Below the pieces are notes generated by a model that was not told the origin of the DNA, made no database searches, and worked only from the letters and a program-made list of their open reading frames with translations. A stretch of DNA of 64,000 nt from an uncultured Shimia sp. (GTDB taxonomy: Bacteria; Pseudomonadota; Alphaproteobacteria; Rhodobacterales; Rhodobacteraceae), in NCBI RefSeq assembly GCF_947493595.1, contig NZ_CANLRL010000005.1, positions 62,001 to 126,000 on the forward strand. The letters run 5' to 3'. The number at the start of each line of letters is the position of its first letter. The first letter of the stretch is position 1. The translations under genes and the position numbers were made by a program. Below, piece after piece: positions 1 to 64,000 of the stretch.

Positions 1-206
1 GCGCTTTTCTCATTGGGTGCAAAGGCCAAGCCATCCAGCTCGATCACCTCTTCGGCGGAAAACGACAGCACCGTGTCACCGGTCTCCATCTCCGCATACA
101 GCGTGCTTTCATGCATAAACCGCTGGGTCAGACCAAATGCTGCCTCATAAAACGCGACCGTCTCTGGCACGTTTTTTACGTAAATAATTGTGTATCCAAG
201 TTTCAT
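1..206 (-). CDS. VOC-family (glyoxalase/bleomycin-resistance fold) protein, N-terminal part
   Basis: This gene reads leftward from an ATG at 206 and runs off the window edge, so only about 68 residues are visible. The start reads MKLGYTIIYVKNVPETVAFY, the usual first beta strand and helix of a vicinal-oxygen-chelate domain (V..V..TV.FYE.AFG). Later visible residues (AEMETGD, SFSAEE, FAPNEK) fit the second strand region. VOC proteins act as lyases, dioxygenases or resistance proteins, and the visible part cannot separate these. It is likely cytosolic, because no signal peptide is seen. It points the same way as the two regulators at 284-1618. Confidence 0.8.
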   Translation of the reverse strand, partial: MKLGYTIIYVKNVPETVAFYEAAFGLTQRFMHESTLYAEMETGDTVLSFSAEEVIELDGLAFAPNEKS

Positions 207-283
207 AACAAGCACCTCACATTGCTTGTCCTAGACCTAAAGCCCGCAACACCAAAGCGCTTGAAGAAATCGGACATCACCTC

Positions 284-1075
284 TTAGGCCGCACGATTTC
301 CCCACAACCCGCCGGACACATCTGGCCGGATCAACCCCTCCGGAATGTCTGACGGCACAAACCCGCCAAACCGCCGCATGGCCCGCGTCATATGTGCCTG
401 ATCGGCATAGCCTGCCTCAAACGCCGCGTCTGATAGCGACCCGCCCGCATCACAGATCAGCCGCAGCGCCCGATGAAACTGCACCAGTGACGCATAGGCC
501 TTCACCGACAGCCCCACCGTGCCGCCAAAAAGCCGATTGAGATGCCGCGTCGAGCACCCCGCCCGCGCCGCCAGTTCCGTCACAGCAAACCGCCCCCCCG
601 CCAGATGTATCCGCCGTACGCTCTCGCCCGCGCGATGCCCCTCCGGTGTCAACGCCCGCCCTTCAACAAACCGCACCAACGCCTGGCGCAAAATGTCCTC
701 ACGAATGCCTGCCACACACAACCCCGCCAGTTCTGGCACCAAAGCCTCCGCCTGCGCGCCCAACGCCACCTGATCTTTCACTGCCCCCAATGCATCGCCC
801 CACAACACACCGCCACGCTCCGGCCGCAACCGCACGCCAATCCACCGATCTCCCGCCTCAAACGCCACCCAATAGGGCTGAGTTGCTGGCCCAGTCACCA
901 CCAACTTTGGCACCACGGCCCGATCCGCGTTGTAGCGCACAATCACATCACAGCGCCCGTCTGGAAGGATCAAACTGCGCCCGGCCTGCAGTTCTTCATG
1001 CCGCCACACCGCTTCCACGCTGCGCGACTGTTGCGGCGTGTAAATCCGCTCCTGATATCCATCTGGCAGACGCAC
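284..1075 (-). CDS. AraC-family transcriptional regulator
   Basis: A 263-residue DNA-binding regulator. The C-terminal part (about residues 155-255) holds the double helix-turn-helix of AraC proteins, with readable helices at AARAGCSTRHLNRLF and DAAFEAGYADQAHMTRAMRRFGG. The N-terminal half has the ILPDGRCDVIVRYN pattern of the sensor domain found in DUF6597-type AraC proteins; the ligand is unknown. The start is a GTG preceded by GAGGGGGTAGC on the minus strand. That ribosome site overlaps the stop of the upstream PAS-LuxR gene, with a 9-bp gap, so the two are probably cotranscribed. It could control the divergent M20/ABC operon at 1764-10702, which is inference from position only. Confidence 0.9.
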   Translation of the reverse strand: MRLPDGYQERIYTPQQSRSVEAVWRHEELQAGRSLILPDGRCDVIVRYNADRAVVPKLVVTGPATQPYWVAFEAGDRWIGVRLRPERGGVLWGDALGAVKDQVALGAQAEALVPELAGLCVAGIREDILRQALVRFVEGRALTPEGHRAGESVRRIHLAGGRFAVTELAARAGCSTRHLNRLFGGTVGLSVKAYASLVQFHRALRLICDAGGSLSDAAFEAGYADQAHMTRAMRRFGGFVPSDIPEGLIRPDVSGGLWGNRAA

Positions 1076-1084
1076 GCTACCCCC

Positions 1085-1618
1085 TCACCCAATCGTCAAC
1101 CGCGCCAGCAGCTCGGTGGCATTCTTCACCTGAAACCGCTTGTGTAATCGCGCCCGCACATCCTCAATGGTCCGTGGCGACAGGCCCAACTCCCGCGCAA
1201 TCTGCTTGCTGGTCAGCCCGCGTCCCAAGCCGCCCACCACCTGCCGCTCCCGCACCGTAAGCGACACCGGCGGCCCGTCATGAATGGCGGCAAATGTCAT
1301 CACCAACCGCGCTAATGGATCGTCCGGCGTCAATGTCTGTGCCCGAAACCGGCACCACACCTGCCCGCCATCACGCCGCCGCACCATGCGCTCATCACTG
1401 TAGGCATGATCCTGTCTCAGTGGCTTCAACCCAATGTCGCGCACCTGCTCAAACTCCTCGGTGCTGTCATACAACAAGCGAAACGACTGCCCCACCAAAG
1501 CGTCTTTCTCATAGCCAACCAACCGCGCAAACCCTTGATTACAGGCGCGAATGACGCGCTGTTCGGTCATCACAATCCCCACCGGTGCGGCGTCAAACGC
1601 CAGGTGCTCCCATTCCAT
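1085..1618 (-). CDS. PAS domain LuxR-type (FixJ/NarL-like HTH) transcriptional regulator
   Basis: A 177-residue one-component regulator. Residues about 5-110 form a PAS fold (FDAAPVGIVMTEQRVIRACN, then GYEKDALVGQSFRLLY and RRRDGGQVWCRFRAQ). Residues about 118-175 are a GerE/LuxR helix-turn-helix (LTVRERQVVGGLGRGLTSKQ, followed by ARELGLSPRTIEDVRARLHKR). No kinase or receiver domain is seen, so a signal is probably sensed directly by the PAS domain. It is the first gene of a two-gene minus-strand unit with the AraC regulator. A perfect palindrome at 1641-1660, just upstream of its start, is a likely operator. Confidence 0.88.
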   Translation of the reverse strand: MEWEHLAFDAAPVGIVMTEQRVIRACNQGFARLVGYEKDALVGQSFRLLYDSTEEFEQVRDIGLKPLRQDHAYSDERMVRRRDGGQVWCRFRAQTLTPDDPLARLVMTFAAIHDGPPVSLTVRERQVVGGLGRGLTSKQIARELGLSPRTIEDVRARLHKRFQVKNATELLARLTIG

Positions 1619-1640
1619 CTACGCTCCCCCAACCGTAATC

Positions 1641-1660
1641 CTACGGTATTGATACCGTAG
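1641..1660. promoter_or_regulatory. 20-bp perfect palindrome, candidate operator
   Basis: CTACGGTATTGATACCGTAG has 9-bp arms around TG and lies 22 bp upstream of the PAS-LuxR start at 1618, in the divergent gap facing the M20 operon. Its length and symmetry match sites bound by LuxR-type HTH dimers. Control of either the regulator itself or the operon from 1764 is inference. Confidence 0.55.
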
Positions 1661-1704
1661 CCCGACACAAGCCACTCTGTCTCTACCCCAACTTCATTTG
1701 GCCC

Positions 1705-1730
1705 CAAATATCCCTGCCGGAGGCTCCCGC
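1705..1730 (+). repeat. 26-nt intergenic repeat, copy 1
   Basis: This stretch (CAAATATCCCTGCCGGAGGC and six more bases) matches 9911-9936 at 23 of 26 positions. Both copies lie in the short 5' leader of a plus-strand gene, ending 33 nt and 22 nt before the start codons at 1764 and 9959. The GGAGG core looks like a strong ribosome site but is too far from the start codons to serve as one. Confidence 0.5.
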
Positions 1731-1763
1731 ACTCTCCGCACGCGCAACACCCGAGGTGATTTC

Positions 1764-3065
1764 ATGCCCATCGACACCGACCGCCTGATGACCCGCATCG
1801 AGTCCATGCGTGACGACTTGGTGCAATTGACCCAAGACCTGATCCGCATTCCCACACTCAACCCGCCCGGTGAAAACTACCGCGAGATCTGTGATTACCT
1901 CGACACCCGCCTGACCCGTCACGGCTTTGACACGCAGCTGGTGCGCGCCCACGGTGCCCCCGGCGACAGCGACAAATATCCGCGTTGGAACATCGTGGCG
2001 CATAAATCCGGCCACCACCCCGGCGAATGTGTGCATTTCAACAGCCACACCGATGTGGTCGAAGTGGGCCATGGCTGGACCTTTGATCCTTTTGGCGGCG
2101 AGATCAGCGACGGCAAAATCTACGGCCGTGGCGCCTGTGACATGAAAGGCGGGCTTGCCGCGTCCATTATCGCCGCCGAAGCCTTCATTGCTGAATTCCC
2201 CGACTTCCACGGCAGCATCGAAATCTCTGGCACGGCGGATGAAGAATCCGGCGGCTACGGCGGGGTCGCCTATCTCGCGGAAAAGGGCTTCTTTGCGCCT
2301 GAACGCGTGCAACATGTGATCATCCCCGAACCCCTGCACAAAGACCGCATTTGTTTGGGCCATCGCGGCGGCTGGTGGGCCGAGATTGAGACCTTTGGTG
2401 AAATTGCCCACGGCTCCATGCCTTTCTTGGGCGATTGCGCCGTGCGCCACATGGGCGCGGTGATCGACAAGTTTGAGAGCGACCTTTACCCCGCCATGGC
2501 GGCGCGCCGCACGGACATGCCTGTGGTGCCCGAAGGCGCACGCAGCTCCACCATGAACATCAACTCGATCCACGGCGGCCAAGCAGAGCAGGCTGAAGAC
2601 TTTGACGGCTTGCCCGCCCACTGCGTGCCAGACAGCTGCCGCATCGTGATTGACCGTCGCTATCTCGCGGAGGAAACCCACGCTGAAGTCAAAGGCGAGG
2701 TTGAAGGCCTGCTGGATGACCTTTCTGCCCAGCGCGACAACTTCCGCTATGACATGCGCGAGCTCAACCACGTGGCCCCGTCAATGACAGATCGCAAAGC
2801 CCCCGTTGTGACCACGGTCGACAAGGCGATTCAGGACATTTTGGGCAAGACCCCGGATTATGTCGCCAGCCCCGGCACTTACGACCAAAAACACATTGAT
2901 CGCATCGGAAAGCTCAGCAACTGTATCGCCTATGGGCCGGGTATTTTGGAAATGGCTCACAAGCCTGATGAGTACATCGGAATCGACGATATGATCGACA
3001 GCGCCAAGGTCATGGCGCACAGCCTGACGCAGCTGCTTTTGCCTCAGACAAATGACCCGGCCTAA
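1764..3065 (+). CDS. M20-family metallopeptidase/deacylase (ArgE/DapE family)
   Basis: A 433-residue zinc hydrolase that removes an acyl group from an N-acyl amino acid or similar amide. The M20 metal motifs are readable: SHTD (His95, Asp97), GRGACDMKGG (Asp126) and TADEESGG (Glu160 catalytic, Glu161 metal); a lid domain follows. The ATG at 1764 was chosen because GAGGTGAT lies just upstream; in-frame codons back to 1698 lack a ribosome site. It leads an operon with a peptide-type ABC importer, a cupin, an ALDH and an SDR, so it probably acts on an imported compound, not in arginine or lysine synthesis. The exact substrate cannot be read. Confidence 0.88.
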   Translation: MPIDTDRLMTRIESMRDDLVQLTQDLIRIPTLNPPGENYREICDYLDTRLTRHGFDTQLVRAHGAPGDSDKYPRWNIVAHKSGHHPGECVHFNSHTDVVEVGHGWTFDPFGGEISDGKIYGRGACDMKGGLAASIIAAEAFIAEFPDFHGSIEISGTADEESGGYGGVAYLAEKGFFAPERVQHVIIPEPLHKDRICLGHRGGWWAEIETFGEIAHGSMPFLGDCAVRHMGAVIDKFESDLYPAMAARRTDMPVVPEGARSSTMNINSIHGGQAEQAEDFDGLPAHCVPDSCRIVIDRRYLAEETHAEVKGEVEGLLDDLSAQRDNFRYDMRELNHVAPSMTDRKAPVVTTVDKAIQDILGKTPDYVASPGTYDQKHIDRIGKLSNCIAYGPGILEMAHKPDEYIGIDDMIDSAKVMAHSLTQLLLPQTNDPA

Positions 3066-3110
3066 GGCCCAATAACAATAAAAAGCAAACAGTTAAGGGA
3101 GAGAGACACA

Positions 3111-4598
3111 ATGACATTTTTCACGTCAAAGCTAGCCAGTGCCAGCGCCGCTGCTCTGATTGCCGGGACACTGACAGCCCAAGCTGCACAAACCGACATC
3201 ACGGTTGCCATGCAGTTGGAACCACCGCATCTGGACCCAACTTCGGCCGCCGCCGGGGCCATCGACAGCGTCCTGTACTCCAACGTTTTTGAGGGTCTGA
3301 CCCGCTTTGCCTCTGACGGCTCTGTCACACCGGGCCTCGCCAAAAGCTGGGACATCTCGGAAGACGGGCTGACCTACACCTTCATGCTGAACGACGGTGT
3401 GACCTTCCATGACGGCTCTGCCATGGACGGCGAAGACGTGAAGTTCTCGCTGGATCGCGCCCGCGCAGAAGACAGCGCCAATGCGCAAAAAGCCCTCTTC
3501 GAAGGTATTGCAGACGTCACCGTGGTAGATCCACTGACTGTGAAAGTCACGCTCGATGGCCCGAACGGCGACTTCCTGTTCAACATGGCATGGGGCGACG
3601 CCGTGATTGTCGCGTCTGAAAGCATAGCGGACATCAAAACCACGCCTATCGGCACCGGTGCCTTCAAATTTGGCAACTGGGTGCAAGGCGACAAGATCAC
3701 GCTCACACGCAACGATGCGTATTGGGGCACGCCTGCCACGCTGACCGATGTGACCTTCAAGTTTATCTCCGACCCAACCGCAGCCATGTCTGCCATGATG
3801 GCCGAAGACATTGATGTGTTTGCCGGTTTCCCAACGCCTGAGGCACTACCGCAGTTCGAAGCAGACCCGCGCTTTCAGGTTCTGGTGGGCAACTCCGAAG
3901 GCGAGACCATCCTGTCGACCAACAACAAGATGCCACCATTGGATGACGTGAAAGTACGCAAGGCCATCGCCCACGCAATTGACCGTCAGGCGATCATTGA
4001 TGGCGCGATGTTTGGCCTTGGCACCCCAATTGGCACCCATTTTGCGCCACATCACCCGGACTATGTCGATCTGACCGGCAACTCGGCTTATGATCCTGAA
4101 CTGTCCAAGAAACTGCTCGCCGAAGCAGGTTATCCGGACGGCTTCACCACCACGTTGAAACTGCCTCCGCCCTCTTACGCCCGTCGCGGCGGCGAAATCA
4201 TCGCCGCGCAACTGCGCGCTGTCGGCATCAATACCGAAATCTCCAACTTGGAGTGGGCGCAGTGGCTGGAACAGGTGTTCCGCGGCAAGGACTTTGGCCT
4301 GACCATCGTCAGCCACACCGAACCCAATGACATCGGCATTTACGCCCGTCCGGATTACTACTTCCAGTATGACAATCCGCAGTTCCAGCAGATCATGGAC
4401 ACCTTGAACAAAGCCACCATCCCGGCAGAACGCACCGCCCTGCGCAAAGTGGCCCAGACCATGATCGCCGAGGACTATGTCAACGGCTACCTGTTCCAAC
4501 TGGCCTACCCAACTGTGGCCAAAGCCGGTGTGCAGGGCCTCTGGCTCAACGCCCCAACCCAAGCGACTGACCTGACCGCCGTGAGCTGGTCAGAATAA
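3111..4598 (+). CDS. ABC transporter substrate-binding protein (SBP family 5, DppA/OppA type)
   Basis: A 495-residue periplasmic binding protein. A Sec signal peptide is visible (about residues 1-25, ending LTAQAA). The family-5 pattern follows: the LEPPHLDPT opening, NVFEGLTRF, LAKSWDISEDGLTYTFML, the VKFSLDRA region, and GTGAFKFGNW. The ribosome site AAGGGAGAGAG precedes the ATG. Family-5 proteins bind peptides, opines, glycosides or other small molecules, so the ligand is open. It is followed by an intercistronic hairpin (4612-4632) and then by the cupin, two permeases and a fused ATPase. Confidence 0.93.
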   Translation: MTFFTSKLASASAAALIAGTLTAQAAQTDITVAMQLEPPHLDPTSAAAGAIDSVLYSNVFEGLTRFASDGSVTPGLAKSWDISEDGLTYTFMLNDGVTFHDGSAMDGEDVKFSLDRARAEDSANAQKALFEGIADVTVVDPLTVKVTLDGPNGDFLFNMAWGDAVIVASESIADIKTTPIGTGAFKFGNWVQGDKITLTRNDAYWGTPATLTDVTFKFISDPTAAMSAMMAEDIDVFAGFPTPEALPQFEADPRFQVLVGNSEGETILSTNNKMPPLDDVKVRKAIAHAIDRQAIIDGAMFGLGTPIGTHFAPHHPDYVDLTGNSAYDPELSKKLLAEAGYPDGFTTTLKLPPPSYARRGGEIIAAQLRAVGINTEISNLEWAQWLEQVFRGKDFGLTIVSHTEPNDIGIYARPDYYFQYDNPQFQQIMDTLNKATIPAERTALRKVAQTMIAEDYVNGYLFQLAYPTVAKAGVQGLWLNAPTQATDLTAVSWSE

Positions 4599-4611
4599 CA
4601 CCCCCCGCGCT

Positions 4612-4632
4612 GGGGCCACACACTGTGGCTCC
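4612..4632 (+). promoter_or_regulatory. intercistronic hairpin after the binding-protein gene
   Basis: GGGGCCACA-CAC-TGTGGCTCC forms a 9-bp stem with one G-T pair and a 3-nt loop, 14 nt after the SBP stop. There is no T-run, so it is more likely a 3'-end stabiliser or partial attenuator than a full terminator. A possible GTG start for the cupin at 4625 lies inside this hairpin and was rejected for that reason. Confidence 0.6.
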
Positions 4633-4663
4633 GGCGCAAATCGACTTACCGAAAGCCGCCGCC

Positions 4664-5071
4664 ATGATTGACCACATCCCCGCTGGCTCCCTGCCCAGCC
4701 GCAAAGCCCCGCCTGAATACTTCACCGGCGATGTCCGGATGGATCTGATCACGGAAAGCCGCCCCCCTTCCCAAGTTTTTGCCGCCCGCGTCACCTTTGA
4801 ACCCGGCGCGCGCACCGCATGGCACACTCATCCCGTGGGCCAAATCCTGCATGTCTTGTCCGGCGTTGGCCTGATTGCCCTGCGCGGCGAAGCCCCACGC
4901 ACAATCCGCCCCGGTGACAGTATCTGGATTGAGCCCGGCGTTGAGCACTGGCACGGCGCCACGCCCAACACCGCCATGTCCCATATGGCCATCCAACAGG
5001 TCGAAGACGGCTCCGGTGCCACGTGGCTCGAACACGTCACCGACACCGATTACCTGAAACCAGCGACCTGA
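4664..5071 (+). CDS. small cupin-domain protein
   Basis: A 135-residue single-domain cupin, cytosolic. Motif 1 reads RTAWHTHPVGQILHVLSG (metal-binding His-x-His region), and motif 2 reads PGDSIWIEPGVEHWHG with the third His. It resembles (R)-mandelonitrile lyase-like and other small metal-dependent cupins. The ATG at 4664 is preferred over GTG 4625, which falls in a hairpin. It lies between the SBP and the permeases of the importer, so it may modify or isomerise the imported compound; this is inference from position. Confidence 0.85.
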   Translation: MIDHIPAGSLPSRKAPPEYFTGDVRMDLITESRPPSQVFAARVTFEPGARTAWHTHPVGQILHVLSGVGLIALRGEAPRTIRPGDSIWIEPGVEHWHGATPNTAMSHMAIQQVEDGSGATWLEHVTDTDYLKPAT

Positions 5072-5077
5072 CCGCCC

Positions 5078-6025
5078 ATGCTCCGCTACACTCTCAAACG
5101 CGCCCTGTCTCTGGGTCTAAGCCTGGTGGTGGCCTCGCTGGTGATTTTCTTCGTGATCGAAGTGGTGCCCGGCGATCCCGCAAGCTTTATGCTTGGCCTC
5201 AACGCTCAACCTGACACCATCGCCGCCCTGCGCAGCGAACTGGGGCTGGATGTGTCCAAACTGGAACGCTACCTCTCCTGGGTTGGTGGTATGCTGCAAG
5301 GCGATTTTGGCACCTCCTACACCTACCGCACCCCCGTGACCGAGATGATCGGCGATCGCATCTGGGTGTCGCTGCCTCTGGCCCTCTACGCACTCACGCT
5401 CTCCACGCTGATTGCCTTCCCCGCTGGCATCTACGCCGCCTCCCGCCGGGGCAAACCGGGCGACATGGCTGTGATGGGCGCCACGCAACTGGGCGTCGCC
5501 GTACCCAACTTCTGGTTTGCCATGATGCTGGTGCTGATCTTTGCCATCAACCTGCGCTGGTTCTCTGCGGGCGGTTTTGTTGGTTGGGAAAAAGGCGTCC
5601 CGGCGGCGATGAAATCCCTGACCCTGCCCGCCATTGCACTGGCCCTGCCGCAATCCGCCATCCTCGCCCGCGTCATGCGCTCCGCCCTGCTGGATGTGCT
5701 GGGTGAAGACTTCATGCGCACCGCCCGCGCCAAAGGCCTCACCCGCCGCCAGGCCCTGATGCGCCACGGCTTGCGCAACGCGCTGATCCCCGTGCTGACC
5801 ATCATCGGCATGCAGTTTTCCTTCCTGCTCGCCGGTGCCATCATCATCGAGCAGGTCTTCTTCCTGCCCGGCCTCGGCCGCCTGATCTTCCAATCCATCT
5901 CCGCCCGCGACCTGATTGTGGTTGAAAGCGTGGTCATGTTGCTGGTCTTCCTGGTGATCCTCGTGACCTTCCTTGTGGATCTCGCCTATGCCGCTGTTGA
6001 CCCCCGCCTGAGATCCCGCACATGA
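5078..6025 (+). CDS. ABC transporter permease (DppB/OppB type)
   Basis: A 315-residue inner-membrane permease. It has an N-terminal membrane segment (about residues 9-30), the periplasmic LGLDVSKLERYLSWVGGML region with GDFGTSY, further membrane segments, and the EAA loop seen at DFMRTARAKGLTRRQALMRH (about residues 208-230). The C-terminal IIIEQVFFLPGLGRL pattern is typical of DppB. It starts 6 bp after the cupin stop and overlaps the next permease by 4 bp (ATGA), so the two partners are translationally coupled. Confidence 0.93.
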   Translation: MLRYTLKRALSLGLSLVVASLVIFFVIEVVPGDPASFMLGLNAQPDTIAALRSELGLDVSKLERYLSWVGGMLQGDFGTSYTYRTPVTEMIGDRIWVSLPLALYALTLSTLIAFPAGIYAASRRGKPGDMAVMGATQLGVAVPNFWFAMMLVLIFAINLRWFSAGGFVGWEKGVPAAMKSLTLPAIALALPQSAILARVMRSALLDVLGEDFMRTARAKGLTRRQALMRHGLRNALIPVLTIIGMQFSFLLAGAIIIEQVFFLPGLGRLIFQSISARDLIVVESVVMLLVFLVILVTFLVDLAYAAVDPRLRSRT

Positions 6026-6843
6026 TGCTCTCCCGCAATATCCTCTTTGGTGGCCTGCTCTGCTTTATGGTGATCGCCGCAGCCTTGATCAGCTTCCTCT
6101 GGACGCCATTTGACATCACGCAGATGGACATCCCCAACAAGCTGCAAAAGCCCAGCGCGGCCCATTGGTTTGGCACCGACCACTTTGGCCGCGACATCTT
6201 TTCGATGATCATGGTTGGCGCGCGCACGTCTTTGGCCGTGGCCCTTGTCGCGGTGGGCATTGGCATGGGCCTTGGCGTGCCGCTGGGCCTTTGGGCCGCC
6301 GCCAATTCCGGCAGCTGGCTCGACGAGCTGATCATGCGTGGAAACGACCTGATCTTTGCCTTCCCCAGTCTTGTGATCGCCATCCTGATCACCGCCATTC
6401 TTGGCCCCAGCGCGGTGAACGCGATCCTCGCCATCGGCATCTTCAACATCCCGGTCTTCGCCCGCCTCACCCGCGCCGGTGCCCTCCCATTGTGGCAACG
6501 CGACTTCATCCTCGCCGCGCGTGTTGCTGGCAAATCCCGCACCCGCATCTCGGCGGAACACATCCTGCCCAACGTCGCCAACCTGCTGATCGTACAGGGC
6601 ACCATCCAGTTCAGCCTTGGCATTTTGGCCGAAGCAGGCCTGAGCTACGTTGGCCTTGGCGCACAACCGCCCACACCCTCCTGGGGCCGCATGCTGGCAG
6701 ATGCGCAAACCATGGTGTCCTTCGCACCGCACCTCGCGTTGATCCCCGGCCTTGCCATCATCACCTCGGTTCTGGGCCTCAACCTCTTGGGTGACGGGCT
6801 GCGCGACTTTCTTGACCCCAAAATTCGGGTGATGCGCTCATGA
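6022..6843 (+). CDS. ABC transporter permease (DppC/OppC type)
   Basis: A 273-residue inner-membrane permease that pairs with the gene at 5078. DppC features are visible: one N-terminal membrane helix, the HWFGTDHFGRDIFSMIMVGA region (about residues 49-68), the EAA-type loop at DFILAARVAGKSRTRISAEH, and the LSYVGLGAQPPTPSWGRML signature near the C terminus. It overlaps both neighbours by ATGA. A second ATG directly follows the first, so the start may be 6025. Confidence 0.93.
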   Translation: MMLSRNILFGGLLCFMVIAAALISFLWTPFDITQMDIPNKLQKPSAAHWFGTDHFGRDIFSMIMVGARTSLAVALVAVGIGMGLGVPLGLWAAANSGSWLDELIMRGNDLIFAFPSLVIAILITAILGPSAVNAILAIGIFNIPVFARLTRAGALPLWQRDFILAARVAGKSRTRISAEHILPNVANLLIVQGTIQFSLGILAEAGLSYVGLGAQPPTPSWGRMLADAQTMVSFAPHLALIPGLAIITSVLGLNLLGDGLRDFLDPKIRVMRS

Positions 6844-8462
6844 CTTTGCTCTCTGTCCAAAACCTCTCCCTCTCGATCGGCCCCCTTTCAATCCTGAAAG
6901 AGGTCACCTTCTCCATTGCTCCTGGTGAGATCGTGGCCGTGACTGGCGAAAGCGGCTCCGGCAAATCCATGACCGCGCTGGCGGTGATGCAGCTCCTGCC
7001 CGAGAGCGCCCGCACCAGTGGCCACATCATGCTGCGCGACGAAGAGCTCACCGCACAGTCGGAAAAATCCCTCTGCGCCATGCGCGGCAACTGCATTGGC
7101 ATGGTCTTTCAGGAGCCAATGACCGCGCTCAACCCGCTGCACACCATTGGCCAACAAGTGGCCGAGACCATCCGCATGCACGCCGTCATGCCCAAAGCCG
7201 AAGCCGAAGCACAAGCCGCAGCCATGCTCACCCGTGTCGGCCTGCCACAAGACCGCTTCCCACTGTCGCGCTATCCACACGAACTCTCCGGCGGCCAGCG
7301 TCAACGCGTTGTGATCGCCATGGCCATCGCCCGCCGCCCGCGTCTGTTGATTGCTGACGAACCCACAACCGCACTCGACGTCACCACTCAGGCCAAGATC
7401 CTCGACCTTCTGAAAGACCTCGTCGAAGAATTCGACATGGGCCTGTTGATGATCACCCATGACCTCGCCGTGGTGGCAGACATGGCAGACCGCATTGTGG
7501 TCATGCGCAAGGGCGAAGTGGTCGAACAAGGCGACACCAAACACCTGCTTGCCCACATGCAACATCCCTACACCAAAGCTCTGTTTGCCGCCTCCCAGCA
7601 TCAAGTTGACCTGCCCAACGCTGAAGACGGACACGCCGCAATCCTGTCTGTGCAAAACGCGGTCCGCGACTACGCCCTGCCGCGCACAAAACTCTTTGCG
7701 CCCCGCAGCTTTCACCGTGCGGTCAAGGGCATCAGCTTTGACATCCACCAAGGTGAGCGGGTTGGACTGGTCGGGGAATCCGGTTGCGGAAAATCGACCC
7801 TAACACGGGCTATTTTGGGCCTTGAGCCGCTGCAAGACGGCAGCATCACGGCCTTTGGCACCGCCGTTGCCCCCGACATGCCAGCCCAGGCCCGCATCAA
7901 AACGCAGGTGGTGTTCCAAGACCCCTACAGCAGCTTCAACCCGCGGCACAAAGTTGGGCGCATCCTGACCGAACCCTTCCATCTGGTCGACACGCCCCCC
8001 ACCGGCGTGGCACTGACGCAGGTCATTGGCGAAGTGCTCACCGACGTTGGTTTGCAGCCGTCAGATGCGCAAAAGTACATCCACGAATTCTCGGGTGGTC
8101 AGCGGCAGCGCATCGCCATCGCCCGCGCCCTGATTACCAAACCTGAGTTGATCATCTTTGACGAGGCCGTGTCGGCGCTCGACGTCTCCATCCGCGCGCA
8201 AATTCTCGACCTGATTGCCGGGCTCTCCCGCCGCCACAACCTGGCCTATCTGTTCATTTCCCACGATCTCTCCGTGGTGCGCTCCGTGACTGACCGTGTG
8301 CTGGTCATGCAAAACGGTGAGATTGTGGAGCAAGGCGAGACCGAAACGGTCTTCACCACGCCAATGCACCCCTACACGCAAACCCTGATCAACGCCGCGC
8401 CGGTGCTTCCGGATCTGGCCGCGTTGAGTGACAAGACTGAGACCGCCCATGCCCCTGCCTGA
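6840..8462 (+). CDS. ABC transporter ATP-binding protein with two fused ATPase domains (DppD-DppF type)
   Basis: A 540-residue protein carrying both nucleotide-binding domains of a peptide-type importer. Domain 1 (about residues 1-260) has Walker A GESGSGKS, signature LSGGQRQR, Walker B LLIADEP and the D-loop TTALDV. Domain 2 (about 285-530) has GESGCGKST, FSGGQRQR and LIIFDEAVSALD. All ATPase motifs look intact in both halves. Each half ends in the oligopeptide-type extension (HPYTKALFAA, HPYTQTLINAAP). The start overlaps the permease stop by ATGA; the end overlaps the ALDH start by 14 bp. Confidence 0.94.
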   Translation: MTLLSVQNLSLSIGPLSILKEVTFSIAPGEIVAVTGESGSGKSMTALAVMQLLPESARTSGHIMLRDEELTAQSEKSLCAMRGNCIGMVFQEPMTALNPLHTIGQQVAETIRMHAVMPKAEAEAQAAAMLTRVGLPQDRFPLSRYPHELSGGQRQRVVIAMAIARRPRLLIADEPTTALDVTTQAKILDLLKDLVEEFDMGLLMITHDLAVVADMADRIVVMRKGEVVEQGDTKHLLAHMQHPYTKALFAASQHQVDLPNAEDGHAAILSVQNAVRDYALPRTKLFAPRSFHRAVKGISFDIHQGERVGLVGESGCGKSTLTRAILGLEPLQDGSITAFGTAVAPDMPAQARIKTQVVFQDPYSSFNPRHKVGRILTEPFHLVDTPPTGVALTQVIGEVLTDVGLQPSDAQKYIHEFSGGQRQRIAIARALITKPELIIFDEAVSALDVSIRAQILDLIAGLSRRHNLAYLFISHDLSVVRSVTDRVLVMQNGEIVEQGETETVFTTPMHPYTQTLINAAPVLPDLAALSDKTETAHAPA

Positions 8463-9897
8463 TCTGTTTTTTGACCCGTCCAAATGCCTGATTGGCGGCC
8501 ACTGGCAACCCGCCAGTTCCGGCGACACTTTAGAGCTAACAAACCCGTCAGACGGTACGCATTTGGCCACTATCGCGCGCGGCACATCCGCCGACGTCGA
8601 TGCCGCTGTTGCAGCCGCCCATGCCGCCCGCGCGGGTGACTGGGGGCGCGCCACCGCTGTTGAACGCGGCCGCATCCTCACCCGCATCGGGCAGCTGGTG
8701 TTGGAGCACACCGACACGCTGGCAAAACTCGAAGCCATGGATGTGGGCAAACCCCTGACCCAAGCCCGCAACGACGTGATCGCGCTGGCCCGCTACATGG
8801 AGTTCTACGGCGGCGCAGCTGACAAAGTGCATGGCGAAACCATCCCCTATATGGACGGCTACACCGTCTACACCCTGCGCGAGCCCTTTGGCGTGACCGG
8901 CCATATCGTGCCGTGGAACTACCCGATGCAGATCATTGGCCGCTCGGTTGGCGCGGCCCTAGCAATGGGCAACGCCTGTGTGCTGAAACCGGCGGAAGAA
9001 GCCTGCCTCACAGCCCTCGCCTTTGCAGAACTTGCGCAACAAGCAGGCCTGCCCGCCGGTGCTCTCAACGTGGTGCCCGGCCTTGGTGCCGAGGCCGGTG
9101 CCGCCCTTGCAGGCCACTCCGACATCCAACACATCTCCTTCACCGGCTCCGTGAACACAGGCCGTCTGGTGCAAACCGCCGCTGCACAAAATGTCGTCCC
9201 CGTCACGCTGGAACTGGGCGGCAAAAGCCCGCAACTGGTGTTTGCCGACGCGGACCTCGACGCTGCGCTGCCCTTCCTCGTGAACGCAGGCATCCAGAAC
9301 GCCGGTCAAACCTGCTCCGCCTCTTCGCGCATCCTTGTGGAACGCTCTGTTTACGATGAGGTCACCACCCGCATGGCGGCGGCATACCAAAATATGCGTG
9401 TCGCCCCAGCACTGGAGGACGCCACCCTCGGCCCACTGATCTCTGGTCGCCAGAAAGAGCTTGTTTCCGGCTTCCTTGCCAAAGGTGCAGACCTGCAAAC
9501 CGCCGCCCAGGGCCAAATCGTCACCGACACCCCCGGCCACTACGTTGCACCAACCCTGTTTGCAGACGTCCCCCCGGACCACACATTGGCCCAGGATGAA
9601 ATCTTCGGCCCGGTGCAGGCACTGATCCCGTTTGACAGCGAGGAAGAAGCCCTCGCCATCGCCAATGGCACAAAATTTGGCCTTGTCGCCTCCGTCTGGT
9701 CCCAAAACGGCGCCCGCCAGATGCGCCTCGCCAAATCCTTGAAGGCGGGACAGGTCTTCCTCAACAACTACGGCGCCGGCGGCGGTGTGGAACTGCCTTT
9801 CGGCGGCACCGGCCACTCCGGCCATGGCCGCGAAAAAGGCTTCGAGGCACTCTTCCACTTCAGCCAACTCAAAACCGTCGCCGCCCTGCACGGCTAA
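8449..9897 (+). CDS. NAD(P)-dependent aldehyde dehydrogenase
   Basis: A 482-residue aldehyde dehydrogenase that oxidises an aldehyde to the acid. The catalytic general base is Glu255 in LELGGKSP and the nucleophile is Cys289 in NAGQTCSASSR, with the usual 34-residue spacing. The cofactor region VPWNYPMQI and the FTGSVNTGR motif are present. It resembles betaine, gamma-aminobutyraldehyde or vanillin-type dehydrogenases, and the substrate cannot be read. The ATG at 8449 gives the expected N terminus (KCLIGGHW) and overlaps the transporter ATPase end by 14 bp, so the enzyme is expressed with the importer. Confidence 0.92.
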   Translation: MPLPDLFFDPSKCLIGGHWQPASSGDTLELTNPSDGTHLATIARGTSADVDAAVAAAHAARAGDWGRATAVERGRILTRIGQLVLEHTDTLAKLEAMDVGKPLTQARNDVIALARYMEFYGGAADKVHGETIPYMDGYTVYTLREPFGVTGHIVPWNYPMQIIGRSVGAALAMGNACVLKPAEEACLTALAFAELAQQAGLPAGALNVVPGLGAEAGAALAGHSDIQHISFTGSVNTGRLVQTAAAQNVVPVTLELGGKSPQLVFADADLDAALPFLVNAGIQNAGQTCSASSRILVERSVYDEVTTRMAAAYQNMRVAPALEDATLGPLISGRQKELVSGFLAKGADLQTAAQGQIVTDTPGHYVAPTLFADVPPDHTLAQDEIFGPVQALIPFDSEEEALAIANGTKFGLVASVWSQNGARQMRLAKSLKAGQVFLNNYGAGGGVELPFGGTGHSGHGREKGFEALFHFSQLKTVAALHG

Positions 9898-9910
9898 CAT
9901 TCACTGTCTA

Positions 9911-9936
9911 CAAGTATCCCCGCCGGAGGCTTCCGC
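9911..9936 (+). repeat. 26-nt intergenic repeat, copy 2
   Basis: This matches 1705-1730 at 23 of 26 positions and again lies in a short leader, here before the SDR gene. The flanking CCCGC and GCGGG of this copy can pair as a small stem. Confidence 0.5.
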
Positions 9937-9958
9937 GGGCGCAAAAAAGGACCAGCAC

Positions 9959-10702
9959 ATGCGTCTTGAAAACAAAACAGCCATCATCACCGGCGGCGCT
10001 CAGGGCTTCGGCGCGGGCATTGTCGACAAATTCCTCGCCGAAGGCGCCCGCGTGCTTGTCGCCGACATCAACGGCGATATGGCCGAAACCAAAGCCGCCG
10101 AACACAAAAACGCCATCCCCTGCACCGTCGACGTGGCTGACGCCGCAAGTGTACAGGCCATGATCAACACCGCCGTGTCGGCATGGGGCCACATCGACAT
10201 CACCGTGAACAACGCTGGCGTCACCCACCTGCCCGCCCCAATGGAGACCGTCACCGAGACTGATTTTGACCGCGTCTTTGCCGTGAACTGCAAGTCCATC
10301 TACCTGATTGCCCAGTCGCTTGTTCCACACATGAAATCCCGCCAAACCGGCGCCATCCTCAACGTCTCCTCCACAGCAGGCCTCTCCCCGCGGCCCAACC
10401 TCAACTGGTACAACGCCTCCAAAGGCTGGGTGAATACCGCAACCAAAGCCATGGCCGTCGAGCTTGCCCCCCACGGCATCCGCGTGAACGCCATCAATCC
10501 GGTTGCCGGTGAAACCCCACTCCTCGCGTCTTTCATGGGCGAAGACACCCCGGAAATCCGCGCCAAGTTCCTCTCTTCCATCCCCCTGGGCCGCTTCTCC
10601 CAACCCGAAGACATGGGCAACGCCGCAGCCTTCCTGTGCTCTGACGAAGCCAGCATGATCACCGGTACGCTGATGGAAGTTGACGGCGGGCGCTGCATCT
10701 AA
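9959..10702 (+). CDS. short-chain dehydrogenase/reductase (SDR family)
   Basis: A 247-residue classical SDR oxidoreductase. The N-terminal cofactor motif is TGGAQGFG (about residues 12-19), followed by NNAGV, the catalytic Ser region NVSSTAG, and YNASK with Tyr151 and Lys155. Asp in VADIN at the end of strand 2 suggests preference for NAD over NADP. The C-terminal MITGTLMEVDGG is typical of 3-oxoacyl-reductase and glucose-dehydrogenase-like SDRs. AAAAAAGGA precedes the ATG. As the last gene of the importer operon it could oxidise an alcohol before the ALDH acts; this is inference. Confidence 0.92.
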   Translation: MRLENKTAIITGGAQGFGAGIVDKFLAEGARVLVADINGDMAETKAAEHKNAIPCTVDVADAASVQAMINTAVSAWGHIDITVNNAGVTHLPAPMETVTETDFDRVFAVNCKSIYLIAQSLVPHMKSRQTGAILNVSSTAGLSPRPNLNWYNASKGWVNTATKAMAVELAPHGIRVNAINPVAGETPLLASFMGEDTPEIRAKFLSSIPLGRFSQPEDMGNAAAFLCSDEASMITGTLMEVDGGRCI

Positions 10703-10829
10703 AGCAGTTTGCGCTTTACAGGGGCAAGCGGATCGTTTTTCGCGTTCGACCACATGGGAGAGGCAGCGAACAAGCGATTCAATTCAAACGCAAACTACTA
10801 AAAGCGCCCCACAATCAAGCACAGCCACC

Positions 10830-10865
10830 GCAACCGCCCAAAGTTTCATCACCTTGGGCGGTTGC
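10830..10865 (+). promoter_or_regulatory. strong hairpin in the SDR-nasT intergenic region
   Basis: The 10703-10954 gap carries a perfect 12-bp stem, GCAACCGCCCAA pairing with TTGGGCGGTTGC around a 12-nt loop. No T-run follows on the plus strand, so it is not a standard terminator, though it may still end or stabilise the SDR transcript. The same gap has an 8-bp inverted repeat AGTTTGCG / CGCAAACT at 10706-10713 and 10789-10796. No gene was found here. Confidence 0.55.
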
Positions 10866-10954
10866 GTGACACTCTTCCCCGACAGACCCTCTGGCTCTTT
10901 GCCGCAGCGCAGCGTTAGCTCAAGCCAACGCCAGCCAGCGGAGTCCAACGCGCC

Positions 10955-11539
10955 GTGACCGCCACGCTCACCATCCTGATTGTCGAACCCGACAAAACCC
11001 GTGCCGATGCGATCATCGACAGCCTTGTCGCCACCGGTTATCACCACATTCGGGTGCTCTCAAACTTCACGGGCCTTGCCAGTTCTGTAGTAGAGCTGAA
11101 CCCTGATCTGGTCCTGGTCGACATCACCAATCCAAACCGCAACGACATTAACGCGCTCACGCGGGCTGTTGCGCCGCTGGATCGACCGGTTGCCCTGTTT
11201 GTCGACCGCTCCGACGACGGCCTCTCCAAAGCTGCCATTGAAGCCGGTATCTCAGCTTACGTGGTCGACGGCATGCACCCAGATCGGATCAAACCGATCC
11301 TTGAGGCCGCCATCACCCGCTTTCACTTAGTTTCGGGCATTCGCAGCGAATTGGCCGAAACCAAACGTGCCCTCGAAGATCGTAAAATCATCGAACGTGC
11401 AAAAGGCATCTTAATGCAGGCGCGTAACATCCCGGAAGATGAGGCTTATGCCTTGCTGCGCAAAACCGCGATGCACGAAGGCAAGAAAATGGCACGCGTG
11501 GCACAGGCTTTGGTCACCGCGTCTGACCTCCTGTCCTGA
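10955..11539 (+). CDS. nasT: NasT-type ANTAR-domain response regulator (transcription antiterminator)
   Basis: A 194-residue RNA-binding regulator. The N-terminal receiver-like domain (about 1-125) has [13 protein letters not shown] and a conserved Asp56 in VLVDIT. The C-terminal ANTAR domain (about 130-190) shows the typical [19 protein letters not shown], then [19 protein letters not shown]. In known systems NasT binds a two-hairpin leader RNA and prevents termination when nitrate or nitrite is present, held in check by the sensor NasS. Such a leader lies directly downstream (11805-11912). No nasS is in the window. The start is GTG at 10955. It is followed by nrtA-nirBD-nasA, which supports the name. 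Confidence 0.9.
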
Positions 11540-11804
11540 CCACCCTGCCCGCGTCTCTCCCACCTCACATGTGGCAGACCTAAGTAAGGGCCGCCTTTCG
11601 TCACACGCGGTTCTTCACCCCTTCGATGCCCCTTGCACCTGCGCCCACATCAGACCTTTTCGGTTCATTTTTGAGCAGGAATGCGACTCTCCCCACCATA
11701 TTCGCCCAAAAATTGAGCAAGCAACCCGCGAATTGCGGCATCGCAGCATTTTCTCTCACATCCCGCTTGAGACTCGCACCAACGCCCTTCCTAATGACAT
11801 CAAC

Positions 11805-11845
11805 ACAGGACAACGACGTTCTGTTTTGACCCTGAACGACCAGGG
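11805..11845 (+). ncRNA. ANTAR-target leader RNA: two hairpins with identical AACGAC hexaloops
   Basis: Hairpin 1 (11805-11824) is ACAGGAC-AACGAC-GTTCTGT, a 7-bp stem with one G-T pair. Hairpin 2 (11830-11845) is CCCTG-AACGAC-CAGGG, a 5-bp stem. Five nt separate them. Both hexaloops have A at position 1 and G at position 4, the known recognition rule for ANTAR proteins. An intrinsic terminator follows 11 nt later. The element lies between nasT and nrtA, about 120 nt before the nrtA start. This is read directly from the sequence; binding by this NasT is inference. Confidence 0.88.
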
Positions 11846-11856
11846 ACATCTTGAGC

Positions 11857-11912
11857 AAAGCCGCTCGACCCCGCCGAACCTCCTCCTTCGGCGCTGGTCG
11901 CGCGGCTTTTTT
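11857..11912 (+). terminator. intrinsic terminator/attenuator in the nrtA leader
   Basis: AAAGCCGC pairs with GCGGCTTT (8 bp, outer stem), and inside it CGCCGAA pairs with TTCGGCG (7 bp) around an 8-nt loop. Six T residues end the element (11907-11912). It lies 51 nt before the nrtA start, downstream of the two ANTAR hairpins, so it is the likely point of NasT-controlled termination. Confidence 0.88.
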
Positions 11913-11963
11913 GTTTTCCTGCCCTCTCTTCCAATTCGGGGCACACCAAAAGGAACGCCACAA

Positions 11964-13328
11964 ATGCATCGTTTCGCCGCCCTTCTCGCTGCGACCACCG
12001 CTCTCGCCGCGCCAGCAGCAGCAGAGCTTGACCTTGAAAAAGATGAACTGACCTTTGGCTTCATCAAACTAACCGACATGGCGCCGCTCGCCGTGGCTTA
12101 TGAGCAAGGCTATTTTGATGACGAAGGCCTTTTCGTGACGCTCGAAGCACAAGCCAACTGGAAAGTGCTGCTGGACGGCGTGATCGACGGCCAGCTTGAT
12201 GGCGCTCATATGCTCGCAGGTCAGCCACTCGCCGCCACCATTGGCTACGGCACCGAAGCCCACATCATCACACCATTCTCCATGGATCTGAACGGCAACG
12301 GCATCACCGTCTCCAACCAGATCTGGGAAGAAATGAAGCCGCACGTTCCACTGATGGACGATGGGCGTCCACAACACCCGATCTCCGCCTCCGCGTTGAA
12401 GCCGGTTGTTGAGAAATACACCTCCGAAGGCAAGCCATTCAACATGGGCATGGTCTTCCCGGTCTCCACCCACAACTACGAACTGCGTTACTGGCTGGCC
12501 GCCGGTGGTCTGGAGCCAGGCTACTACTCCCCGGAAAACATCACCGGCCAGATTGGCGCGGATGTTCTGCTCTCCGTGACCCCACCGCCACAGATGCCAG
12601 CCACCATGGAAGCGGGCACAATCTACGGCTACTGCGTGGGTGAGCCTTGGAACCAGCAGGCCGTGTTCAAAGGCATCGGTGTGCCTGTGATCACCGACTA
12701 CGAACTCTGGAAAAACAACCCAGAGAAAGTCTTCGGTCTGAACGCCGAGTTTGCCGAGAAGTATCCAAACACCACCCTGGCCGTGACCAAGGCGCTGATC
12801 CGCGCAGCGATGTGGCTCGATGAAAACGACAACGCCAACCGCGAAGAAGCGGTGAGAATCCTTAGCCAGCCGGAATACGTGGGCGCGGATTACGACGTGA
12901 TCGCCAACTCCATGACCGGCACTTTTGAGTATGAAAAAGGCGACAAGCGTGAGGTTCCAGACTTCAACGTATTCTTCCGCTACAACGCGACCTACCCATT
13001 CTACTCCGACGCCGTCTGGTACCTGACCCAGATGCGCCGCTGGGGCCAGATCGCCGAGGCCAAGCCTGACAACTGGTATGACGAAGTCGCGAAGTCGGTC
13101 TACAAGCCTGCGATCTACCTCGAAGCAGCCCGCCTGCTGGTGGACGAAGGTCTGGCCAACGAAGCTGACTTCCCATGGGACAGCGACGGCTACAAAGCGC
13201 CAACCCCATCCGAGGACATCATCGACGGCATCGCCTACGACGGCCGCACTCCCAATGCCTACCTCGACAGCCTGCCAATCGGCCTGAAAGGCGACCAACG
13301 TGTCGTTGGCACTGAGGTGCAAGGCTAA
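11964..13328 (+). CDS. nrtA: nitrate/nitrite ABC transporter substrate-binding protein (NrtA/CmpA family)
   Basis: A 454-residue periplasmic binding protein for nitrate or nitrite. It has a Sec-type signal peptide ([20 protein letters not shown]). The NrtA-family core follows: [52 protein letters not shown] and [10 protein letters not shown]. The exported N terminus separates it from the related cytosolic sensor NasS. AAAGGA precedes the ATG. Its expression should depend on antitermination at 11805-11912. Two hairpins follow it before the permease gene. Confidence 0.94.
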
Positions 13329-13335
13329 CGCGCTT

Positions 13336-13404
13336 CGTCGCGGGAAGGACGGCTCCCCCCTTCTCCTGCGACGCAACGGACGGGCGGTTAATTCTCGCCC
13401 GTCC
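13336..13404 (+). promoter_or_regulatory. two tandem intercistronic hairpins between nrtA and nrtB
   Basis: Stem 1 pairs CGTCGCGGGA (13336-13345) with TCCTGCGACG (13364-13373), 10 bp with one G-T pair. Stem 2 pairs GGACGGGCG (13378-13386) with CGCCCGTCC (13396-13404), 9 bp, loop 9 nt. No T-run follows either one. They most likely protect the nrtA mRNA end or reduce read-through into nrtB. Confidence 0.65.
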
Positions 13405-13410
13405 CGCCAA

Positions 13411-13456
13411 ACCGCACCTCCGCGAAACAGTCGCGATACCGACACAATACCGACGT
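13411..13456 (+). repeat. 46-nt intergenic repeat, copy 1 (plus orientation)
   Basis: This stretch matches the reverse complement of 48407-48452 at 41 of 46 positions with no gaps. It begins ACCGCACCTCCGCGAAACAG and ends with two direct repeats of ATACCGAC spaced 11 bp apart. It lies between the nrtA hairpins and nrtB, 64 bp before the nrtB start. It is not part of a reading frame that resembles a known protein. Confidence 0.7.
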
Positions 13457-13520
13457 CAAAATCAGCCGCTCCTCGGCATTAACCAATACCGCAACAGCGC
13501 CCAGAGCCACGGACACGCCA

Positions 13521-14603
13521 ATGACCACAATCGACCCGCAAAACATCGCAGATGAAGAGCGCGAAGCCCGCCGCGCGCGCCTCTTCACCCGCATCAACAA
13601 GGCCGACACTTGGTTTCAGGTCCTCGGTCTCAGCTTCCTCACTCCAATTTTGAAAGCCGCCGCCGGCGACAATCCGAAAGCGCAAGCTGCTGAAATCTGG
13701 CGACTTTTGGGCGTGCCACTCTTGGCCATCGCCATCTTCCTGATGCTCTGGGGCAACCTCGCGCCCAAAGTGCAAACCTCCCTTGGTGCCGTTCCGGGCC
13801 CGAAAGAGGTCTGGACCGAAGCCGTGCTTCTCCACGAAGACGCCCAAGCCAAGGCCGCCAAAGAAGCGAAGTTCAACGAACGAGTAGAGGCCCGCAACGC
13901 CAAGTTCATCGCCAATGGCCAGCCGGAAAAAGTCAAAGATATCAAATACACAGGCAGCCCCAGCTACTACAATCAGATCTGGACTTCGATCAAAACCGTG
14001 TTCTTTGGCTTCCTGATCGGCACCGCAATTGCTGTCCCAATTGGCATCATGGCCGGCCTGTCTCCTTACGCCAACGCCGCCGTAAACCCGCTGATCCAGA
14101 TCTTCAAACCAGTCTCCCCACTGGCATGGCTGCCAATTGTAACCATGGTGGTCTCCGCCACCTACACCGTCGATGACGGCTTGTTCTCCAAGTCCTTCCT
14201 AACCTCGGCGATCACCGTAACTCTTTGTTCTCTTTGGCCAACTTTGATCAACACCGCGCTCGGCGTGGCCTCTATCGACAAAGATCTGGTGAACGTCTCC
14301 AAGGTTCTGAAGATGAACACCTGGACCAAAATCACCAAGCTGGTGCTGCCATCTGCCCTGCCGCTCATCTTCACCGGCCTGCGTCTGAGCCTCGGTGTCG
14401 GCTGGATGGTTCTGATTGCGGCTGAAATGCTGGCGCAAAACCCGGGCTTGGGCAAATTTGTCTGGGACGAGTTCCAAAACGGTTCTTCAAGCTCCCTCGC
14501 CAAGATCATGGTCGCCGTCTTCACCATCGGCATCATCGGCTTCCTGCTCGACCGTCTGATGTACGCCATCCAGTCCCTCTTCACCTTCTCCTCTAACCGG
14601 TGA
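13521..14603 (+). CDS. nrtB: nitrate ABC transporter permease (NrtB type)
   Basis: A 360-residue inner-membrane permease. The N-terminal 65 residues are an amphipathic, charged region. A first membrane segment (LLGVPLLAIAIFLMLWGNLA) is followed by a cytoplasmic or periplasmic stretch rich in Lys and Glu, then a five-helix permease core with FFGFLIGTAIAVPIGIMAGL, FKPVSPLAWLPIVTMVVSAT, a coupling loop at MNTWTKITKLVLPSALP, and GLRLSLGVGWMVLIAAEML. This order is typical of NrtB/SsuC-type permeases. It overlaps the nrtCD region by its stop codon only (ATG 6 bp downstream). Confidence 0.93.
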   Translation: MTTIDPQNIADEEREARRARLFTRINKADTWFQVLGLSFLTPILKAAAGDNPKAQAAEIWRLLGVPLLAIAIFLMLWGNLAPKVQTSLGAVPGPKEVWTEAVLLHEDAQAKAAKEAKFNERVEARNAKFIANGQPEKVKDIKYTGSPSYYNQIWTSIKTVFFGFLIGTAIAVPIGIMAGLSPYANAAVNPLIQIFKPVSPLAWLPIVTMVVSATYTVDDGLFSKSFLTSAITVTLCSLWPTLINTALGVASIDKDLVNVSKVLKMNTWTKITKLVLPSALPLIFTGLRLSLGVGWMVLIAAEMLAQNPGLGKFVWDEFQNGSSSSLAKIMVAVFTIGIIGFLLDRLMYAIQSLFTFSSNR

Positions 14604-14608
14604 TCGCC

Positions 14609-16288
14609 ATGAGTGTTCTGAAATTTAACAATGTCTCCAAGAGCTTTGGCGAAGGCACAGCCAAGACCGACGTTCTTAAAAACATCAACCTTGAGGTTCA
14701 GGAGGGCGAGTTCCTCGTTCTTCTGGGCTTCTCCGGTTCCGGAAAAACCAGATTGATCAACCTGATGGCGGGCCTCGAATTGCCCACCTCTGGCAGTGTG
14801 ACTTTCAAGGGCGAGAAGATCACCCAACCCGGCCCAGAGCGCGGCGTGATCTTCCAATCCTACTCGCTGATGCCTTGGCTGACGGTGAACGGCAACGTGC
14901 GCCTTGCGTTGGATAGCGTGTTCCCCAACATGCCCAAAGCCGAAAAAGAAGAGCGCGTTGACCATTACATCAAGATGGTCGGCCTGTCCCACGCTGCCAC
15001 CCGTCGTCCAGCCGAGTTGTCCGGCGGCATGCGCCAGCGCGTGAACGTGGCCCGCGCCTTGGCGATGAACCCCGAAGTTTTGCTTCTGGATGAACCGCTT
15101 AGCGCATTGGACGCCTTGACCCGCGCCAATCTAGCCGATGAAATCGAGGCGATCTGGGATGCGGAGAGAAAGACCTGCGTTCTGATTACCAACGACGTAG
15201 ACGAAGCGATCATCCTCGCCGACCGCATCATCGCGCTGAACCCCGATGGCACTTTGGGCCAGGAGTTCAAAGTCGACATCCCACGTCGTAGGGACCGTAT
15301 GGAGATGAACCACCACGAGGGTTTCAAAAAACTGCGTGCGCAAGTCACTAAGTATCTGATGGACGTGGGCATTGCGGCCAAGGCGGAAGGCAAAAAAGTG
15401 CTGCCCGACGTCACCCCGATCCACGGCGTCCCGGCCGCTGTCAAAGATGCTCAGAAGGGCATGATCGACCATAATTTCTTGGACTTTTCGCAACTGCACA
15501 AGATCTACCCAACGCCCAAAGGTCCGCTCACAGTGGTCGAAGACTTCGACCTAAAAGTGCAGCGCGGCGAGTTCATTTCTCTTATCGGCCACTCCGGCTG
15601 CGGCAAGTCCACGGTGCTCACCATGGCAGCAGGCCTCAACCCGATCTCCAAAGGCGGTATCCGTCTGGACGGTCGCCACGTCGAGGGCGCCGACCCTGAA
15701 CGGGCTGTGGTGTTCCAATCACCTAACCTGTTCCCGTGGCTGTCTGCCAAGGAAAACGTGGCGATTGGCGTGGACAAAGTCTACCCCAAAGCCAGCCAAG
15801 GCGAACGTCAGGACGTCGTGGAATACTACCTCGAGCGTGTTGGTCTTGCCGACGCTATGGACCGCCCGGCGCACTCCATGTCCAACGGCATGAAGCAGCG
15901 TGTCGGCATCGCCCGCGCCTTCGCTCTGTCCCCGAAACTTCTGCTTTTGGATGAACCCTTTGGTATGCTCGACAGCCTGACACGCTGGGAGCTGCAAGAG
16001 GTGCTCATGGAAGTCTGGGACCGCACCAAAGTGACCGCGATTTGTGTGACCCACGATGTAGACGAAGCCATTCTGTTGGCCGACCGTGTTGTCATGATGA
16101 CCAACGGTCCACAAGCGACCATCGGCAAAATTGTGGACGTCGACCTGCCACGTCCGCGCACACGCAAAGCCCTGCTCGAGCACCCCGACTATTACCGCTA
16201 TCGCCAAGATGTGCTCGATTTCCTTGAGGAATACGAACATGGCGCCAAGCCCAAACCAAAGCCATCCAAAGCCATCGCGGCGGAGTAA
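14609..16288 (+). CDS. nrtC: nitrate ABC transporter ATP-binding protein with two ATPase domains
   Basis: A 559-residue protein with tandem nucleotide-binding domains. Domain 1 (about 1-250) has Walker A GFSGSGKT, signature LSGGMRQR and LLLLDEPLSALD. Domain 2 (about 295-545) has GHSGCGKST, LLLLDEPFGMLD and a changed signature MSNGMKQR in place of LSGGxxQR. In cyanobacterial nitrate transporters NrtC and NrtD are separate, and NrtC carries a binding-protein-like C-terminal domain instead. Here both ATPases are one chain and no binding domain is present. The ATG at 14609 is preferred to the GTG at 14600, which overlaps the nrtB stop. Confidence 0.92.
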   Translation: MSVLKFNNVSKSFGEGTAKTDVLKNINLEVQEGEFLVLLGFSGSGKTRLINLMAGLELPTSGSVTFKGEKITQPGPERGVIFQSYSLMPWLTVNGNVRLALDSVFPNMPKAEKEERVDHYIKMVGLSHAATRRPAELSGGMRQRVNVARALAMNPEVLLLDEPLSALDALTRANLADEIEAIWDAERKTCVLITNDVDEAIILADRIIALNPDGTLGQEFKVDIPRRRDRMEMNHHEGFKKLRAQVTKYLMDVGIAAKAEGKKVLPDVTPIHGVPAAVKDAQKGMIDHNFLDFSQLHKIYPTPKGPLTVVEDFDLKVQRGEFISLIGHSGCGKSTVLTMAAGLNPISKGGIRLDGRHVEGADPERAVVFQSPNLFPWLSAKENVAIGVDKVYPKASQGERQDVVEYYLERVGLADAMDRPAHSMSNGMKQRVGIARAFALSPKLLLLDEPFGMLDSLTRWELQEVLMEVWDRTKVTAICVTHDVDEAILLADRVVMMTNGPQATIGKIVDVDLPRPRTRKALLEHPDYYRYRQDVLDFLEEYEHGAKPKPKPSKAIAAE

Positions 16289-16291
16289 GCT

Positions 16292-18736
16292 ATGACACAG
16301 AAACTCATCATCATTGGGGCCGGGATGGCCGCGGGCCGCGCGCTCGAACATCTCTTTGAAACAGCCCCCGACGCTTATGACGTCACCCTTTTCAACGCGG
16401 AGCCACACGGCACGTACAACCGGATCATGCTCTCCCCCGTCCTGTCGGGAGACAAGACGTTTGACGAAATTGTGACGCACACCGCCGAATGGTACGAAGA
16501 ACAAGGCGTCACCTGTCACTTTGGCGAAAAGGTCGTAAAAATCGATCGTGCCGCACAGACAGTGACGTCTGACAATGGCGGCGTGCTGGCCTATGACAAG
16601 CTCATCATTGCAACCGGATCCAACCCATTTATCGTCCCGCTGCCGGGCCATGATCTGGACGGCGTGATTGCTTATCGCGATCTCGAAGACACCAACACGA
16701 TGATTGCGCTTGGTGACAAACCAGATGCCAAAGCCGTGGTCATCGGCGGCGGTCTTCTGGGCCTTGAGGCGGCTGCCGGCCTCGCCCTGCGGGGTGTGGA
16801 CGTAACGGTCGTACACATCATGGGCCACCTGATGGAGCGCCAGCTCGACGAGGCTGCTGGCTACCTGCTCCGCAAGGCTCTTGTCGATAAAGGCATCACT
16901 GTGAAGTGCTCCGCCAATTCCAAAGAAATCCTTGGCGAGAATGGCAAAGTCAAAGCGCTTCTGCTGGATGACGGCACTGAGCTGCCATGTGATCTTCTGG
17001 TCATGGCCGTGGGTATCCGCCCATCGGTGGCGCTGGCGGCAGAGGCCGGTCTGGCAACCGGTCGCGGAATCCATGTCGATGACCAAATGGTCACTTCCGA
17101 CGCCAACATCCTGTCGCTGGGTGAATGCGTGGAGCACAACGGCGACATCTTCGGTCTTGTGGCGCCGATTTATGATCAAGCCAAAGTGATTGCCAAAACG
17201 CTAGCCGGCGAAGAAGCCGCCTTTGTGAACAAAGACGTGGCCACCAAGCTGAAAGTCACCGGCTGTGATCTGTTCTCCGCGGGCGATTTTGCCGAAGCTC
17301 AAGGCCGCGAAGACATTGTGTATCGCGACCCCGCGCAGGGCGTCTACAAACGCCTTGTTATCGAAGACAACCGCATCGTCGGCGCCGTCATGTACGGCGA
17401 CACGGCAGACGGCAACTGGTTCTTTGGCCTGATCAAAGACAAAGAGGACATCTCCGAGATGCGCGATACGCTCATCTTTGGCCCCGCCTTTCAAGGAGGG
17501 TCCCCCCTGGACCCTATGGCGGCCGTTGCAGCCTTACCGGCTGACGCAGAAATCTGTGGTTGCAACGGCGTATGCAAAGGTCAGATCGAGGACGCCATTG
17601 GCAACGGCGCCACAACGCTTGATGACATCAAGACAACCACCAAAGCCTCCGCATCTTGCGGGACGTGCACAGGTTTGGTGGAACAAGTTCTCGCGGCGAC
17701 ACTGGGCAATGACTTTGTCGTGCCTGCGGCAAAGTCAGTCTGTGGCTGCACGGATTTAACGCATGAAGACGTGCGACGCTTGATCAAGTCCAAGGAGCTG
17801 AAGTCGCAACCCGCTGTTTGGCAAGAACTTGGCTGGTCGACGCAAAATGGCTGTCACGTTTGCCGCCCCGCGATCAATTACTACCTTCTTGCCGACTGGC
17901 CTTTGGAGTATCAGGACGACGCGCAGAGCCGTTTCGTGAACGAGCGCAACCATGCCAACATCCAGAAAGACGGTACTTATTCCGTTGTGCCGCGCATGTG
18001 GGGCGGAATCACCACTCCGGATGAGTTACGTGCAATTGCAAACGCGGCAGACAAATTTGACGTACCAACGGTTAAAGTCACCGGAGGTCAGCGCATCGAT
18101 CTTTTGGGCGTAAAAAAGGAAGACCTGCCAGAGATTTGGTTCGATCTGAACCAAGCCGGTTTGGTTTCTGGCCATGCTTATTCCAAAGGCCTACGCACCG
18201 TCAAAACTTGCGTTGGCTCAGATCACTGCCGGTTTGGCACGCAGGACTCCACCGGCCTTGGTGTGAAACTCGAAAAACACCTTTGGGGCTCTTGGACGCC
18301 ACACAAGTTGAAACTCGGCGTCTCCGGCTGTCCGCGCAATTGCGCAGAGGCCACATGCAAGGACATTGGCGTGGTCTGTGTGGACTCCGGCTATGAAATT
18401 TCCATTGCCGGCGCGGCTGGTATGGAAGTCAAAGAAACCGAACATCTCTGCAAAGTCACAACCGAGGAAGAAGCCATCGAGGTGATCTCTGCCATGACGC
18501 AGGTCTATCGTGAGAATGCGAAATATCTCGATCGCATATGGAAATGGGTCGACAAGGTGGGGCTTGATTGGATCAAGGGCCAAGTTGTTGAAAACCTGGA
18601 GGCCCGCAAAGCCCTCGTCGCGCGTTTTGAGATTTCCCAAACCGTTTATCGATCCGACCCCTGGGCGGAACACGCATCGAAAAAGGCTGAGACCTACCAG
18701 CCGGTTGCCAAACTCACTTTGGAGGCAGCAGAATGA
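16292..18736 (+). CDS. nirB: NAD(P)H-nitrite reductase large subunit
   Basis: An 814-residue cytosolic enzyme that reduces nitrite to ammonium with NAD(P)H. Domains in order: FAD/NAD oxidoreductase (1-400; IIGAGMAAGRAL, then VVIGGGLLGLEAA), two BFD-like [2Fe-2S] segments (CGCNGVCKGQ with SCGTCTGLV; CGCTDLTHEDV with NGCHVCRP), a ferredoxin-like half-domain, and the siroheme/[4Fe-4S] domain with CVGSDHCRFG and SGCPRNCAEATC. The four cluster Cys are present. It starts 3 bp after nrtC and overlaps nirD by ATGA. Siroheme synthesis genes are not in the window. Confidence 0.96.
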   Translation: MTQKLIIIGAGMAAGRALEHLFETAPDAYDVTLFNAEPHGTYNRIMLSPVLSGDKTFDEIVTHTAEWYEEQGVTCHFGEKVVKIDRAAQTVTSDNGGVLAYDKLIIATGSNPFIVPLPGHDLDGVIAYRDLEDTNTMIALGDKPDAKAVVIGGGLLGLEAAAGLALRGVDVTVVHIMGHLMERQLDEAAGYLLRKALVDKGITVKCSANSKEILGENGKVKALLLDDGTELPCDLLVMAVGIRPSVALAAEAGLATGRGIHVDDQMVTSDANILSLGECVEHNGDIFGLVAPIYDQAKVIAKTLAGEEAAFVNKDVATKLKVTGCDLFSAGDFAEAQGREDIVYRDPAQGVYKRLVIEDNRIVGAVMYGDTADGNWFFGLIKDKEDISEMRDTLIFGPAFQGGSPLDPMAAVAALPADAEICGCNGVCKGQIEDAIGNGATTLDDIKTTTKASASCGTCTGLVEQVLAATLGNDFVVPAAKSVCGCTDLTHEDVRRLIKSKELKSQPAVWQELGWSTQNGCHVCRPAINYYLLADWPLEYQDDAQSRFVNERNHANIQKDGTYSVVPRMWGGITTPDELRAIANAADKFDVPTVKVTGGQRIDLLGVKKEDLPEIWFDLNQAGLVSGHAYSKGLRTVKTCVGSDHCRFGTQDSTGLGVKLEKHLWGSWTPHKLKLGVSGCPRNCAEATCKDIGVVCVDSGYEISIAGAAGMEVKETEHLCKVTTEEEAIEVISAMTQVYRENAKYLDRIWKWVDKVGLDWIKGQVVENLEARKALVARFEISQTVYRSDPWAEHASKKAETYQPVAKLTLEAAE

Positions 18737-19068
18737 ACTGGATTGATATCTGCTCTATCACCGATATTCCTCTGCGGGGTGCGCGGATTGTTAAAACCGC
18801 TGTGGGCTGTGTCGCCGTTTTCCGTACGGATGACAGCGAAGTGTTCGCCACTTCTGACCGGTGCCCTCACAAAGGCGGACCGCTGTCTGAGGGCATCGTG
18901 CACGGGAAAGCCGTCACCTGCCCGTTGCACAATTGGGTATTTTCACTGGAAACTGGAGAGGCCCAAGGTGCAGACGAGGGTCAGATCGCAACCTTTGCGA
19001 CCCAAATCGAAGACGGCCGCGTGATGCTTGACGTCACCGAGCTTACCCCAGGGGTGGCCGCAGAATGA
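18733..19068 (+). CDS. nirD: nitrite reductase small subunit (Rieske-type)
   Basis: A 111-residue partner of NirB with a Rieske [2Fe-2S]-like fold. The sequence keeps CPHKGGPLSEG and CPLHNW, so the Cys-x-His and Cys-x-x-His ligand pairs are present. Many NirD proteins lack these ligands, so this copy may bind a real cluster. It overlaps nirB and nasA by ATGA at both ends, so the three enzymes are translationally coupled. Confidence 0.94.
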   Translation: MNWIDICSITDIPLRGARIVKTAVGCVAVFRTDDSEVFATSDRCPHKGGPLSEGIVHGKAVTCPLHNWVFSLETGEAQGADEGQIATFATQIEDGRVMLDVTELTPGVAAE

Positions 19069-21695
19069 GCCAACAGCCCGTCTGCACCACTTGTCCCTAT
19101 TGCGGCACCGGCTGCGGCATCCTTGCCACGCCGGACAATACAGGCGGGCTGTCAATCCAAGGCGACCCCGATCACCCTGCCAACTTTGGCCGGCTCTGCT
19201 CCAAAGGGTCCGCACTTACAGAAACCATTGATCTTGAAGGCCGCCTGCTCGCTCCTTTGATCAACAAATGTGGTGCAACTTGGGATGACGCCCTCGACCT
19301 AGTGGCGGATAAGTTCCTCTCCACGATTGAAAAACACGGCCCAGACTCCGTCGCCTTTTATGTCTCAGGCCAATTGCTGACCGAGGACTACTACGTCGCG
19401 AACAAACTGATGAAAGGTTACATCGGTTCAGCCAACATCGACACCAACTCGCGTCTTTGCATGGCATCGACCGTGGCTGGACACAAACGGGCCTTTGGAA
19501 CAGATACCGTGCCTGGAACCTACGAAGACCTGGAGTTGGCAGACCTATTGATCATCACAGGCTCCAACCTGGCATGGTGTCACCCTGTGCTTTATCAGCG
19601 CATCGCGGCTGCAAAGTTAGAGCGCCCTTCGATGAAAGTGGTCGTGGTGGACCCCCGCCGCACGGCAACATGTGATCTGGCGGATCTGTATCTGCCTCTT
19701 AATCCAGGTACAGACGTTGCTCTGTTCAATTACCTGTTTTGTCAAACACACGCACAAGGTGCTTTAGACGTCGAGTTTGTCGCCAAACATACCAACGGCT
19801 TCACCGAAACTTTGGACGCGGCCAGGGCCTCAGATGTCGCCATCACAGGGTTAAGCAAACAGCAAGTCAATGCATTTGTGCGAATGTGGCTGACCACTGA
19901 AAAAACAGTCACTGTTTTCTCACAGGGCATCAATCAATCTGATCATGGCACGGATAAGGTAAACGCCATTATCAACTGCCATTTGGCCTCCGGGCGCATT
20001 GGAAAACCTGGGAGTGGTCCCTTTTCGGTAACCGGGCAGCCCAACGCGATGGGCGGACGAGAGGTGGGCGGCTTGGCCAATACCTTGGCCTGCCACTTGG
20101 ACCTAGAGGATCCAACGCACCGCGACACGGTGCAGTCATTCTGGCGGTCACCATCAGCGCCGTCGCGACAAGGTCTTAAAGCGGTGGACATGTTTGACGC
20201 AATTGGCGAGGGCAAAATCAAAGCACTGTGGGTGATGTGTACAAACCCGGCTGTAAGCATGCCTAACGCTACCAAAGTCCGTTCTGCGATCGCGAACTGC
20301 GAATTCGTCGTGGTCTCTGACATGTTCGCGACCACAGATACCGCGAGACTTGCAGACGTGGTGCTGCCAGCCACTGGCTGGGGAGAGAAGAATGGCACCG
20401 TCACCAATTCGGACCGAACAGTCAGTCGCCAACGGTCTGTTTTTTTGCCCCCCGGAACAGCGCGTCACGATTGGAACATCATATGTGACGTTGCCCAGCG
20501 GATGGGCTTCGGCGCAGGGTTTAATTTTTCCAATCCAGCTGAAATTTTTCGAGAACACGCGGCGCTGTCAGGTCTTGCTGCCAATCTAGGCAAAGACTTC
20601 GACATTTCCGGACTAGCGGATCTGTCCAACCAGGAGTATCAGAACTTAAAACCGGTCAGATGGCCTGTCAAAGAACCAAATGCCGTCAAGGATCCCAGAT
20701 TCTTCGCCAAGGGACACTTCTTCACCAACGAAGGTCGGGCCAACTTGGTCCCGATCAAGAATACGGGTCTCGCCTCTCAAAATGATGCGCTTCCATTGCG
20801 GCTCAATACCGGCAGGGTGCGCGACCAGTGGCACACGATGACCCGAACCGGACGTGCTACGCGCCTCAATCAACATTATGGTGAGCCCTTCTTAGAAATA
20901 CACCCTGAAGATGCCACCCAACTTGACGTCTCTGATGCAGATTTAGTTGAGGTCCAAAATGAAAATGGCACTGTCATTTTGAGAGCGTTATTAACCAACC
21001 GAGTGGCACGGGGGAGCGTATTTGCTCCGATCCACTGGTCCAATGAAGATGCGTCGCGCGCCGTTGTGTCAGATTTGGTGCCCGCAATTGTTGATCCGAT
21101 TTCAGGCCAACCCGACAGCAAGGCCGCTCATGTAAGTGTCACAAAATTCCGCGCGCAATGGTACGGGTATGCGGTAGGGACAAGTAAGTTGAGTGCCTCT
21201 ACAAAATATTGGGCGAAAACCAAGTTGACCACAGGCTGGCAGTTGGAACTGGCAGACGTCTCGCAACCTGAGAGCTGGGTAGATTATGCGTCCAAATTAT
21301 TTGAAGCAGACGACGCGCGATGCACCAGCTTGATTGATGCCACCAGAGGTCGGGCACGTTTGGCTTTTCATCGTGACGGAAAACTGATTGGCGCCTTGTT
21401 TGTTGATCGCACTCCGGTGCAAGTGTCTCGCTCTTTTGTCAGCGGGATGTTGGGACAAGATGCAACCCACATTTTGGCTGGGCAACCAGGTGACGAGCAG
21501 CTCGACCCTGGCTCAACAGTGTGCGCATGCTTCAACATTGGCGTGAACACGATCTTGTCCAACATTGAGCAACAGAACTTAACGTCCGTGGAGCAAATTG
21601 GAAACGCGCTCTCGGCAGGAACGAATTGCGGGTCTTGTCGGCCGGAGCTGGCTGCTCTGCTGTCAAATGCGCGGCGAGAAATGGCTGCAGAATAG
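19065..21695 (+). CDS. nasA: assimilatory nitrate reductase catalytic subunit
   Basis: An 876-residue molybdopterin (bis-MGD) enzyme of the DMSO-reductase family that reduces nitrate to nitrite. The N terminus holds a [4Fe-4S] site (CTTCPYCGTGCG, then GRLCSKG). Molybdopterin-binding stretches follow (TNSRLCMAS, VVVDPRRT, QPNAMGGREVGG, VMCTNPAVSMP). The C-terminal 60 residues are a BFD-like [2Fe-2S] domain (VCACFNIGVN, NCGSCRPEL). No signal peptide is seen, so it is cytosolic and assimilatory. No nasB/nasC reductase is adjacent. Base use is more A/T-rich than in nrtABC. The operon ends here without an obvious terminator. Confidence 0.95.
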   Translation: MSQQPVCTTCPYCGTGCGILATPDNTGGLSIQGDPDHPANFGRLCSKGSALTETIDLEGRLLAPLINKCGATWDDALDLVADKFLSTIEKHGPDSVAFYVSGQLLTEDYYVANKLMKGYIGSANIDTNSRLCMASTVAGHKRAFGTDTVPGTYEDLELADLLIITGSNLAWCHPVLYQRIAAAKLERPSMKVVVVDPRRTATCDLADLYLPLNPGTDVALFNYLFCQTHAQGALDVEFVAKHTNGFTETLDAARASDVAITGLSKQQVNAFVRMWLTTEKTVTVFSQGINQSDHGTDKVNAIINCHLASGRIGKPGSGPFSVTGQPNAMGGREVGGLANTLACHLDLEDPTHRDTVQSFWRSPSAPSRQGLKAVDMFDAIGEGKIKALWVMCTNPAVSMPNATKVRSAIANCEFVVVSDMFATTDTARLADVVLPATGWGEKNGTVTNSDRTVSRQRSVFLPPGTARHDWNIICDVAQRMGFGAGFNFSNPAEIFREHAALSGLAANLGKDFDISGLADLSNQEYQNLKPVRWPVKEPNAVKDPRFFAKGHFFTNEGRANLVPIKNTGLASQNDALPLRLNTGRVRDQWHTMTRTGRATRLNQHYGEPFLEIHPEDATQLDVSDADLVEVQNENGTVILRALLTNRVARGSVFAPIHWSNEDASRAVVSDLVPAIVDPISGQPDSKAAHVSVTKFRAQWYGYAVGTSKLSASTKYWAKTKLTTGWQLELADVSQPESWVDYASKLFEADDARCTSLIDATRGRARLAFHRDGKLIGALFVDRTPVQVSRSFVSGMLGQDATHILAGQPGDEQLDPGSTVCACFNIGVNTILSNIEQQNLTSVEQIGNALSAGTNCGSCRPELAALLSNARREMAAE

Positions 21696-22053
21696 CTTCC
21701 AAACCCGCGATGAGAATCCGTTCTTTTCAGGTCTTTCCTGTCAAATCACTCCTAGAAACTGCCGTAAGGTCATGCTCTCCCTCCCGCCACCCTGAGTAAT
21801 TACATACACTTAAGAGCTCCTCTATAACGGGAATATTTCAGTAGAAGCCGCCAATTTCCCACTTGCTCAAAAACGGCATGTTTGTCGGTTTTGAACCATG
21901 ATATGACGGTTTCCTGAAGGCACCGCATTGGCGACCTCTTTCGCACGCGGAGTCTACGAAAACTTTGTGGATTTTGGCACATTTTCCTTGATTTGTGCCG
22001 CGAGCGAACCGCAGCATAATGAAAAACAAAAGATTCAACATGGGAGTTTCCAA
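21696..22053. other. intergenic region without a gene
   Basis: A 358-bp A/T-richer gap between nasA and the next ABC operon. It probably holds the promoter for the operon from 22054, but no convincing sigma-70 pair, palindrome or terminator could be read. Only the ribosome site GGGAGT just before the ATG at 22054 is clear. Confidence 0.5.
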
Positions 22054-23637
22054 ATGAATGAAGAGCTTAAGTTCCTAAGTCGCCAAGCCGCTTTGGGTGC
22101 AATCACACGCCGTAAGTTCCTTGGCCGTGCCGGTGCACTTGGTCTTTCGGCTGCCGCGGCAAATACAATGCTCGCCGGCGCGGTACACGCTGAAGGCCCC
22201 CAGAAAGGTGGCACTCTGCGCATTGGTTTGCAGGGGGGATCCACCACCGACAGCCTGGATCCGGCAACAGCCGCAAACACAACCGCGGTAAACCTGATCC
22301 GCATGTGGGGGGAGCCGCTCGTTGAGTTGACCGATGATGGTGGCCTACAGGGCAAAGTTGCCGAGAGCTTTGAAGCCTCCGCGGATGCAACCACATGGAC
22401 TTTCACGATCCGCAAAGGCATCACCTTCTCCAATGGACAAGAAGTGACCGCAGCGGACGCGGCTGCAATGCTCGACCGTCACGCCGGTGAAGAATCAAAA
22501 TCTGGTGCTCTTGGCCTGCTGCGCGACATCAAAAACGTCAGCACCAACGGCCGCGATGTGATCATCGAGCTCAACAACGGCAATGCCGACTTGCCCTATT
22601 TGATGAGCGACTACCACCTGATCGTACAGCCAAACGGCGGTAAAGATGCGCCGGACGCGGCAATCGGCACCGGTCCCTATATCATGAAAGAAGTTGATAT
22701 GGGCGTACGCTTTGTGGCGGAGAAAAACCCGAATTACTGGGGTGATTTAGGCCACGCTGAGACCATCGAAATGCTGGTGATCAACGACAACACCGCACGC
22801 GTTGCAGCCCTGCAATCCGGTCAAGTGGACATCATCGACCGCGTGCCACCACGCACGGCAGGCCTCGTGGCCCGCGCGCCTGGTATCACTGTTGCGTCCA
22901 CAGCTGGCCCTGGCCACTACGTGTTTATTGCACACGTCAACACAGCTCCGTTTGACAACCCTGATCTGATGATGGCCCTGAAGTATGGCATCAACCGTCA
23001 GGAAATGGTCGACAAGATCCTGTTTGGTTACGGCTCTGTTGGCAATGACTCGCCAATCAATGCGGCCTACCCGATGTATTCGGAAATGGAGCAACGTGAG
23101 TACGATCCAGACAAAGCAGCCGAGTACTTCAAAAAATCTGGCCACGAAGGCCCGGTGCTTCTACGCACCTCTGACAACTCGTTCCCAGGTGCGCCGGACG
23201 CAGCCGCGCTTTTCCAGCAATCCCTGAAAGCTGCTGGTATCGACCTAGAAATCAAGCGTGAGCCGAACGATGGGTATTGGTCCGAAGTTTGGAACAACAA
23301 ACCCTTCTGCACCAGCTACTGGGGTGGTCGTTCAACACAGGACCAGATGTTCACCACTGCTTATCTGTCGACGGCGGATTGGAACGACACACGCTACAAG
23401 AGCGAAAGCTTTGATAAGCTTCTGATTGCGGCGCGTGCGGAACTCGATCAAGACAAGCGTAAAGCGATGTATGCCGACATGGGCATGATGGTACGCAATG
23501 AAAGCGGCCTGATCTGCCCAATGTTTAATGACTTCGTTGACGCCTACACCGACAAAATTGGTGGTTGGGTTGAAGGTGTTGCAGGCTTCTCCTTGATGAA
23601 CGGCTACGCGGCACAGCGTATGTGGGTGACAGGCTGA
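22054..23637 (+). CDS. ABC transporter substrate-binding protein (SBP family 5) with Tat signal
   Basis: A 527-residue periplasmic binding protein. The N terminus has a twin-arginine motif (RRKFLGRAG, about residues 20-28) and a hydrophobic stretch ending GAVHAE, so it is probably exported folded by Tat. The family-5 core follows: GGTLRIGLQGGS, SLDPATAAN, VAESFEASADATTWTFTIRK, GTGPYIMKEV. An in-frame start at 21928 would add 42 residues before the Tat motif; ATG 22054 has GGGAGT upstream and a normal signal. The ligand is unknown. The permease starts 1 nt after its stop, with no intercistronic hairpin, unlike the other three importers here. Confidence 0.92.
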   Translation: MNEELKFLSRQAALGAITRRKFLGRAGALGLSAAAANTMLAGAVHAEGPQKGGTLRIGLQGGSTTDSLDPATAANTTAVNLIRMWGEPLVELTDDGGLQGKVAESFEASADATTWTFTIRKGITFSNGQEVTAADAAAMLDRHAGEESKSGALGLLRDIKNVSTNGRDVIIELNNGNADLPYLMSDYHLIVQPNGGKDAPDAAIGTGPYIMKEVDMGVRFVAEKNPNYWGDLGHAETIEMLVINDNTARVAALQSGQVDIIDRVPPRTAGLVARAPGITVASTAGPGHYVFIAHVNTAPFDNPDLMMALKYGINRQEMVDKILFGYGSVGNDSPINAAYPMYSEMEQREYDPDKAAEYFKKSGHEGPVLLRTSDNSFPGAPDAAALFQQSLKAAGIDLEIKREPNDGYWSEVWNNKPFCTSYWGGRSTQDQMFTTAYLSTADWNDTRYKSESFDKLLIAARAELDQDKRKAMYADMGMMVRNESGLICPMFNDFVDAYTDKIGGWVEGVAGFSLMNGYAAQRMWVTG

Positions 23638-23638
23638 T

Positions 23639-24595
23639 ATGTCGCTCCTTTTGAAACTGTTGGCCCAGCGCATTGCGCTGGGCCTCCTCTTGCTCTTCCT
23701 CGTCTCAATCTTGATTTTTGCTGGTACCATCATTTTGCCAGGAGACGTGGCCCAACAAATTCTTGGACAATCCGCCACGCCAGAAGCGCTTGCCAACCTG
23801 CGCCGCGATCTCGGATTGAACGACCCGCCACTACAGCGCTACTTCAGTTGGTTGGGCGGCCTACTGCAAGGTGATCTGGGCACCTCCCTCACCAGCGGCA
23901 AAGACATTGCTGAATCAATCAGTAAACGTCTCGGAAACACCCTCTTCCTGGCCTTCTGGGCCGCGATCATCTCTGTGCCTCTTGCGATTCTGCTTGGTTT
24001 GATTGCCGTACGTTATCGCGAACGCTGGCCGGACAAACTGATCTCCGCGGTCACCCTGGCATCTATCTCTGTACCCGAGTTTCTCATCGCCTATGTCGCC
24101 ATCTTCTTTGTATCTGTGCGTCTGCGATGGGCCCCATCGGTGACCACAATCAACGACAGCATGAGCTTGGGTGAAAAACTACATACCATCTCATTGCCAA
24201 TCGCCGTGCTGACACTTGTTGTGCTGGCACACATGATGCGCATGACGCGCGCCGCAATCTTGAATGTCATGCAATCCGCCTACATCGAGACAGCCGAGCT
24301 CAAAGGGCTGCGTATGTTCACGATTATCTGGAAACATGCCTTCCCGAACTCGATTGCACCCGTTGTGAACGTGGTCATGCTAAACCTCGCCTATCTGGTG
24401 GTTGGTGTTGTGGTGATTGAAGTGGTCTTCACCTACCCTGGTATGGGACAGTTCTTGGTCGATCATGTGTCCAAGCGCGACATTCCCGTGGTACAAGCCT
24501 GCGGTCTTATTTTCGCCGCGGTTTACATCGGCCTCAACATGGTTGCTGACATTGTCTCGATCGTGGCCAACCCACGCCTTCGACATCCGAAATAG
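23639..24595 (+). CDS. ABC transporter permease (DppB/OppB type)
   Basis: A 318-residue inner-membrane permease. Visible features are the first helix LGLLLLFLVSILIFAGTIIL, the LGLNDPPLQRYFSWLGGLLQ region, GDLGTSLTSG, and the EAA-type loop at AYIETAELKGLRMFTIIWKH (about 215-235). The end has VVIEVVFTYPGMGQ. It is partner to the gene at 24606 and directly follows the Tat-exported binding protein. Confidence 0.93.
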   Translation: MSLLLKLLAQRIALGLLLLFLVSILIFAGTIILPGDVAQQILGQSATPEALANLRRDLGLNDPPLQRYFSWLGGLLQGDLGTSLTSGKDIAESISKRLGNTLFLAFWAAIISVPLAILLGLIAVRYRERWPDKLISAVTLASISVPEFLIAYVAIFFVSVRLRWAPSVTTINDSMSLGEKLHTISLPIAVLTLVVLAHMMRMTRAAILNVMQSAYIETAELKGLRMFTIIWKHAFPNSIAPVVNVVMLNLAYLVVGVVVIEVVFTYPGMGQFLVDHVSKRDIPVVQACGLIFAAVYIGLNMVADIVSIVANPRLRHPK

Positions 24596-24605
24596 GGGAA
24601 TTGTT

Positions 24606-25421
24606 ATGAGAATACCCATAGCTGCCCTCATCGGGCTTATTTTCACCGCTGCGTATTTCTTCGTGGCAATCTTTGCACCATGGATCGCGCCTTATGGCAT
24701 GGCCGAAGTGGTCAGCCGGGATGTCTGGCTGCCACCGTCCTCCGAGTTTCTGCTTGGCACTGACAATCTTGGACGCGATTTGCTGAGCCGGATGATATAC
24801 GGCGGACGAACAACCATTTTTATTGCTACCGCTGCTACAATCCTAAGCTTCACAACTGGGTCAGTGCTGGGTTTCCTTGCCGCCGTACTTGGCGGTTGGG
24901 CAGATCAGGCTATGAGCCGTTTTGTAGACCTAATCATGTCGATCCCATCTCTGATTTTTGCATTGGTTGTGTTGTCAGTCATGCCTGTGACTGTGCCTGT
25001 ATTGATCCTTGTGATGGGACTTTTGGACAGCACCCGCGTGTACCGTTTGGCGCGCGCCGTAGCCGTCGATATCAACGTCATGGACTACGTCGAGGCCGCA
25101 AAGCTGCGCGGTGAAGGGCGGGGCTGGATCATCTTCCGGGAAATCTTGCCAAATGCCTTGTCACCATTGATCGCAGAAATGGGTCTCCGGTTCATCTTTA
25201 TGGTTCTATTTGTCTCCACCCTGTCTTTCCTTGGCCTGGGGGTTCAACCGCCACAAGCAGACTGGGGCGGCATCGTAAAAGAGAACGCCGACGGTATTGT
25301 CTATGGCATTGGCGCGGCGTTGTACCCAGCAGTAGCAATCGCAACACTGGCGATCTCCGTGAACCTTGTGGCTGACTGGGTCCTGAACCGCACAACATCG
25401 CTGAAAGGAGGCCGCGGATGA
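24606..25421 (+). CDS. ABC transporter permease (DppC/OppC type)
   Basis: A 271-residue inner-membrane permease. It has an N-terminal helix (about 5-30), FLLGTDNLGRDLLSRMIYGG, the coupling loop VEAAKLRGEGRGWIIFREIL, and LSFLGLGVQPPQADWGGIV. The ATG at 24606 follows AGGGGAA; an earlier in-frame start at 24417 would run inside the upstream permease gene and was rejected. It overlaps the ATPase gene by ATGA. Confidence 0.93.
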   Translation: MRIPIAALIGLIFTAAYFFVAIFAPWIAPYGMAEVVSRDVWLPPSSEFLLGTDNLGRDLLSRMIYGGRTTIFIATAATILSFTTGSVLGFLAAVLGGWADQAMSRFVDLIMSIPSLIFALVVLSVMPVTVPVLILVMGLLDSTRVYRLARAVAVDINVMDYVEAAKLRGEGRGWIIFREILPNALSPLIAEMGLRFIFMVLFVSTLSFLGLGVQPPQADWGGIVKENADGIVYGIGAALYPAVAIATLAISVNLVADWVLNRTTSLKGGRG

Positions 25422-27055
25422 GCGATAAGCTTCTCAAAGTTCGAGACCTCAAAATTGGCGCCACAGTTTATCCACCAAGCGAAAAGCCGCATGACATCGA
25501 AATTGTTCATGGCGTGAGTTTTGAGGTTGAGAAAGGCAAAGTGCTGGGCCTCATTGGAGAGTCTGGAGCGGGCAAATCGACCATCGGCCTGGCGTCTATG
25601 GCCTATGGTCGCGGCGGTGTGAAAATCACCGGCGGCGAGGTTTGGGTCAACGGACGAGATATCTTAAAGACGTCAAACTCAGATGTGCGCGCCTTGCGCG
25701 GCGGCGAAGTGACCTATGTAAGCCAGTCTGCAGCAGCCTCCTTTAATCCTGCCAAAAAGATTATGGATCAAGTGACCGAAGCGGCGATCCTACAAGGCAA
25801 ATTTTCCCGCAAAGATGCTGAGCGACGGGCTATTGAGCTGTTCCGGAAACTCGGACTTCCAGACCCGGAGAATATTGGCAATCGCTACCCGCACCAAGTA
25901 TCAGGAGGCCAATTGCAGCGTTGCATGACGGCGCTTGCCCTGTGCCCAGAGCCGGACCTTGTTGTCTTTGACGAACCAACAACCGCCTTGGATGTGACCA
26001 CTCAAATCGATGTCTTGATGGCTATCAAAGAAGCCATTCGCGCCACTGGAGTTGCCGCACTCTATATCACCCATGACCTCGCGGTTGTCGCGCAAGTCAG
26101 CGACGATATCCTTGTGCTGAAGATGGGGGACATGGTCGAGTATGGTCCTGTGGATCAAATCATCAATGCCCCACAAGAAGACTACACCAAGGCCTTGGTC
26201 TCCGTGCGGTCCATCGAACATGAGGAAAAGGCGCCAACACCGGAACCGGTGCTGAAAGTTCAGAACGTCACTGCCCGCTACAAGGGCACGAACTTCGACG
26301 TGCTTAAGAACATAAATGTCGAGCTGCACCCGGGACAAACCCTTGCTGTTGTTGGTGAGAGTGGATCGGGGAAATCCACCTTGGCACGGGTGATCACTGG
26401 ACTGTTGCCGCAGAACAACGGCAGCGTCCATTTTGCCGGGCGCGACCTGAGCAAAGATCTAGCTGGGCGGAAAAAGGAAGATCTGCGCGAGTTGCAGATG
26501 ATCTACCAGATGGCGGATGTGGCGATGAACCCGCGGCAAACTGTGGGCACTATTATCGGCCGCCCGCTAGAGCTTTACTTTGGCCTACGTGGTGCCGAGA
26601 AACGCAAACGCATCATCGAGCTTCTGGATGAAATCGAAATGGGGGAGAGCTTCATAGATCGCTACCCAGCGGAACTGTCCGGTGGTCAGAAACAACGTGT
26701 GTGTATTGCTCGTGCATTGGCTGCAAAGCCAAAATTGATCATCTGTGACGAGGTAACCAGTGCGCTAGACCCACTCGTAGCGGACGGCATTCTCAAACTG
26801 CTTCTGGATCTTCAGAAGATCGAGGACGTCGCCTATCTATTCATCACGCACGACCTGGCCACAGTGAAGGCTATCGCGGACTCGATTGCCGTGATGTATC
26901 AGGGCGAAGTTGTACGATATGGCGGTAAGACAGACGTGCTGTCTCCCCCATTTGACGACTATACGGATCTGCTGCTGAGCTCTGTGCCGGAAATGAAACT
27001 GGGCTGGTTGGAAGACGTCATCTCGAACCGAAAAATGGAAAGCGCAGGCAACTAA
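25418..27055 (+). CDS. ABC transporter ATP-binding protein with two fused ATPase domains
   Basis: A 545-residue protein with both ATPase domains of the second peptide-type importer. Domain 1 has GESGAGKST, VSGGQLQR and DLVVFDEPTTALDV. Domain 2 has GESGSGKST, LSGGQKQR and LIICDEVTSALD. The first signature is slightly altered (QLQR). A strong intrinsic terminator follows at 27080-27106, so this closes the importer operon, and the phosphodiesterase at 27204 must have its own promoter or depend on read-through. Confidence 0.93.
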   Translation: MSDKLLKVRDLKIGATVYPPSEKPHDIEIVHGVSFEVEKGKVLGLIGESGAGKSTIGLASMAYGRGGVKITGGEVWVNGRDILKTSNSDVRALRGGEVTYVSQSAAASFNPAKKIMDQVTEAAILQGKFSRKDAERRAIELFRKLGLPDPENIGNRYPHQVSGGQLQRCMTALALCPEPDLVVFDEPTTALDVTTQIDVLMAIKEAIRATGVAALYITHDLAVVAQVSDDILVLKMGDMVEYGPVDQIINAPQEDYTKALVSVRSIEHEEKAPTPEPVLKVQNVTARYKGTNFDVLKNINVELHPGQTLAVVGESGSGKSTLARVITGLLPQNNGSVHFAGRDLSKDLAGRKKEDLRELQMIYQMADVAMNPRQTVGTIIGRPLELYFGLRGAEKRKRIIELLDEIEMGESFIDRYPAELSGGQKQRVCIARALAAKPKLIICDEVTSALDPLVADGILKLLLDLQKIEDVAYLFITHDLATVKAIADSIAVMYQGEVVRYGGKTDVLSPPFDDYTDLLLSSVPEMKLGWLEDVISNRKMESAGN

Positions 27056-27079
27056 ACCTTTTTGCCTTCAAACAAATTG

Positions 27080-27106
27080 CGGCGCCGGTTAAGGCGCCGT
27101 TTTTTT
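27080..27106 (+). terminator. intrinsic terminator after the second peptide-type ABC operon
   Basis: CGGCGCC pairs with GGCGCCG (7 bp) around GGTTAA, followed by seven T residues. It lies 24 nt after the ATPase stop. Confidence 0.92.
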
Positions 27107-27203
27107 GTCCACAGCTTACAAAAACGAACACTAAGATGTCGGTCTTGAACGTTCTGTCACCATCAGCCGATTTAAAACTCTAGTTATTGAGGAGGATCCC
27201 GGC

Positions 27204-28040
27204 ATGGACAACAAACTGCTATTGATCATTCTGGACGGCGTGCCCTGGCGCAACTGGAGCCGCCTTTTTGGCAATCTGGAAGGCTGGGTTGCGGATGGAA
27301 CTGCTCAGAAATGGAAAATGACCTCCGTGCTGCCGTCCATTTCGGCAAGCTGTTATGCCTCGATCCACACCGGCGTCTCACCGCAACAGCATGGCTGCAC
27401 CGGGAACGGCAATGTATTCCGCATCAAACAACCCGACGTTTTTTCCGAAGTCCGCAAGGCGGGCGGCAAAACCGGAGCCGTTGCGCACTCTTTCTGGTCT
27501 GAGTTCTTCAACCGTCATCCATTCGACTATGTACGTGATATTGAGTACGATGAACCGGAAAGCAAAACCATCAACCACGGGCGCTTTCATTCCATGACCG
27601 GTTATGGCGCAGCTAATCAGATGACGCCGTCTGATGTGGACTTGTTTGCCACGCTCACTAGTCTTTGCCTCAAAAATGGCCTTGATTACGGCATGTTACA
27701 CACCTGCACGCTAGACAGCATGGGACATCGCTTCCAGCATGAAAGCCATGAAATGGATCATGCCTGCTTTGTGATGGACGAGATGTTAGCCCCTTTCATT
27801 CCGCGATGGCGCGAGATGGGATACGAGGTGATTGTCACCGCAGATCATGGACAAGATACACGCGGCCATCATGGCGGCAATGACCCGATGCAACAAGAAT
27901 TTGCACTTTATTATTTCGGCGCGGTGCAAGGGCCTGACAGCGATACGGTTCTCTCACAACTACAACTGGCCCCCACAATTCTTCAGCGGCTGGGTGTTGA
28001 AGTTCCCGACACAATGAAAGCCAAGCCATTCTTTACATGA
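27204..28040 (+). CDS. alkaline-phosphatase-superfamily phosphodiesterase (type I phosphodiesterase/nucleotide pyrophosphatase-like)
   Basis: A 278-residue metal-dependent hydrolase. The first metal Asp lies in IILDGVPWRNW. The nucleophile region is SVLPSISASCYASIHTGVSP followed by QHG, and the C-terminal metal site is VIVTADHGQDTRGHHGG. The family includes nucleotide pyrophosphatases, phosphonoacetate hydrolase and phosphomutases. At 278 residues it is shorter than most and lacks a visible signal peptide, so a cytosolic substrate is likely. GAGGAGGA lies well placed before the ATG. It is convergent with the aminotransferase (7-bp gap). It may process the compound imported by the preceding ABC system; this is inference. 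Confidence 0.85.
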   Translation: MDNKLLLIILDGVPWRNWSRLFGNLEGWVADGTAQKWKMTSVLPSISASCYASIHTGVSPQQHGCTGNGNVFRIKQPDVFSEVRKAGGKTGAVAHSFWSEFFNRHPFDYVRDIEYDEPESKTINHGRFHSMTGYGAANQMTPSDVDLFATLTSLCLKNGLDYGMLHTCTLDSMGHRFQHESHEMDHACFVMDEMLAPFIPRWREMGYEVIVTADHGQDTRGHHGGNDPMQQEFALYYFGAVQGPDSDTVLSQLQLAPTILQRLGVEVPDTMKAKPFFT

Positions 28041-28047
28041 GGGGCGC

Positions 28048-29370
28048 CTACGGCAGGACCTGCTTTAGTGCCCTTTCCAAGGTACCAACGATCAGATCTA
28101 TGTGTGACGCTTCCAGAATGAAGGGCGGTGCAAGCAGGATGTGTGCCCCTCGTTTACCGTCAATTGTGCCGCCCATTGGATAGCATATCAGTCCCGCTTC
28201 AAACGCAGCTGACTTCAAACGCGCGGGGATTTCCAGTGCAGGATCAAACGGCTCTTTAGTGTCACGATCCGTGACAAGCTCCATCCCAAGGAACAGCCCG
28301 CGCCCGCGGATATCGCCAACATTTTGATGCTCACCAAACGCATTGATCAATTCCCGCTTTAGTTGCGCGCCCAACGGTGTAACGCGAGAAACAAGCCCAT
28401 CGTCAATCAATCGACGAACCACAGCCAACGCGGCCGCAGCAGCAGTTGGGTGACCATTGTACGTATGGCCATGTTGAAAAAAACCAGAGCCATCTTTTAT
28501 TGTGTCGAAGATTTCTTTTGTGCACAGCATTGCGCCAATTGGCTGATATCCAGCCCCCAAGCCTTTCGCCACTGCACAGATATCGGGGCTGATGTGCTCT
28601 TGCTCATAGGCGAACAAGGAACCCGTTCGCCCCATGCCGCACATGACCTCGTCAAGAATGAGTAAGACACCATACTTGTCACATATCTGCCGAATGCGCT
28701 TGAAGTAGCCTTCCACAGAAGGTACGGCTCCAGACGTTGCTCCAACAACAGGTTCCGCAACAAACGCAAGCACCTCATCAGCACCAAGTTCTAGGATTTT
28801 GTCTTCCAGTTCCTGTGCAGCCCGCTGACCATAATCGTGACTTGTTTCATCCGATTTTTGATCCCGGTATGCGTAACACGGTGCGATATGGTGCGTTTCC
28901 ATAAGCAAAGGAGAGAACGGTTCTCGGCGCCAGAGATTCCCCCCCGTCGCCAATGCGCCAAGGGTGTTGCCGTGATAACTTTGACGCCGCGCAATCACAT
29001 GCCGACGCTGCGTTTCACCTTTTTCCAGCATGTATTGTCGCGCAAGTTTCAAGGCGCTTTCCATGGCCTCGGATCCACCGGACACCAAATACACCCGATC
29101 CAATTTCCCAGGCGCACTGGCAATGAGCTTGTCTGCGAGGGCCTCGGCAGGTTCTGATGTGAAAAAACCCGTGTGCGCATAGGCCGTTGCGTCAAGCTGG
29201 CTCTTGATCGCCTCAATCACGGCTGGATCGGAGTGCCCGAGGCAGCTCACAGCTGCACCGCCGGAGCCATCAAAGTAGGCTTTGCCATCTGCGTCATAAA
29301 GGAACACCCCCTCACCTCTGGTAACGGTGGGAATGGATTTGCGACAGTGTCGAGGAAATACATGGCTCAT
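28048..29370 (-). CDS. class III pyridoxal-phosphate aminotransferase
   Basis: A 440-residue PLP enzyme of the omega-amino acid/acetylornithine type. Visible motifs are YLVSGGSEAMESALKLARQY (phosphate-binding), RRQSYHGNTLGALATGG, LILDEVMCGMGRTG with the PLP Asp, and AVAKGLGAGYQPIGAM with the Schiff-base Lys. It overlaps the BKACE gene upstream by ATGA, so the two enzymes are made together. That pairing suggests the amino acid becomes a beta-keto acid (or a precursor) that BKACE then cleaves. The exact amino donor cannot be read. Confidence 0.92.
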   Translation of the reverse strand: MSHVFPRHCRKSIPTVTRGEGVFLYDADGKAYFDGSGGAAVSCLGHSDPAVIEAIKSQLDATAYAHTGFFTSEPAEALADKLIASAPGKLDRVYLVSGGSEAMESALKLARQYMLEKGETQRRHVIARRQSYHGNTLGALATGGNLWRREPFSPLLMETHHIAPCYAYRDQKSDETSHDYGQRAAQELEDKILELGADEVLAFVAEPVVGATSGAVPSVEGYFKRIRQICDKYGVLLILDEVMCGMGRTGSLFAYEQEHISPDICAVAKGLGAGYQPIGAMLCTKEIFDTIKDGSGFFQHGHTYNGHPTAAAAALAVVRRLIDDGLVSRVTPLGAQLKRELINAFGEHQNVGDIRGRGLFLGMELVTDRDTKEPFDPALEIPARLKSAAFEAGLICYPMGGTIDGKRGAHILLAPPFILEASHIDLIVGTLERALKQVLP

Positions 29371-30197
29371 GAAACGTGCACCTTTTTACACAATGGACGG
29401 CCCAACCGCATGGCATGCTGCACCACAAGGGACACACTTTCCGTGTTGTCACGGAGCAGCGTGCCGTTTTCTCTGTAGAGATTGTTCTCAAATCCGACCC
29501 GCACATGGCCGTTCATGCGCAGAACAGCGCGCATAACCTGCTGTTCGGTCGGCCCGAACGCGCAGACAGTCCAGGACGACATTTCCCCGTTGAGCGCTGC
29601 CAGCATGTGGGGAAGTGTTTGGATCTGAGCGGAGTTTGGTGAAGCGTATTGACCCAAAACAAGCAACACATCTTGTTGCGTTGGTTCAATGAAACCTTCA
29701 GCCAACCAAGCCCTATACGTGAAAATGTCGTTTTGATCGTAGAGGATGTGCTGAATGTGCGTGCCACCATCATGGGCGAATCTGTAGACATAGCGCGCAA
29801 TGTCCACGTCACGGGCCATTTCTCGTACTGAAACGCTTGCTGCGGTCGGAGCAAGCTGTTTAAGGGTCTCGAATTGCGCACCAACACTGTAAATGCCGGC
29901 CGCTTCCGTGGTGATTTGTATCCGGAAATCTGGAGCCGTCTCAGACACTGCGGACATGGCCTCGCGATATAGCCCTGGATCAAGTGAGTGTTTTCCGCCT
30001 GCGTTGCGAACGTGCAGGTGTAGTTCATGCGCTCCAGCGTCGGCGCATTTTCGCGCGGCGGCCGCTATATCATCGATGGTTGTTGGCAGCTCCGGATGGT
30101 CACGTGTTGTTTTACGTGCCCCATTCGGGGCAACGGTAACCTTTAGAGGCTGCAAATCCTCAGGTTTCTGATCTGACGTGATGCTGTCTTTGGGCAT
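29367..30197 (-). CDS. beta-keto acid cleavage enzyme (BKACE; 3-keto-5-aminohexanoate cleavage family)
   Basis: A 276-residue TIM-barrel enzyme. Family members condense a beta-keto acid with acetyl-CoA and give acetoacetate plus a new acyl-CoA, using a zinc ion. The N-terminal VTVAPNGAR, the zinc-type motif HELHLHVRN (about residues 55-63), and the GTHIQHILYDQNDIF and VRVGFENNLYRENGTL regions are visible. Substrate range in this family differs widely and is set by a few pocket residues that cannot be assigned here. It is first in a two-gene minus-strand unit with the aminotransferase, divergent from the RpiR regulator. Confidence 0.9.
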   Translation of the reverse strand: MPKDSITSDQKPEDLQPLKVTVAPNGARKTTRDHPELPTTIDDIAAAARKCADAGAHELHLHVRNAGGKHSLDPGLYREAMSAVSETAPDFRIQITTEAAGIYSVGAQFETLKQLAPTAASVSVREMARDVDIARYVYRFAHDGGTHIQHILYDQNDIFTYRAWLAEGFIEPTQQDVLLVLGQYASPNSAQIQTLPHMLAALNGEMSSWTVCAFGPTEQQVMRAVLRMNGHVRVGFENNLYRENGTLLRDNTESVSLVVQHAMRLGRPLCKKVHVS

Positions 30198-30198
30198 C

Positions 30199-30252
30199 TG
30201 TGAAACTTTCTAGATAGGACGACCACTGAGCTTGACGTGAAACAAGTGTTTC
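30199..30252. promoter_or_regulatory. candidate RpiR operators in the BKACE/rpiR divergent gap
   Basis: Two symmetrical sites lie between the divergent genes: GTGAAACTTTC (30200-30210) and GAAAC-AAGT-GTTTC (30239-30252). The shared GAAAC/GTTTC half-sites also resemble TGAAATTTCA at 31186-31195, upstream of the TRAP operon. RpiR proteins commonly bind GAAA/TTTC-type palindromes, so these are candidate operators for the adjacent regulator. Confidence 0.5.
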
Positions 30253-30306
30253 GATTCTTGACCCGAGCTAAAACATCTGGATAAATCCTGTCAAGTGGAG
30301 GGATTC

Positions 30307-31173
30307 GTGAACAGATCAAACCGTCTTCAAGAGCGGGTTGCAGAGCATTATGCCGACCTGAGTGTTAAGCTCCGGGCGGCGGCTGACTTTGTTTTGGCAA
30401 ACGAAATGGATGTGGCGGCGCGATCCTTGCGCGCGATTTCCGCCGCGAGCGGTGTGTCGCCTGCTACGTTGTCAAGATTGGCGCGTGCGTTAGGCTTTGA
30501 ATCCTATGAAGAACTTCGCGAGCTTTGCCGTGTGTCTGTTGGCGGGCGTGCCCATTCGTTTTCCGAACGTGCACGAAACCTGCAGGATGGCTTGGACGCG
30601 GAGTCTTCCGTTTTTGAGCGGCAAGCATCGGCGTGTATTTCCAACATCACCAAACTTGTTGATACGCTAGACAATGACCGGACTCAAAATGCAGTGAACG
30701 CCTTGGCGGAGGCCAAATCTGTGGTGCTTTTTGGCGCTTTTGGCTCAACTGGAATCGTTGAGTACATGGCGTATTTGGCCAACTATTTTTCCACCACATG
30801 GACATTGGCGGGACGTATGGGGGCCTCTCTCGGGGCCTCTCTCGCGGCGATGGGACCAGAAGATGTTCTGCTGGTGGTCACCAAGTCGCCTTATGCTGCG
30901 CGGGCTGTGCGGGCTGTCGAAGTGGCGCAGCAAATTGGGGCAAAAACCATCGTAATTAGCGACAGCCACGCCTGTCCGGCGATCAAATTCGCAACTTTTC
31001 CCTTTATTGTTCCGTCAGATAGTCCACAATTCTTCTCGTCGTATGCCGCGACTCTGACACTGATGGAGTCGATGGTCGCCATGTTAGTGGCCCAATCTGG
31101 CGAAAGCTCAAGTGAGCGCATCCGTGAGGTTGAGCGGCACAACCAATGCCTGGGTGATTTCTGGGTGGACTAG
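30307..31173 (+). CDS. MurR/RpiR-family transcriptional regulator
   Basis: A 288-residue regulator. The N-terminal HTH (about 1-75) reads [20 protein letters not shown], then [20 protein letters not shown]. The C-terminal SIS sugar-phosphate-type domain (about 115-260) has [19 protein letters not shown] and [20 protein letters not shown]. The GTG at 30307 is preferred over GTG 30295 because GGAGGG (30297-30302) sits 4-9 nt upstream of it. It is divergent from the BKACE/aminotransferase pair and just upstream of the TRAP genes, so it probably controls both. The effector would be a metabolite seen by the SIS domain. Confidence 0.92.
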
Positions 31174-31185
31174 AGACAAAAAGAC

Positions 31186-31195
31186 TGAAATTTCA
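31186..31195. promoter_or_regulatory. TGAAATTTCA palindrome upstream of the TAXI TRAP operon
   Basis: A perfect 10-bp palindrome in the 49-bp gap between the RpiR gene and the TAXI binding-protein gene. It shares GAAA/TTTC half-sites with the sites at 30199-30252. Confidence 0.4.
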
Positions 31196-31222
31196 AAACT
31201 ATCATCAACTAGGGAGCCTAAG

Positions 31223-32185
31223 ATGATTTCGAAACTGAAACTGGCCGGAGCGGCCATTGTTGCCTCCATGGGCATTTCCGCGGGCGCTTCCGCACAGGAG
31301 TTTATCTCCATCGGTACCGGTGGTGTGACCGGCGTTTATTACCCAACCGGTGGTGCGATCTGCCGTCTGGTCAATAAAGGCCGCAAAGAGCACGGCATCC
31401 GCTGTGCTGTGGAATCCACGGGCGGTTCCGTTTACAACATCAACACCATCAAAGCGGGTGAGCTGGAGTTTGGCGTTGCGCAGTCCGACTGGCAATACCA
31501 CGCCTACAACGGCACCTCCAAATTTGCCGACAACCCATTCCCAGATGTGCGCGCGGTATTCTCTGTGCACCCAGAGCCGTTCACTGTGATCGCACGTTCT
31601 GATGCAGGTGTTTCCAGCTTTGCGGACCTCAAAGGCAAGCGTGTAAACGTCGGCAACCCAGGTTCCGGTCAGCGCGCCACCATGGAAGTGGTGATGGACG
31701 CTTATGGCATTGGCATGGACGACTTTGCTCTGGCGACAGAGTACAAAGGTTCCGAGATGGCCAAGCAGCTGTGTGACGGCAACATCGACGCGATGATCTA
31801 CACCATCGGTCACCCTGCCGCGGCGATCAAAGAAGCCACCACCACATGTGACGCAACCCTGGTGAGCGTCACCGGTCCTGAAGTTGAGAAACTGGTTGCT
31901 GACAACCCGTTCTACCGTGTCGCAACCATCCCTGGTGGCATGTACAAAGGCACTGACGGCGACACCACCACATTCGGTGTAGGCGCAACTTTTGTCACAA
32001 GCGCAACCATCCCTGACGAAGTTGTCTACGTTGTAGCAAAATCCGTGATGGAAAACGTCGAGGACTTCCGCAAACTGCACCCTGCGTTTGCAAACCTGGA
32101 TCCAGCCGAGATGGTCAAAGACGGCCTCAGCGCGCCGCTGCACCCTGGTGCGGAAAAGGCCTACATGGAGCTGGGCCTGAAGTAA
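31223..32185 (+). CDS. TAXI-family TRAP transporter solute-binding protein
   Basis: A 320-residue periplasmic binding protein. A Sec signal peptide is clear (about 1-24, ending SAGASAQ). The TAXI core opens with [20 protein letters not shown] and has [12 protein letters not shown] and [28 protein letters not shown] proteins are known to bind small carboxylates or amino acids such as glutamate; the ligand here is open. GGGAGCC lies upstream of the ATG at 31223. A 13-bp hairpin follows, before the membrane component. Confidence 0.95.
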
Positions 32186-32209
32186 GTTCAGCCTGAGTTA
32201 TAAATTAAG

Positions 32210-32240
32210 GAAGCGCCCCGAAGAGTATTCGGGGCGCTTC
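32210..32240 (+). promoter_or_regulatory. strong intercistronic hairpin between TAXI SBP and TRAP permease
   Basis: GAAGCGCCCCGAA pairs perfectly with TTCGGGGCGCTTC (13 bp) around GAGTA. No T-run follows, so it should act as an mRNA end protector or partial attenuator and keep the binding protein in excess. Confidence 0.75.
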
Positions 32241-32266
32241 TCACAAGGGGTTCAACGGGGAATATT

Positions 32267-34900
32267 ATGGCTCATGATCATCAGAATGATGGCACTGCCA
32301 AAGCCGACGCGCTTGTTGCGGAAGTTGATACTGGCGCACGCAACGCCGAAGGTTTTCAAGGTCAATTAATCATCGCGATCTGCATCGTCTGGTCGCTTTT
32401 CCAACTTTACATCGCATCAAAACTTCCAGGTGTTCTGGCACAATCAACGGGTTTTTCCGGGTTTGCCAACATTGTTGGACAAGCGCGATACATCCACCTC
32501 GCATTTGCGATTGCACTGGCAATACTTGCCTTCCCAATGTTCAAATCCTCGCCGCGCGACCGCATTCCGCTCTATGACTGGGCGTTGATTGCGCTTGGTG
32601 TTGGCGCCTGTTTGTACCTTGTTGTTTTCCGCTATCAAATTGCCGATCGTCCGGGGCTTTGGACCACCACCGATATCACCATGTCTGCGATTGGCATGAT
32701 GGTTCTATTGATTTGCGTTTACCGTTCGCTGGGCCTTCCCCTTGTGATCATTGCGGGATCCTTTGTGCTCTTTGCCTTCTTTGGTGGCAATTCTGAATGG
32801 GTCCGCGACATTACAAACTACGGTGGCGCGTCGCTTTCCAAGGCCCTTGGCCACTACTGGATGCAGACCGAAGGCGTGTTTGGCGTGGCTCTTGGCGTGT
32901 CGACTTCGATGATCTTCCTGTTTGTTTTGTTTGGCGCTCTGCTGGATCGCGCAGGTGGCGGCAACTGGTTCATCAAAGTTGCGATTGCCTTGCTGGGTGC
33001 ACTGCGTGGCGGCCCGGCGAAGGCCTCGGTTCTCAGCTCGATGATGACCGGCATGATTTCCGGCAGCTCGATTGCCAACACTGTGACCACCGGTACCTTC
33101 ACAATTCCCCTGATGAAGCGCATTGGCTTTCCGGCTGAAAAGGCTGGCGCGGTTGAGGTTGCTTCCTCCACCAACGGTCAGTTGACCCCACCTGTGATGG
33201 GGGCTGCGGCCTTCCTGATGGTGGAATACGTAAATATTCCATACATCGATGTGGTCAAACACGCCTTCCTACCAGCCGTCATTTCCTACATCGCTCTGTT
33301 GTACATTGTGCATCTCGAAGCATTGAAGATGGAAATGAAAGGCCTCAAGAAAGCAGGGCGCCATATTGGTCCGGTCATGATCATGGTGCTTTTCCTAACC
33401 GGCTTCTTGGGACTGGCAGCAATCACCTTCCTGATGATTGGTATTCGCAGCCTGCTGGACCCAATGATGGGAGATAGCATCTACGCGGCGATTGTGCTGT
33501 TGGCGATCATGTACATCGCGCTGCTCTACCTGGCGTCTAAGTACCCGGATGTTGCCATGGACGACCCTAACGCACCACTTGAAGCGCCCCGTCTGACACC
33601 AACCCTTTTGGGCGGCGCCTACTATTCCTTACCGATATTTATTCTGGTTTGGAACCTGATGGTGAAAACCGAAAACCTTGATCGCCTATCGCCCGCGCTT
33701 TCGGCCTTCTGGGCCACAATCTTTATGATCATCGTTGCGCTGACACACCGTCCCATCAAAGCGTTTTTCCGAGGTGAAACAGCTCTGAACGCCGCGTTCT
33801 CCACGGGGTGGGCAGACTTTGTGCAGGGTTTGATTATGGGCGCGCGCAATATGATTGGTATTGGTGTGGCTACAGGTGCCGCCGGTATCATTGTGGGCAC
33901 TATCAGCCTCACAGGTGCGCACCAAGTGATTGGTCAGGTCATCGAAGTTATCTCCGGTGGCAACCTGATTATCTTGCTGGTTCTGGTCGCAATCCTGTCC
34001 CTGATTCTCGGTATGGGCCTGCCTACCACTGCCAACTACATCGTTGTGAGCTCACTCATGGCGCCTGTGATTGTCAGCGTGGGCGCGCAAGCGGGCCTCG
34101 TGGTGCCGCTGATTGCAGTGCACATGTTTGTGTTCTACTTCGGCATTCTCGCGGACGACACGCCTCCAGTGGGCTTGGCGGCCTATGCGGCAGCGGCAAT
34201 CTCTCGAGGCGACCCGATCAAGACTGGTATTCAAGGTTTTGCTTACGACATCCGTACCGCGCTGTTGCCGTTCATGTTCATCTTTAACACCGATCTACTT
34301 CTGATTGACGTTGGTCTGGGTAAGGCGATTTTGGTCTTCTTCATCAGCTTGATTGCGATGTTGATATTTGCGGCGGCAACGCAGGGGTACTTCATCGCAA
34401 AATCCAAGCGTTGGGAAAGCGCCGCACTGCTCTTCATCGCCTTCATGCTGTTCCGTCCAGATTTCTTCCTGGACATGGTGACTGAGAAGTATCAGAGCGT
34501 GACCGGTCCAGCAGCGGTGCAGCTTGTTGGCGAACAGCCAGAAGGCAGCTTGATCCGCTTCAAAGTCGAGGGACCTGACTTTGATACCGGAGACAACCGC
34601 GCAACCACTATCACCATGGTGTATCCAGGCGGTGAGCCTGGGGCCGCAATGGCGGACAATGGTTTGTCGGTTCTTGAAGAAGACGGGAAACTGCTTCTGG
34701 AAGAACCTTTCCCGGGCACACCGTACTTCGGTTCACTTGGCACTGAGTATGACTACTACGGAGACAATCCTGTGGTGATTTCGCAAGTCGAGGTCGAAAA
34801 CGAGCGGATGCCTAAAGAACTCTTCTTCATTCCGGCGCTGTTGCTACTTGCTGGCTTAATGCTCATCCAACGGCCTCGCGCCACGCAGCCTGCGTTTTAG
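32267..34900 (+). CDS. TRAP transporter fused permease (TAXI type, 4TM/12TM)
   Basis: An 877-residue membrane protein joining the small (DctQ-like) and large (DctM-like) TRAP subunits. Many hydrophobic segments are visible from about residue 30 to 730. The DctM core shows MMTGMISGSSIANTVTTGTF, SSTNGQLTPPVMGAAAFLM, LILGMGLPTTANYIVVSSLM and ILADDTPPVGLAAYAAAAI. The C-terminal 150 residues form a soluble domain (DUF3394-type) followed by a last membrane helix. Uptake would be driven by a sodium or proton gradient. Confidence 0.94.
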   Translation: MAHDHQNDGTAKADALVAEVDTGARNAEGFQGQLIIAICIVWSLFQLYIASKLPGVLAQSTGFSGFANIVGQARYIHLAFAIALAILAFPMFKSSPRDRIPLYDWALIALGVGACLYLVVFRYQIADRPGLWTTTDITMSAIGMMVLLICVYRSLGLPLVIIAGSFVLFAFFGGNSEWVRDITNYGGASLSKALGHYWMQTEGVFGVALGVSTSMIFLFVLFGALLDRAGGGNWFIKVAIALLGALRGGPAKASVLSSMMTGMISGSSIANTVTTGTFTIPLMKRIGFPAEKAGAVEVASSTNGQLTPPVMGAAAFLMVEYVNIPYIDVVKHAFLPAVISYIALLYIVHLEALKMEMKGLKKAGRHIGPVMIMVLFLTGFLGLAAITFLMIGIRSLLDPMMGDSIYAAIVLLAIMYIALLYLASKYPDVAMDDPNAPLEAPRLTPTLLGGAYYSLPIFILVWNLMVKTENLDRLSPALSAFWATIFMIIVALTHRPIKAFFRGETALNAAFSTGWADFVQGLIMGARNMIGIGVATGAAGIIVGTISLTGAHQVIGQVIEVISGGNLIILLVLVAILSLILGMGLPTTANYIVVSSLMAPVIVSVGAQAGLVVPLIAVHMFVFYFGILADDTPPVGLAAYAAAAISRGDPIKTGIQGFAYDIRTALLPFMFIFNTDLLLIDVGLGKAILVFFISLIAMLIFAAATQGYFIAKSKRWESAALLFIAFMLFRPDFFLDMVTEKYQSVTGPAAVQLVGEQPEGSLIRFKVEGPDFDTGDNRATTITMVYPGGEPGAAMADNGLSVLEEDGKLLLEEPFPGTPYFGSLGTEYDYYGDNPVVISQVEVENERMPKELFFIPALLLLAGLMLIQRPRATQPAF

Positions 34901-34911
34901 GGAGAAATGTT

Positions 34912-35337
34912 ATGTTTAAGACCCTACTCCTAACTGTGGACGTGAATGACCTGAATGGGTCGGAGCGACCTGCCGAAGTGGCAAAGGCCATGGCAGAGCG
35001 TGACAGCGCCGAGTTGCACATCATGAATGTTGTGCCTGACTACGGCATGTCGATTGTTGGCTCATTTTTCAGTGCAGACCACAACAAGGCGATCCTTCAG
35101 GAGGCCAAGGTTGCACTTGAAAGCTGGGCTGGTGAGCGCTTTGCGGACCTATCAAAGATTCGCCTGCATGTTGACCAAGGCACCATTTATGATCTGGTTC
35201 TCAAAGAGGCGGAAAATGTGTCTGCGGATGCGATCATTGTTGGGGCCCACAAGTCACAGCTTAAAGACTATCTAATCGGGCCCAACGCCGCCCGAATATC
35301 CCGCCATGCCAAACAATCGGTTTTTGTCGTACGGTAA
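34912..35337 (+). CDS. universal stress protein (UspA family)
   Basis: A 141-residue cytosolic USP domain. The start has LLLTVDVNDLN and the C-terminal nucleotide-binding region reads AIIVGAHKSQLKDYLIGPNA followed by ARISRHAKQSVFVVR; this G-x2-G-x(9)-S/T-type site suggests ATP binding, although the motif is altered. It starts 11 bp after the TRAP permease. USP proteins such as TeaD are known partners that adjust TRAP transporter activity, so this one probably tunes the TAXI system. A terminator follows at once. Confidence 0.9.
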   Translation: MFKTLLLTVDVNDLNGSERPAEVAKAMAERDSAELHIMNVVPDYGMSIVGSFFSADHNKAILQEAKVALESWAGERFADLSKIRLHVDQGTIYDLVLKEAENVSADAIIVGAHKSQLKDYLIGPNAARISRHAKQSVFVVR

Positions 35338-35344
35338 GAACACT

Positions 35345-35374
35345 GAAAGCCCGCCTCTGGCGGGCTTTCTTTTT
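35345..35374 (+). terminator. intrinsic terminator after the TRAP/USP operon
   Basis: GAAAGCCCGCC pairs with GGCGGGCTTTC (11 bp) around TCT, followed by five T residues, 8 nt after the USP stop. Confidence 0.93.
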
Positions 35375-35384
35375 CCGATCGTTT

Positions 35385-37370
35385 TTAAGGACGAGGGACC
35401 GTCACATCCCAGTTTTTCTGAAAGACCTGTTTGTCGCCTTCTTCTGCAACAAGTCGCGCTTTGATGAAGTAGCTCACGTCATCTCCGGTCATTTCCAAAT
35501 CTGCCTTCACCACCACTGACCAGTCGCCGCGTGACATATGACGTTCCCATGAGAACTTGGCCTGCGCAGACGTTGGCTCACAATCAACAATGGAAAACAC
35601 CTCCCGATGTCTTGTGCCGCTTACCAAGCCGGTTTCCATATCTTTCACCAGGCCGTCGTCGGAGTGAATTTCCTGGGTTGTTAAGCGCGCACCGACATCA
35701 CGAATGACACGTTTACTCTCGTGAACCTCACTGAGCTGAGTAGTTTGTCGAGGCGGAGCCGCCTTTGGGCCATCAAATTTCCATTCGTTGCCATTAGACT
35801 GCGGGCGCACGGGTAAGTCTACTGTTCCCTCGATGAGCTTTAGCGTTGTCAGCTCAGGCTCAGGCCAAACAAACGGCCAATAGCTTGTCGACAGGGCTAT
35901 CCGAAGACGGTGTCCCACCGGCACATGGTAGGCACATTGATCCAATGCTACCTCCAAGGCCACATCTGCATCCAGTGGGAGATCAATGGCAGCCTCGTGC
36001 CCGGATCGATGCCGGAGATTGAGGAATCCATGTGAAATCAAGGTGCTTTCCCCATTGGGATGCACATCACATAGACGCACCGCAAGCTGTGCCTTGGGGG
36101 TGTTAGAGCGCAGTATCACGCGCAGTGTTGGTGCCCCGACCATGTCGATGCCATCCTGCAGCACAGCGCTGTCAAAACACGTGCTAAGGAGATCATCTTT
36201 ACGCTGATCACCGGGCAACTCTCCGGGCCCGAAACCAAACGGGAAATATTCACCTGCCATTTGACCGCACTGTAAGTCAGGCCTTACGTATTGAGCAGCA
36301 GGCGCTGGCGTACGGGTGAGTTTGTCCGCCACAAGATGCAGTGTCATTATGTCAACGCTGGCGCCAGCACTGTCCACAATCCAACGGCCAGGGCGGCAGC
36401 CATAGGACACGTCAGGAGGCACGCTCTCCATCAGCCATCGGCGCATGTCAGGCAAATTGTCAGCGCCATTACCCTCGCCCTTTAACCAACAGTCCCACCA
36501 GGTGAGCAACTCACCGATAAAATCAATTTGCGGCCCTGGTACTGCAAAATGCGGATATTTGTGGTTCCAAGGTCCAAGCAGACCTTTTACCGGCGCGGTC
36601 ACATTTTCGACGAGATGAGACACAGTGTTACGATAGCCATCATGCCAGCCGCCAACGCTTAAAATCGCGGCCTGTATGGCATCGTAGTTCTCACAAACGG
36701 ACCCATGCTTCCAATAGGCATCCCGACTTTGATGTTGGGTCCAGATTTCAGCCAAGCAGGGGGTGTTTTCCAATCGGTGCAGCCACATGTCCCGCCAGCG
36801 TTCGCCGACAATTTCTGGGTCAGGCGGCAAGGCAAACCATCCCAATACGGTTGCCGCCCAAGCCGGGTTTTCGCCCAGCATAATCCCGCCTTTGTAGTGG
36901 ATGTCGTCCGCATAGCGGTCAGTAGTGGAACAAAGGCTGGCGACGGCTTTCAATGCTGAAGGAGCAAGCGCTGCAATTTGCAACCCATTAAACCCACCCC
37001 AGCTGATACCCATCATCCCAACGTTGCCGTTGCACCACTCTTGGTCAGCCAGCCATTCTATAGTCGTGACACCATCGCGCAGCTCTTGTGGGGAATACTC
37101 ATCTTCAAACAGCCCTTCGCTGTCGCCGCACCCGCGCATGTCAACGCGCACGCAAACATAGCCGTGCCCTGCGAGGTAAGGATGGGTCAGCGCATCTCTT
37201 TCCGCGGTGCCGTCCCGCTTTCGATACGGGAGATACTCCAAAATGGCCGGCACTGGCTTGGATGTTTTGGGACGCCACATCCGCGCGGACAATCTCACGC
37301 CGTCCGGCATCTCAATCCACACATGCGGCTCTTCGTGAACCTCAAATGGAAACTCTTGAACAATCTGCAT
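35385..37370 (-). CDS. CocE/NonD-family hydrolase (X-Pro dipeptidyl-peptidase S15 type)
   Basis: A 661-residue alpha/beta hydrolase that cleaves an ester or amide. The nucleophile motif is GISWGG (Ser at about residue 123), after VDMRGCGDSEG. The C-terminal third has the jelly-roll of the family, with VPVGHRLRIALSTSYWPFVWP typical of it. Known members act on cocaine, alpha-amino acid esters or X-Pro peptides. The ATG at 37370 has AGGGGG upstream at 6 nt; a GTG one codon earlier is less likely. It is convergent with the USP gene and may belong to the nearby catabolic group. Confidence 0.9.
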   Translation of the reverse strand: MQIVQEFPFEVHEEPHVWIEMPDGVRLSARMWRPKTSKPVPAILEYLPYRKRDGTAERDALTHPYLAGHGYVCVRVDMRGCGDSEGLFEDEYSPQELRDGVTTIEWLADQEWCNGNVGMMGISWGGFNGLQIAALAPSALKAVASLCSTTDRYADDIHYKGGIMLGENPAWAATVLGWFALPPDPEIVGERWRDMWLHRLENTPCLAEIWTQHQSRDAYWKHGSVCENYDAIQAAILSVGGWHDGYRNTVSHLVENVTAPVKGLLGPWNHKYPHFAVPGPQIDFIGELLTWWDCWLKGEGNGADNLPDMRRWLMESVPPDVSYGCRPGRWIVDSAGASVDIMTLHLVADKLTRTPAPAAQYVRPDLQCGQMAGEYFPFGFGPGELPGDQRKDDLLSTCFDSAVLQDGIDMVGAPTLRVILRSNTPKAQLAVRLCDVHPNGESTLISHGFLNLRHRSGHEAAIDLPLDADVALEVALDQCAYHVPVGHRLRIALSTSYWPFVWPEPELTTLKLIEGTVDLPVRPQSNGNEWKFDGPKAAPPRQTTQLSEVHESKRVIRDVGARLTTQEIHSDDGLVKDMETGLVSGTRHREVFSIVDCEPTSAQAKFSWERHMSRGDWSVVVKADLEMTGDDVSYFIKARLVAEEGDKQVFQKNWDVTVPRP

Positions 37371-37431
37371 CACTCACCCCCTGTAAAATAATTCGATCAT
37401 CAGGGAAATGTGACGGTTTGGCAAAAACTCG

Positions 37432-39366
37432 TTAGGCTAGGTAAGCCCGTATTGCATCACGACCACGTTTTTGAACGTTGGTGTCGGCGTAGTTCAAAAC
37501 AAAGCTTCGATAAAGTTGTTCCCCAACAAAAAATGGCAACGCAGTTCGTCGCTCATTTTCCGGCACCAAATCGTGAGACATGAACGCTCGCCAGTCGCCT
37601 TGGCAAATCCCCAGTTTGCGGTGATCTGAAACCGCAGGGTCGTGCATCTGTAAATCAACAAGAAACCGGGCTGAAACACGCGACACGGAAGTCCATTGAG
37701 CGCCACGAATGTTGATCGCACACAAAACGTCGTTTTTATGAATGAGGTTCTCGACGGAAAACCAATCTAGTCCTTCAAACTGCGTGATTTCCGTGCCTTC
37801 GATCCGCCTTGCTCTCTTGGTCAGATTGGACAACAAAAGTTTCAGAAGAGCGCAATCTTCATCATCTGTGATGGTCTCCAAAGGCCGGTCTGAAATGGGC
37901 TTCAGCGTATCGAGAAAAGAAAATTCGGTTTTCCGCTGGCAACTCAGAGAGGCAACCTCCAGCCATTTTGCCGCCAAACTCACAAACTTGGACCGCCGAT
38001 TGCCCGCCGCTCCCGCAATTTTCTGTTGCAGGGGCACTCCACGGGGGTGCGTTACGCACATCAGGCCAAAACCTGGATCGATGAAAAGCACCTTCTCCGC
38101 CGTGAAAGAGGCTGAATCCAACGCTTCTTGGACATGATTAATCTCGGAGGCACGATCGCGGACCTTTTGTGCCCCATCTGCTGACAAGTGGCGGCATATG
38201 CGTACTTTTTGGTCGCCGTATGTGGCGAGAAACTCTTGGTAACAGTTGTCCACAAGCAACGGCCGCTTGAGGATGATTCCTTCACGATGAGGCATGCCGT
38301 CCAGAAGCCTTTGAGTGTCCAACACTGCCTGGTTGCCACGTGACCGATCCAATCTATTGTGTTCTGTCTCACCGACGCCTTGCAGCCCCAAGTCCTCCAC
38401 CGAGAAACCTGCCCACTCAAACCTTTTCAGCAACCTTTCGTTTAAGTCCCAGTCCTCAGCTGAAACAGCAAACTGCGAGAAATACCAAAACAAGTATTTG
38501 GCGTAGTTTCTTTGGCTGTTCAGTGCAGAGTGCAGCGCGCGGGGGAAGTCGCATGGAAATTCAACGGTTTCCGCCACATGATGGAAGTCAGATCTGCCAA
38601 ACAGGATCGCGGGTTTGTTGTGCAGGAAGCCTTCGATAGCAACTGCGGAATTGTAACTCACAGTGACCGCGCATTGTTGCAAGATGTCGTGGACATTGGC
38701 ATCCGTTGCCACGAGCGGCAGCCCCTCTTGCAGTAATCTTAGTAACAACTGGACGTCATCCAATTGCTTACTCATTGGGTGGGCTTTCACCACTATTTTC
38801 CGATTGCCCGCGTGTTTCGCCACGGTACGCAACAGTGTCTCATTGTCACAATGGGCCGTGCCCTGGCGATGCGGATTGTCGCCTTGCAGGAACACAGCAA
38901 TACAATCCTTGGGTATTTTGGTGATGTCCTTCTTCGGACCGTAGCGAGATCGTCTCTTCCTAACCAAACGGTCCTGCAACACCAAAAAATTTGACTGCGC
39001 CAGAACCGGATTCACTTTGGCTTCGTCATAGATTTCCTGTGCAGCTGAGCTGTCGGCCAGAACACCCAGCGCGTCGAGGTGGAAATAGGGTGGCAGATAC
39101 GCCAGCGCTGCGTTCAGGGCGTTTGGTTGCTGCACCGTCCCATTTTCGATGATGTGTAGGTTGTCGGCTTCAAGATGGGCAGACCAATCGGAACTATTGG
39201 CGCCACGCAGCGCCTCGTGGCGTCGCCGCACTTCAACATGCCCTCCACGAGATTCGATTAGCTCATGAATTTTGTGGAACAAAGCAAGGTGCGTGAACTC
39301 AAGGAAGTTGTCGCAAAACTGCTTGGGTAAGTGAAAAATGACTTTGGCGCCCAAACATGCCTCCAT
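37432..39366 (-). CDS. capsular polysaccharide synthesis (KpsS/KpsC-like) glycosyltransferase with long extra C-terminal region
   Basis: A 644-residue protein, cytosolic by sequence. Residues about 110-290 resemble the C-terminal nucleotide-sugar half of KpsC/KpsS-type retaining Kdo transferases: KIVVKAHPMS, then CAVTVSYNSAVAIEGFLHNK followed by PAILFGRSDFHHVAETV. Residues about 330-644 match nothing I recognise, though short stretches (LLVDNCYQEFLATYGDQKVR, EKVLFIDPGFGLMCV) suggest a second alpha/beta domain. Base use is A/T-richer than its neighbours, and no capsule locus surrounds it. It could be a transferred orphan. The role of the first half is probable; that of the second is unknown. 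Confidence 0.65.
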   Translation of the reverse strand: MEACLGAKVIFHLPKQFCDNFLEFTHLALFHKIHELIESRGGHVEVRRRHEALRGANSSDWSAHLEADNLHIIENGTVQQPNALNAALAYLPPYFHLDALGVLADSSAAQEIYDEAKVNPVLAQSNFLVLQDRLVRKRRSRYGPKKDITKIPKDCIAVFLQGDNPHRQGTAHCDNETLLRTVAKHAGNRKIVVKAHPMSKQLDDVQLLLRLLQEGLPLVATDANVHDILQQCAVTVSYNSAVAIEGFLHNKPAILFGRSDFHHVAETVEFPCDFPRALHSALNSQRNYAKYLFWYFSQFAVSAEDWDLNERLLKRFEWAGFSVEDLGLQGVGETEHNRLDRSRGNQAVLDTQRLLDGMPHREGIILKRPLLVDNCYQEFLATYGDQKVRICRHLSADGAQKVRDRASEINHVQEALDSASFTAEKVLFIDPGFGLMCVTHPRGVPLQQKIAGAAGNRRSKFVSLAAKWLEVASLSCQRKTEFSFLDTLKPISDRPLETITDDEDCALLKLLLSNLTKRARRIEGTEITQFEGLDWFSVENLIHKNDVLCAINIRGAQWTSVSRVSARFLVDLQMHDPAVSDHRKLGICQGDWRAFMSHDLVPENERRTALPFFVGEQLYRSFVLNYADTNVQKRGRDAIRAYLA

Positions 39367-39650
39367 TTTCCCTGCTTAAATCAACGATTGGCAAAGTATC
39401 CGCTCCGCTTTCAACAACACGGCCAGATCGCGATGGAAAGCGGCATGAAATGCCGTACATTATTTGGGGGAGCACATGCCCCCCCTTTTTCTGCCTGCCT
39501 GTCCATCATGTCGCTTCGCTGTTCAGTATTGGCGTTTCGGCAAAGAGACGTTGTCCTAACTATAGGTGCACCGATTCGAATCCGTCAACTGGGTGATTCG
39601 GGAGGGCCCAAAAAGGCAGGCGTCTTCGAAGGTTCAAATGCCACCAAGCG
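39367..39650. other. noncoding gap with two plus-strand hairpins
   Basis: A 284-bp stretch between two minus-strand genes. It holds CGGCAT-GAA-ATGCCG (39441-39455) and GGGGG-AGCACATG-CCCCC followed by CC and TTTTT (39466-39490); the latter looks like a plus-strand terminator although no plus-strand gene precedes it. Sequences near 39570 and 39630 look like fragments of a tRNA T-arm but have no stem. Confidence 0.4.
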
Positions 39651-40931
39651 TCAGCTGTTCTCGCGAAGCACTGCCCCTGCGAGGTAGAGAGATCCGCAAA
39701 TCAGGATCCGATCTCCGGGGGACCGAGCCACGATGCTTTGTACCGCCTCCAATACGGTGGCACCTTCCCCAGCTAGTAGTCCCGCTTTCCGTGCTGCATT
39801 CGCGGTATCCTCGGCAGGCAACGTATTGCTTTCACCCGGAATAGAGACCGCCGTTAAAGTGTCCCCAACCTGAGCCAGTGGGGTCAGATAGCCGAGAATG
39901 TCTTTCGTGTTCAGCATGCCGCAAATGAAATGGGTCGGCCGGCTAGGCAGTTTTGCAATCACCTCTGCCAGCGCTTTGCCTGCGGCTGCATTATGCCCGC
40001 CATCAAGCCACACTTCCGCACCGGCAGCGGCCTCAACCAGAGGTCCTTCTTTCAACCGTTGCATACGCGCCGGCCATGAAACATTGGTCATCGCCGCCTC
40101 ATATGCCGTGTCGTTGCCTCCTAAATGACGCAAGGCTGCCAGAGCCGCCCCTGCGTTTTGCACTTGATGTGCACCTGTTAGGGCTGGCAACGGTAAATCC
40201 AGAAGTCCCGTTTCATCTTGAAAAATGAGTCGCCCGCGTTCTTCGTAAACGTGCCAATGCTGCCCATAGGCGATCAGAGGCGCACCAACACGGGCCGCTG
40301 TTTGCTCGATCACATCCATGGCCTCATCCGGTTGCGGACACACAATGCAGGGCACACCCCGCTTTAGAATACCGGCCTTCTCTGCCGCAATTTCCGAGAT
40401 AGTTTCCCCTAAAAATTGCTCGTGATCTTTGGAAATTGGCGTGATGACCGTCAACGCGGGGGCATCAATGACGTTGGTCGCGTCCAAGCGCCCTCCTAGG
40501 CCGACTTCCAGAAGTGTGTAATCCGCAGGTGTACGTGAGAACGCGAGTAGCGCGGCGCAGGTGGTAATCTCAAAATATGTGATGTTTTGCCGGTCGTTCG
40601 CGTCCCAGCATTCATCCAAAACCGCCGAAAGATGGCTTTCGTCAATCAATTCACCAGCCAGCCGTATACGCTCATGAAAGCGGGCCAGATGCGGGCTCGT
40701 GTACGCATGGACCCGATTGCCGCAGCCCTCCAGACCAGCCCGGATCATGGCCTGCGTGCTGCCTTTGCCGTTGGTCCCAGCCAGATGTACAACTGGTGGT
40801 AATTTTTCCTGCGGATTGCCCAACGACTCCAGCAACCGCCACATCCGATCCAAGGTCAGGTCGATAATTTTGGGGTGAAGCGCCATCATACGCGCAAGGA
40901 TCGCGTCGGAGGTAGGTGAAGAATTGACCAT
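39651..40931 (-). CDS. folC: bifunctional dihydrofolate synthase/folylpolyglutamate synthase
   Basis: A 426-residue ATP-dependent ligase of the Mur-ligase type that adds glutamate to dihydropteroate and folates. The ATP loop is HLAGTNGKGST (about residues 48-58). EVGLGGRLDATNVI and WLDGGHNAAAGKAL are family motifs. The ATG at 40931 has TTGGAG well placed upstream; a TTG 12 bp earlier includes that site and is less likely. It is followed upstream (in reading order) by accD, the common accD-folC pair. Confidence 0.95.
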   Translation of the reverse strand: MVNSSPTSDAILARMMALHPKIIDLTLDRMWRLLESLGNPQEKLPPVVHLAGTNGKGSTQAMIRAGLEGCGNRVHAYTSPHLARFHERIRLAGELIDESHLSAVLDECWDANDRQNITYFEITTCAALLAFSRTPADYTLLEVGLGGRLDATNVIDAPALTVITPISKDHEQFLGETISEIAAEKAGILKRGVPCIVCPQPDEAMDVIEQTAARVGAPLIAYGQHWHVYEERGRLIFQDETGLLDLPLPALTGAHQVQNAGAALAALRHLGGNDTAYEAAMTNVSWPARMQRLKEGPLVEAAAGAEVWLDGGHNAAAGKALAEVIAKLPSRPTHFICGMLNTKDILGYLTPLAQVGDTLTAVSIPGESNTLPAEDTANAARKAGLLAGEGATVLEAVQSIVARSPGDRILICGSLYLAGAVLRENS

Positions 40932-41022
40932 AGCGTGCTCCAAGAATGTTGGGGATCAAAACAAAACGGGCCTCCGGTTTACGTGCCGAAAGCCCATTTC
41001 CAACGCCGCATTCGCGACCGAT

Positions 41023-41964
41023 TTATTCCGTTTTCGCCTCTTCGGGCTTTTCTTCCGGCGCCTCAGGAGAATCCTCCTCCTTCTGAGGGGCGGGCAAATC
41101 GCCAGCCACCGCTGGTGGCATGCCCATAAGCATCCGGATAATGGATACAAGCTCGGCTTTCAGCTCGGTGCGCTTGGTCACGCGATCCAACATCCCGTGG
41201 TCCAGCAAATACTCCGCACGCTGGAAGCCTTCAGGAAGCTTTTCGCCAATGGTTTGTTGGATCACGCGAGGGCCAGCAAAGCAGATCAAGGCGTTTGGTT
41301 CGGAAATCTGGACGTCGCCCAGCATCGCGTAAGATGCAGTCACACCGCCTGTGGTCGGGTGTGTAAGCACAACAATGTAAGGCAGGCCAGCCTCTTTCAG
41401 CATTTGCACTGCAACGGTTGTGCGTGGCATTTGCATAAGGGACAAAATGCCTTCCTGCATGCGCGCGCCACCCGCAGCGGAAAACAGCACCAGAGGACGT
41501 TTAAGCGCGATTGCGCGTTCGGCAGCGGCGATAATTGCGTTGCCAACGTACATCCCCATGGACCCGCCCATGAAGGAGAAATCTTGGCACGCGGCAACTA
41601 TCGGCGTCCGGCCAATTTCACCCTCCGCCACCAACATGGCTTCTTTTTCGCCCGTTTTTTTCTGCGCCGCCTTCATGCGCTCTGGGTATTTTTTCTGATC
41701 CCGGAATTGCAATGGGTCGGCGACCGGTTCCGGCACTTCAACCTCAACAAACACGCCACCGTCAAAAAGCGCCTCAAACCGATCCCGCGGCGAAATGGAC
41801 ATGTGATGGTCACATTGCGTGCAGACGTTTTGGTTGCCCTTCAACTCGCGGTGAAACAACATCGTTCCGCATTCATCACATTTGGTCCAGAGATTGTCTG
41901 GAACTTCTCTGCGAGAAAAGATCGAGTTGATCCGCGGACGGACGTAGTTGGTGATCCAGTTCAT
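41023..41964 (-). CDS. accD: acetyl-CoA carboxylase carboxyltransferase subunit beta
   Basis: A 313-residue subunit of the enzyme that makes malonyl-CoA for fatty-acid synthesis. The N-terminal zinc ribbon is visible ([18 protein letters not shown]). The crotonase-type core has [32 protein letters not shown] and [15 protein letters not shown]. The last 30 residues are rich in Glu and Pro. ATG 41964 is preferred over 41988 because it begins at the usual [10 protein letters not shown] and has GAGGAC upstream. It pairs with folC. Confidence 0.96.
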
Positions 41965-42268
41965 GTGATCAGTGTCCTCTGGTTCCAATTCGGGATGAAA
42001 TAAGACGCCACGTCAGAAAATGCAATCGAAGTCGTGTTTGGAAAGCCTGTCCAAGCACCATTTCTTTTGGTAACTCCACCGTCCTTCCTTCCCGTCTCTG
42101 GCAACTTGTTTTGGCATCCCCCCGTTGAACCCAATGCAACACGCTGAAATTTCATGAAGGTGAAAATGAAAGTGCGTTTGTCCTATCGCAAGCATTTCGC
42201 TAAATAATCAGAACGAAGGCCGCAGATCGTTTCGCCGCCAGCAACAATGAGTCACGGTTTCAAGGCAA
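41965..42268. other. intergenic region without a gene
   Basis: A 304-bp divergent gap between accD and the DUF6478-like gene. It should contain both promoters. No palindrome, terminator or convincing short gene was seen. Confidence 0.5.
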
Positions 42269-43039
42269 ATGGCAAACAGCAGACGTTTCTTTCACCAGGC
42301 GCTTCAATCTGGACTTTCGCGCTATTGGGCCCGTAATGCGCGCAACGCATCCAAAGCAGACCTGTCGACATTGCGGCAGCAACGCCGCCGCGCAAGGACG
42401 CTACGCCAATATCTAGATACCGTCATTGCAATCTCTGAAAGTCGATTGGCCTTACCAATCATTGGTTCTAACGCCTTCCCTAAACCTCACGGGACAGATT
42501 GGTCATGGCGCCCTGCACTCTGGCGCGAGCCGATTCCTGCCAAGGGGCGCGCGGCTGTACAAAACAAAGAAATGCTGGGCGAGGAAGTCACGCTTTTTCA
42601 TGATTGCAGAATTTCCGAGCTCACCTTGCGACAGCTCAGAAACCACCGCGAAAAGGATCTTGCGCCGTTTGGTTTGCGCATGGATGTTTTTCGATTTGAC
42701 GGCTCATTCCTTTCCCTCGTGATCGACTTACCTCAGGAAGCGGTTTCCGGCTTAAAACGCGAACATGTCGTGCGCATGGACACAATTGTAGAAATGGAAA
42801 AGCCGCTAGAGATTTTTGCGCGCCTGAACATTCGACACGGTCCAAACACCGAACAAATCGTGCGAGAACTTCCGCTCGAGGCGGAAGACATTCGCGTAGA
42901 GTTCGATCTTGCCTATTCAAACCTGAACGAAAAGCGAGTTGAGAAAATGTGGATCGACCTGATTTTCGAAGGCCCCGAAATGAACCAGGTTGTTCTACGT
43001 GATGTCACTTTCTCCCGACGCCCACGGGCTGAGTTCTAA
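42269..43039 (+). CDS. conserved protein, DUF6478-like
   Basis: A 256-residue protein that resembles an uncharacterised Rhodobacteraceae family (DUF6478, recalled from memory). The first 55 residues are strongly basic (many Arg: RYWARNARNASK, LRQQRRRARTL), which suggests nucleic-acid or membrane-surface contact. The middle has WSWRPALWREPIPAKG and the rest looks like beta-rich, regular secondary structure (LRMDVFRFDGSFLSLVIDLP, IRVEFDLAYSNLNEKRVEKM). No catalytic motif or membrane helix is seen. It is followed after 20 bp by a small coiled-coil protein and is probably in one operon with it. Confidence 0.7.
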   Translation: MANSRRFFHQALQSGLSRYWARNARNASKADLSTLRQQRRRARTLRQYLDTVIAISESRLALPIIGSNAFPKPHGTDWSWRPALWREPIPAKGRAAVQNKEMLGEEVTLFHDCRISELTLRQLRNHREKDLAPFGLRMDVFRFDGSFLSLVIDLPQEAVSGLKREHVVRMDTIVEMEKPLEIFARLNIRHGPNTEQIVRELPLEAEDIRVEFDLAYSNLNEKRVEKMWIDLIFEGPEMNQVVLRDVTFSRRPRAEF

Positions 43040-43059
43040 ATACAATTGAGGATGGTCAA

Positions 43060-43437
43060 ATGAGCGAACTCACATTGACAAAAACACGCCTGTTTGAGGG
43101 CACATGGGAGGGCGCACTCAAGTCTTCCGAAGCCTCCGCGACGAAGCCGCAAGTTGACGTCACATACCTTGGTGAGCCAGTTGGGGAAGTCTCGATTGAT
43201 CACACTGAAGAAGCAGGTCATTGGCGCCTACGTTTTCAGATTCCGAAGGAGAGCCTTTCGGACGGCGTGCAAACCGTTGTCATTTCCAATCATGCCACCG
43301 AGGAACGCCTTGAAACGGTAAGTTTTATTGCTGGTGAAGCCCTCGCTGGTGACTTACGTGCAGAAATCGACCTCTTGCGTGCGGAGCTCGATATGCTCAA
43401 GCGTGCCTTCAGGCGTCATTGCGTGGAAACAACGTGA
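43060..43437 (+). CDS. small conserved protein with C-terminal coiled coil
   Basis: A 125-residue protein of unknown function. Residues 1-85 look like beta sandwich strands (GEVSIDHTEEAGHWRLRFQI, VQTVVISNHATEERLETV); residues about 92-120 form a heptad-like helix (DLRAEIDLLRAELDMLKRAF). The pattern would suit a trimer or dimer that holds the beta domains together. GAGGATGG lies upstream of the ATG. It lies in the same unit as the DUF6478-like gene, so the two may interact; this is inference. Confidence 0.65.
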   Translation: MSELTLTKTRLFEGTWEGALKSSEASATKPQVDVTYLGEPVGEVSIDHTEEAGHWRLRFQIPKESLSDGVQTVVISNHATEERLETVSFIAGEALAGDLRAEIDLLRAELDMLKRAFRRHCVETT

Positions 43438-43443
43438 CTTTGT

Positions 43444-43465
43444 GACCGGCTTGTACCCGCCGGTC
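43444..43465 (+). promoter_or_regulatory. small hairpin downstream of the coiled-coil gene
   Basis: GACCGGC pairs with GCCGGTC (7 bp) around TTGTACCC, 6 nt after the stop. There is no T-run, so it is at best a weak terminator. Confidence 0.4.
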
Positions 43466-43503
43466 AGTCGTGCAAATTAGCGCTGACAACCAAGAGCGAC
43501 ACC

Positions 43504-43956
43504 ATGACACCAGATATCATTGTGATGAGCCAACACGATCAACTGTTATGGGGGTCTGTCGTGCTGAGCGCGTGTGCGCTCATTCACGTTGGTTTGCTGG
43601 CGGCGATGATCGAAGCTTTGGGGCAAATCGGCAGCTGGGTCAAAAACCGCTCCCGTATGACAAAGACAATTGTACTTGTTGGGGCCGCTTTTGTGATGAT
43701 CGTGAGTTCTCACACCATTCAAGTGTGGCTCTGGGCTGCTGTGCTGCTCTACATGGACGCTTTTGATTACTTGTACGACGCGCTCTATTTTTCACTCGTT
43801 ACCTACACCACGGTTGGATACGGCGACGTTGTTTTACCAGTAGAATTTCGTGTTTTTGGCGCTTTTGGCGGGGTAACAGGTATCCTGTGCTTTGGCATCT
43901 CCACCGCCTTTCTGGTATCCCTGATCAACAAACTCTTGCCTAGGTCACTTGAGTGA
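43504..43956 (+). CDS. two-pore-type potassium channel (ion channel domain)
   Basis: A 150-residue inner-membrane protein. The K+ selectivity filter is intact: TYTTVGYGDVVLP (about residues 99-111). Three or four hydrophobic segments surround it: about 15-40, 57-82 and 117-145. The filter lies between the last two, which is the pore arrangement of Ion_trans_2 channels. No RCK or cyclic-nucleotide domain is attached, so gating is unclear. Confidence 0.88.
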   Translation: MTPDIIVMSQHDQLLWGSVVLSACALIHVGLLAAMIEALGQIGSWVKNRSRMTKTIVLVGAAFVMIVSSHTIQVWLWAAVLLYMDAFDYLYDALYFSLVTYTTVGYGDVVLPVEFRVFGAFGGVTGILCFGISTAFLVSLINKLLPRSLE

Positions 43957-44012
43957 TCTTTCGCGTTCCGTTCGCAATTGCTTTCCCAAAACATAGCCCT
44001 ATCTTCTAACCC

Positions 44013-44519
44013 ATGATGAAAATTGCTTACACAATGGCCCACGGTCGCGGCGAACTGGATTTGTTGCTGTCCGATCTTGCGGCAAGGTTAGAGGCACGCG
44101 GCCTCAAGACACGCGGTATTGTTCAAACCAACACAGAATGTGGCTCCTACCACGGGTGTGACATGGATGTGCGTGTGTTGCCTGCTGGACCCACCATCCG
44201 CATTTCCCAAAACCTCGGCAAAGAAGCCCAGGGGTGTCGCTTGGATCCTGATGCCATGGCCTCAGCTGTGACAGCCGTTGGCCAATCCATGCAGGCAGAT
44301 TTTGACGTGTTCCTGCTCAACAAGTTTGGCAAGCAAGAAGCAGAAGGGCGTGGGTTTCGCGACCTGTTGGCAGATGCCTTGGAAAAAGACGCGACGGTTA
44401 TTGCTGGCACAAACCCATTAAATGCCAAAGTGTTTGAGGAGTTTTCCGGAGGCATGGCGACCAATGTGCCCGCAAACATTGAGGCTTTGATGACCTGGTA
44501 TGATCAGGTGAACAAGTAA
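44013..44519 (+). CDS. DUF2478-family protein
   Basis: A 168-residue cytosolic protein. It resembles DUF2478, a nucleotide-hydrolase-like family often found with molybdate transport or molybdoenzyme genes. Visible are the N-terminal strand IAYTMAHGRGELDLLLSDLA, the CGSYHGCDMDVRVL segment with two Cys, and DFDVFLLNKFGKQEAEGRGF. A true Walker A is missing where it would be expected (AHGRGELD). The start could be 44013 or the adjacent ATG 44016. It is convergent with the AI-2E permease. Confidence 0.75.
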   Translation: MMKIAYTMAHGRGELDLLLSDLAARLEARGLKTRGIVQTNTECGSYHGCDMDVRVLPAGPTIRISQNLGKEAQGCRLDPDAMASAVTAVGQSMQADFDVFLLNKFGKQEAEGRGFRDLLADALEKDATVIAGTNPLNAKVFEEFSGGMATNVPANIEALMTWYDQVNK

Positions 44520-44526
44520 GCCAAGG

Positions 44527-45624
44527 TCAAGCTTCTTCGTCGCCTGCAATCTCCTCCAACCAGGGAATTTCACCGTCGTTGGTTAGGAGAATTGCCAGAG
44601 GCCTGGTCGCGCGGAAAAAGGACATGATGGTCATAATTCCGGAAGTCAAAATCACCGACAGAATGGCACCGATCAGCCCCCAAACCGCAGCCCATGACGC
44701 CAGCGAGACCATCACGATGACCGGACTTAAATTCATGGAGCGGCCCATCAGTCGCGGTTCCCAGAAGTAGCCGACACCAAACTGCGCACCGCAGAGGGCG
44801 GCAAACAGCAGCGCAACATCCATGTTCAAGCCCCAGTCCCCCACGGCAAACAGCATGGGCAGCGCCATGGCGATCCATGAGCCGACATAGGGGATGTAGT
44901 TAAAAATTGCGGTTGTGACGGCAAAAAAAGCCGCAAATTCGAGGCCAAAGAACAGGAAAATCACCCAACACACGAGACCCAACACCGCGTTGATCAGGGT
45001 TTTGGTTGTGAAGTAGGTGCCAATTTGAGCGGTGATCAGATCGATGGTTTGCCACACATTGGACTGCGCTTGGTGATCCGGAACGATGGCCGCGACTTTC
45101 TTAGGGATGCTGTCGCGTTCGATCAGGAAAAGAATGGCATAGAGAAAGACAAGCGCGAGATAGCCAGCAGAATAGCTGACCGAGTTCACCGTCATGCGGA
45201 TGAGGCTTTGAATGTCGATGTTGTCAAACACCAGTCGATCCACAGATTGCCAGGTAAGTTCGAACTCGACATCAAAACGGGCAGCCACATCAGACGTGGT
45301 TTGTGAGAGCCGTTGCAGGTAATCAGGCATTGCCCGCACCACCGGATCCAAATTGCGGGCGAAGAAGCTAATCAAACCGGCCAACACGACAAATAGCACA
45401 ACCGTGGTCAGCATCATGCGCAGCCAGTCCGGTATGTATTTGGCGTAGAGCGGAATCCGGCTCATGGAGCGGGAAATTCCGTCCATCAGGAATGCGAGCA
45501 GAGCACCAAGAACTATGGGCACCAAGATAGCCTGGGCTGCGTTCAAGAACCAACCGGTGGCAATAGCGGCCAATACTGCAAGGCTTATCGAAGCCACGCG
45601 CAGGGATGCGTTGATTTGAGACAC
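44527..45624 (-). CDS. AI-2E-family transporter/permease
   Basis: A 365-residue inner-membrane protein of the TqsA/PerM superfamily. About eight hydrophobic segments are visible, with the typical pattern: paired N-terminal helices (AILVPIVLGALLAFLMDGIS), a soluble middle region rich in charged residues (about 85-145), and C-terminal helices with FGLEFAAFFAVTTAIFNYIP and GSWIAMALP. Substrates of this family are mostly unknown. The GTG at 45624 has AAGGAGG 8-9 nt upstream and is a better start than ATG 45654. It is followed downstream by nothing in its direction, since DUF2478 converges. Confidence 0.88.
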   Translation of the reverse strand: MSQINASLRVASISLAVLAAIATGWFLNAAQAILVPIVLGALLAFLMDGISRSMSRIPLYAKYIPDWLRMMLTTVVLFVVLAGLISFFARNLDPVVRAMPDYLQRLSQTTSDVAARFDVEFELTWQSVDRLVFDNIDIQSLIRMTVNSVSYSAGYLALVFLYAILFLIERDSIPKKVAAIVPDHQAQSNVWQTIDLITAQIGTYFTTKTLINAVLGLVCWVIFLFFGLEFAAFFAVTTAIFNYIPYVGSWIAMALPMLFAVGDWGLNMDVALLFAALCGAQFGVGYFWEPRLMGRSMNLSPVIVMVSLASWAAVWGLIGAILSVILTSGIMTIMSFFRATRPLAILLTNDGEIPWLEEIAGDEEA

Positions 45625-45693
45625 CGGTGTTTCCTCCTTGCGCGTCAAAGGCATCCTAACGGTCAAGCACGCAGGGGCAAGTTAAGATCAAGC

Positions 45694-46458
45694 TCAGAAC
45701 ACAGCGCGGCGGATCAGGTTGAGGGACGCCAGCAGAAGCACAAAAAGCGTCATGCGCTGGAACATCTTCTGATCAATCTGATCAGAGATATGTGTGCCAA
45801 TCCACATGCCCAACAACGCGGGCAGTACAAGGAAAGCGGAGAGGCCAACGGTGGCTGCATTCAAAACACCAGACCCAAGGTGCGCTGCAACCAGAAGCAG
45901 GGCACCTAAACCATAAATGACTCCCTGGATGCGAATTTGCTCACGCTTTTCTGTTCCAATGGCGGTTAGGTACGTGACGGTTGGCGGCCCCCAAACACCA
46001 GACACGCCGCCAATAGCACCGGCAACAGTGCCAACGGCGACCTCCCCCCTCGCACTGGGTTTGGTGAGACGCACTGGGCGCCCAAGCAGCTGAGAGAGCG
46101 CAAAGAACGCCACAGGCACACCGATCAGCAATAAGAGCGTGCTGGACGGCACCCAACGCACAAATTGTGCACTGATCACCATGGCAAGGCCGCCTGCCAG
46201 CAGGAAGCGACGAAATCGTTTTAATGAAGACCAGGCTGCGCCTGCGCCGTGGCGGAAAGCCTGAAACCCGTTGCTGAACACCGTAGGAAAAATCAGACCG
46301 GCCAGAGCCACTTCCGGTGCAAGAAACGTGCTTAGACCGGAAATCAACACCATAGGCATGCCAAAACCAACCATGCCTTTGATAACCCCGGCAAGCATTG
46401 CAACGCACGCACAGATAACCAAAGATTGAGGGGAATAGATCAAAAGCAGTGAGTCCAT
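45694..46458 (-). CDS. TauE/SafE-family (sulfite exporter-like) permease
   Basis: A 254-residue inner-membrane protein with seven or eight hydrophobic segments. The family repeat is seen in LAGVIKGMVGFGMPMVLI near the N terminus and IGGVSGVWGPPTVTYL in the middle (about 130-145). These proteins export or import sulfonates, sulfite or organic anions. The ATG at 46458 gives a normal first helix; a start at 46515 would add a short polar segment. It may be cotranscribed with the AI-2E permease (69-bp gap). Confidence 0.88.
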   Translation of the reverse strand: MDSLLLIYSPQSLVICACVAMLAGVIKGMVGFGMPMVLISGLSTFLAPEVALAGLIFPTVFSNGFQAFRHGAGAAWSSLKRFRRFLLAGGLAMVISAQFVRWVPSSTLLLLIGVPVAFFALSQLLGRPVRLTKPSARGEVAVGTVAGAIGGVSGVWGPPTVTYLTAIGTEKREQIRIQGVIYGLGALLLVAAHLGSGVLNAATVGLSAFLVLPALLGMWIGTHISDQIDQKMFQRMTLFVLLLASLNLIRRAVF

Positions 46459-46629
46459 ACTCTTGCTATAGGCCTCAACACGCCCGCCCGCAAAGACTTC
46501 ACGCGAAAGAAACAACCAAATGAAACGTCAGTTTGGTATTTTTGTTGCGCTGCACCTGCAAAAGGATTATGTCACAGTGCAGCATTAGAGGGCTTTTGAC
46601 GTATGGCGCATGATGGACAGGACTTGGCT

Positions 46630-48291
46630 ATGACAAAATCAGTGATTCTTCCTGATCTTCTGAAACTGACCGGAGCAGCCGTTGCGCCGGTCGAGAGCAT
46701 TCTGGAAACCGCAATCGCGCGGGTGAAAGAGACCGTATCTGAGGACGGCCGCGTTTCCGGCAAGCTTATCGAACAAAACCAAACGGCTGCACATGGATTG
46801 AGCTGGCTGGCCACCTATGCGCAGTCGCTGAAGCAGATGCAGGCCTGGGCGGAGAAGTTGAACGGCGAAGGCAAGTTTGGCGAGATCGAGCAAATCATCC
46901 ACCAGATCGCCTTTGGTGAATATCTCTGGCAGGTCTACGGCGGCATTCCGATGAGCCAGGGCGAGATTGTGCGCCTTCAGGATCTCGGCCTGACGCAGGA
47001 TGAAACCCGCGGTTTGATGGCGCCAGAAGTTATGACACTCTGCGACAAAGGTAATTCTCAGGCAGCGCGTATGCGCCTTGTGGAATTGATGCAGGAACAG
47101 GCAGCCAACATCACCGTGGGTCAGACCGGCCTTGATGAAGAGCTGGAAATGATCCGCGAGCAGTTCCGCCGCTTTGCCGTGGATCGCGTGGAACCAAACG
47201 CGCATGAGTGGCACCTCAAGGATGAGCTCATTCCAATGGAAATCATTGAAGAGCTTGCGGAAATGGGCGTGTTTGGCCTGACCATTCCTGAGGAGTACGG
47301 CGGCTTTGGCCTGTCTAAAGCCTCCATGGTTGTGGTCTCTGAGGAACTGTCACGCGGCTATATCGGTGTTGGGTCTCTGGGCACCCGCTCAGAGATTGCG
47401 GCGGAACTGATCCTCTGCGGTGGTACAGAGGAGCAGAAACAGCAGTGGTTGCCCAAGCTCTCCAGCGCTGAGATTTTGCCAACAGCTGTCTTTACAGAGC
47501 CAAACACAGGTTCTGATCTTGGCTCGTTGCGCACGCGCGCGGTGAAGACCGAGGACGGCAACTGGGAAGTGACAGGCAACAAAACCTGGATCACACACGC
47601 AGCCCGCACCCAGGTGATGACTCTGCTGGCCCGTACCAACCCGGACTCATCTGACCACCGTGGCCTGTCCATGTTCCTGGCTGAGAAAACCCCGGGCTCT
47701 GAGGAGAACCCGTTCCCAACCGAAGGCATGACCGGCGGCGAAATTGAGGTGCTGGGCTATCGCGGCATGAAGGAATACGAACTGGCGTTTGATGGTTTCA
47801 AAGTCAAAGGTGAGAACCTGCTTGGCGGCGAAGAAGGCAAAGGTTTCAAGCAGTTGATGGAAACCTTCGAATCCGCTCGCATTCAAACTGCGGCGCGCGC
47901 GATTGGGGTTGCACAATCCGCGCTGGACGTGGGCATGCAGTATGGCATCGACCGGAAGCAGTTCGGCAAATCGTTGATCAACTTCCCGCGCGTTGCTGGA
48001 AAACTGGCGATGATGGCGGTGGAAATTATGATCGCCCGCCAGCTGACCTATTTCTCTGCCTGGGAGAAAGACCACGGCCATCGCTGTGACCTTGAGGCAG
48101 GCATGGCCAAGCTTCTTGGCGCCCGTGTGGCCTGGGCCGCGGCGGATAATGCCCTGCAAATTCATGGCGGTAACGGCTTTGCATTGGAATACAGCGTGAG
48201 CCGCATCCTGTGTGACGCGCGCATCCTCAACATCTTTGAGGGCGCAGCGGAAATTCAGGCTCAAGTGATAGCGAGACGTTTGCTGAGCTGA
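46630..48291 (+). CDS. mcd: (2S)-methylsuccinyl-CoA dehydrogenase of the ethylmalonyl-CoA pathway
   Basis: A 553-residue flavoenzyme of the acyl-CoA dehydrogenase family. It carries the long N-terminal extension (about 160 residues, helical) that sets Mcd apart from ordinary 380-residue members. The FAD/acyl-CoA core has FTEPNTGSDLGSL, TGNKTWITHAARTQVM, MQYGIDRKQFGKSL, and the catalytic Glu in IFEGAAEIQ. It oxidises (2S)-methylsuccinyl-CoA to mesaconyl-CoA in acetyl-CoA assimilation. ATG 46630 has ACAGGA at 7 nt; ATG 46603 is an alternative. A terminator follows. The pathway's ccr and ecm genes are not in the window. Confidence 0.9.
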   Translation: MTKSVILPDLLKLTGAAVAPVESILETAIARVKETVSEDGRVSGKLIEQNQTAAHGLSWLATYAQSLKQMQAWAEKLNGEGKFGEIEQIIHQIAFGEYLWQVYGGIPMSQGEIVRLQDLGLTQDETRGLMAPEVMTLCDKGNSQAARMRLVELMQEQAANITVGQTGLDEELEMIREQFRRFAVDRVEPNAHEWHLKDELIPMEIIEELAEMGVFGLTIPEEYGGFGLSKASMVVVSEELSRGYIGVGSLGTRSEIAAELILCGGTEEQKQQWLPKLSSAEILPTAVFTEPNTGSDLGSLRTRAVKTEDGNWEVTGNKTWITHAARTQVMTLLARTNPDSSDHRGLSMFLAEKTPGSEENPFPTEGMTGGEIEVLGYRGMKEYELAFDGFKVKGENLLGGEEGKGFKQLMETFESARIQTAARAIGVAQSALDVGMQYGIDRKQFGKSLINFPRVAGKLAMMAVEIMIARQLTYFSAWEKDHGHRCDLEAGMAKLLGARVAWAAADNALQIHGGNGFALEYSVSRILCDARILNIFEGAAEIQAQVIARRLLS

Positions 48292-48321
48292 CACCCGCTC
48301 TCAGTTAGACAGCAGACATTG

Positions 48322-48348
48322 CGCGGCTCCTTCGGGGGCCGCGTTTTT
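48322..48348 (+). terminator. intrinsic terminator after mcd
   Basis: CGCGGCTCC pairs with GGGGCCGCG (9 bp, one G-T pair) around a 3-4 nt loop, followed by five T residues, 30 nt after the stop. Confidence 0.9.
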
Positions 48349-48406
48349 CTTTGCCGTTTGGGCACATCTTAACAAGGAATCAGCGGCCAAAGTCCGCTCA
48401 AAAACC

Positions 48407-48452
48407 ACATCGGTATAGCGTCGGTATCACGACTGTTTTGCGGAGGTGCGGT
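48407..48452 (-). repeat. 46-nt intergenic repeat, copy 2 (minus orientation)
   Basis: Read on the minus strand it matches 13411-13456 at 41 of 46 positions without gaps, including the ATACCGA direct repeats spaced 11 bp. It lies in the gap between the mcd terminator and the gene at 48555. Confidence 0.7.
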
Positions 48453-48554
48453 TTTCGGTGCAATTTGGTCCGCAAGACATGAACGCAACGCGCGCTGTTG
48501 CGGCGAAAAAGAGCCGCGGGCTGCGCCCAGGAAGCATCGAAAAGGGAAGTCAAA

Positions 48555-48857
48555 ATGCGCTGTATTACCATCACCTATGATTACGACGGCGATGACATGG
48601 TGTGGGTCGCCACATGCGAAGCTTTTATCAACGCGGTTGGAAACGACCCCGCCGCCCAGGGGTTCTCTTATCAAGTTGCCGTGGCCGACAATGGCGTGAC
48701 TCGCGTTCACTGGGGGCGCTGGGACAATGAGGCCACATTGAAGCATGTTCAGAGCCAAGAGTATTTCGCGACCTTTGCTGCGAAGGTGAAAGAGTTTGCC
48801 GACGGCGCGCCCGATGCGGTGGTCGCGACGCTGCGCGACCACACTGCCAATTGGTGA
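48555..48857 (+). CDS. small uncharacterised protein
   Basis: A 100-residue cytosolic protein that I do not recognise by name. It opens with strand-like MRCITITYDYDGDDMVWVAT and ends with a helix (LKHVQSQEYFATFAAKVKEF). This order, strand-rich then a helix after an H-x-G-x-W-D-N loop, looks like a dimeric alpha/beta barrel; that is a guess. AAAGGGA lies before the ATG. It may form a single-gene unit, and ends 3 bp before a convergent membrane-protein gene. Confidence 0.6.
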   Translation: MRCITITYDYDGDDMVWVATCEAFINAVGNDPAAQGFSYQVAVADNGVTRVHWGRWDNEATLKHVQSQEYFATFAAKVKEFADGAPDAVVATLRDHTANW

Positions 48858-48860
48858 CGG

Positions 48861-49259
48861 TCAGGCGGTGCCCCTGCTGGATGCAGGTGCTTTGTCAGCG
48901 CGGATGCCTATCCCGATTATGGCTGAGATCAATGCAAATATGATCCACTGCGGCATGACCGTGAGGTTGCCAAGCAACGTCATGCCGTAGCCAATGAACA
49001 GACCCGCAAACCCAATCTGCGTCGCGATCATCAACCAAGCGAGCGGCGCGTTGGAATTACGCGCAAGCCAGGCACAAGCTGCGCCAAAGACCAGCAACAT
49101 CACTGTCACTGCGTGCCACACAACGGCTCCAACGGCACGGACTGCAGGGTGTAATTCACTCTCCTGAATAGGCACATGGATCTCCGGGCCACCCAAAAAC
49201 ACATGCACGCCAGTTGTCAGAAACAGCAACCCGGCAGCAGTCAACATCCACTTGTTCAT
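48861..49259 (-). CDS. small four-helix membrane protein
   Basis: A 132-residue protein with four hydrophobic segments: about 5-25, 45-65, 73-95 and 98-117. The residues between the first two are charged (GGPEIHVPIQESELHPA), so that loop is probably periplasmic. No family name can be given with confidence. It is divergent from a TetR regulator, and the gap holds two TetR-type palindromes, so it is probably the regulator's target. Confidence 0.75.
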   Translation of the reverse strand: MNKWMLTAAGLLFLTTGVHVFLGGPEIHVPIQESELHPAVRAVGAVVWHAVTVMLLVFGAACAWLARNSNAPLAWLMIATQIGFAGLFIGYGMTLLGNLTVMPQWIIFALISAIIGIGIRADKAPASSRGTA

Positions 49260-49274
49260 CGCATTCTCCTTTGT

Positions 49275-49337
49275 CCATACGCTAACGTATGGTTAGACGT
49301 GACTCCTTTGCTTGCGAGAGTCAATACGGTGCCGTAT
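49275..49337. promoter_or_regulatory. two palindromic operators in the tetR divergent gap
   Basis: Site 1 is CCATACG-CTAA-CGTATGG (49275-49292), with perfect 7-bp arms. Site 2 is ATACGGTGCCGTAT (49324-49337), a perfect 14-bp palindrome. Both carry ATACG/CGTAT half-sites. Site 2 lies 8 bp before the tetR start and site 1 lies 15 bp before the membrane protein start, so both genes could be repressed together. Confidence 0.7.
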
Positions 49338-49345
49338 GTTCAGAC

Positions 49346-49906
49346 ATGGCAAAACGACTTTCAAAAGACGACTGGATCAAGGCTGGTTTTCTGGCTTTGA
49401 CTGAAGCTGGCCCCAAAGCCCTCAAAGCGGAACCTTTGGCACGGCGCCTGGGCACCACAAAGGGCTCTTTTTATTGGCATTTTGATGATGTCCCAACCTT
49501 TCAAGCCGCCATGATGGAGACCTGGGAAACACGCGCTTATGCGGAGATTGTCACGCTGCTGGAACAGCAAGGCACAGCCGTCCGGAAACTACGTGAATTG
49601 GCACAAATTGCCGCAGCGGGGGCACCGGAGGATTTTGGCGGCATGGCATTTGAACCCTCCATCCGCGCCTGGGCACGCGAGGATCCAGACGTGGCACGGG
49701 CGGTTTCGCAGGTGGATGCCAAACGTATGTCTTATGTGCAGGACCTGTTTGACGACATTGGTTTGACCAATCCGGAGTTGACGCGCGTGCTCTATGCCGC
49801 CTTTGTGGGGATGGAAGAGCTTTCCTCGCATGATGGCACCGCAAACGGGCCGGCGCTGGGAACGCTAGTTGATTTGATTTTGGCATTACACGAGGCGGAT
49901 AGATGA
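49346..49906 (+). CDS. TetR/AcrR-family transcriptional regulator
   Basis: A 186-residue regulator. The N-terminal HTH (about 8-50) reads LTEAGPKALKAEPLARRLGT then TKGSFYWHF, a standard TetR pattern. The C-terminal ligand domain has RAWAREDPDVARAVSQVDAK, common in one TetR subgroup. The ATG at 49346 was chosen because it leaves both operators intact and gives the usual length. It overlaps the META-domain lipoprotein by ATGA, so the two are coupled. Confidence 0.92.
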   Translation: MAKRLSKDDWIKAGFLALTEAGPKALKAEPLARRLGTTKGSFYWHFDDVPTFQAAMMETWETRAYAEIVTLLEQQGTAVRKLRELAQIAAAGAPEDFGGMAFEPSIRAWAREDPDVARAVSQVDAKRMSYVQDLFDDIGLTNPELTRVLYAAFVGMEELSSHDGTANGPALGTLVDLILALHEADR

Positions 49907-50295
49907 GATTTGGTTTTTTTGCTGCGGCAACCGCTCTGAGCATAGCGGCATGTGCTACAACCGAAACGGTGACCCAATATGGCGGAACGGCCTACGACTG
50001 GAAGCTGGTCGAAATAGACGGAACCGCTGTGACATACGACGCCGAACTAGCCTTTGCATCGGATGGAGGCGTGCATGGCGAAGGGCCGTGCAATGGGTTT
50101 TCCGGCAAACAGAGCAAGCCGTACCCATGGGTCGACATTCAAATCGACTTTGTGGAGGAACTGTATTGTTCCGGCATCGACAATGAAGAGGCTTACCTAG
50201 CAGCGCTCATGGAAATGACACTGATCGAGGTGTCCGGTCCGAATATGGTCATGAGCACTGACACCGGACGCCAGATGGTCTTCAAAGGGATCTGA
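49903..50295 (+). CDS. META-domain (HslJ-like) lipoprotein
   Basis: A 130-residue exported lipoprotein. The lipobox is LSIAAC with Cys17 as the acylation site. The META-domain pattern follows: [27 protein letters not shown] and a second Cys in EELYCSGI. HslJ-like proteins are linked to stress or heat response; the function is unclear. It overlaps tetR upstream (ATGA) and converges on recO with a 14-bp overlap. Confidence 0.85.
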
Positions 50296-51013
50296 GCCGG
50301 CGGGCAAAAAGATCCACAAATCGCGCGCGCGCTTCGGGCAGTGGCTTTGACCCAAGATCCGGTGCCAATTTTTCAGATAAGAAATGGCCCGTTGTCCGCA
50401 ACGCATCGAGGACGTCTTCGTCAGGCGCCTCTCCTTCACCGCGCAGGATCGGCGGTAAAGGCAAAAGCCGGTCCGCCCAGTCCCCTGCCCCTTGGGCGGA
50501 CACCGCGCGACCGGACTTGGGTGAAACATAGATGAGGTTTTCAGTGCTGCCGGTGACGGCACATTCCGTCAGATCAAGCCCATAGCCAAGGTCTGTGAGT
50601 AAAGCCATTTCCCACCGGAGATAAGCCAAGGGCCAGATCTCGCTTTGCCCGAGCAGATCAAGAAGCTGCGTGCTTTGTCGAAACAATGCCGGGTGTGGCT
50701 CGCGGTCCGGGAGACAAAATGAAAGCAGCGCCGTAACTGTATTAAGCCCTGCCAGAGCAAATCGGTCTGTGAGGACGGCAGCACGGGACCGCACAGGTTC
50801 AACAGTGAAGCTACCGATGTGATCCGACAGGCGCGCGCGCCAAGCGAGATCAAGCTGCCCCCCCGGTTGCAAAATTGGCGTCATCTTACGGCTCACTCCG
50901 CCACGCACCACACCCGCATGGCGGCCGTGCTCCGCTGTAAACACCTCCAGTATCACAGAGGTTTCGCCATATTTTCGGGTGTTGAGCACAAAGCCCTGAT
51001 CGCGCCAGTCCAT
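50282..51013 (-). CDS. recO: DNA repair protein RecO
   Basis: A 243-residue recombination mediator that loads RecA with RecR in gap repair. The N-terminal OB fold is visible ([20 protein letters not shown], then [14 protein letters not shown]). The helical C-terminal part contains [20 protein letters not shown] followed by [13 protein letters not shown], typical of alphaproteobacterial RecO. Zinc Cys are mostly absent, as in many of these. It is the last gene of the housekeeping group that starts with folK. Confidence 0.93.
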
Positions 51014-51072
51014 GGGGCCTCCTTTGGACTCAGAAAACCCCTTAAGCGGCAGAAAGAAAAGTCAATTGTGGT

Positions 51073-51402
51073 TCAATCGGACAAGCCGGGTTCATCCAGA
51101 AGGTGTCGCCCCTGACGGTCCTCGACTTCGATCACCCAAGCATCCGTGTCAAAACTGCGCTGGCGCGTTAGGGTGGCATCGATATCAGCCTCATCGCCTT
51201 CCGCTAGAACAACCCATTTGCGCGCGCCGCTCATCAGGTCAAAACTGCGTTGATAAACAACTGCCTTACCATCAAGTGTATTGAGTTTGACCAGCACCGC
51301 CCCAGCCGTGTCGTCACCATGCGCCACAACAAATGCTGGTATATCCACCAGTCGAAGTCGCGCCAAATAGGCCTGCACCCAAAACTCAGCTGTTAACCGC
51401 AT
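51073..51402 (-). CDS. DUF1491-family protein
   Basis: A 109-residue cytosolic protein found in the same place, between recO and era, in many alphaproteobacteria. Features are RLTAEFWVQAYLARLRLVDI, GDDTAGAVLVKLNTL and a C-terminal VIEVEDRQGRHLLDE. The fold is probably alpha/beta; the role is unknown. Keeping this position suggests a link to translation or repair genes. Confidence 0.85.
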   Translation of the reverse strand: MRLTAEFWVQAYLARLRLVDIPAFVVAHGDDTAGAVLVKLNTLDGKAVVYQRSFDLMSGARKWVVLAEGDEADIDATLTRQRSFDTDAWVIEVEDRQGRHLLDEPGLSD

Positions 51403-51474
51403 GACAAGTCATTAAACCCATGGTAGAAGCCACCACCCGCATTGCGGGTAATTGGTATGGAAGGAATTTGAAGC

Positions 51475-51663
51475 ATGCGACCGGAGTTGCGTATTCCGTG
51501 GACCGTGCGGCTGTGTTTTTTGGCCGCGCTGGTGCTGATCGGGCTGGAAGCCGCTGGTATGATCCCGTCTGAAAGGCTGCCTGCGACTCATTTTGCCATC
51601 GCACTTTTTGCGGTGGCTGCGGTGGTCTGGGGCCTTTTGGCCGTCATGCGTTTCCGTCGCTGA
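51475..51663 (+). CDS. small two-helix membrane protein
   Basis: A 62-residue protein with two hydrophobic segments (about 12-30 and 40-58) and basic ends (MRPELRIPW, RFRR). GGAAGGAA lies upstream of the ATG. It is on the plus strand inside a minus-strand block and its last 20 bp overlap the 3' end of era. It is short, so the call depends on the ribosome site and the membrane pattern. The function is unknown. Confidence 0.55.
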   Translation: MRPELRIPWTVRLCFLAALVLIGLEAAGMIPSERLPATHFAIALFAVAAVVWGLLAVMRFRR

Positions 51664-52552
51664 AGTCGAGACCCATTTCGGAATAGCGCTCCTTTTCTTC
51701 GAGCCAGTTTGGACGCACTTTCACCTGTAGGAACAGGTGGATACGCCGTCCCATAAACTCTTCGAGTTCCTCGCGCGCGGCTTTTGAGACGGCTTTGATG
51801 GTCTCGCCTTTGTTGCCAAGCACAATGCCTTTGTGCCCATCACGCATCACATAGATCATCTGATCCACACGGGCGGAGCCGTCTTTGCGCTCTTCCCAGC
51901 TCTCGGTTTCCACGGTCATCTGGTAAGGCAGTTCCTGATGCAGTCGCAAGGTCAGCTTTTCGCGGGTGATCTCAGCCGCAATCATGCGCATCGGCAGATC
52001 GGCAATTTGATCTTCAGGATAGAGCCACGGGCCTTCCGGCAGTTCTTGCGCCAGCCATTTGCGCAGGTCAGCACAGCCAAAGCCCTTTTCCGCCGAGATC
52101 ATAAAGGTCTCAATAAACGGAAAGCGTTCGTTCAAATCCTTGGTCAGCGCCAGCAGCACATCCGATTTCACGCGATCGATTTTGTTGATCGCCAAAGCAA
52201 CCCGACGACCTTCACCAAACTCTTGCAGGCGCTCCAGAATAGATTCGACACCTTTGGTCACGCCACGGTGGGCCTCGACCATCATCACAATCACGTCGGC
52301 ATCCGCCGCACCACCCCAAGCCGCAGCGACCATGGCGCGGTCCAAACGGCGCCGTGGCGCAAACAGGCCGGGTGTGTCCACAAACACCAACTGGCTATCG
52401 CCTTCGATGGCCACGCCGCGAATGCGGGCGCGGGTGGTTTGCACCTTGTGGGTCACAATCGAGACCTTTGCCCCCACCATTTGGTTGGTGAGCGTGGATT
52501 TGCCTGCGTTGGGCTCTCCGATCAGGGCAACGAATCCGGCGCGTGTGGTCAT
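51644..52552 (-). CDS. era: GTPase Era
   Basis: A 302-residue GTPase that binds 16S rRNA and helps mature the 30S subunit. The G motifs are G1 GEPNAGKST, G3 DTPGLF and G4 NKID. The C-terminal KH domain holds GHKGIVLGNKGETIKAVSKA. ATG 52552 has AAAGG at 8 nt and gives the usual length; ATG 52576 has no ribosome site. The gene follows rnc, as in most proteobacteria. Confidence 0.95.
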   Translation of the reverse strand: MTTRAGFVALIGEPNAGKSTLTNQMVGAKVSIVTHKVQTTRARIRGVAIEGDSQLVFVDTPGLFAPRRRLDRAMVAAAWGGAADADVIVMMVEAHRGVTKGVESILERLQEFGEGRRVALAINKIDRVKSDVLLALTKDLNERFPFIETFMISAEKGFGCADLRKWLAQELPEGPWLYPEDQIADLPMRMIAAEITREKLTLRLHQELPYQMTVETESWEERKDGSARVDQMIYVMRDGHKGIVLGNKGETIKAVSKAAREELEEFMGRRIHLFLQVKVRPNWLEEKERYSEMGLDFSDGNA

Positions 52553-52663
52553 GAGGTCTGCCTTTGTGTCAGCCATTTTACGAGTTAAGGCGCGTCTGTA
52601 GCTTACTTTGCCATGCAGGGCTAGGGTTAGCTTTGCAAAGGCGCTATGTGACAGCCTGCTGGC

Positions 52664-53356
52664 TCAGGCGGTCACCTGCGCCAGTAATGCGCTTGCGGCG
52701 GCTTGCTCCGCTTTGCGTTTGGAATTGTCTGTGGCTTCAGCGGTGGCCCCGTTTTCAAGCTTTGCGGCAATGGTGAACACTGGCGCGTGGTCAGGACCGG
52801 AGCGTTTTACCAATTCATATTTGGGCGGCGGCAACTTGCGGGCCTGCGCCCATTCCTGAAGTGAGGTTTTGGGGTCGCGGGCGTCCGCCTCCACGGTTTT
52901 GACGCGGTTGCCCCACAAACGCAGGATCAACGCTTTGGCCACATCAAAACCAGCGTCGCGGTACACGGCGGCCAGAACGGCCTCCATCGCGTCGCCCAAA
53001 AGCGCTTCTTTGCGGCGACCGCCAGACATCATCTCAGAGCGACCCAACTTGAGAGCCTCCCCCAGATCAATCTCACGGGCCACATCCGCACAGGTTTCCT
53101 TGCGCACCAACGCATTGAAACGCGGCGCCAGGGTGCCTTCGGCCGCGGATTTATCATGCTCGAGCAAAGCCTCGGACATCACCAAGCCAAGCACCCGGTC
53201 GCCCAAAAATTCAAGTCGCTGATTGTCCTGCCGAGTGGGGGACGACATCGAGGAATGTGTGACCGCACGCACCAACAGATCAGGGCGGGAAAACCTGTGC
53301 CCCAACCGCGCCTCAAGCGCCTTAAGATCTGCAGAGAGCTTCACGGCCATCTTCAC
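52664..53356 (-). CDS. rnc: ribonuclease III
   Basis: A 230-residue double-strand RNase for rRNA and mRNA processing. The catalytic signature is [20 protein letters not shown] (about residues 45-64), with the acidic metal residues of [14 protein letters not shown] later. The C-terminal double-stranded RNA-binding domain has [20 protein letters not shown]. The GTG at 53356 overlaps the lepB stop (GTGA) and has AAGGG 6 nt upstream; ATG 53350 is an alternative. Confidence 0.95.
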
Positions 53357-54192
53357 TCAACGCCCTTGAAGAAACGATCGCTGCGCCACGTCCAGAAAGC
53401 AAACATCGAGCGACCCGCCGAGGAGAACATGATGCGATCAGCCCGACCAATCAGGTTTTCGTAAGGCACAAAACCCACGCCGCGCGCGGCCTGTGGCACC
53501 CGGCTGTCAGTGGAGTTATCCCGGTTGTCGCCCATGAAAAAGTAGTGACCTTCGGGTACAACATAGACATTGGTGTGGTCCGATTGCTGATCCTGGATGT
53601 TCAGGGTGCTGTAGGAAACGCCGTTTGGCAGGGTTTCGATGATGCGGGATTTTGCGCAGACACCGCCATCGCCCACAGTACCATTTTCACAGCGCGGGCG
53701 GTGGCCTTGCGGGCCTTGGGGACCATAGGTCTCGCGGAATACACCGCCGTCTTCCCGCTTCACCGCAACACCGTTGAGATGCACAACGCCGTTTTTGACT
53801 TGCACTTTATCACCGGGCACGCCGATCAACCGTTTGATGAAGTCATAGCCGGTCACCGGATGGCGGAACACCACCACATCGCCACGCTCAGGCTCACCAC
53901 CCAAAAAGCGCTCGTTGCTGCCTTTGCCCATCCAACCACAGAGGTCTTTGGCATCGACTTCCACACCGATGGCCGGGATACGAACCGATGGGCAGGAGGA
54001 ATACGAATAGCCGTACGTCATTTTATTCACGAACAGGAAATCGCCAATCAAGAGCGTGTCTTTCATGGAGCCTGACGGGATCCAGAACGGTTGAAAGAAT
54101 AGGGTGCGGAACACACCGGCGATCAGGAGCGCCCAGAAGATCGTTTTGATGGTCTCAACGATGCCGCTGTCGCTTTTGGCTTTTTCCGCCAT
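53353..54192 (-). CDS. lepB: signal peptidase I
   Basis: A 279-residue inner-membrane protease that removes Sec and Tat signal peptides. The N-terminal anchor is at about 15-33. The catalytic Ser42 is in [10 protein letters not shown] and the Lys120 general base is in [14 protein letters not shown]. The [11 protein letters not shown] box near residue 220 is also typical. It has an extra loop with Cys pairs ([26 protein letters not shown]) common in alphaproteobacteria. It is translationally coupled to rnc. Confidence 0.96.
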
Positions 54193-54261
54193 AGGGTCTG
54201 TCTCCGCTCGATTTACAGCCGTTTTTGGTCTGAGATTACATGCGGGCGCGGGCGCTTACTG

Positions 54262-54684
54262 TCAACCCGACTGCGTGGACTCTTCTGTGATTGGACGGGC
54301 TTCGATCACCACAAAAGCCTGCGCCCATGGGTGATCATCGGTCAGGGTGACGTGGATGATAGCTTCATGGCCAGCAGGCGTCATCTTTTCCAAGCGCTCC
54401 TTGGCCCAGCCGGTGACTTCCATCACGGGCTGACCGGTGCGCAGGTTGGACACGGCCATGTCTTTCCAGCTAATGCCCATGGCCAGTCCGGTGCCAAGCG
54501 CCTTGGAACAAGCCTCCTTGGCAGCCCAACGCTTGGCATAGGTGCCCACGGTGTCGCGGCGCCGTTCGGCTTTGGCTTGCTCAATCTCGGTAAAGACGCG
54601 GTTTTTGAAGCGATCGCCAAAGCGCTCGATGGTGCCCGCGATGCGGTCGATGTTGGCGAGGTCAGAGCCGATGCCGAGGATCAT
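54262..54684 (-). CDS. acpS: holo-[acyl-carrier-protein] synthase
   Basis: A 140-residue phosphopantetheinyl transferase that activates ACP. The motifs [12 protein letters not shown] (metal Asp) and [16 protein letters not shown] (Glu of the WxxKEA motif) are intact. It overlaps the Dabb-domain gene by ATGA, so its translation depends on the upstream gene. Confidence 0.95.
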
Positions 54685-54992
54685 GGTGTGACCTCTATGT
54701 CAAAGACCAAAATGCCATCCGCGCCACCTTTGCACAGGCTGACCAGCGTGGCGCCCAATTGTTTGTGGCGTGGGTGTTCGGCGTAGGAATTCAGAGCATT
54801 TTCGTCTTTGGCATCAAACATGAAGCCAAAAGGATGGTTGGGGGACTTACGTTCAAAATCCCGGTTTACGCCTGCAACAAATCCGCTGCATCCCTGCAAT
54901 GTGTCCACAAGCTCCGCCAGCCCTTCAAGAACAGAGGGTAGTTTCTCTTGGGCATCGTCTTGCAAATTGAGCATCACACAGTGGCGGATCAT
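54681..54992 (-). CDS. Dabb (stress-response A/B barrel) domain protein
   Basis: A 103-residue dimeric alpha/beta barrel. It starts with [16 protein letters not shown] and contains [20 protein letters not shown] and [13 protein letters not shown], the pattern of Dabb proteins. Function is unknown; some members cleave or bind small phenolic compounds. It overlaps both neighbours by ATGA. Confidence 0.88.
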
Positions 54993-55615
54993 TGCAGTCT
55001 CGCGGTTAGAATTTTGTAGCCAGCAAAACCGAAAAAACCGGCAAAGGCGAGATCAAAAACACGGCTGGCGCGGCGGTATCCGCGTACGATTGCAGGCGAC
55101 GAGAACAGGAAGGCATAGCCGATGAAAATCAGGATCGATCCCGCAAACAGGGCTGCGAAATAAGCAAACAGCGTGGCTGGGGTGGCATCCGTTGGGGCAA
55201 CAATGGCGTAGATCGACGCCCAGCTGAGGATGGCCTTGGGGTTGGTGATGTGAACGGCGGCGCCTTTGGCAAAGAGGCTGTGGAAGCTACCCTTAAAGGG
55301 CGTGCCTGCGGCGGCTGTGGCATCTTTGCTCATAGCGCGCTTGAGGGCTTTGAGGGCCAACCAGCCGAGGTAGGCCGCGCCGGCGTAGCGCAAGAGTTCA
55401 AACACCCAGACATTGGCGAGCATGACGGCCGAAAGGCCTAGCGCGGCAGCAATGCCCCAACTGGCGGAGCCCGCTAGGATGCCTAAAGCAAAGGCCAAGG
55501 CGGGGCGGCGGCCTTCGGACATGGCGGTGCCGGCAATGCCCATGGTGGCGGGACCGGGGGAGCCGCCCGCCATAAGCCAGGCAATCCAGATGGCGATGAA
55601 CTCTGGTGTGATCAT
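54989..55615 (-). CDS. LysE-family amino acid/threonine-type exporter
   Basis: A 208-residue inner-membrane protein with about six hydrophobic segments. The family motif at the N terminus is SPGPATMGIAGTAMSEGRRP (usually PGPxx), and the middle has NPKAILSWASIYAI (the NPK motif). Substrates of this family include Lys, Arg, Thr and homoserine lactone. It overlaps the upstream membrane protein and the Dabb gene by ATGA. Confidence 0.9.
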   Translation of the reverse strand: MITPEFIAIWIAWLMAGGSPGPATMGIAGTAMSEGRRPALAFALGILAGSASWGIAAALGLSAVMLANVWVFELLRYAGAAYLGWLALKALKRAMSKDATAAAGTPFKGSFHSLFAKGAAVHITNPKAILSWASIYAIVAPTDATPATLFAYFAALFAGSILIFIGYAFLFSSPAIVRGYRRASRVFDLAFAGFFGFAGYKILTARLQ

Positions 55616-56064
55616 GGCTTAGCGCGGAGTTTGGCGGCCACTTTGATGCCGTTGCGCACGCCCATGCCCAGAAAAATTCGGTTTGTCAGGTAAACCAGCG
55701 CCACCAAACCCACAAATATCATCATCCAAACTGGAAGGCTGATCACCGACAGCACCGAGAACACATCAAACCCCAAGGCGGTCATCACGCCAATCGACAA
55801 CCCGGCAAAGACCAGTTGAATGACCGTCGCAACAAGGGTGAGCGGCCAAGCCAGGCGCCAAGCGGCCCCTTTGGGCAGTGCGGTTTCTGTGTCACGGCCA
55901 TGGCGCATCCCCAGATCCTGAGCAGCGGTAATGGCAGGCAACCAAACGCTCATGCCAGCGGGCAGGTCAGTGTTTGTCCATTGCGCCAACGCCATATCGA
56001 CTGCGATCACGGCCAACATGATTGCGCTATAAAAGACGGCGTAGCGGCGTAGGTTCAGTTCCAT
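55612..56064 (-). CDS. small membrane protein, ABZJ_00895-like
   Basis: A 150-residue protein with three or four hydrophobic segments (about 10-30, 76-96, 100-128). The cytosolic-side motif LPAITAAQDLGMRHGRD and the following ALPKGAAWRLAWPLTL resemble the ABZJ_00895 family, an uncharacterised group, which I recall from memory only. It is first in a chain of four genes joined by ATGA overlaps that ends in acpS. Confidence 0.65.
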   Translation of the reverse strand: MELNLRRYAVFYSAIMLAVIAVDMALAQWTNTDLPAGMSVWLPAITAAQDLGMRHGRDTETALPKGAAWRLAWPLTLVATVIQLVFAGLSIGVMTALGFDVFSVLSVISLPVWMMIFVGLVALVYLTNRIFLGMGVRNGIKVAAKLRAKP

Positions 56065-56081
56065 GGAAATCCTCTCAGCAG

Positions 56082-56816
56082 TTATGCCCGTGCGTCATCC
56101 ATCAGGCGGCGCATTTCCTGGATCGCGGGATCAAGGCCACGGAAGATCGACTCGCCAATCAGGAAGTGGCCAATGTTGAGTTCCATCACTTCTGGCAATG
56201 CCGCGATGGGTTGCACGGTTTCATACGTCAGCCCGTGGCCTGCGTGTACTTCGAGGCCGAGGGAATGGGCAAAGGTGGCCATTTCGGTCAAACGCGCCAA
56301 TTCGGCGTCCCGTTCCTCAAAACGGCCTTCGTAATGGTAGTCACAATAAGCGCCGGTGTGCAGCTCGATGACTTGCGCTCCGATGCGGTTCGCAGCCTCG
56401 ATCTGTGGCTTATCGGCGGCGATGAAGATCGAAACTCGGCAGCCTGCGTCACGCAGAGGTGCAATAAAGTGGGCCAGCTTGTTTTCCTCACGTGCCACTT
56501 CCAGACCGCCCTCGGTGGTGCGCTCTTCGCGCTTCTCCGGAACAATGCAAACCGCGTGGGGTTTGTGGCGCAAGGCGATCGCCTGCATCTCTTCAGTGGC
56601 AGCCATCTCAAAGTTGAGCGGCACCGAGAGTGCCTCCATCAGCGCGTCGATGTCTGCGTCTGCGATATGGCGACGGTCTTCGCGCAGGTGGGCCGTGATG
56701 CCGTCCGCGCCCGCCTCTTCGGCCAGCTTGGCCGCGCGCACAGGATCCGGATAAGCCGAGCCACGTGCGTTGCGCACGGTGGCCACGTGGTCAATGTTCA
56801 CTCCCAAACGCAGCAT
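56082..56816 (-). CDS. pdxJ: pyridoxine 5'-phosphate synthase
   Basis: A 244-residue TIM-barrel enzyme for the last ring-closing step of vitamin B6 synthesis. It opens with [18 protein letters not shown] and has [34 protein letters not shown], and the glycine-rich [12 protein letters not shown] and [12 protein letters not shown], all PdxJ landmarks. It is the same direction as the membrane protein and acpS chain, with an 17-bp gap. Confidence 0.96.
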
Positions 56817-56927
56817 CGCATTTCCTCCGGGGCAGGTTTGATCAAATTTGCGGCGAGACTACGGGCAGCGCGGCGCAAGGAAAACCGGTTTTTTGTGTGC
56901 ATACAATTTTCAGGCTGGCCGAAGTTG

Positions 56928-57584
56928 TCAGTTGTCCTGCTGCACGTTGGCGGCCTGTTCCTCGGCAACAGCGCGGGCTTTGGCAATGCGTTTGGCAAAT
57001 TTGGCAGAGCGGCGTTTTTGGTAAGCCCGGATCACTGGAACAGAGAGATAGTACATCACCGTGGCGGTGATGATGCCGGGAATGATGCCGCCAATCATGT
57101 AAGGGTAGAACACTTCGTCAAAGAAGATGCGCAGGCCGTGCCAATCGGCCACGTCATCGGTGAACATGGCCCAAAAATTGTGCCAAAGGTCCGCGCCCGC
57201 GTTGGCAAACTTTCCCGCAAGTGTGCCTTTGTCGCCCTCTTCAAACTCAGTCCCCAAGATAAAGTGGCCGGTTTTGAGCGACACAACGCCAATTGGCAGA
57301 TAGGTCAGCGGGTTGCCAAAGAAGGTCGCCAGCAAAGCGGCCAGCAGGTTGCCGCCCAGGATGCGTGACAGGAGCGCGGCGACCACGAAGTGCATGGTGT
57401 AAAACGGCGTAAAGGTGGTGAAAACCCCGGCCCAGATACCGCGCCCGATGGTTTCGGCAGACCCGGGCAAACGGTGTAGGCGATGCTGCACGTACCGCGC
57501 CGCCCGTCCCCAGCCACCGCGGGGATAGAAAAACTCTCCAATGAGCCGGAGAAACGGTCTTCTATCGCGGCGCTTAAATACCAC
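56928..57584 (-). CDS. DUF2062-family membrane protein
   Basis: A 218-residue inner-membrane protein. The DUF2062 pattern is readable: PSGSAE-like LPGSAETIGRGIWAGVFTTF, then TPFYTMHFVVAALLSRIL and GNLLAALLATFFGNPLTY, then the loop and a further helix at GIIPGIITATVMYYLSV. The C-terminal 40 residues are charged and helical. Function is unknown. It lies between pdxJ and rsh, as in many Rhodobacteraceae. Confidence 0.88.
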   Translation of the reverse strand: MVFKRRDRRPFLRLIGEFFYPRGGWGRAARYVQHRLHRLPGSAETIGRGIWAGVFTTFTPFYTMHFVVAALLSRILGGNLLAALLATFFGNPLTYLPIGVVSLKTGHFILGTEFEEGDKGTLAGKFANAGADLWHNFWAMFTDDVADWHGLRIFFDEVFYPYMIGGIIPGIITATVMYYLSVPVIRAYQKRRSAKFAKRIAKARAVAEEQAANVQQDN

Positions 57585-57602
57585 GGGGGTTCCTCGAATT
57601 CG

Positions 57603-59738
57603 TCAGGTCGCGAGCGGGCTGCGGACCAAATCTGGGTTTCTGTAGCGTTCGATTTCGGCCACGTCGGTTTCCGCTTCCAATGCCAGCATCAGCTTGTGCA
57701 GATGTTCGGCGTCGCCAAGGTCCACACTGATCAGAAGTCTGTAAAAATCCGGTTTCCGGTCCAAGAACACCATGTCAGAGATATTGGCCTTATTCTCGCC
57801 AATCAATGTGCAAAGTCGCCCCAGTACCCCAGCGTCATTGCCAATCGTGATCAGCAGCTGCACAGTGTAGATTGGTTTGTGTTTGCCCGCGTGCCAATGC
57901 AGATCGAGCCAGCGTTCTGGCTGATCTTCATAGTTAGACAGGGCGTCACAATCGATGGCATGAACGACAACGCCTTGGCCACGATAGGTGATGCCCACGA
58001 TCCGCTCGCCTGGCAGCGGCTGACAGCAGGGCGCACGCTGAAAGCTCTGATCTGCGGACAGGCCAATCACGGCACGTTCAGAGGCCACTTCGTCGGTCTC
58101 TGCCGGTGCCAAATCCGGATAGACGGTTTGCAGCACTTCTTGTGCGGTCAGTTCCGCAGACCCCAGTCGTGCCAAAACTTCGTCTTTGTCCTTCAGACGC
58201 AAATGTTTGGCCGCCAGACCAAGTGCCTTGTCAGTGGATTTCTTGCCCACATGCTCAAAGGCGGATCGGGCCAATTCTGCCCCCAGACGCACATAGCGGT
58301 CTCGATCCATCTCGCGCAGGGCACGACGGATGGCGGTGCGGGCCTTGCCGGTTTTTGCGATATCCAGCCATGTGGCCTGCGGCATTTGGCCTTCAGCGGT
58401 GATGACCTCAACGGATTGGCCATTTTTGATCCGAGTCCAAAGCGGCACGCGGCGATGGTCGACTTTTGCGCCAACACAAGCGTGGCCAATGCGCGTGTGG
58501 ATCGCATAGGCAAAATCAATTGGCGTCGCACCGCGCGGCAGCTTCACCACTTCGCCTTTGGGCGTGAAGCAGAAAACCTGATCCGAATACATCTCTAGTT
58601 TGACGGCTTCGAGGAAGTCTTCGTGGTCTTCTTCCGCATCAAATTGTTCAGTCAGGCCGGAAATCCATTTCACCGGATCAACCGCAAAAGGGTTTTCGCC
58701 ACGCACACCGTCTTTGTAAGACCAATGCGCTGCCACACCGGATTCGGCAACGTCGTGCATCTGCTGGGTGCGAATCTGCACCTCGACGCGGCGACCATTG
58801 CGACCTGACACGGTGGTGTGGATTGAGCGATATCCGTTGGATTTTGGTTGGCTGATATAGTCCTTGAAACGGCCTGGCACCGCGCGCCAGCGCTGGTGGA
58901 TCATGCCCAAGGCGCGGTAACAGCTATCTTCGGTATCCGTGATAATGCGAAACCCGTAGATGTCAGATAGACGAGAAAAACCTTGGTCTTTCTCCTGCAT
59001 CTTGCGCCAAATGGAATAAGGCTTCTTGGCGCGCCCAAAAACATCGCCCTTGATGCCATGCTCCCCCAACACCAGACGCATGTCTGCCGTGGTGCGCTCA
59101 ATCACATCGCCGGTTTCTTTTTGCAACGTGATGAAGCGGCGCATGATGGAGGCACGACCATCCGGGTTGAGCACTTTGAACGCGAGATCCTCAAGCTCGT
59201 CGCGCATCCATTGCATACCCATGCGGCCCGCAAGAGGGGCGTAGATATCCATGGTTTCGCGCGCCTTTTGCCCCTGTTTGTCAGGGCGCATGGCTTTGAT
59301 GGTGCGCATGTTGTGCAGCCGATCAGCCAACTTGACCAAGATCACCCGCAGGTCTTTGGACATGGCCATGAACAGCTTGCGGAAGTTTTCTGCCTGTTTG
59401 GTCTCAGACGACGACAGTTGCAGATTGGTCAACTTGGTCACACCGTCGACCAAGCCCGCAATTTCGCCACCGAACAGCTCTTCGACAGTCTCATAGGAGG
59501 CTTGAGTGTCCTCAATGGTGTCGTGCAAAAGCGCCGTGATGATGGAGGCATCATCCAGGTGCTGCTCGGCCAAAATCCAAGCCACTTCAATCGGGTGGGT
59601 GTAATAGGGTTCGCCTGAGTGGCGAAACTGTCCATCATGCATCTCGCGGCCATAGTCATAGGCCGCGCGAATCAAGTCTTCATTGGTCTTAGGATTGTAG
59701 GCGCGAATGAGATTTACGAGATCGTCCGCAGGGATCAT
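57603..59738 (-). CDS. bifunctional (p)ppGpp synthetase/hydrolase (RelA/SpoT family)
   Basis: A 711-residue stringent-response enzyme. The N-terminal HD hydrolase domain has YTHPIEVAWILAEQ and LLHDTIEDT (about residues 45-75), so degradation is active. The synthetase domain (about 230-370) has YGFRIITDTEDSCYRALGMI and RFKDYISQPKSNGYRSIHTT. A TGS domain (about 385-450) and a C-terminal ACT domain follow. Both activities look intact, as in the single Rsh of most alphaproteobacteria. It is downstream of rpoZ in reading order, a conserved link. Confidence 0.95.
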   Translation of the reverse strand: MIPADDLVNLIRAYNPKTNEDLIRAAYDYGREMHDGQFRHSGEPYYTHPIEVAWILAEQHLDDASIITALLHDTIEDTQASYETVEELFGGEIAGLVDGVTKLTNLQLSSSETKQAENFRKLFMAMSKDLRVILVKLADRLHNMRTIKAMRPDKQGQKARETMDIYAPLAGRMGMQWMRDELEDLAFKVLNPDGRASIMRRFITLQKETGDVIERTTADMRLVLGEHGIKGDVFGRAKKPYSIWRKMQEKDQGFSRLSDIYGFRIITDTEDSCYRALGMIHQRWRAVPGRFKDYISQPKSNGYRSIHTTVSGRNGRRVEVQIRTQQMHDVAESGVAAHWSYKDGVRGENPFAVDPVKWISGLTEQFDAEEDHEDFLEAVKLEMYSDQVFCFTPKGEVVKLPRGATPIDFAYAIHTRIGHACVGAKVDHRRVPLWTRIKNGQSVEVITAEGQMPQATWLDIAKTGKARTAIRRALREMDRDRYVRLGAELARSAFEHVGKKSTDKALGLAAKHLRLKDKDEVLARLGSAELTAQEVLQTVYPDLAPAETDEVASERAVIGLSADQSFQRAPCCQPLPGERIVGITYRGQGVVVHAIDCDALSNYEDQPERWLDLHWHAGKHKPIYTVQLLITIGNDAGVLGRLCTLIGENKANISDMVFLDRKPDFYRLLISVDLGDAEHLHKLMLALEAETDVAEIERYRNPDLVRSPLAT

Positions 59739-59765
59739 TTGCGCCCACCCATAGTCCTTGAGGGC

Positions 59766-60119
59766 TTAGCCCTGACCTTGCGCTTCCATCAGGGCACGCA
59801 GCAGTTTTTCTTCGGACATGTCGTCCTCTTGAGGCGTATCCGGCTCAGAGCCCATCAGAAGCGCCATGCGATCTTCTTCTGGCTCATCAACCTCGATCTG
59901 GCTCTGGTTGGCTTCGATCAGACGCTCACGCAGCTCATCCGCAGTCTGGGTTTCTTCGGCAATTTCACGCAGTGCCACAACTGGGTTTTTGTCGTTGTCA
60001 CGATCCAGAGTGATGGCGGCGCCAGCGGACACCTCACGGGCGCGGTGGGACGCAAGCATCACCAGCTCAAAGCGGTTTTGAACTTTGTCTACGCAGTCTT
60101 CAACGGTCACGCGGGCCAT
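59766..60119 (-). CDS. rpoZ: RNA polymerase subunit omega
   Basis: A 117-residue small RNA polymerase subunit. The conserved N terminus is [20 protein letters not shown] and ASHRAREV, with [11 protein letters not shown] next. The C-terminal half is very acidic ([24 protein letters not shown]) and longer than the E. coli subunit, as is common in alphaproteobacteria. The ATG at 60119 begins the usual MARVTVEDC. It is followed by rsh after 27 bp. Omega also helps ppGpp bind polymerase in some bacteria. Confidence 0.95.
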
Positions 60120-60194
60120 CGGGCACTCCAATTGTTATGGATCGAGTCAGAAATCGTGTGTGTAAGGGGGATTGTACCCCTTGACAAGCAGGTT

Positions 60195-60755
60195 TCAAAG
60201 GGGCCGCGGCTCTTTCTGAGCGAAATCCGGTAAATCCCCAAACATTTGGGCCACTGTGCACCCCGAGATTGGGTGTTTCCAGTGCGGCGCAACATCCATC
60301 AATGGCGCCAACACAAAGGCGCGGTCTTGCAATCGCGGATGCGGGAGAATCAATTCCGCCGGAGCCTCCTTGGCCTGTTGCTCGGCAGGTAAGTCTCGCC
60401 AGCGCATCCAAATCGAGGCATTTGGCATCACTTGCGACTCAAATCCGATCAAATCGATATCCAGCGGACGGGTGCCCCATCGGGTCAAACGCTCCCGCCC
60501 AAAGGCACTCTCAATCTTGTGCAATGTCGTGAGCAAGTCTTGCGCAGAAAGCGCGGTTTCAACAGAGACAGCCGCATTTATAAAATCAGGCCCCGCTCCC
60601 TTTGGAAAACAAGGGGTTTGGAAAAATCGGCTAACTGCACGAATATGAACGTCATTCCGGTTCAAATGAATTAAAGATTCTTGCAGTGTTTGAATTGGTG
60701 AGCCAAATTGAGACGGTAAATTACCGCCAAGAGCCAATAGACCAAAACTACTCAC
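60195..60755 (-). CDS. folK: 2-amino-4-hydroxy-6-hydroxymethyldihydropteridine pyrophosphokinase
   Basis: A 186-residue enzyme that pyrophosphorylates the folate pterin precursor. Motifs: LLALGGNLPS, SRFFQTPCFPKGAGPDFINA (about residues 40-59), and FGRERLTRWGTRPLDIDLIG, then LPHPRLQDRAFVLAPL. The start is a GTG with AGGGAT upstream. It is the first gene in this minus-strand run, divergent from the NYN gene. Confidence 0.95.
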   Translation of the reverse strand: MSSFGLLALGGNLPSQFGSPIQTLQESLIHLNRNDVHIRAVSRFFQTPCFPKGAGPDFINAAVSVETALSAQDLLTTLHKIESAFGRERLTRWGTRPLDIDLIGFESQVMPNASIWMRWRDLPAEQQAKEAPAELILPHPRLQDRAFVLAPLMDVAPHWKHPISGCTVAQMFGDLPDFAQKEPRPL

Positions 60756-60908
60756 TTTAATCCCTATCTAATTTTCTAGTTGGACCGAACTTACCGCAAA
60801 TGCTTGCGACCCCCGTAAATATGACTATTTTAAACGTGCTGTCACGCTCACTCCAAATTTTCACTCACGGGACATTCCAGGCGCGGCAGAGTTAGAAAGG
60901 ACATTTTG

Positions 60909-61484
60909 ATGTTTTACAAAGACGAACGGCTTGCGCTGTTCATAGACGGTTCGAATCTGTACGCGGCTGCGAAGTCGCTTGGATTCGATATCGACTACAA
61001 GCTTCTGCGACAGGAATTTATGCGTCGCGGCAAGCTGCTCCGTGCCTTTTATTACACAGCGCTGCTGGAGAATGACGAGTATTCGCCAATCCGCCCGCTG
61101 GTAGACTGGCTACATTACAACGGCTTCACCATGGTGACCAAGGCGGCGAAGGAGTACACAGACTCCCAGGGGCGTCGTAAGGTCAAGGGGAACATGGACA
61201 TTGAGCTGGCGGTGAACGCGATGGAACTGGCGCCACATGTGGACCACATCGTTTTGTTCTCGGGAGATGGGGATTTCCGTCCGCTGGTTGAAAGTCTGCA
61301 ACGTCAAGGCGTGCGAGTGTCCGTGGTATCCACGATCCGCAGCCAGCCACCGATGATTTCTGATGAACTGCGCCGTCAGGCTGACAACTTCATCGAGCTG
61401 GATGGCCTTCGCGAAGTGATTGGCCGGCCGCCGCGTGATCCGATGCCCGAACACAACCGCGAGTCGGAAATGGCAGACGACTAA
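60909..61484 (+). CDS. NYN-domain (LabA/DUF88 family) protein
   Basis: A 191-residue protein with the PIN-like NYN nuclease fold. The conserved acidic residues are in LFIDGSNLY, KGNMDIELAVNAM and VLFSGDGDFRPLVESL, which is the arrangement for metal-dependent RNA cleavage. LabA-type members in cyanobacteria act in circadian output; a role here is unknown. AAAGGA precedes the ATG. A terminator follows. Confidence 0.9.
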   Translation: MFYKDERLALFIDGSNLYAAAKSLGFDIDYKLLRQEFMRRGKLLRAFYYTALLENDEYSPIRPLVDWLHYNGFTMVTKAAKEYTDSQGRRKVKGNMDIELAVNAMELAPHVDHIVLFSGDGDFRPLVESLQRQGVRVSVVSTIRSQPPMISDELRRQADNFIELDGLREVIGRPPRDPMPEHNRESEMADD

Positions 61485-61508
61485 GTCACGCCAATTTTGG
61501 AAGTGAAG

Positions 61509-61535
61509 AGCCGGGGCTGACGCCTCGGCTTTTTT
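61509..61535 (+). terminator. intrinsic terminator after the NYN gene
   Basis: AGCCGGGGC pairs with GCCTCGGCT (9 bp with one G-T pair) around TGAC, and six T residues end it. It separates the NYN gene from the convergent cytochrome gene. Confidence 0.9.
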
Positions 61536-61544
61536 GTGCCCGGA

Positions 61545-62018
61545 TCATCCTTGGGGATCATTCATGTCGTTGTGCATCTTGATCACCCGATCCGGCCAAG
61601 TGCTCTTGATGTAACCCAGCACGTTCAAAATCTCCTGATCGCTTAGGCTGTCTTCAAAACCTGGCATATTGCTTTCATACCCTTGCCCAATCACTGCTGC
61701 ACTGCCTTGTTTCGTGATCGCAAAGAGCATTGCATCAGGGTGGTGCCAGGTATGGCCGGTTTCGTCATGTGGCGGCGCAGGCATCAAGCCATCGGGCGTG
61801 CGTTGTTTCCAGTTGGGCTCCCCTTCCAAGTTACCCCCGTGGCAAGACGCGCAATACTCCGCATACAGAGCTTGGCCCTGTGCAACGCCAGCAGGCTCGT
61901 CATACGGCAGGCGTAGATTGGCCTCGGTGGTGTCAATCGGATTGACCAAAGATTGCACAATGAATCCCCCGACAATCGCAATGCCAAGCGCCGCCCAGCC
62001 TAGTTTTGAAAACGCCAT
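61545..62018 (-). CDS. membrane-anchored class I cytochrome c
   Basis: A 157-residue protein. An N-terminal membrane helix (about 5-25) acts as anchor or signal. One haem-c site CASCH is at about residue 60, after GQALYAEY, and the Met ligand is probably in [20 protein letters not shown], which has the final-helix pattern. It is shorter than CcmH-type proteins and resembles small c4/c5 or cbb3-like diheme halves. ATG 62018 has GGGAGA upstream. It is divergent from ispH. Confidence 0.88.
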
Positions 62019-62139
62019 GTTCTCTCCCATTTTGAAGTGCGTTCGCGTTACCACCCTGCCCCACTGGAAGGTCAAGCACTGGACGTTGGCGCGTGAAATC
62101 ACTACCTGTTGCCGCAAGATCATCGTGGAGACCACAGCT

Positions 62140-63093
62140 ATGAGCAAGCCGCCCCTGACCATCCATCTTGCGGCCCCGCGTGGGTTTTGTGCCGGAGTCG
62201 ATCGCGCCATCAAGATTGTGGAGATGGCTCTCACTAAATGGGGCGCTCCGGTCTATGTGCGCCACGAAATTGTGCACAACAAATATGTGGTGGACGGGCT
62301 TCGGGACAAAGGGGCGGTGTTTGTCGAAGAGTTGGATGAATGCCCCGATGACCGACCGGTGATTTTCTCGGCGCACGGCGTTGCCAAGATTGTGCCTGCC
62401 GAAGCGCAACGTCGCGAGATGATCTATGTGGACGCGACCTGTCCGTTGGTCAGCAAGGTGCATATCGAGGCCGAACGTCACAGCGAAAACGGGCTACAGA
62501 TCATTATGATTGGCCATGCCGGCCACCCGGAAACCATTGGCACTATGGGACAGTTGCCCGACGGCGAAGTGCTGCTTGTGGAAACCGAGGCGGATGTGGC
62601 CACTGTCGACGTGCGCGACCCAAGCAAGCTTGCCTTTGTGACCCAAACAACCCTGTCTGTGGATGACACCAAAGGCATTGTGGCTGCACTCAACACGCGG
62701 TTTCCGGAGATTGTCGGCCCCCACAAAGAAGACATCTGCTACGCCACCACCAACCGCCAAGAGGCTGTAAAAGAAGTGGCCCCCAAAGTTGATGCCATGT
62801 TGGTGGTGGGTGCGCCCAATTCCTCCAACTCCAAGCGGCTTGTGGAGGTGGGAGCCAAAAACGGGTGCCAATACTCGCAGTTGGTCCAAAGGGGCAAAGA
62901 CATTGACTGGCGGGCCCTAGAAGGCATCACGTCGCTGGGCATCACAGCGGGCGCCAGCGCACCTGAAGTGCTGGTCAATGAGGTCATTGACGCTTTCCGG
63001 GACAAATTTGATGTGACGGTGGAAGTGGTCGAGACCGCCGTGGAGCGGGTGAATTTCAAGGTGCCACGCGTATTGCGGGACGTGACAGTTTAG
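62140..63093 (+). CDS. ispH: 4-hydroxy-3-methylbut-2-enyl diphosphate reductase
   Basis: A 317-residue [4Fe-4S] enzyme that makes IPP and DMAPP at the end of the MEP isoprenoid pathway. The three cluster Cys are in [21 protein letters not shown] and [29 protein letters not shown] and [13 protein letters not shown] are also standard. ATG 62140 has GTGGAG at 9 nt upstream; in-frame sequence before it overlaps the divergent cytochrome gene. Confidence 0.96.
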
Positions 63094-63166
63094 GTAAGCT
63101 GCCTCCTGAACACTTGGATCACGTCCGTTCCATGGCGTGACGGACATCAAAGTTGAGGAGTATCTC

Positions 63167-63781
63167 GTGCTGTCTTTGCAATTTCTTGTGACCGCTTTTG
63201 TGGTGGTCATCGCACCTGGAACCGGGGTGATTTACACGCTCGCGATGGGCTTGGGCCAAGGGCCACGTGCCGCGCTTTGGGCGGCCTTGGGCTGCACCTT
63301 TGGGATTGTTCCGCACTTGCTTGCAGCCACATTGGGATTGGCCGCGGTGCTGCATACATCGGCGATCTTGTTCAACGTCGTGAAATTCGCTGGCGTGGCG
63401 TATTTGCTGTATCTGGCATGGCAAGCGCTGCGCAGCGACGGAGCGCTGGCAGTCAAGGCTGAGCGACAGGCGCAAGCTGGTTTTGTAATTGCGCGGCGTG
63501 GTGCGTTGATCAACATTTTGAACCCGAAACTCTCGGTCTTTTTCCTTGCACTGCTACCACCGTTCCTGAGTGGAAATGCGACGACGGCAACCCTGGAAAT
63601 GGCTGTGCTAGGCGGGGTGTTTATGGCGCTGACCTTTGGGGTGTTTGTGCTCTATGGGCTGTTCGCGGCCAAAGCACGTGATCTGTTACTGGGTAGTGAG
63701 CGGGTGATGACCTGGCTGAACCGCAGCTTTGCCACGATCTTTGTGGCGCTGGCCGGACGGCTGGCGATGGAACGGGCGTGA
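63167..63781 (+). CDS. LysE-family exporter
   Basis: A 204-residue inner-membrane protein with about six hydrophobic segments. The N-terminal motif is VVVIAPGTGVIYTLAMGLGQ (PGP replaced by PGT) and the middle has NILNPKLSVFFLALLPPF. The GTG at 63167 has GAGGAG 6 nt upstream; a GTG at 63137 would add ten polar residues. This LysE protein is distinct from the one at 54989. It overlaps the methyltransferase by GTGA. Confidence 0.9.
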   Translation: MLSLQFLVTAFVVVIAPGTGVIYTLAMGLGQGPRAALWAALGCTFGIVPHLLAATLGLAAVLHTSAILFNVVKFAGVAYLLYLAWQALRSDGALAVKAERQAQAGFVIARRGALINILNPKLSVFFLALLPPFLSGNATTATLEMAVLGGVFMALTFGVFVLYGLFAAKARDLLLGSERVMTWLNRSFATIFVALAGRLAMERA

Positions 63782-64000
63782 GCGACAAAGACACTCTGGC
63801 GGTCTATGCCAAAGCCGCCGGTGACTATGCGGATCGGTTTGCGCGGATCGAAGATGCCGATGTGGATCAGTTCAGCGATCTAACCGCGTTCTTTGCATTG
63901 TTGCCAGACGAAGGTCTGGTACTGGATTTTGGCTGTGGGCCGGGACAATGGGCCGCCAAAATCCGCGATGCTGGTTACCGTGTTGACGGCATGGATGCAT
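63778..64000 (+). CDS. SAM-dependent methyltransferase, N-terminal part
   Basis: The gene starts at a GTG that overlaps the LysE stop (GTGA) and runs off the right edge, so about 74 residues are visible. The SAM-binding motif LDFGCGPGQWAAKI is present near residue 50, and YAKAAGDYADRFARIEDADV precedes it, typical of class I methyltransferases. The acceptor cannot be read. It is translationally coupled to the LysE exporter. Confidence 0.88.
   Translation, partial: MSDKDTLAVYAKAAGDYADRFARIEDADVDQFSDLTAFFALLPDEGLVLDFGCGPGQWAAKIRDAGYRVDGMDA

Follow-up and report, generated by a model that had tools for sequence, protein, structure and literature searches.

The stretch between nasT and the nitrate operon is probably a NasT-dependent transcription attenuator, in which the last of three hairpins serves as the antiterminator, in a lineage that appears to have lost nasS, whose product, the nitrate sensor, otherwise keeps NasT in check. 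The element occupies positions 11805-11912 of the window, the 64,000-nucleotide stretch of DNA that was analysed, and it belongs to a known kind, the ANTAR leader. An original prediction from the sequence had proposed that the nitrate operon is preceded by an attenuator-containing leader of the ANTAR (NasT) type. This is well supported by how the region is built, by its conservation and by its association with NasT across genomes, but the predicted number of hairpins was not right. The features of the region are as follows.

10955-11539, forward strand: nasT, with an ANTAR domain (PF03861, 74.7 bits) and a receiver-like domain scoring 25.4 bits, below the cut-off.
11540-11707, no strand: spacer at the place of nasS in relatives; similarity to the relatives resumes at about 11708, just past their nasS.
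11734-11748, no strand: GC-rich dyad, TGCGGCATCGCAGCA, conserved in an alignment of 17 genus sequences.
11767-11797, forward strand: putative promoter, TTGAGA (11767-11772), 19 nt and TAATGA (11792-11797).
11805-11824, forward strand: hairpin P1, arms ACAGGAC and GTTCTGT, loop AACGAC at 11812-11817, C:G closing pair; the stem covaries in relatives.
11830-11845, forward strand: middle hairpin P2, arms CCCTG and CAGGG, loop AACGAC at 11835-11840, G:C closing pair; most relatives have a C-rich/G-rich counterpart.
11851-11868, forward strand: hairpin P3, the proposed antiterminator, arms TTGAGC and GCTCGA, loop AAAGCC at 11857-11862, C:G closing pair.
11857-11912, forward strand: intrinsic terminator, nested stem 11857-11909 and six T at 11907-11912, conserved and covarying in relatives.
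11964-13328, forward strand: gene for an nrtA-like nitrate-binding protein (PF13379, 321.8 bits) with, by inspection, a signal-peptide-like start.
13521-21695, forward strand: rest of the operon, encoding a permease, a two-domain nitrate ATPase, nirB, nirD and a putative nitrate reductase.

Within the operon, the NCBIfam models for the ATPase, nirB and nirD scored above their cut-offs and those for the permease and reductase below theirs. Upstream of the leader, the GC-rich dyad at 11734-11748 is a possible candidate for an activator site. The CTTG of the putative promoter is kept in all 17 aligned genus sequences; a simple sigma-70 scan reported no site at 11767-11797. If this is indeed the promoter, the predicted RNA start would be at about 11803-11806, the base of P1. 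The reading frames at 21928-27055, past the end of the nitrate operon, look on inspection like a peptide-type ABC transporter cluster with a binding protein, permeases and fused ATPases.

Two hairpins with AACGAC hexaloops 5 nt apart, P1 and P2, were found as originally described, as was a nested terminator ending in six T. A scan for hexaloop hairpins with A at loop position 1 and G at position 4 (A1/G4) detected a further one, P3, which had been overlooked when the leader was called two-hairpin. P3 lies 5 nt beyond P2, and the gap between P1 and P3 is 26 nt (11825-11850). The 5' arm of the terminator starts with the loop and 3' arm of P3, so that the two structures have bases 11857-11868 in common, and both are conserved. 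The earlier inference that binding does not compete with the terminator, and that the mechanism may be a different one, is thus unsupported. How binding could block termination had been puzzling because the middle hairpin was mistaken for the last one. Since P3 overlaps the 5' arm of the terminator, antiterminator and terminator are mutually exclusive, just as the published ANTAR model for two hairpins has it. The dual-hairpin motif calls for at least two adjacent A1/G4 hexaloop hairpins, of which there are three at 11805-11868, and for a last hairpin that overlaps and excludes an intrinsic terminator, as P3 does. The proposed fit to the ANTAR recognition rule held only in part: A1 and G4 are present in both of the loops first noted, but P2 is closed by G:C and not by the C:G pair that closes the loops of P1 and P3 and that is reported as the SELEX consensus closing pair for NasR (PMC7496416).

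Folding of 11780-11964, one of the checks proposed with the original prediction, gave -68.4 kcal/mol compared to a shuffled mean of -43.4 kcal/mol (z -6.55), and none of 200 shuffles was as stable. The match to an Rfam model that had been proposed as another check did not appear. No Rfam family reached its gathering score in the window, and at a relaxed threshold the search of 11500-12000 returned a single sRNA fragment at chance level (E 0.94). Across the 64-kb window, A1/G4 hexaloop hairpins with at least 5 Watson-Crick pairs number 11 on the forward and 12 on the reverse strand, and on both strands P1, P2 and P3 are the only ones within 15 nt of one another. In 20 first-order Markov resamplings of one strand, neither a pair nor a triple of such hairpins was produced. 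A census with a base-choice control, which replaced a greedy hairpin clustering that dropped overlapping hairpins, counted 151 A1/G4 hexaloop hairpins in 77 leaders (window included), while the 15 other choices of bases gave 4-24 each; the leaders are related by descent and the counts are not independent events. Chains of three hairpins occurred in 14 of these 77 related leaders with A1/G4 and in 0 with every other base choice; for chains of at least two the corresponding numbers were 21 and at most 1.

Folding of successive transcript ends indicated when one structure gives way to the other. P3 had its closing pair formed with a probability of at least 0.99 at every sampled end between 11866 and 11902; from 11906 on this probability was 0, the terminator having replaced P3. 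By stability alone, the terminator stands at -33.4 kcal/mol vs -6.2 kcal/mol for P3. As modelled, the switch between P3 and the terminator is a race that can be open to decision by an antiterminator protein.

Conservation was assessed on leaders of the family. Of 80 entries collected, 77 had a usable leader and three (L038, L076 and L093) lacked downstream sequence; P3 and the terminator were located by an automatic rule in 70 of the 77. Pooling the 77 leaders with 80 named loci gave 148 distinct leaders, 119 of them with P1 to P3 under a selection rule that required A1 and G4 and favoured C before the loop. Under this rule, which favoured C, the C:G closing pair of P1 and P3 was found in 119/119 chosen leaders. 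A loop distance of 44-51 was seen in 103 of the 119, and 86 were left after removal of near-duplicates. The alignment A2 contains 60 of these 86; the other 26 were omitted by hand once it was known which leaders had clear middle hairpins, and the A2 figures for G4, pairs and RNAalifold helices are biased towards the middle hairpin. The A1 and G4 of P1 and P3 were themselves selection criteria, and their invariance in A2 proves nothing. With this bias, the three hairpins were 89.3% paired over the 60 aligned leaders, and their covariation was 0.328 compared to 0.141 for shuffled and at most 0.122 for slid controls. The terminator was 92.6% paired, with covariation of 0.177 compared to 0.107 shuffled and at most 0.073 slid. 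Position 3 of the P3 loop covaries with its partner in the terminator (A-U in 44/60, G-C in 11/60). The structure is thus conserved in the relatives, with the middle helix the weaker part.

The original prediction had named nasT as the gene just upstream, and a Pfam scan confirmed this (10955-11539). NasT is also the sole ANTAR protein found, with one PF03861 match in the whole genome, and it is 47-96% identical to the NasT of 22 other genomes of the genus. By manual count on an alignment with EutV (6wsh), NasT residues R143, K144, E161, Y165 and M173 align with EutV R142, K143, E160, Y164 and M172, R148 replaces EutV K147, and the EutV segment N173/R175/R177 reads H174/G176/K178; the RNA-contact role of these EutV residues is that described in PMC8934654. 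A covariance model, R1, was built from the 60 leaders of A2. R1 matched 53 of 149 family genomes, all of them among the 61 with NasT (E 1e-20 or better) and none among the other 88, an association that is partly by construction as 31 rows plus the window (32/60) came from the searched family sample. Eight of the 61 NasT genomes in the family sample had no R1 leader match. In the class sample, R1 matched 7 of 289 genomes, two of them members of the genus, and a search of the window's own genome returned one clear leader (E 2.4e-11; next 0.154).

The location of the element downstream of nasT would also suit an ordinary nasT terminator with hairpins that arose by chance. The shuffles, the base-choice control, the covariation and the co-occurrence with NasT argue against this, and in relatives with nasS the same element is found after nasS and before nrtA. 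We regard an ordinary terminator as highly improbable.

In the NasT-dependent attenuator that we propose, three small hairpins would fold in turn on the emerging RNA, each presenting an A1/G4 loop. Without NasT, the far more stable terminator would overtake P3 and transcription would stop. By analogy to work on EutV, NasR and NasT, NasT on the loops would hold P3 and block the terminator, and the operon would be read. P1 would recruit NasT, and the middle hairpin would either hand NasT on or shorten the distance between P1 and P3. From the published work on these three proteins we infer both the protein binding and the read-through. Paracoccus denitrificans NasT is reported to bind its own leader RNA (PMC3795266), and in the published ANTAR logic it is the second hairpin that overlaps the terminator (PMC3369931).

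An array of three hairpins, as in the window, is unusual, and most leaders of the family have one. The P1-P3 gap is 29-36 nt with a median of 34 nt in 60 leaders whose rows were pre-selected by loop distance, and the P2-P3 spacing is short, with a median of 5 nt in the 60 aligned leaders. The pattern YYC-N5-9-GGR lies between P1 and P3 in 103 of 119 stretches (200 shufflings: mean 27.3, maximum 38), and a clear middle stem is missing in 5 of 119 leaders. In the tests described for E. faecalis eut, the linkers are 5-12 nt and a linker of 14 nt drastically lowers induction (PMC3369931), and for EutV, 20 extra linker nucleotides are reported to abolish antitermination in vitro (PMC8934654). The canonical P1-P3 pair, about 34 nt apart, is therefore beyond the distance tolerated in the published linker tests. 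An actinobacterial survey allows linkers of 2-25 nt (PMC8164766), and linker limits may differ from protein to protein.

One explanation is that NasT lands on P1, passes to P2 and then to P3, with P2 as a true contact that bridges the long P1-P3 distance. G4 of the P2 loop is kept in 78 of 86 aligned leaders (58/60 in A2, which is biased towards it), and counting without an alignment gave 83 of 114. Position 1 of this loop drifts, being A in 67 and G in 28 of the 114. In the EutV-RNA structure as described, G4 makes a stacking contact and A1 makes no specific contact; the same paper argues against simultaneous binding of the two hairpins and suggests a linker-limited handover from recruitment to antitermination (PMC8934654). 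With G4 kept in the middle loop, and G4 being the stacking contact of EutV, the middle loop looks as if it is still touched by protein. The short P2-P3 spacing and the reported oligomers of about six of P. denitrificans NasT (PMC3795266) also favour such a passage. Against it stand the heptaloop of P2 in 55 of 114 leaders, the G:C closing pair of P2 in the window, the outer P2 pair, unpaired in 28 of 60 leaders, and the RNAalifold prediction on all 86 leaders, which gave P1 and P3 only and no middle helix; on the 60 hand-picked leaders it gave all three helices. The alternative is that P2 is a compact stem that folds away the linker and brings P1 and P3 close, its loop uncontacted. This agrees with the C:G closure of P1 and P3 in every chosen leader, under a rule favouring C, while loop size and closing pair of P2 vary, and with the narrow P1-P3 distance among leaders pre-selected by distance, but it leaves the retained G4 in P2 loops unexplained. 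We give the passage of NasT across P2 slightly less than an even chance, and find the folded linker somewhat doubtful. If NasT does pass from hairpin to hairpin, the switch would work over a span at which the two-hairpin version fails. It is still debated how an ANTAR dimer makes use of two hairpins, and a separated canonical pair with a G4-bearing hairpin between its members is a natural experiment on this question.

NasT was found in 23 of 25 genomes of the genus, and nasS follows nasT in 20 of these. It does not in three, the window genome, G157 and G169. A relative's NasS was searched against these three whole genomes and only the NrtA paralogue was found; the same search of two control congeners detected NasS at E 1.8e-148 or better. 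The window genome is 99.99% complete and G169 is a 93%-complete draft. A nasS remnant in the spacer of about 170 nt was considered and rejected, as no convincing similarity to NasS protein or DNA was seen. Among the matches listed, those of 18 genus NasS proteins to the intergenic regions of the three nasS-less genomes (tblastn) were no better than E 0.28, and in blastn the relatives' nasS-to-nrtA DNA aligned with the intergenic region from about its position 172 onwards and not before. Across the family, 47 of 59 loci have a NasS-size frame, or the beginning of one, that shares 4 bases with the end of nasT, and NasS was recognised by similarity in 55 of 59; of the remaining four, L050, L054 and L062 have a NasS-size frame and L093 stops at the contig end. 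Among the named loci, NasS was recognised in 79 of 80, and the other, L225, stops 578 nt past nasT.

The three nasS-less species have common changes in NasT: R43 to S, D63 to N or Q, and Q175 to E or D. In 71 other NasT proteins the residue is kept at position 43 in 68, at 63 in 71 and at 175 in 69. Since the changes at 43, 63 and 175 are common to the three species, a single loss of nasS in this lineage is the simplest reading of these sequences. It is speculation that E or D at position 175, within the RNA-contact segment, tempers RNA binding. Of the two proteins of the NasS-NasT system, NasT is present here, and NasS is not. Because NasS was looked for and not found, the window system is not classed as NasS-NasT two-component control; it works like the NasT half of it.

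In P. denitrificans, nasS mutants are described as constitutive, with expression without nitrate (PMC3795266, PMC5424462), and in Bradyrhizobium nasS deletion mutants nos transcription is reported to be nitrate-independent (PMC10620151). Given the loss of nasS here and constitutive nasS mutants elsewhere, read-through in the nasS-less lineage is predicted to be set by the amount of free NasT. Its independence from nitrate is likewise what we infer by analogy, and the leader probably reports free NasT rather than nitrate. The losses of nasS reported elsewhere (PMC3795266, PMC10620151) concern mutants or single strains; here the loss is common to three species. A lineage with regulator and leader but without sensor is a natural test of an antitermination switch that lacks its signal input, in a setting of marine bacteria that assimilate nitrate.

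It is nevertheless conceivable that the lineage still senses nitrate through another restrainer of NasT, such as the nrtA product or a different partner. NrtA is a paralogue of NasS (33% identity, NasS residues 6-315) whose gene directly follows the leader, and both NasT and the leader are still conserved. However, the signal-peptide-like start of NrtA should place it in the periplasm. The two other NMT1_2 matches are weak and are located in a GntR/ABC operon and a thiamine-type operon, the sole NIT-domain protein looks like a chemoreceptor, and no further candidate for an alternative nitrate sensor was found in searches of the window genome. We consider another restrainer unlikely. The NIT-domain protein (L304, 1348-3429), the only one of the window genome, resembles a methyl-accepting chemoreceptor and not a NasR-type regulator. 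It could also be that NasT has always been free since nasS was lost, so that the attenuator has lost its regulatory role and survives by inertia. The omega of nasT is indeed higher in nasS-less pairs (0.114, 0.172 and 0.178) than in five nasS-bearing pairs (0.013-0.076), among ten hand-chosen pairs. These values are far below 1, however, and between the window and L131, at a nasT synonymous divergence of 0.67, the stretch from P1 to the T-run is 96.3% identical compared to 65.7% for the spacer. Decay is, in our judgement, quite improbable. As read from these comparisons, purifying selection on nasT continues after the loss of nasS and is weaker. A lost NasS-binding face on the orphan NasT was considered as well and is unsupported. 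The changes are not concentrated in the receiver (window vs L131, pN 0.117 in the receiver and 0.110 in ANTAR), and the 4, 3 and 3 deviations at conserved positions of the orphan NasT proteins are within the range of 71 nasS-bearing ones (0-5, four at 5); the 15 closest genus members have 0-1.

Taken further, the nitrate leaders of the Rhodobacteraceae would be a three-step NasT relay across P2, and in the nasS-less lineage this relay would have been rewired to respond to how much NasT is free, NasT itself having acquired compensating changes, e.g. Q175 to E/D. We put this combined reading forward as possible but rather doubtful.

The attenuator reading with P3 as the antiterminator has counterparts among known systems. 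The ANTAR dual-hairpin leaders, those of EutV (eutP), NasR (nasF) and AmiR (amiE), are described with A1/G4 hexaloops before an intrinsic terminator, with a last hairpin that shares the 5' arm of the terminator and with the cognate ANTAR protein encoded nearby (PMC3369931), as in the window. The window and the family leaders differ from them by having three hairpins: one with G4 separates the two canonical ones, which in the family are about 34 nt apart. In the EutV handover model (PMC8934654), an upstream hairpin recruits and a downstream hairpin blocks the terminator, as proposed here. The EutV model involves a short linker and two steps, whereas with the layout of the window either a third step or folding of the linker would be required. 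In searches of the open-access literature, we found neither the three-hairpin family layout nor a nasS-less lineage; subscription papers on NasT leaders were outside this scope, which limits the claim to novelty.

Another close relative among described systems is the nasA leader of P. denitrificans, from the same bacterial family and before a NasT-controlled nitrate operon; it is reported to be bound by NasT and to contain hairpins HI and HII (PMC3795266, PMC5424462). There, nasS is present and nasA comes first, whereas in the window nasS is missing and nrtA comes first, and the hairpin layout differs. The P. denitrificans reports mention 'a series of regulatory hairpins', the data not being shown there (PMC3795266, PMC5424462). 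When HI was placed by its published position (-137 to -101) on the leader of P. denitrificans DSM 413 (L205), it spanned the second hairpin and a portion of the third, leaving P1 upstream; the placement is indirect, the published strain being PD1222 and the record DSM 413. In this same leader, no terminator-overlapping P3 was found by the hairpin rules used. The layout of Paracoccus leaders (L205 and others, for example L194, L200 and L210) is different from that of the family.

A class sample of 240 contained 33 NasT genomes, 31 of them outside the genus. Of these, 28 were examined, one with both of its NasT copies, and together with G412, which was added for its R1 match, they gave 30 loci outside the family. 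An array with a terminator was found in 10 of the 30 and none in 20. The loop-to-loop distance is 18-26 in L277, L282, L284, L293 and L302 and 41-62 in L278, L279, L281, L283 and L295; an earlier scan with other settings had placed L246 at 22, which the later scan did not recover. L277, L293 and L302 combine a close pair (loop-to-loop 19-26) with an extra A1/G4 hairpin further upstream. Outside the family, additional hairpins may thus have appeared, or have been retained, in a wider range of leaders.

A second copy of the leader was observed elsewhere in three family genomes, G071, G088 and G092 (L305 from about 799, L306 from about 732, and L307 at 4343-4436 on the minus strand); these copies are absent from the R1 training rows. 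Each stands directly before a gene with a TP_methylase domain, two of which also have a CysG dimerisation domain, as in the siroheme synthase type. Siroheme is described as the cofactor of NirB-type nitrite reductase (PMC12830290). Judged by their sequences, the copies before siroheme-synthase-type genes would form a small NasT regulon in those three genomes, of a kind not seen in the window genome. P1, C-rich middle and P3 elements are recognisable in the sequences of all three copies. When folded in isolation, L305 and L307 form hairpins at all three positions (P3, and P2 in L307, in a tetraloop register), and P1 is missing from the minimum-energy fold of L306.
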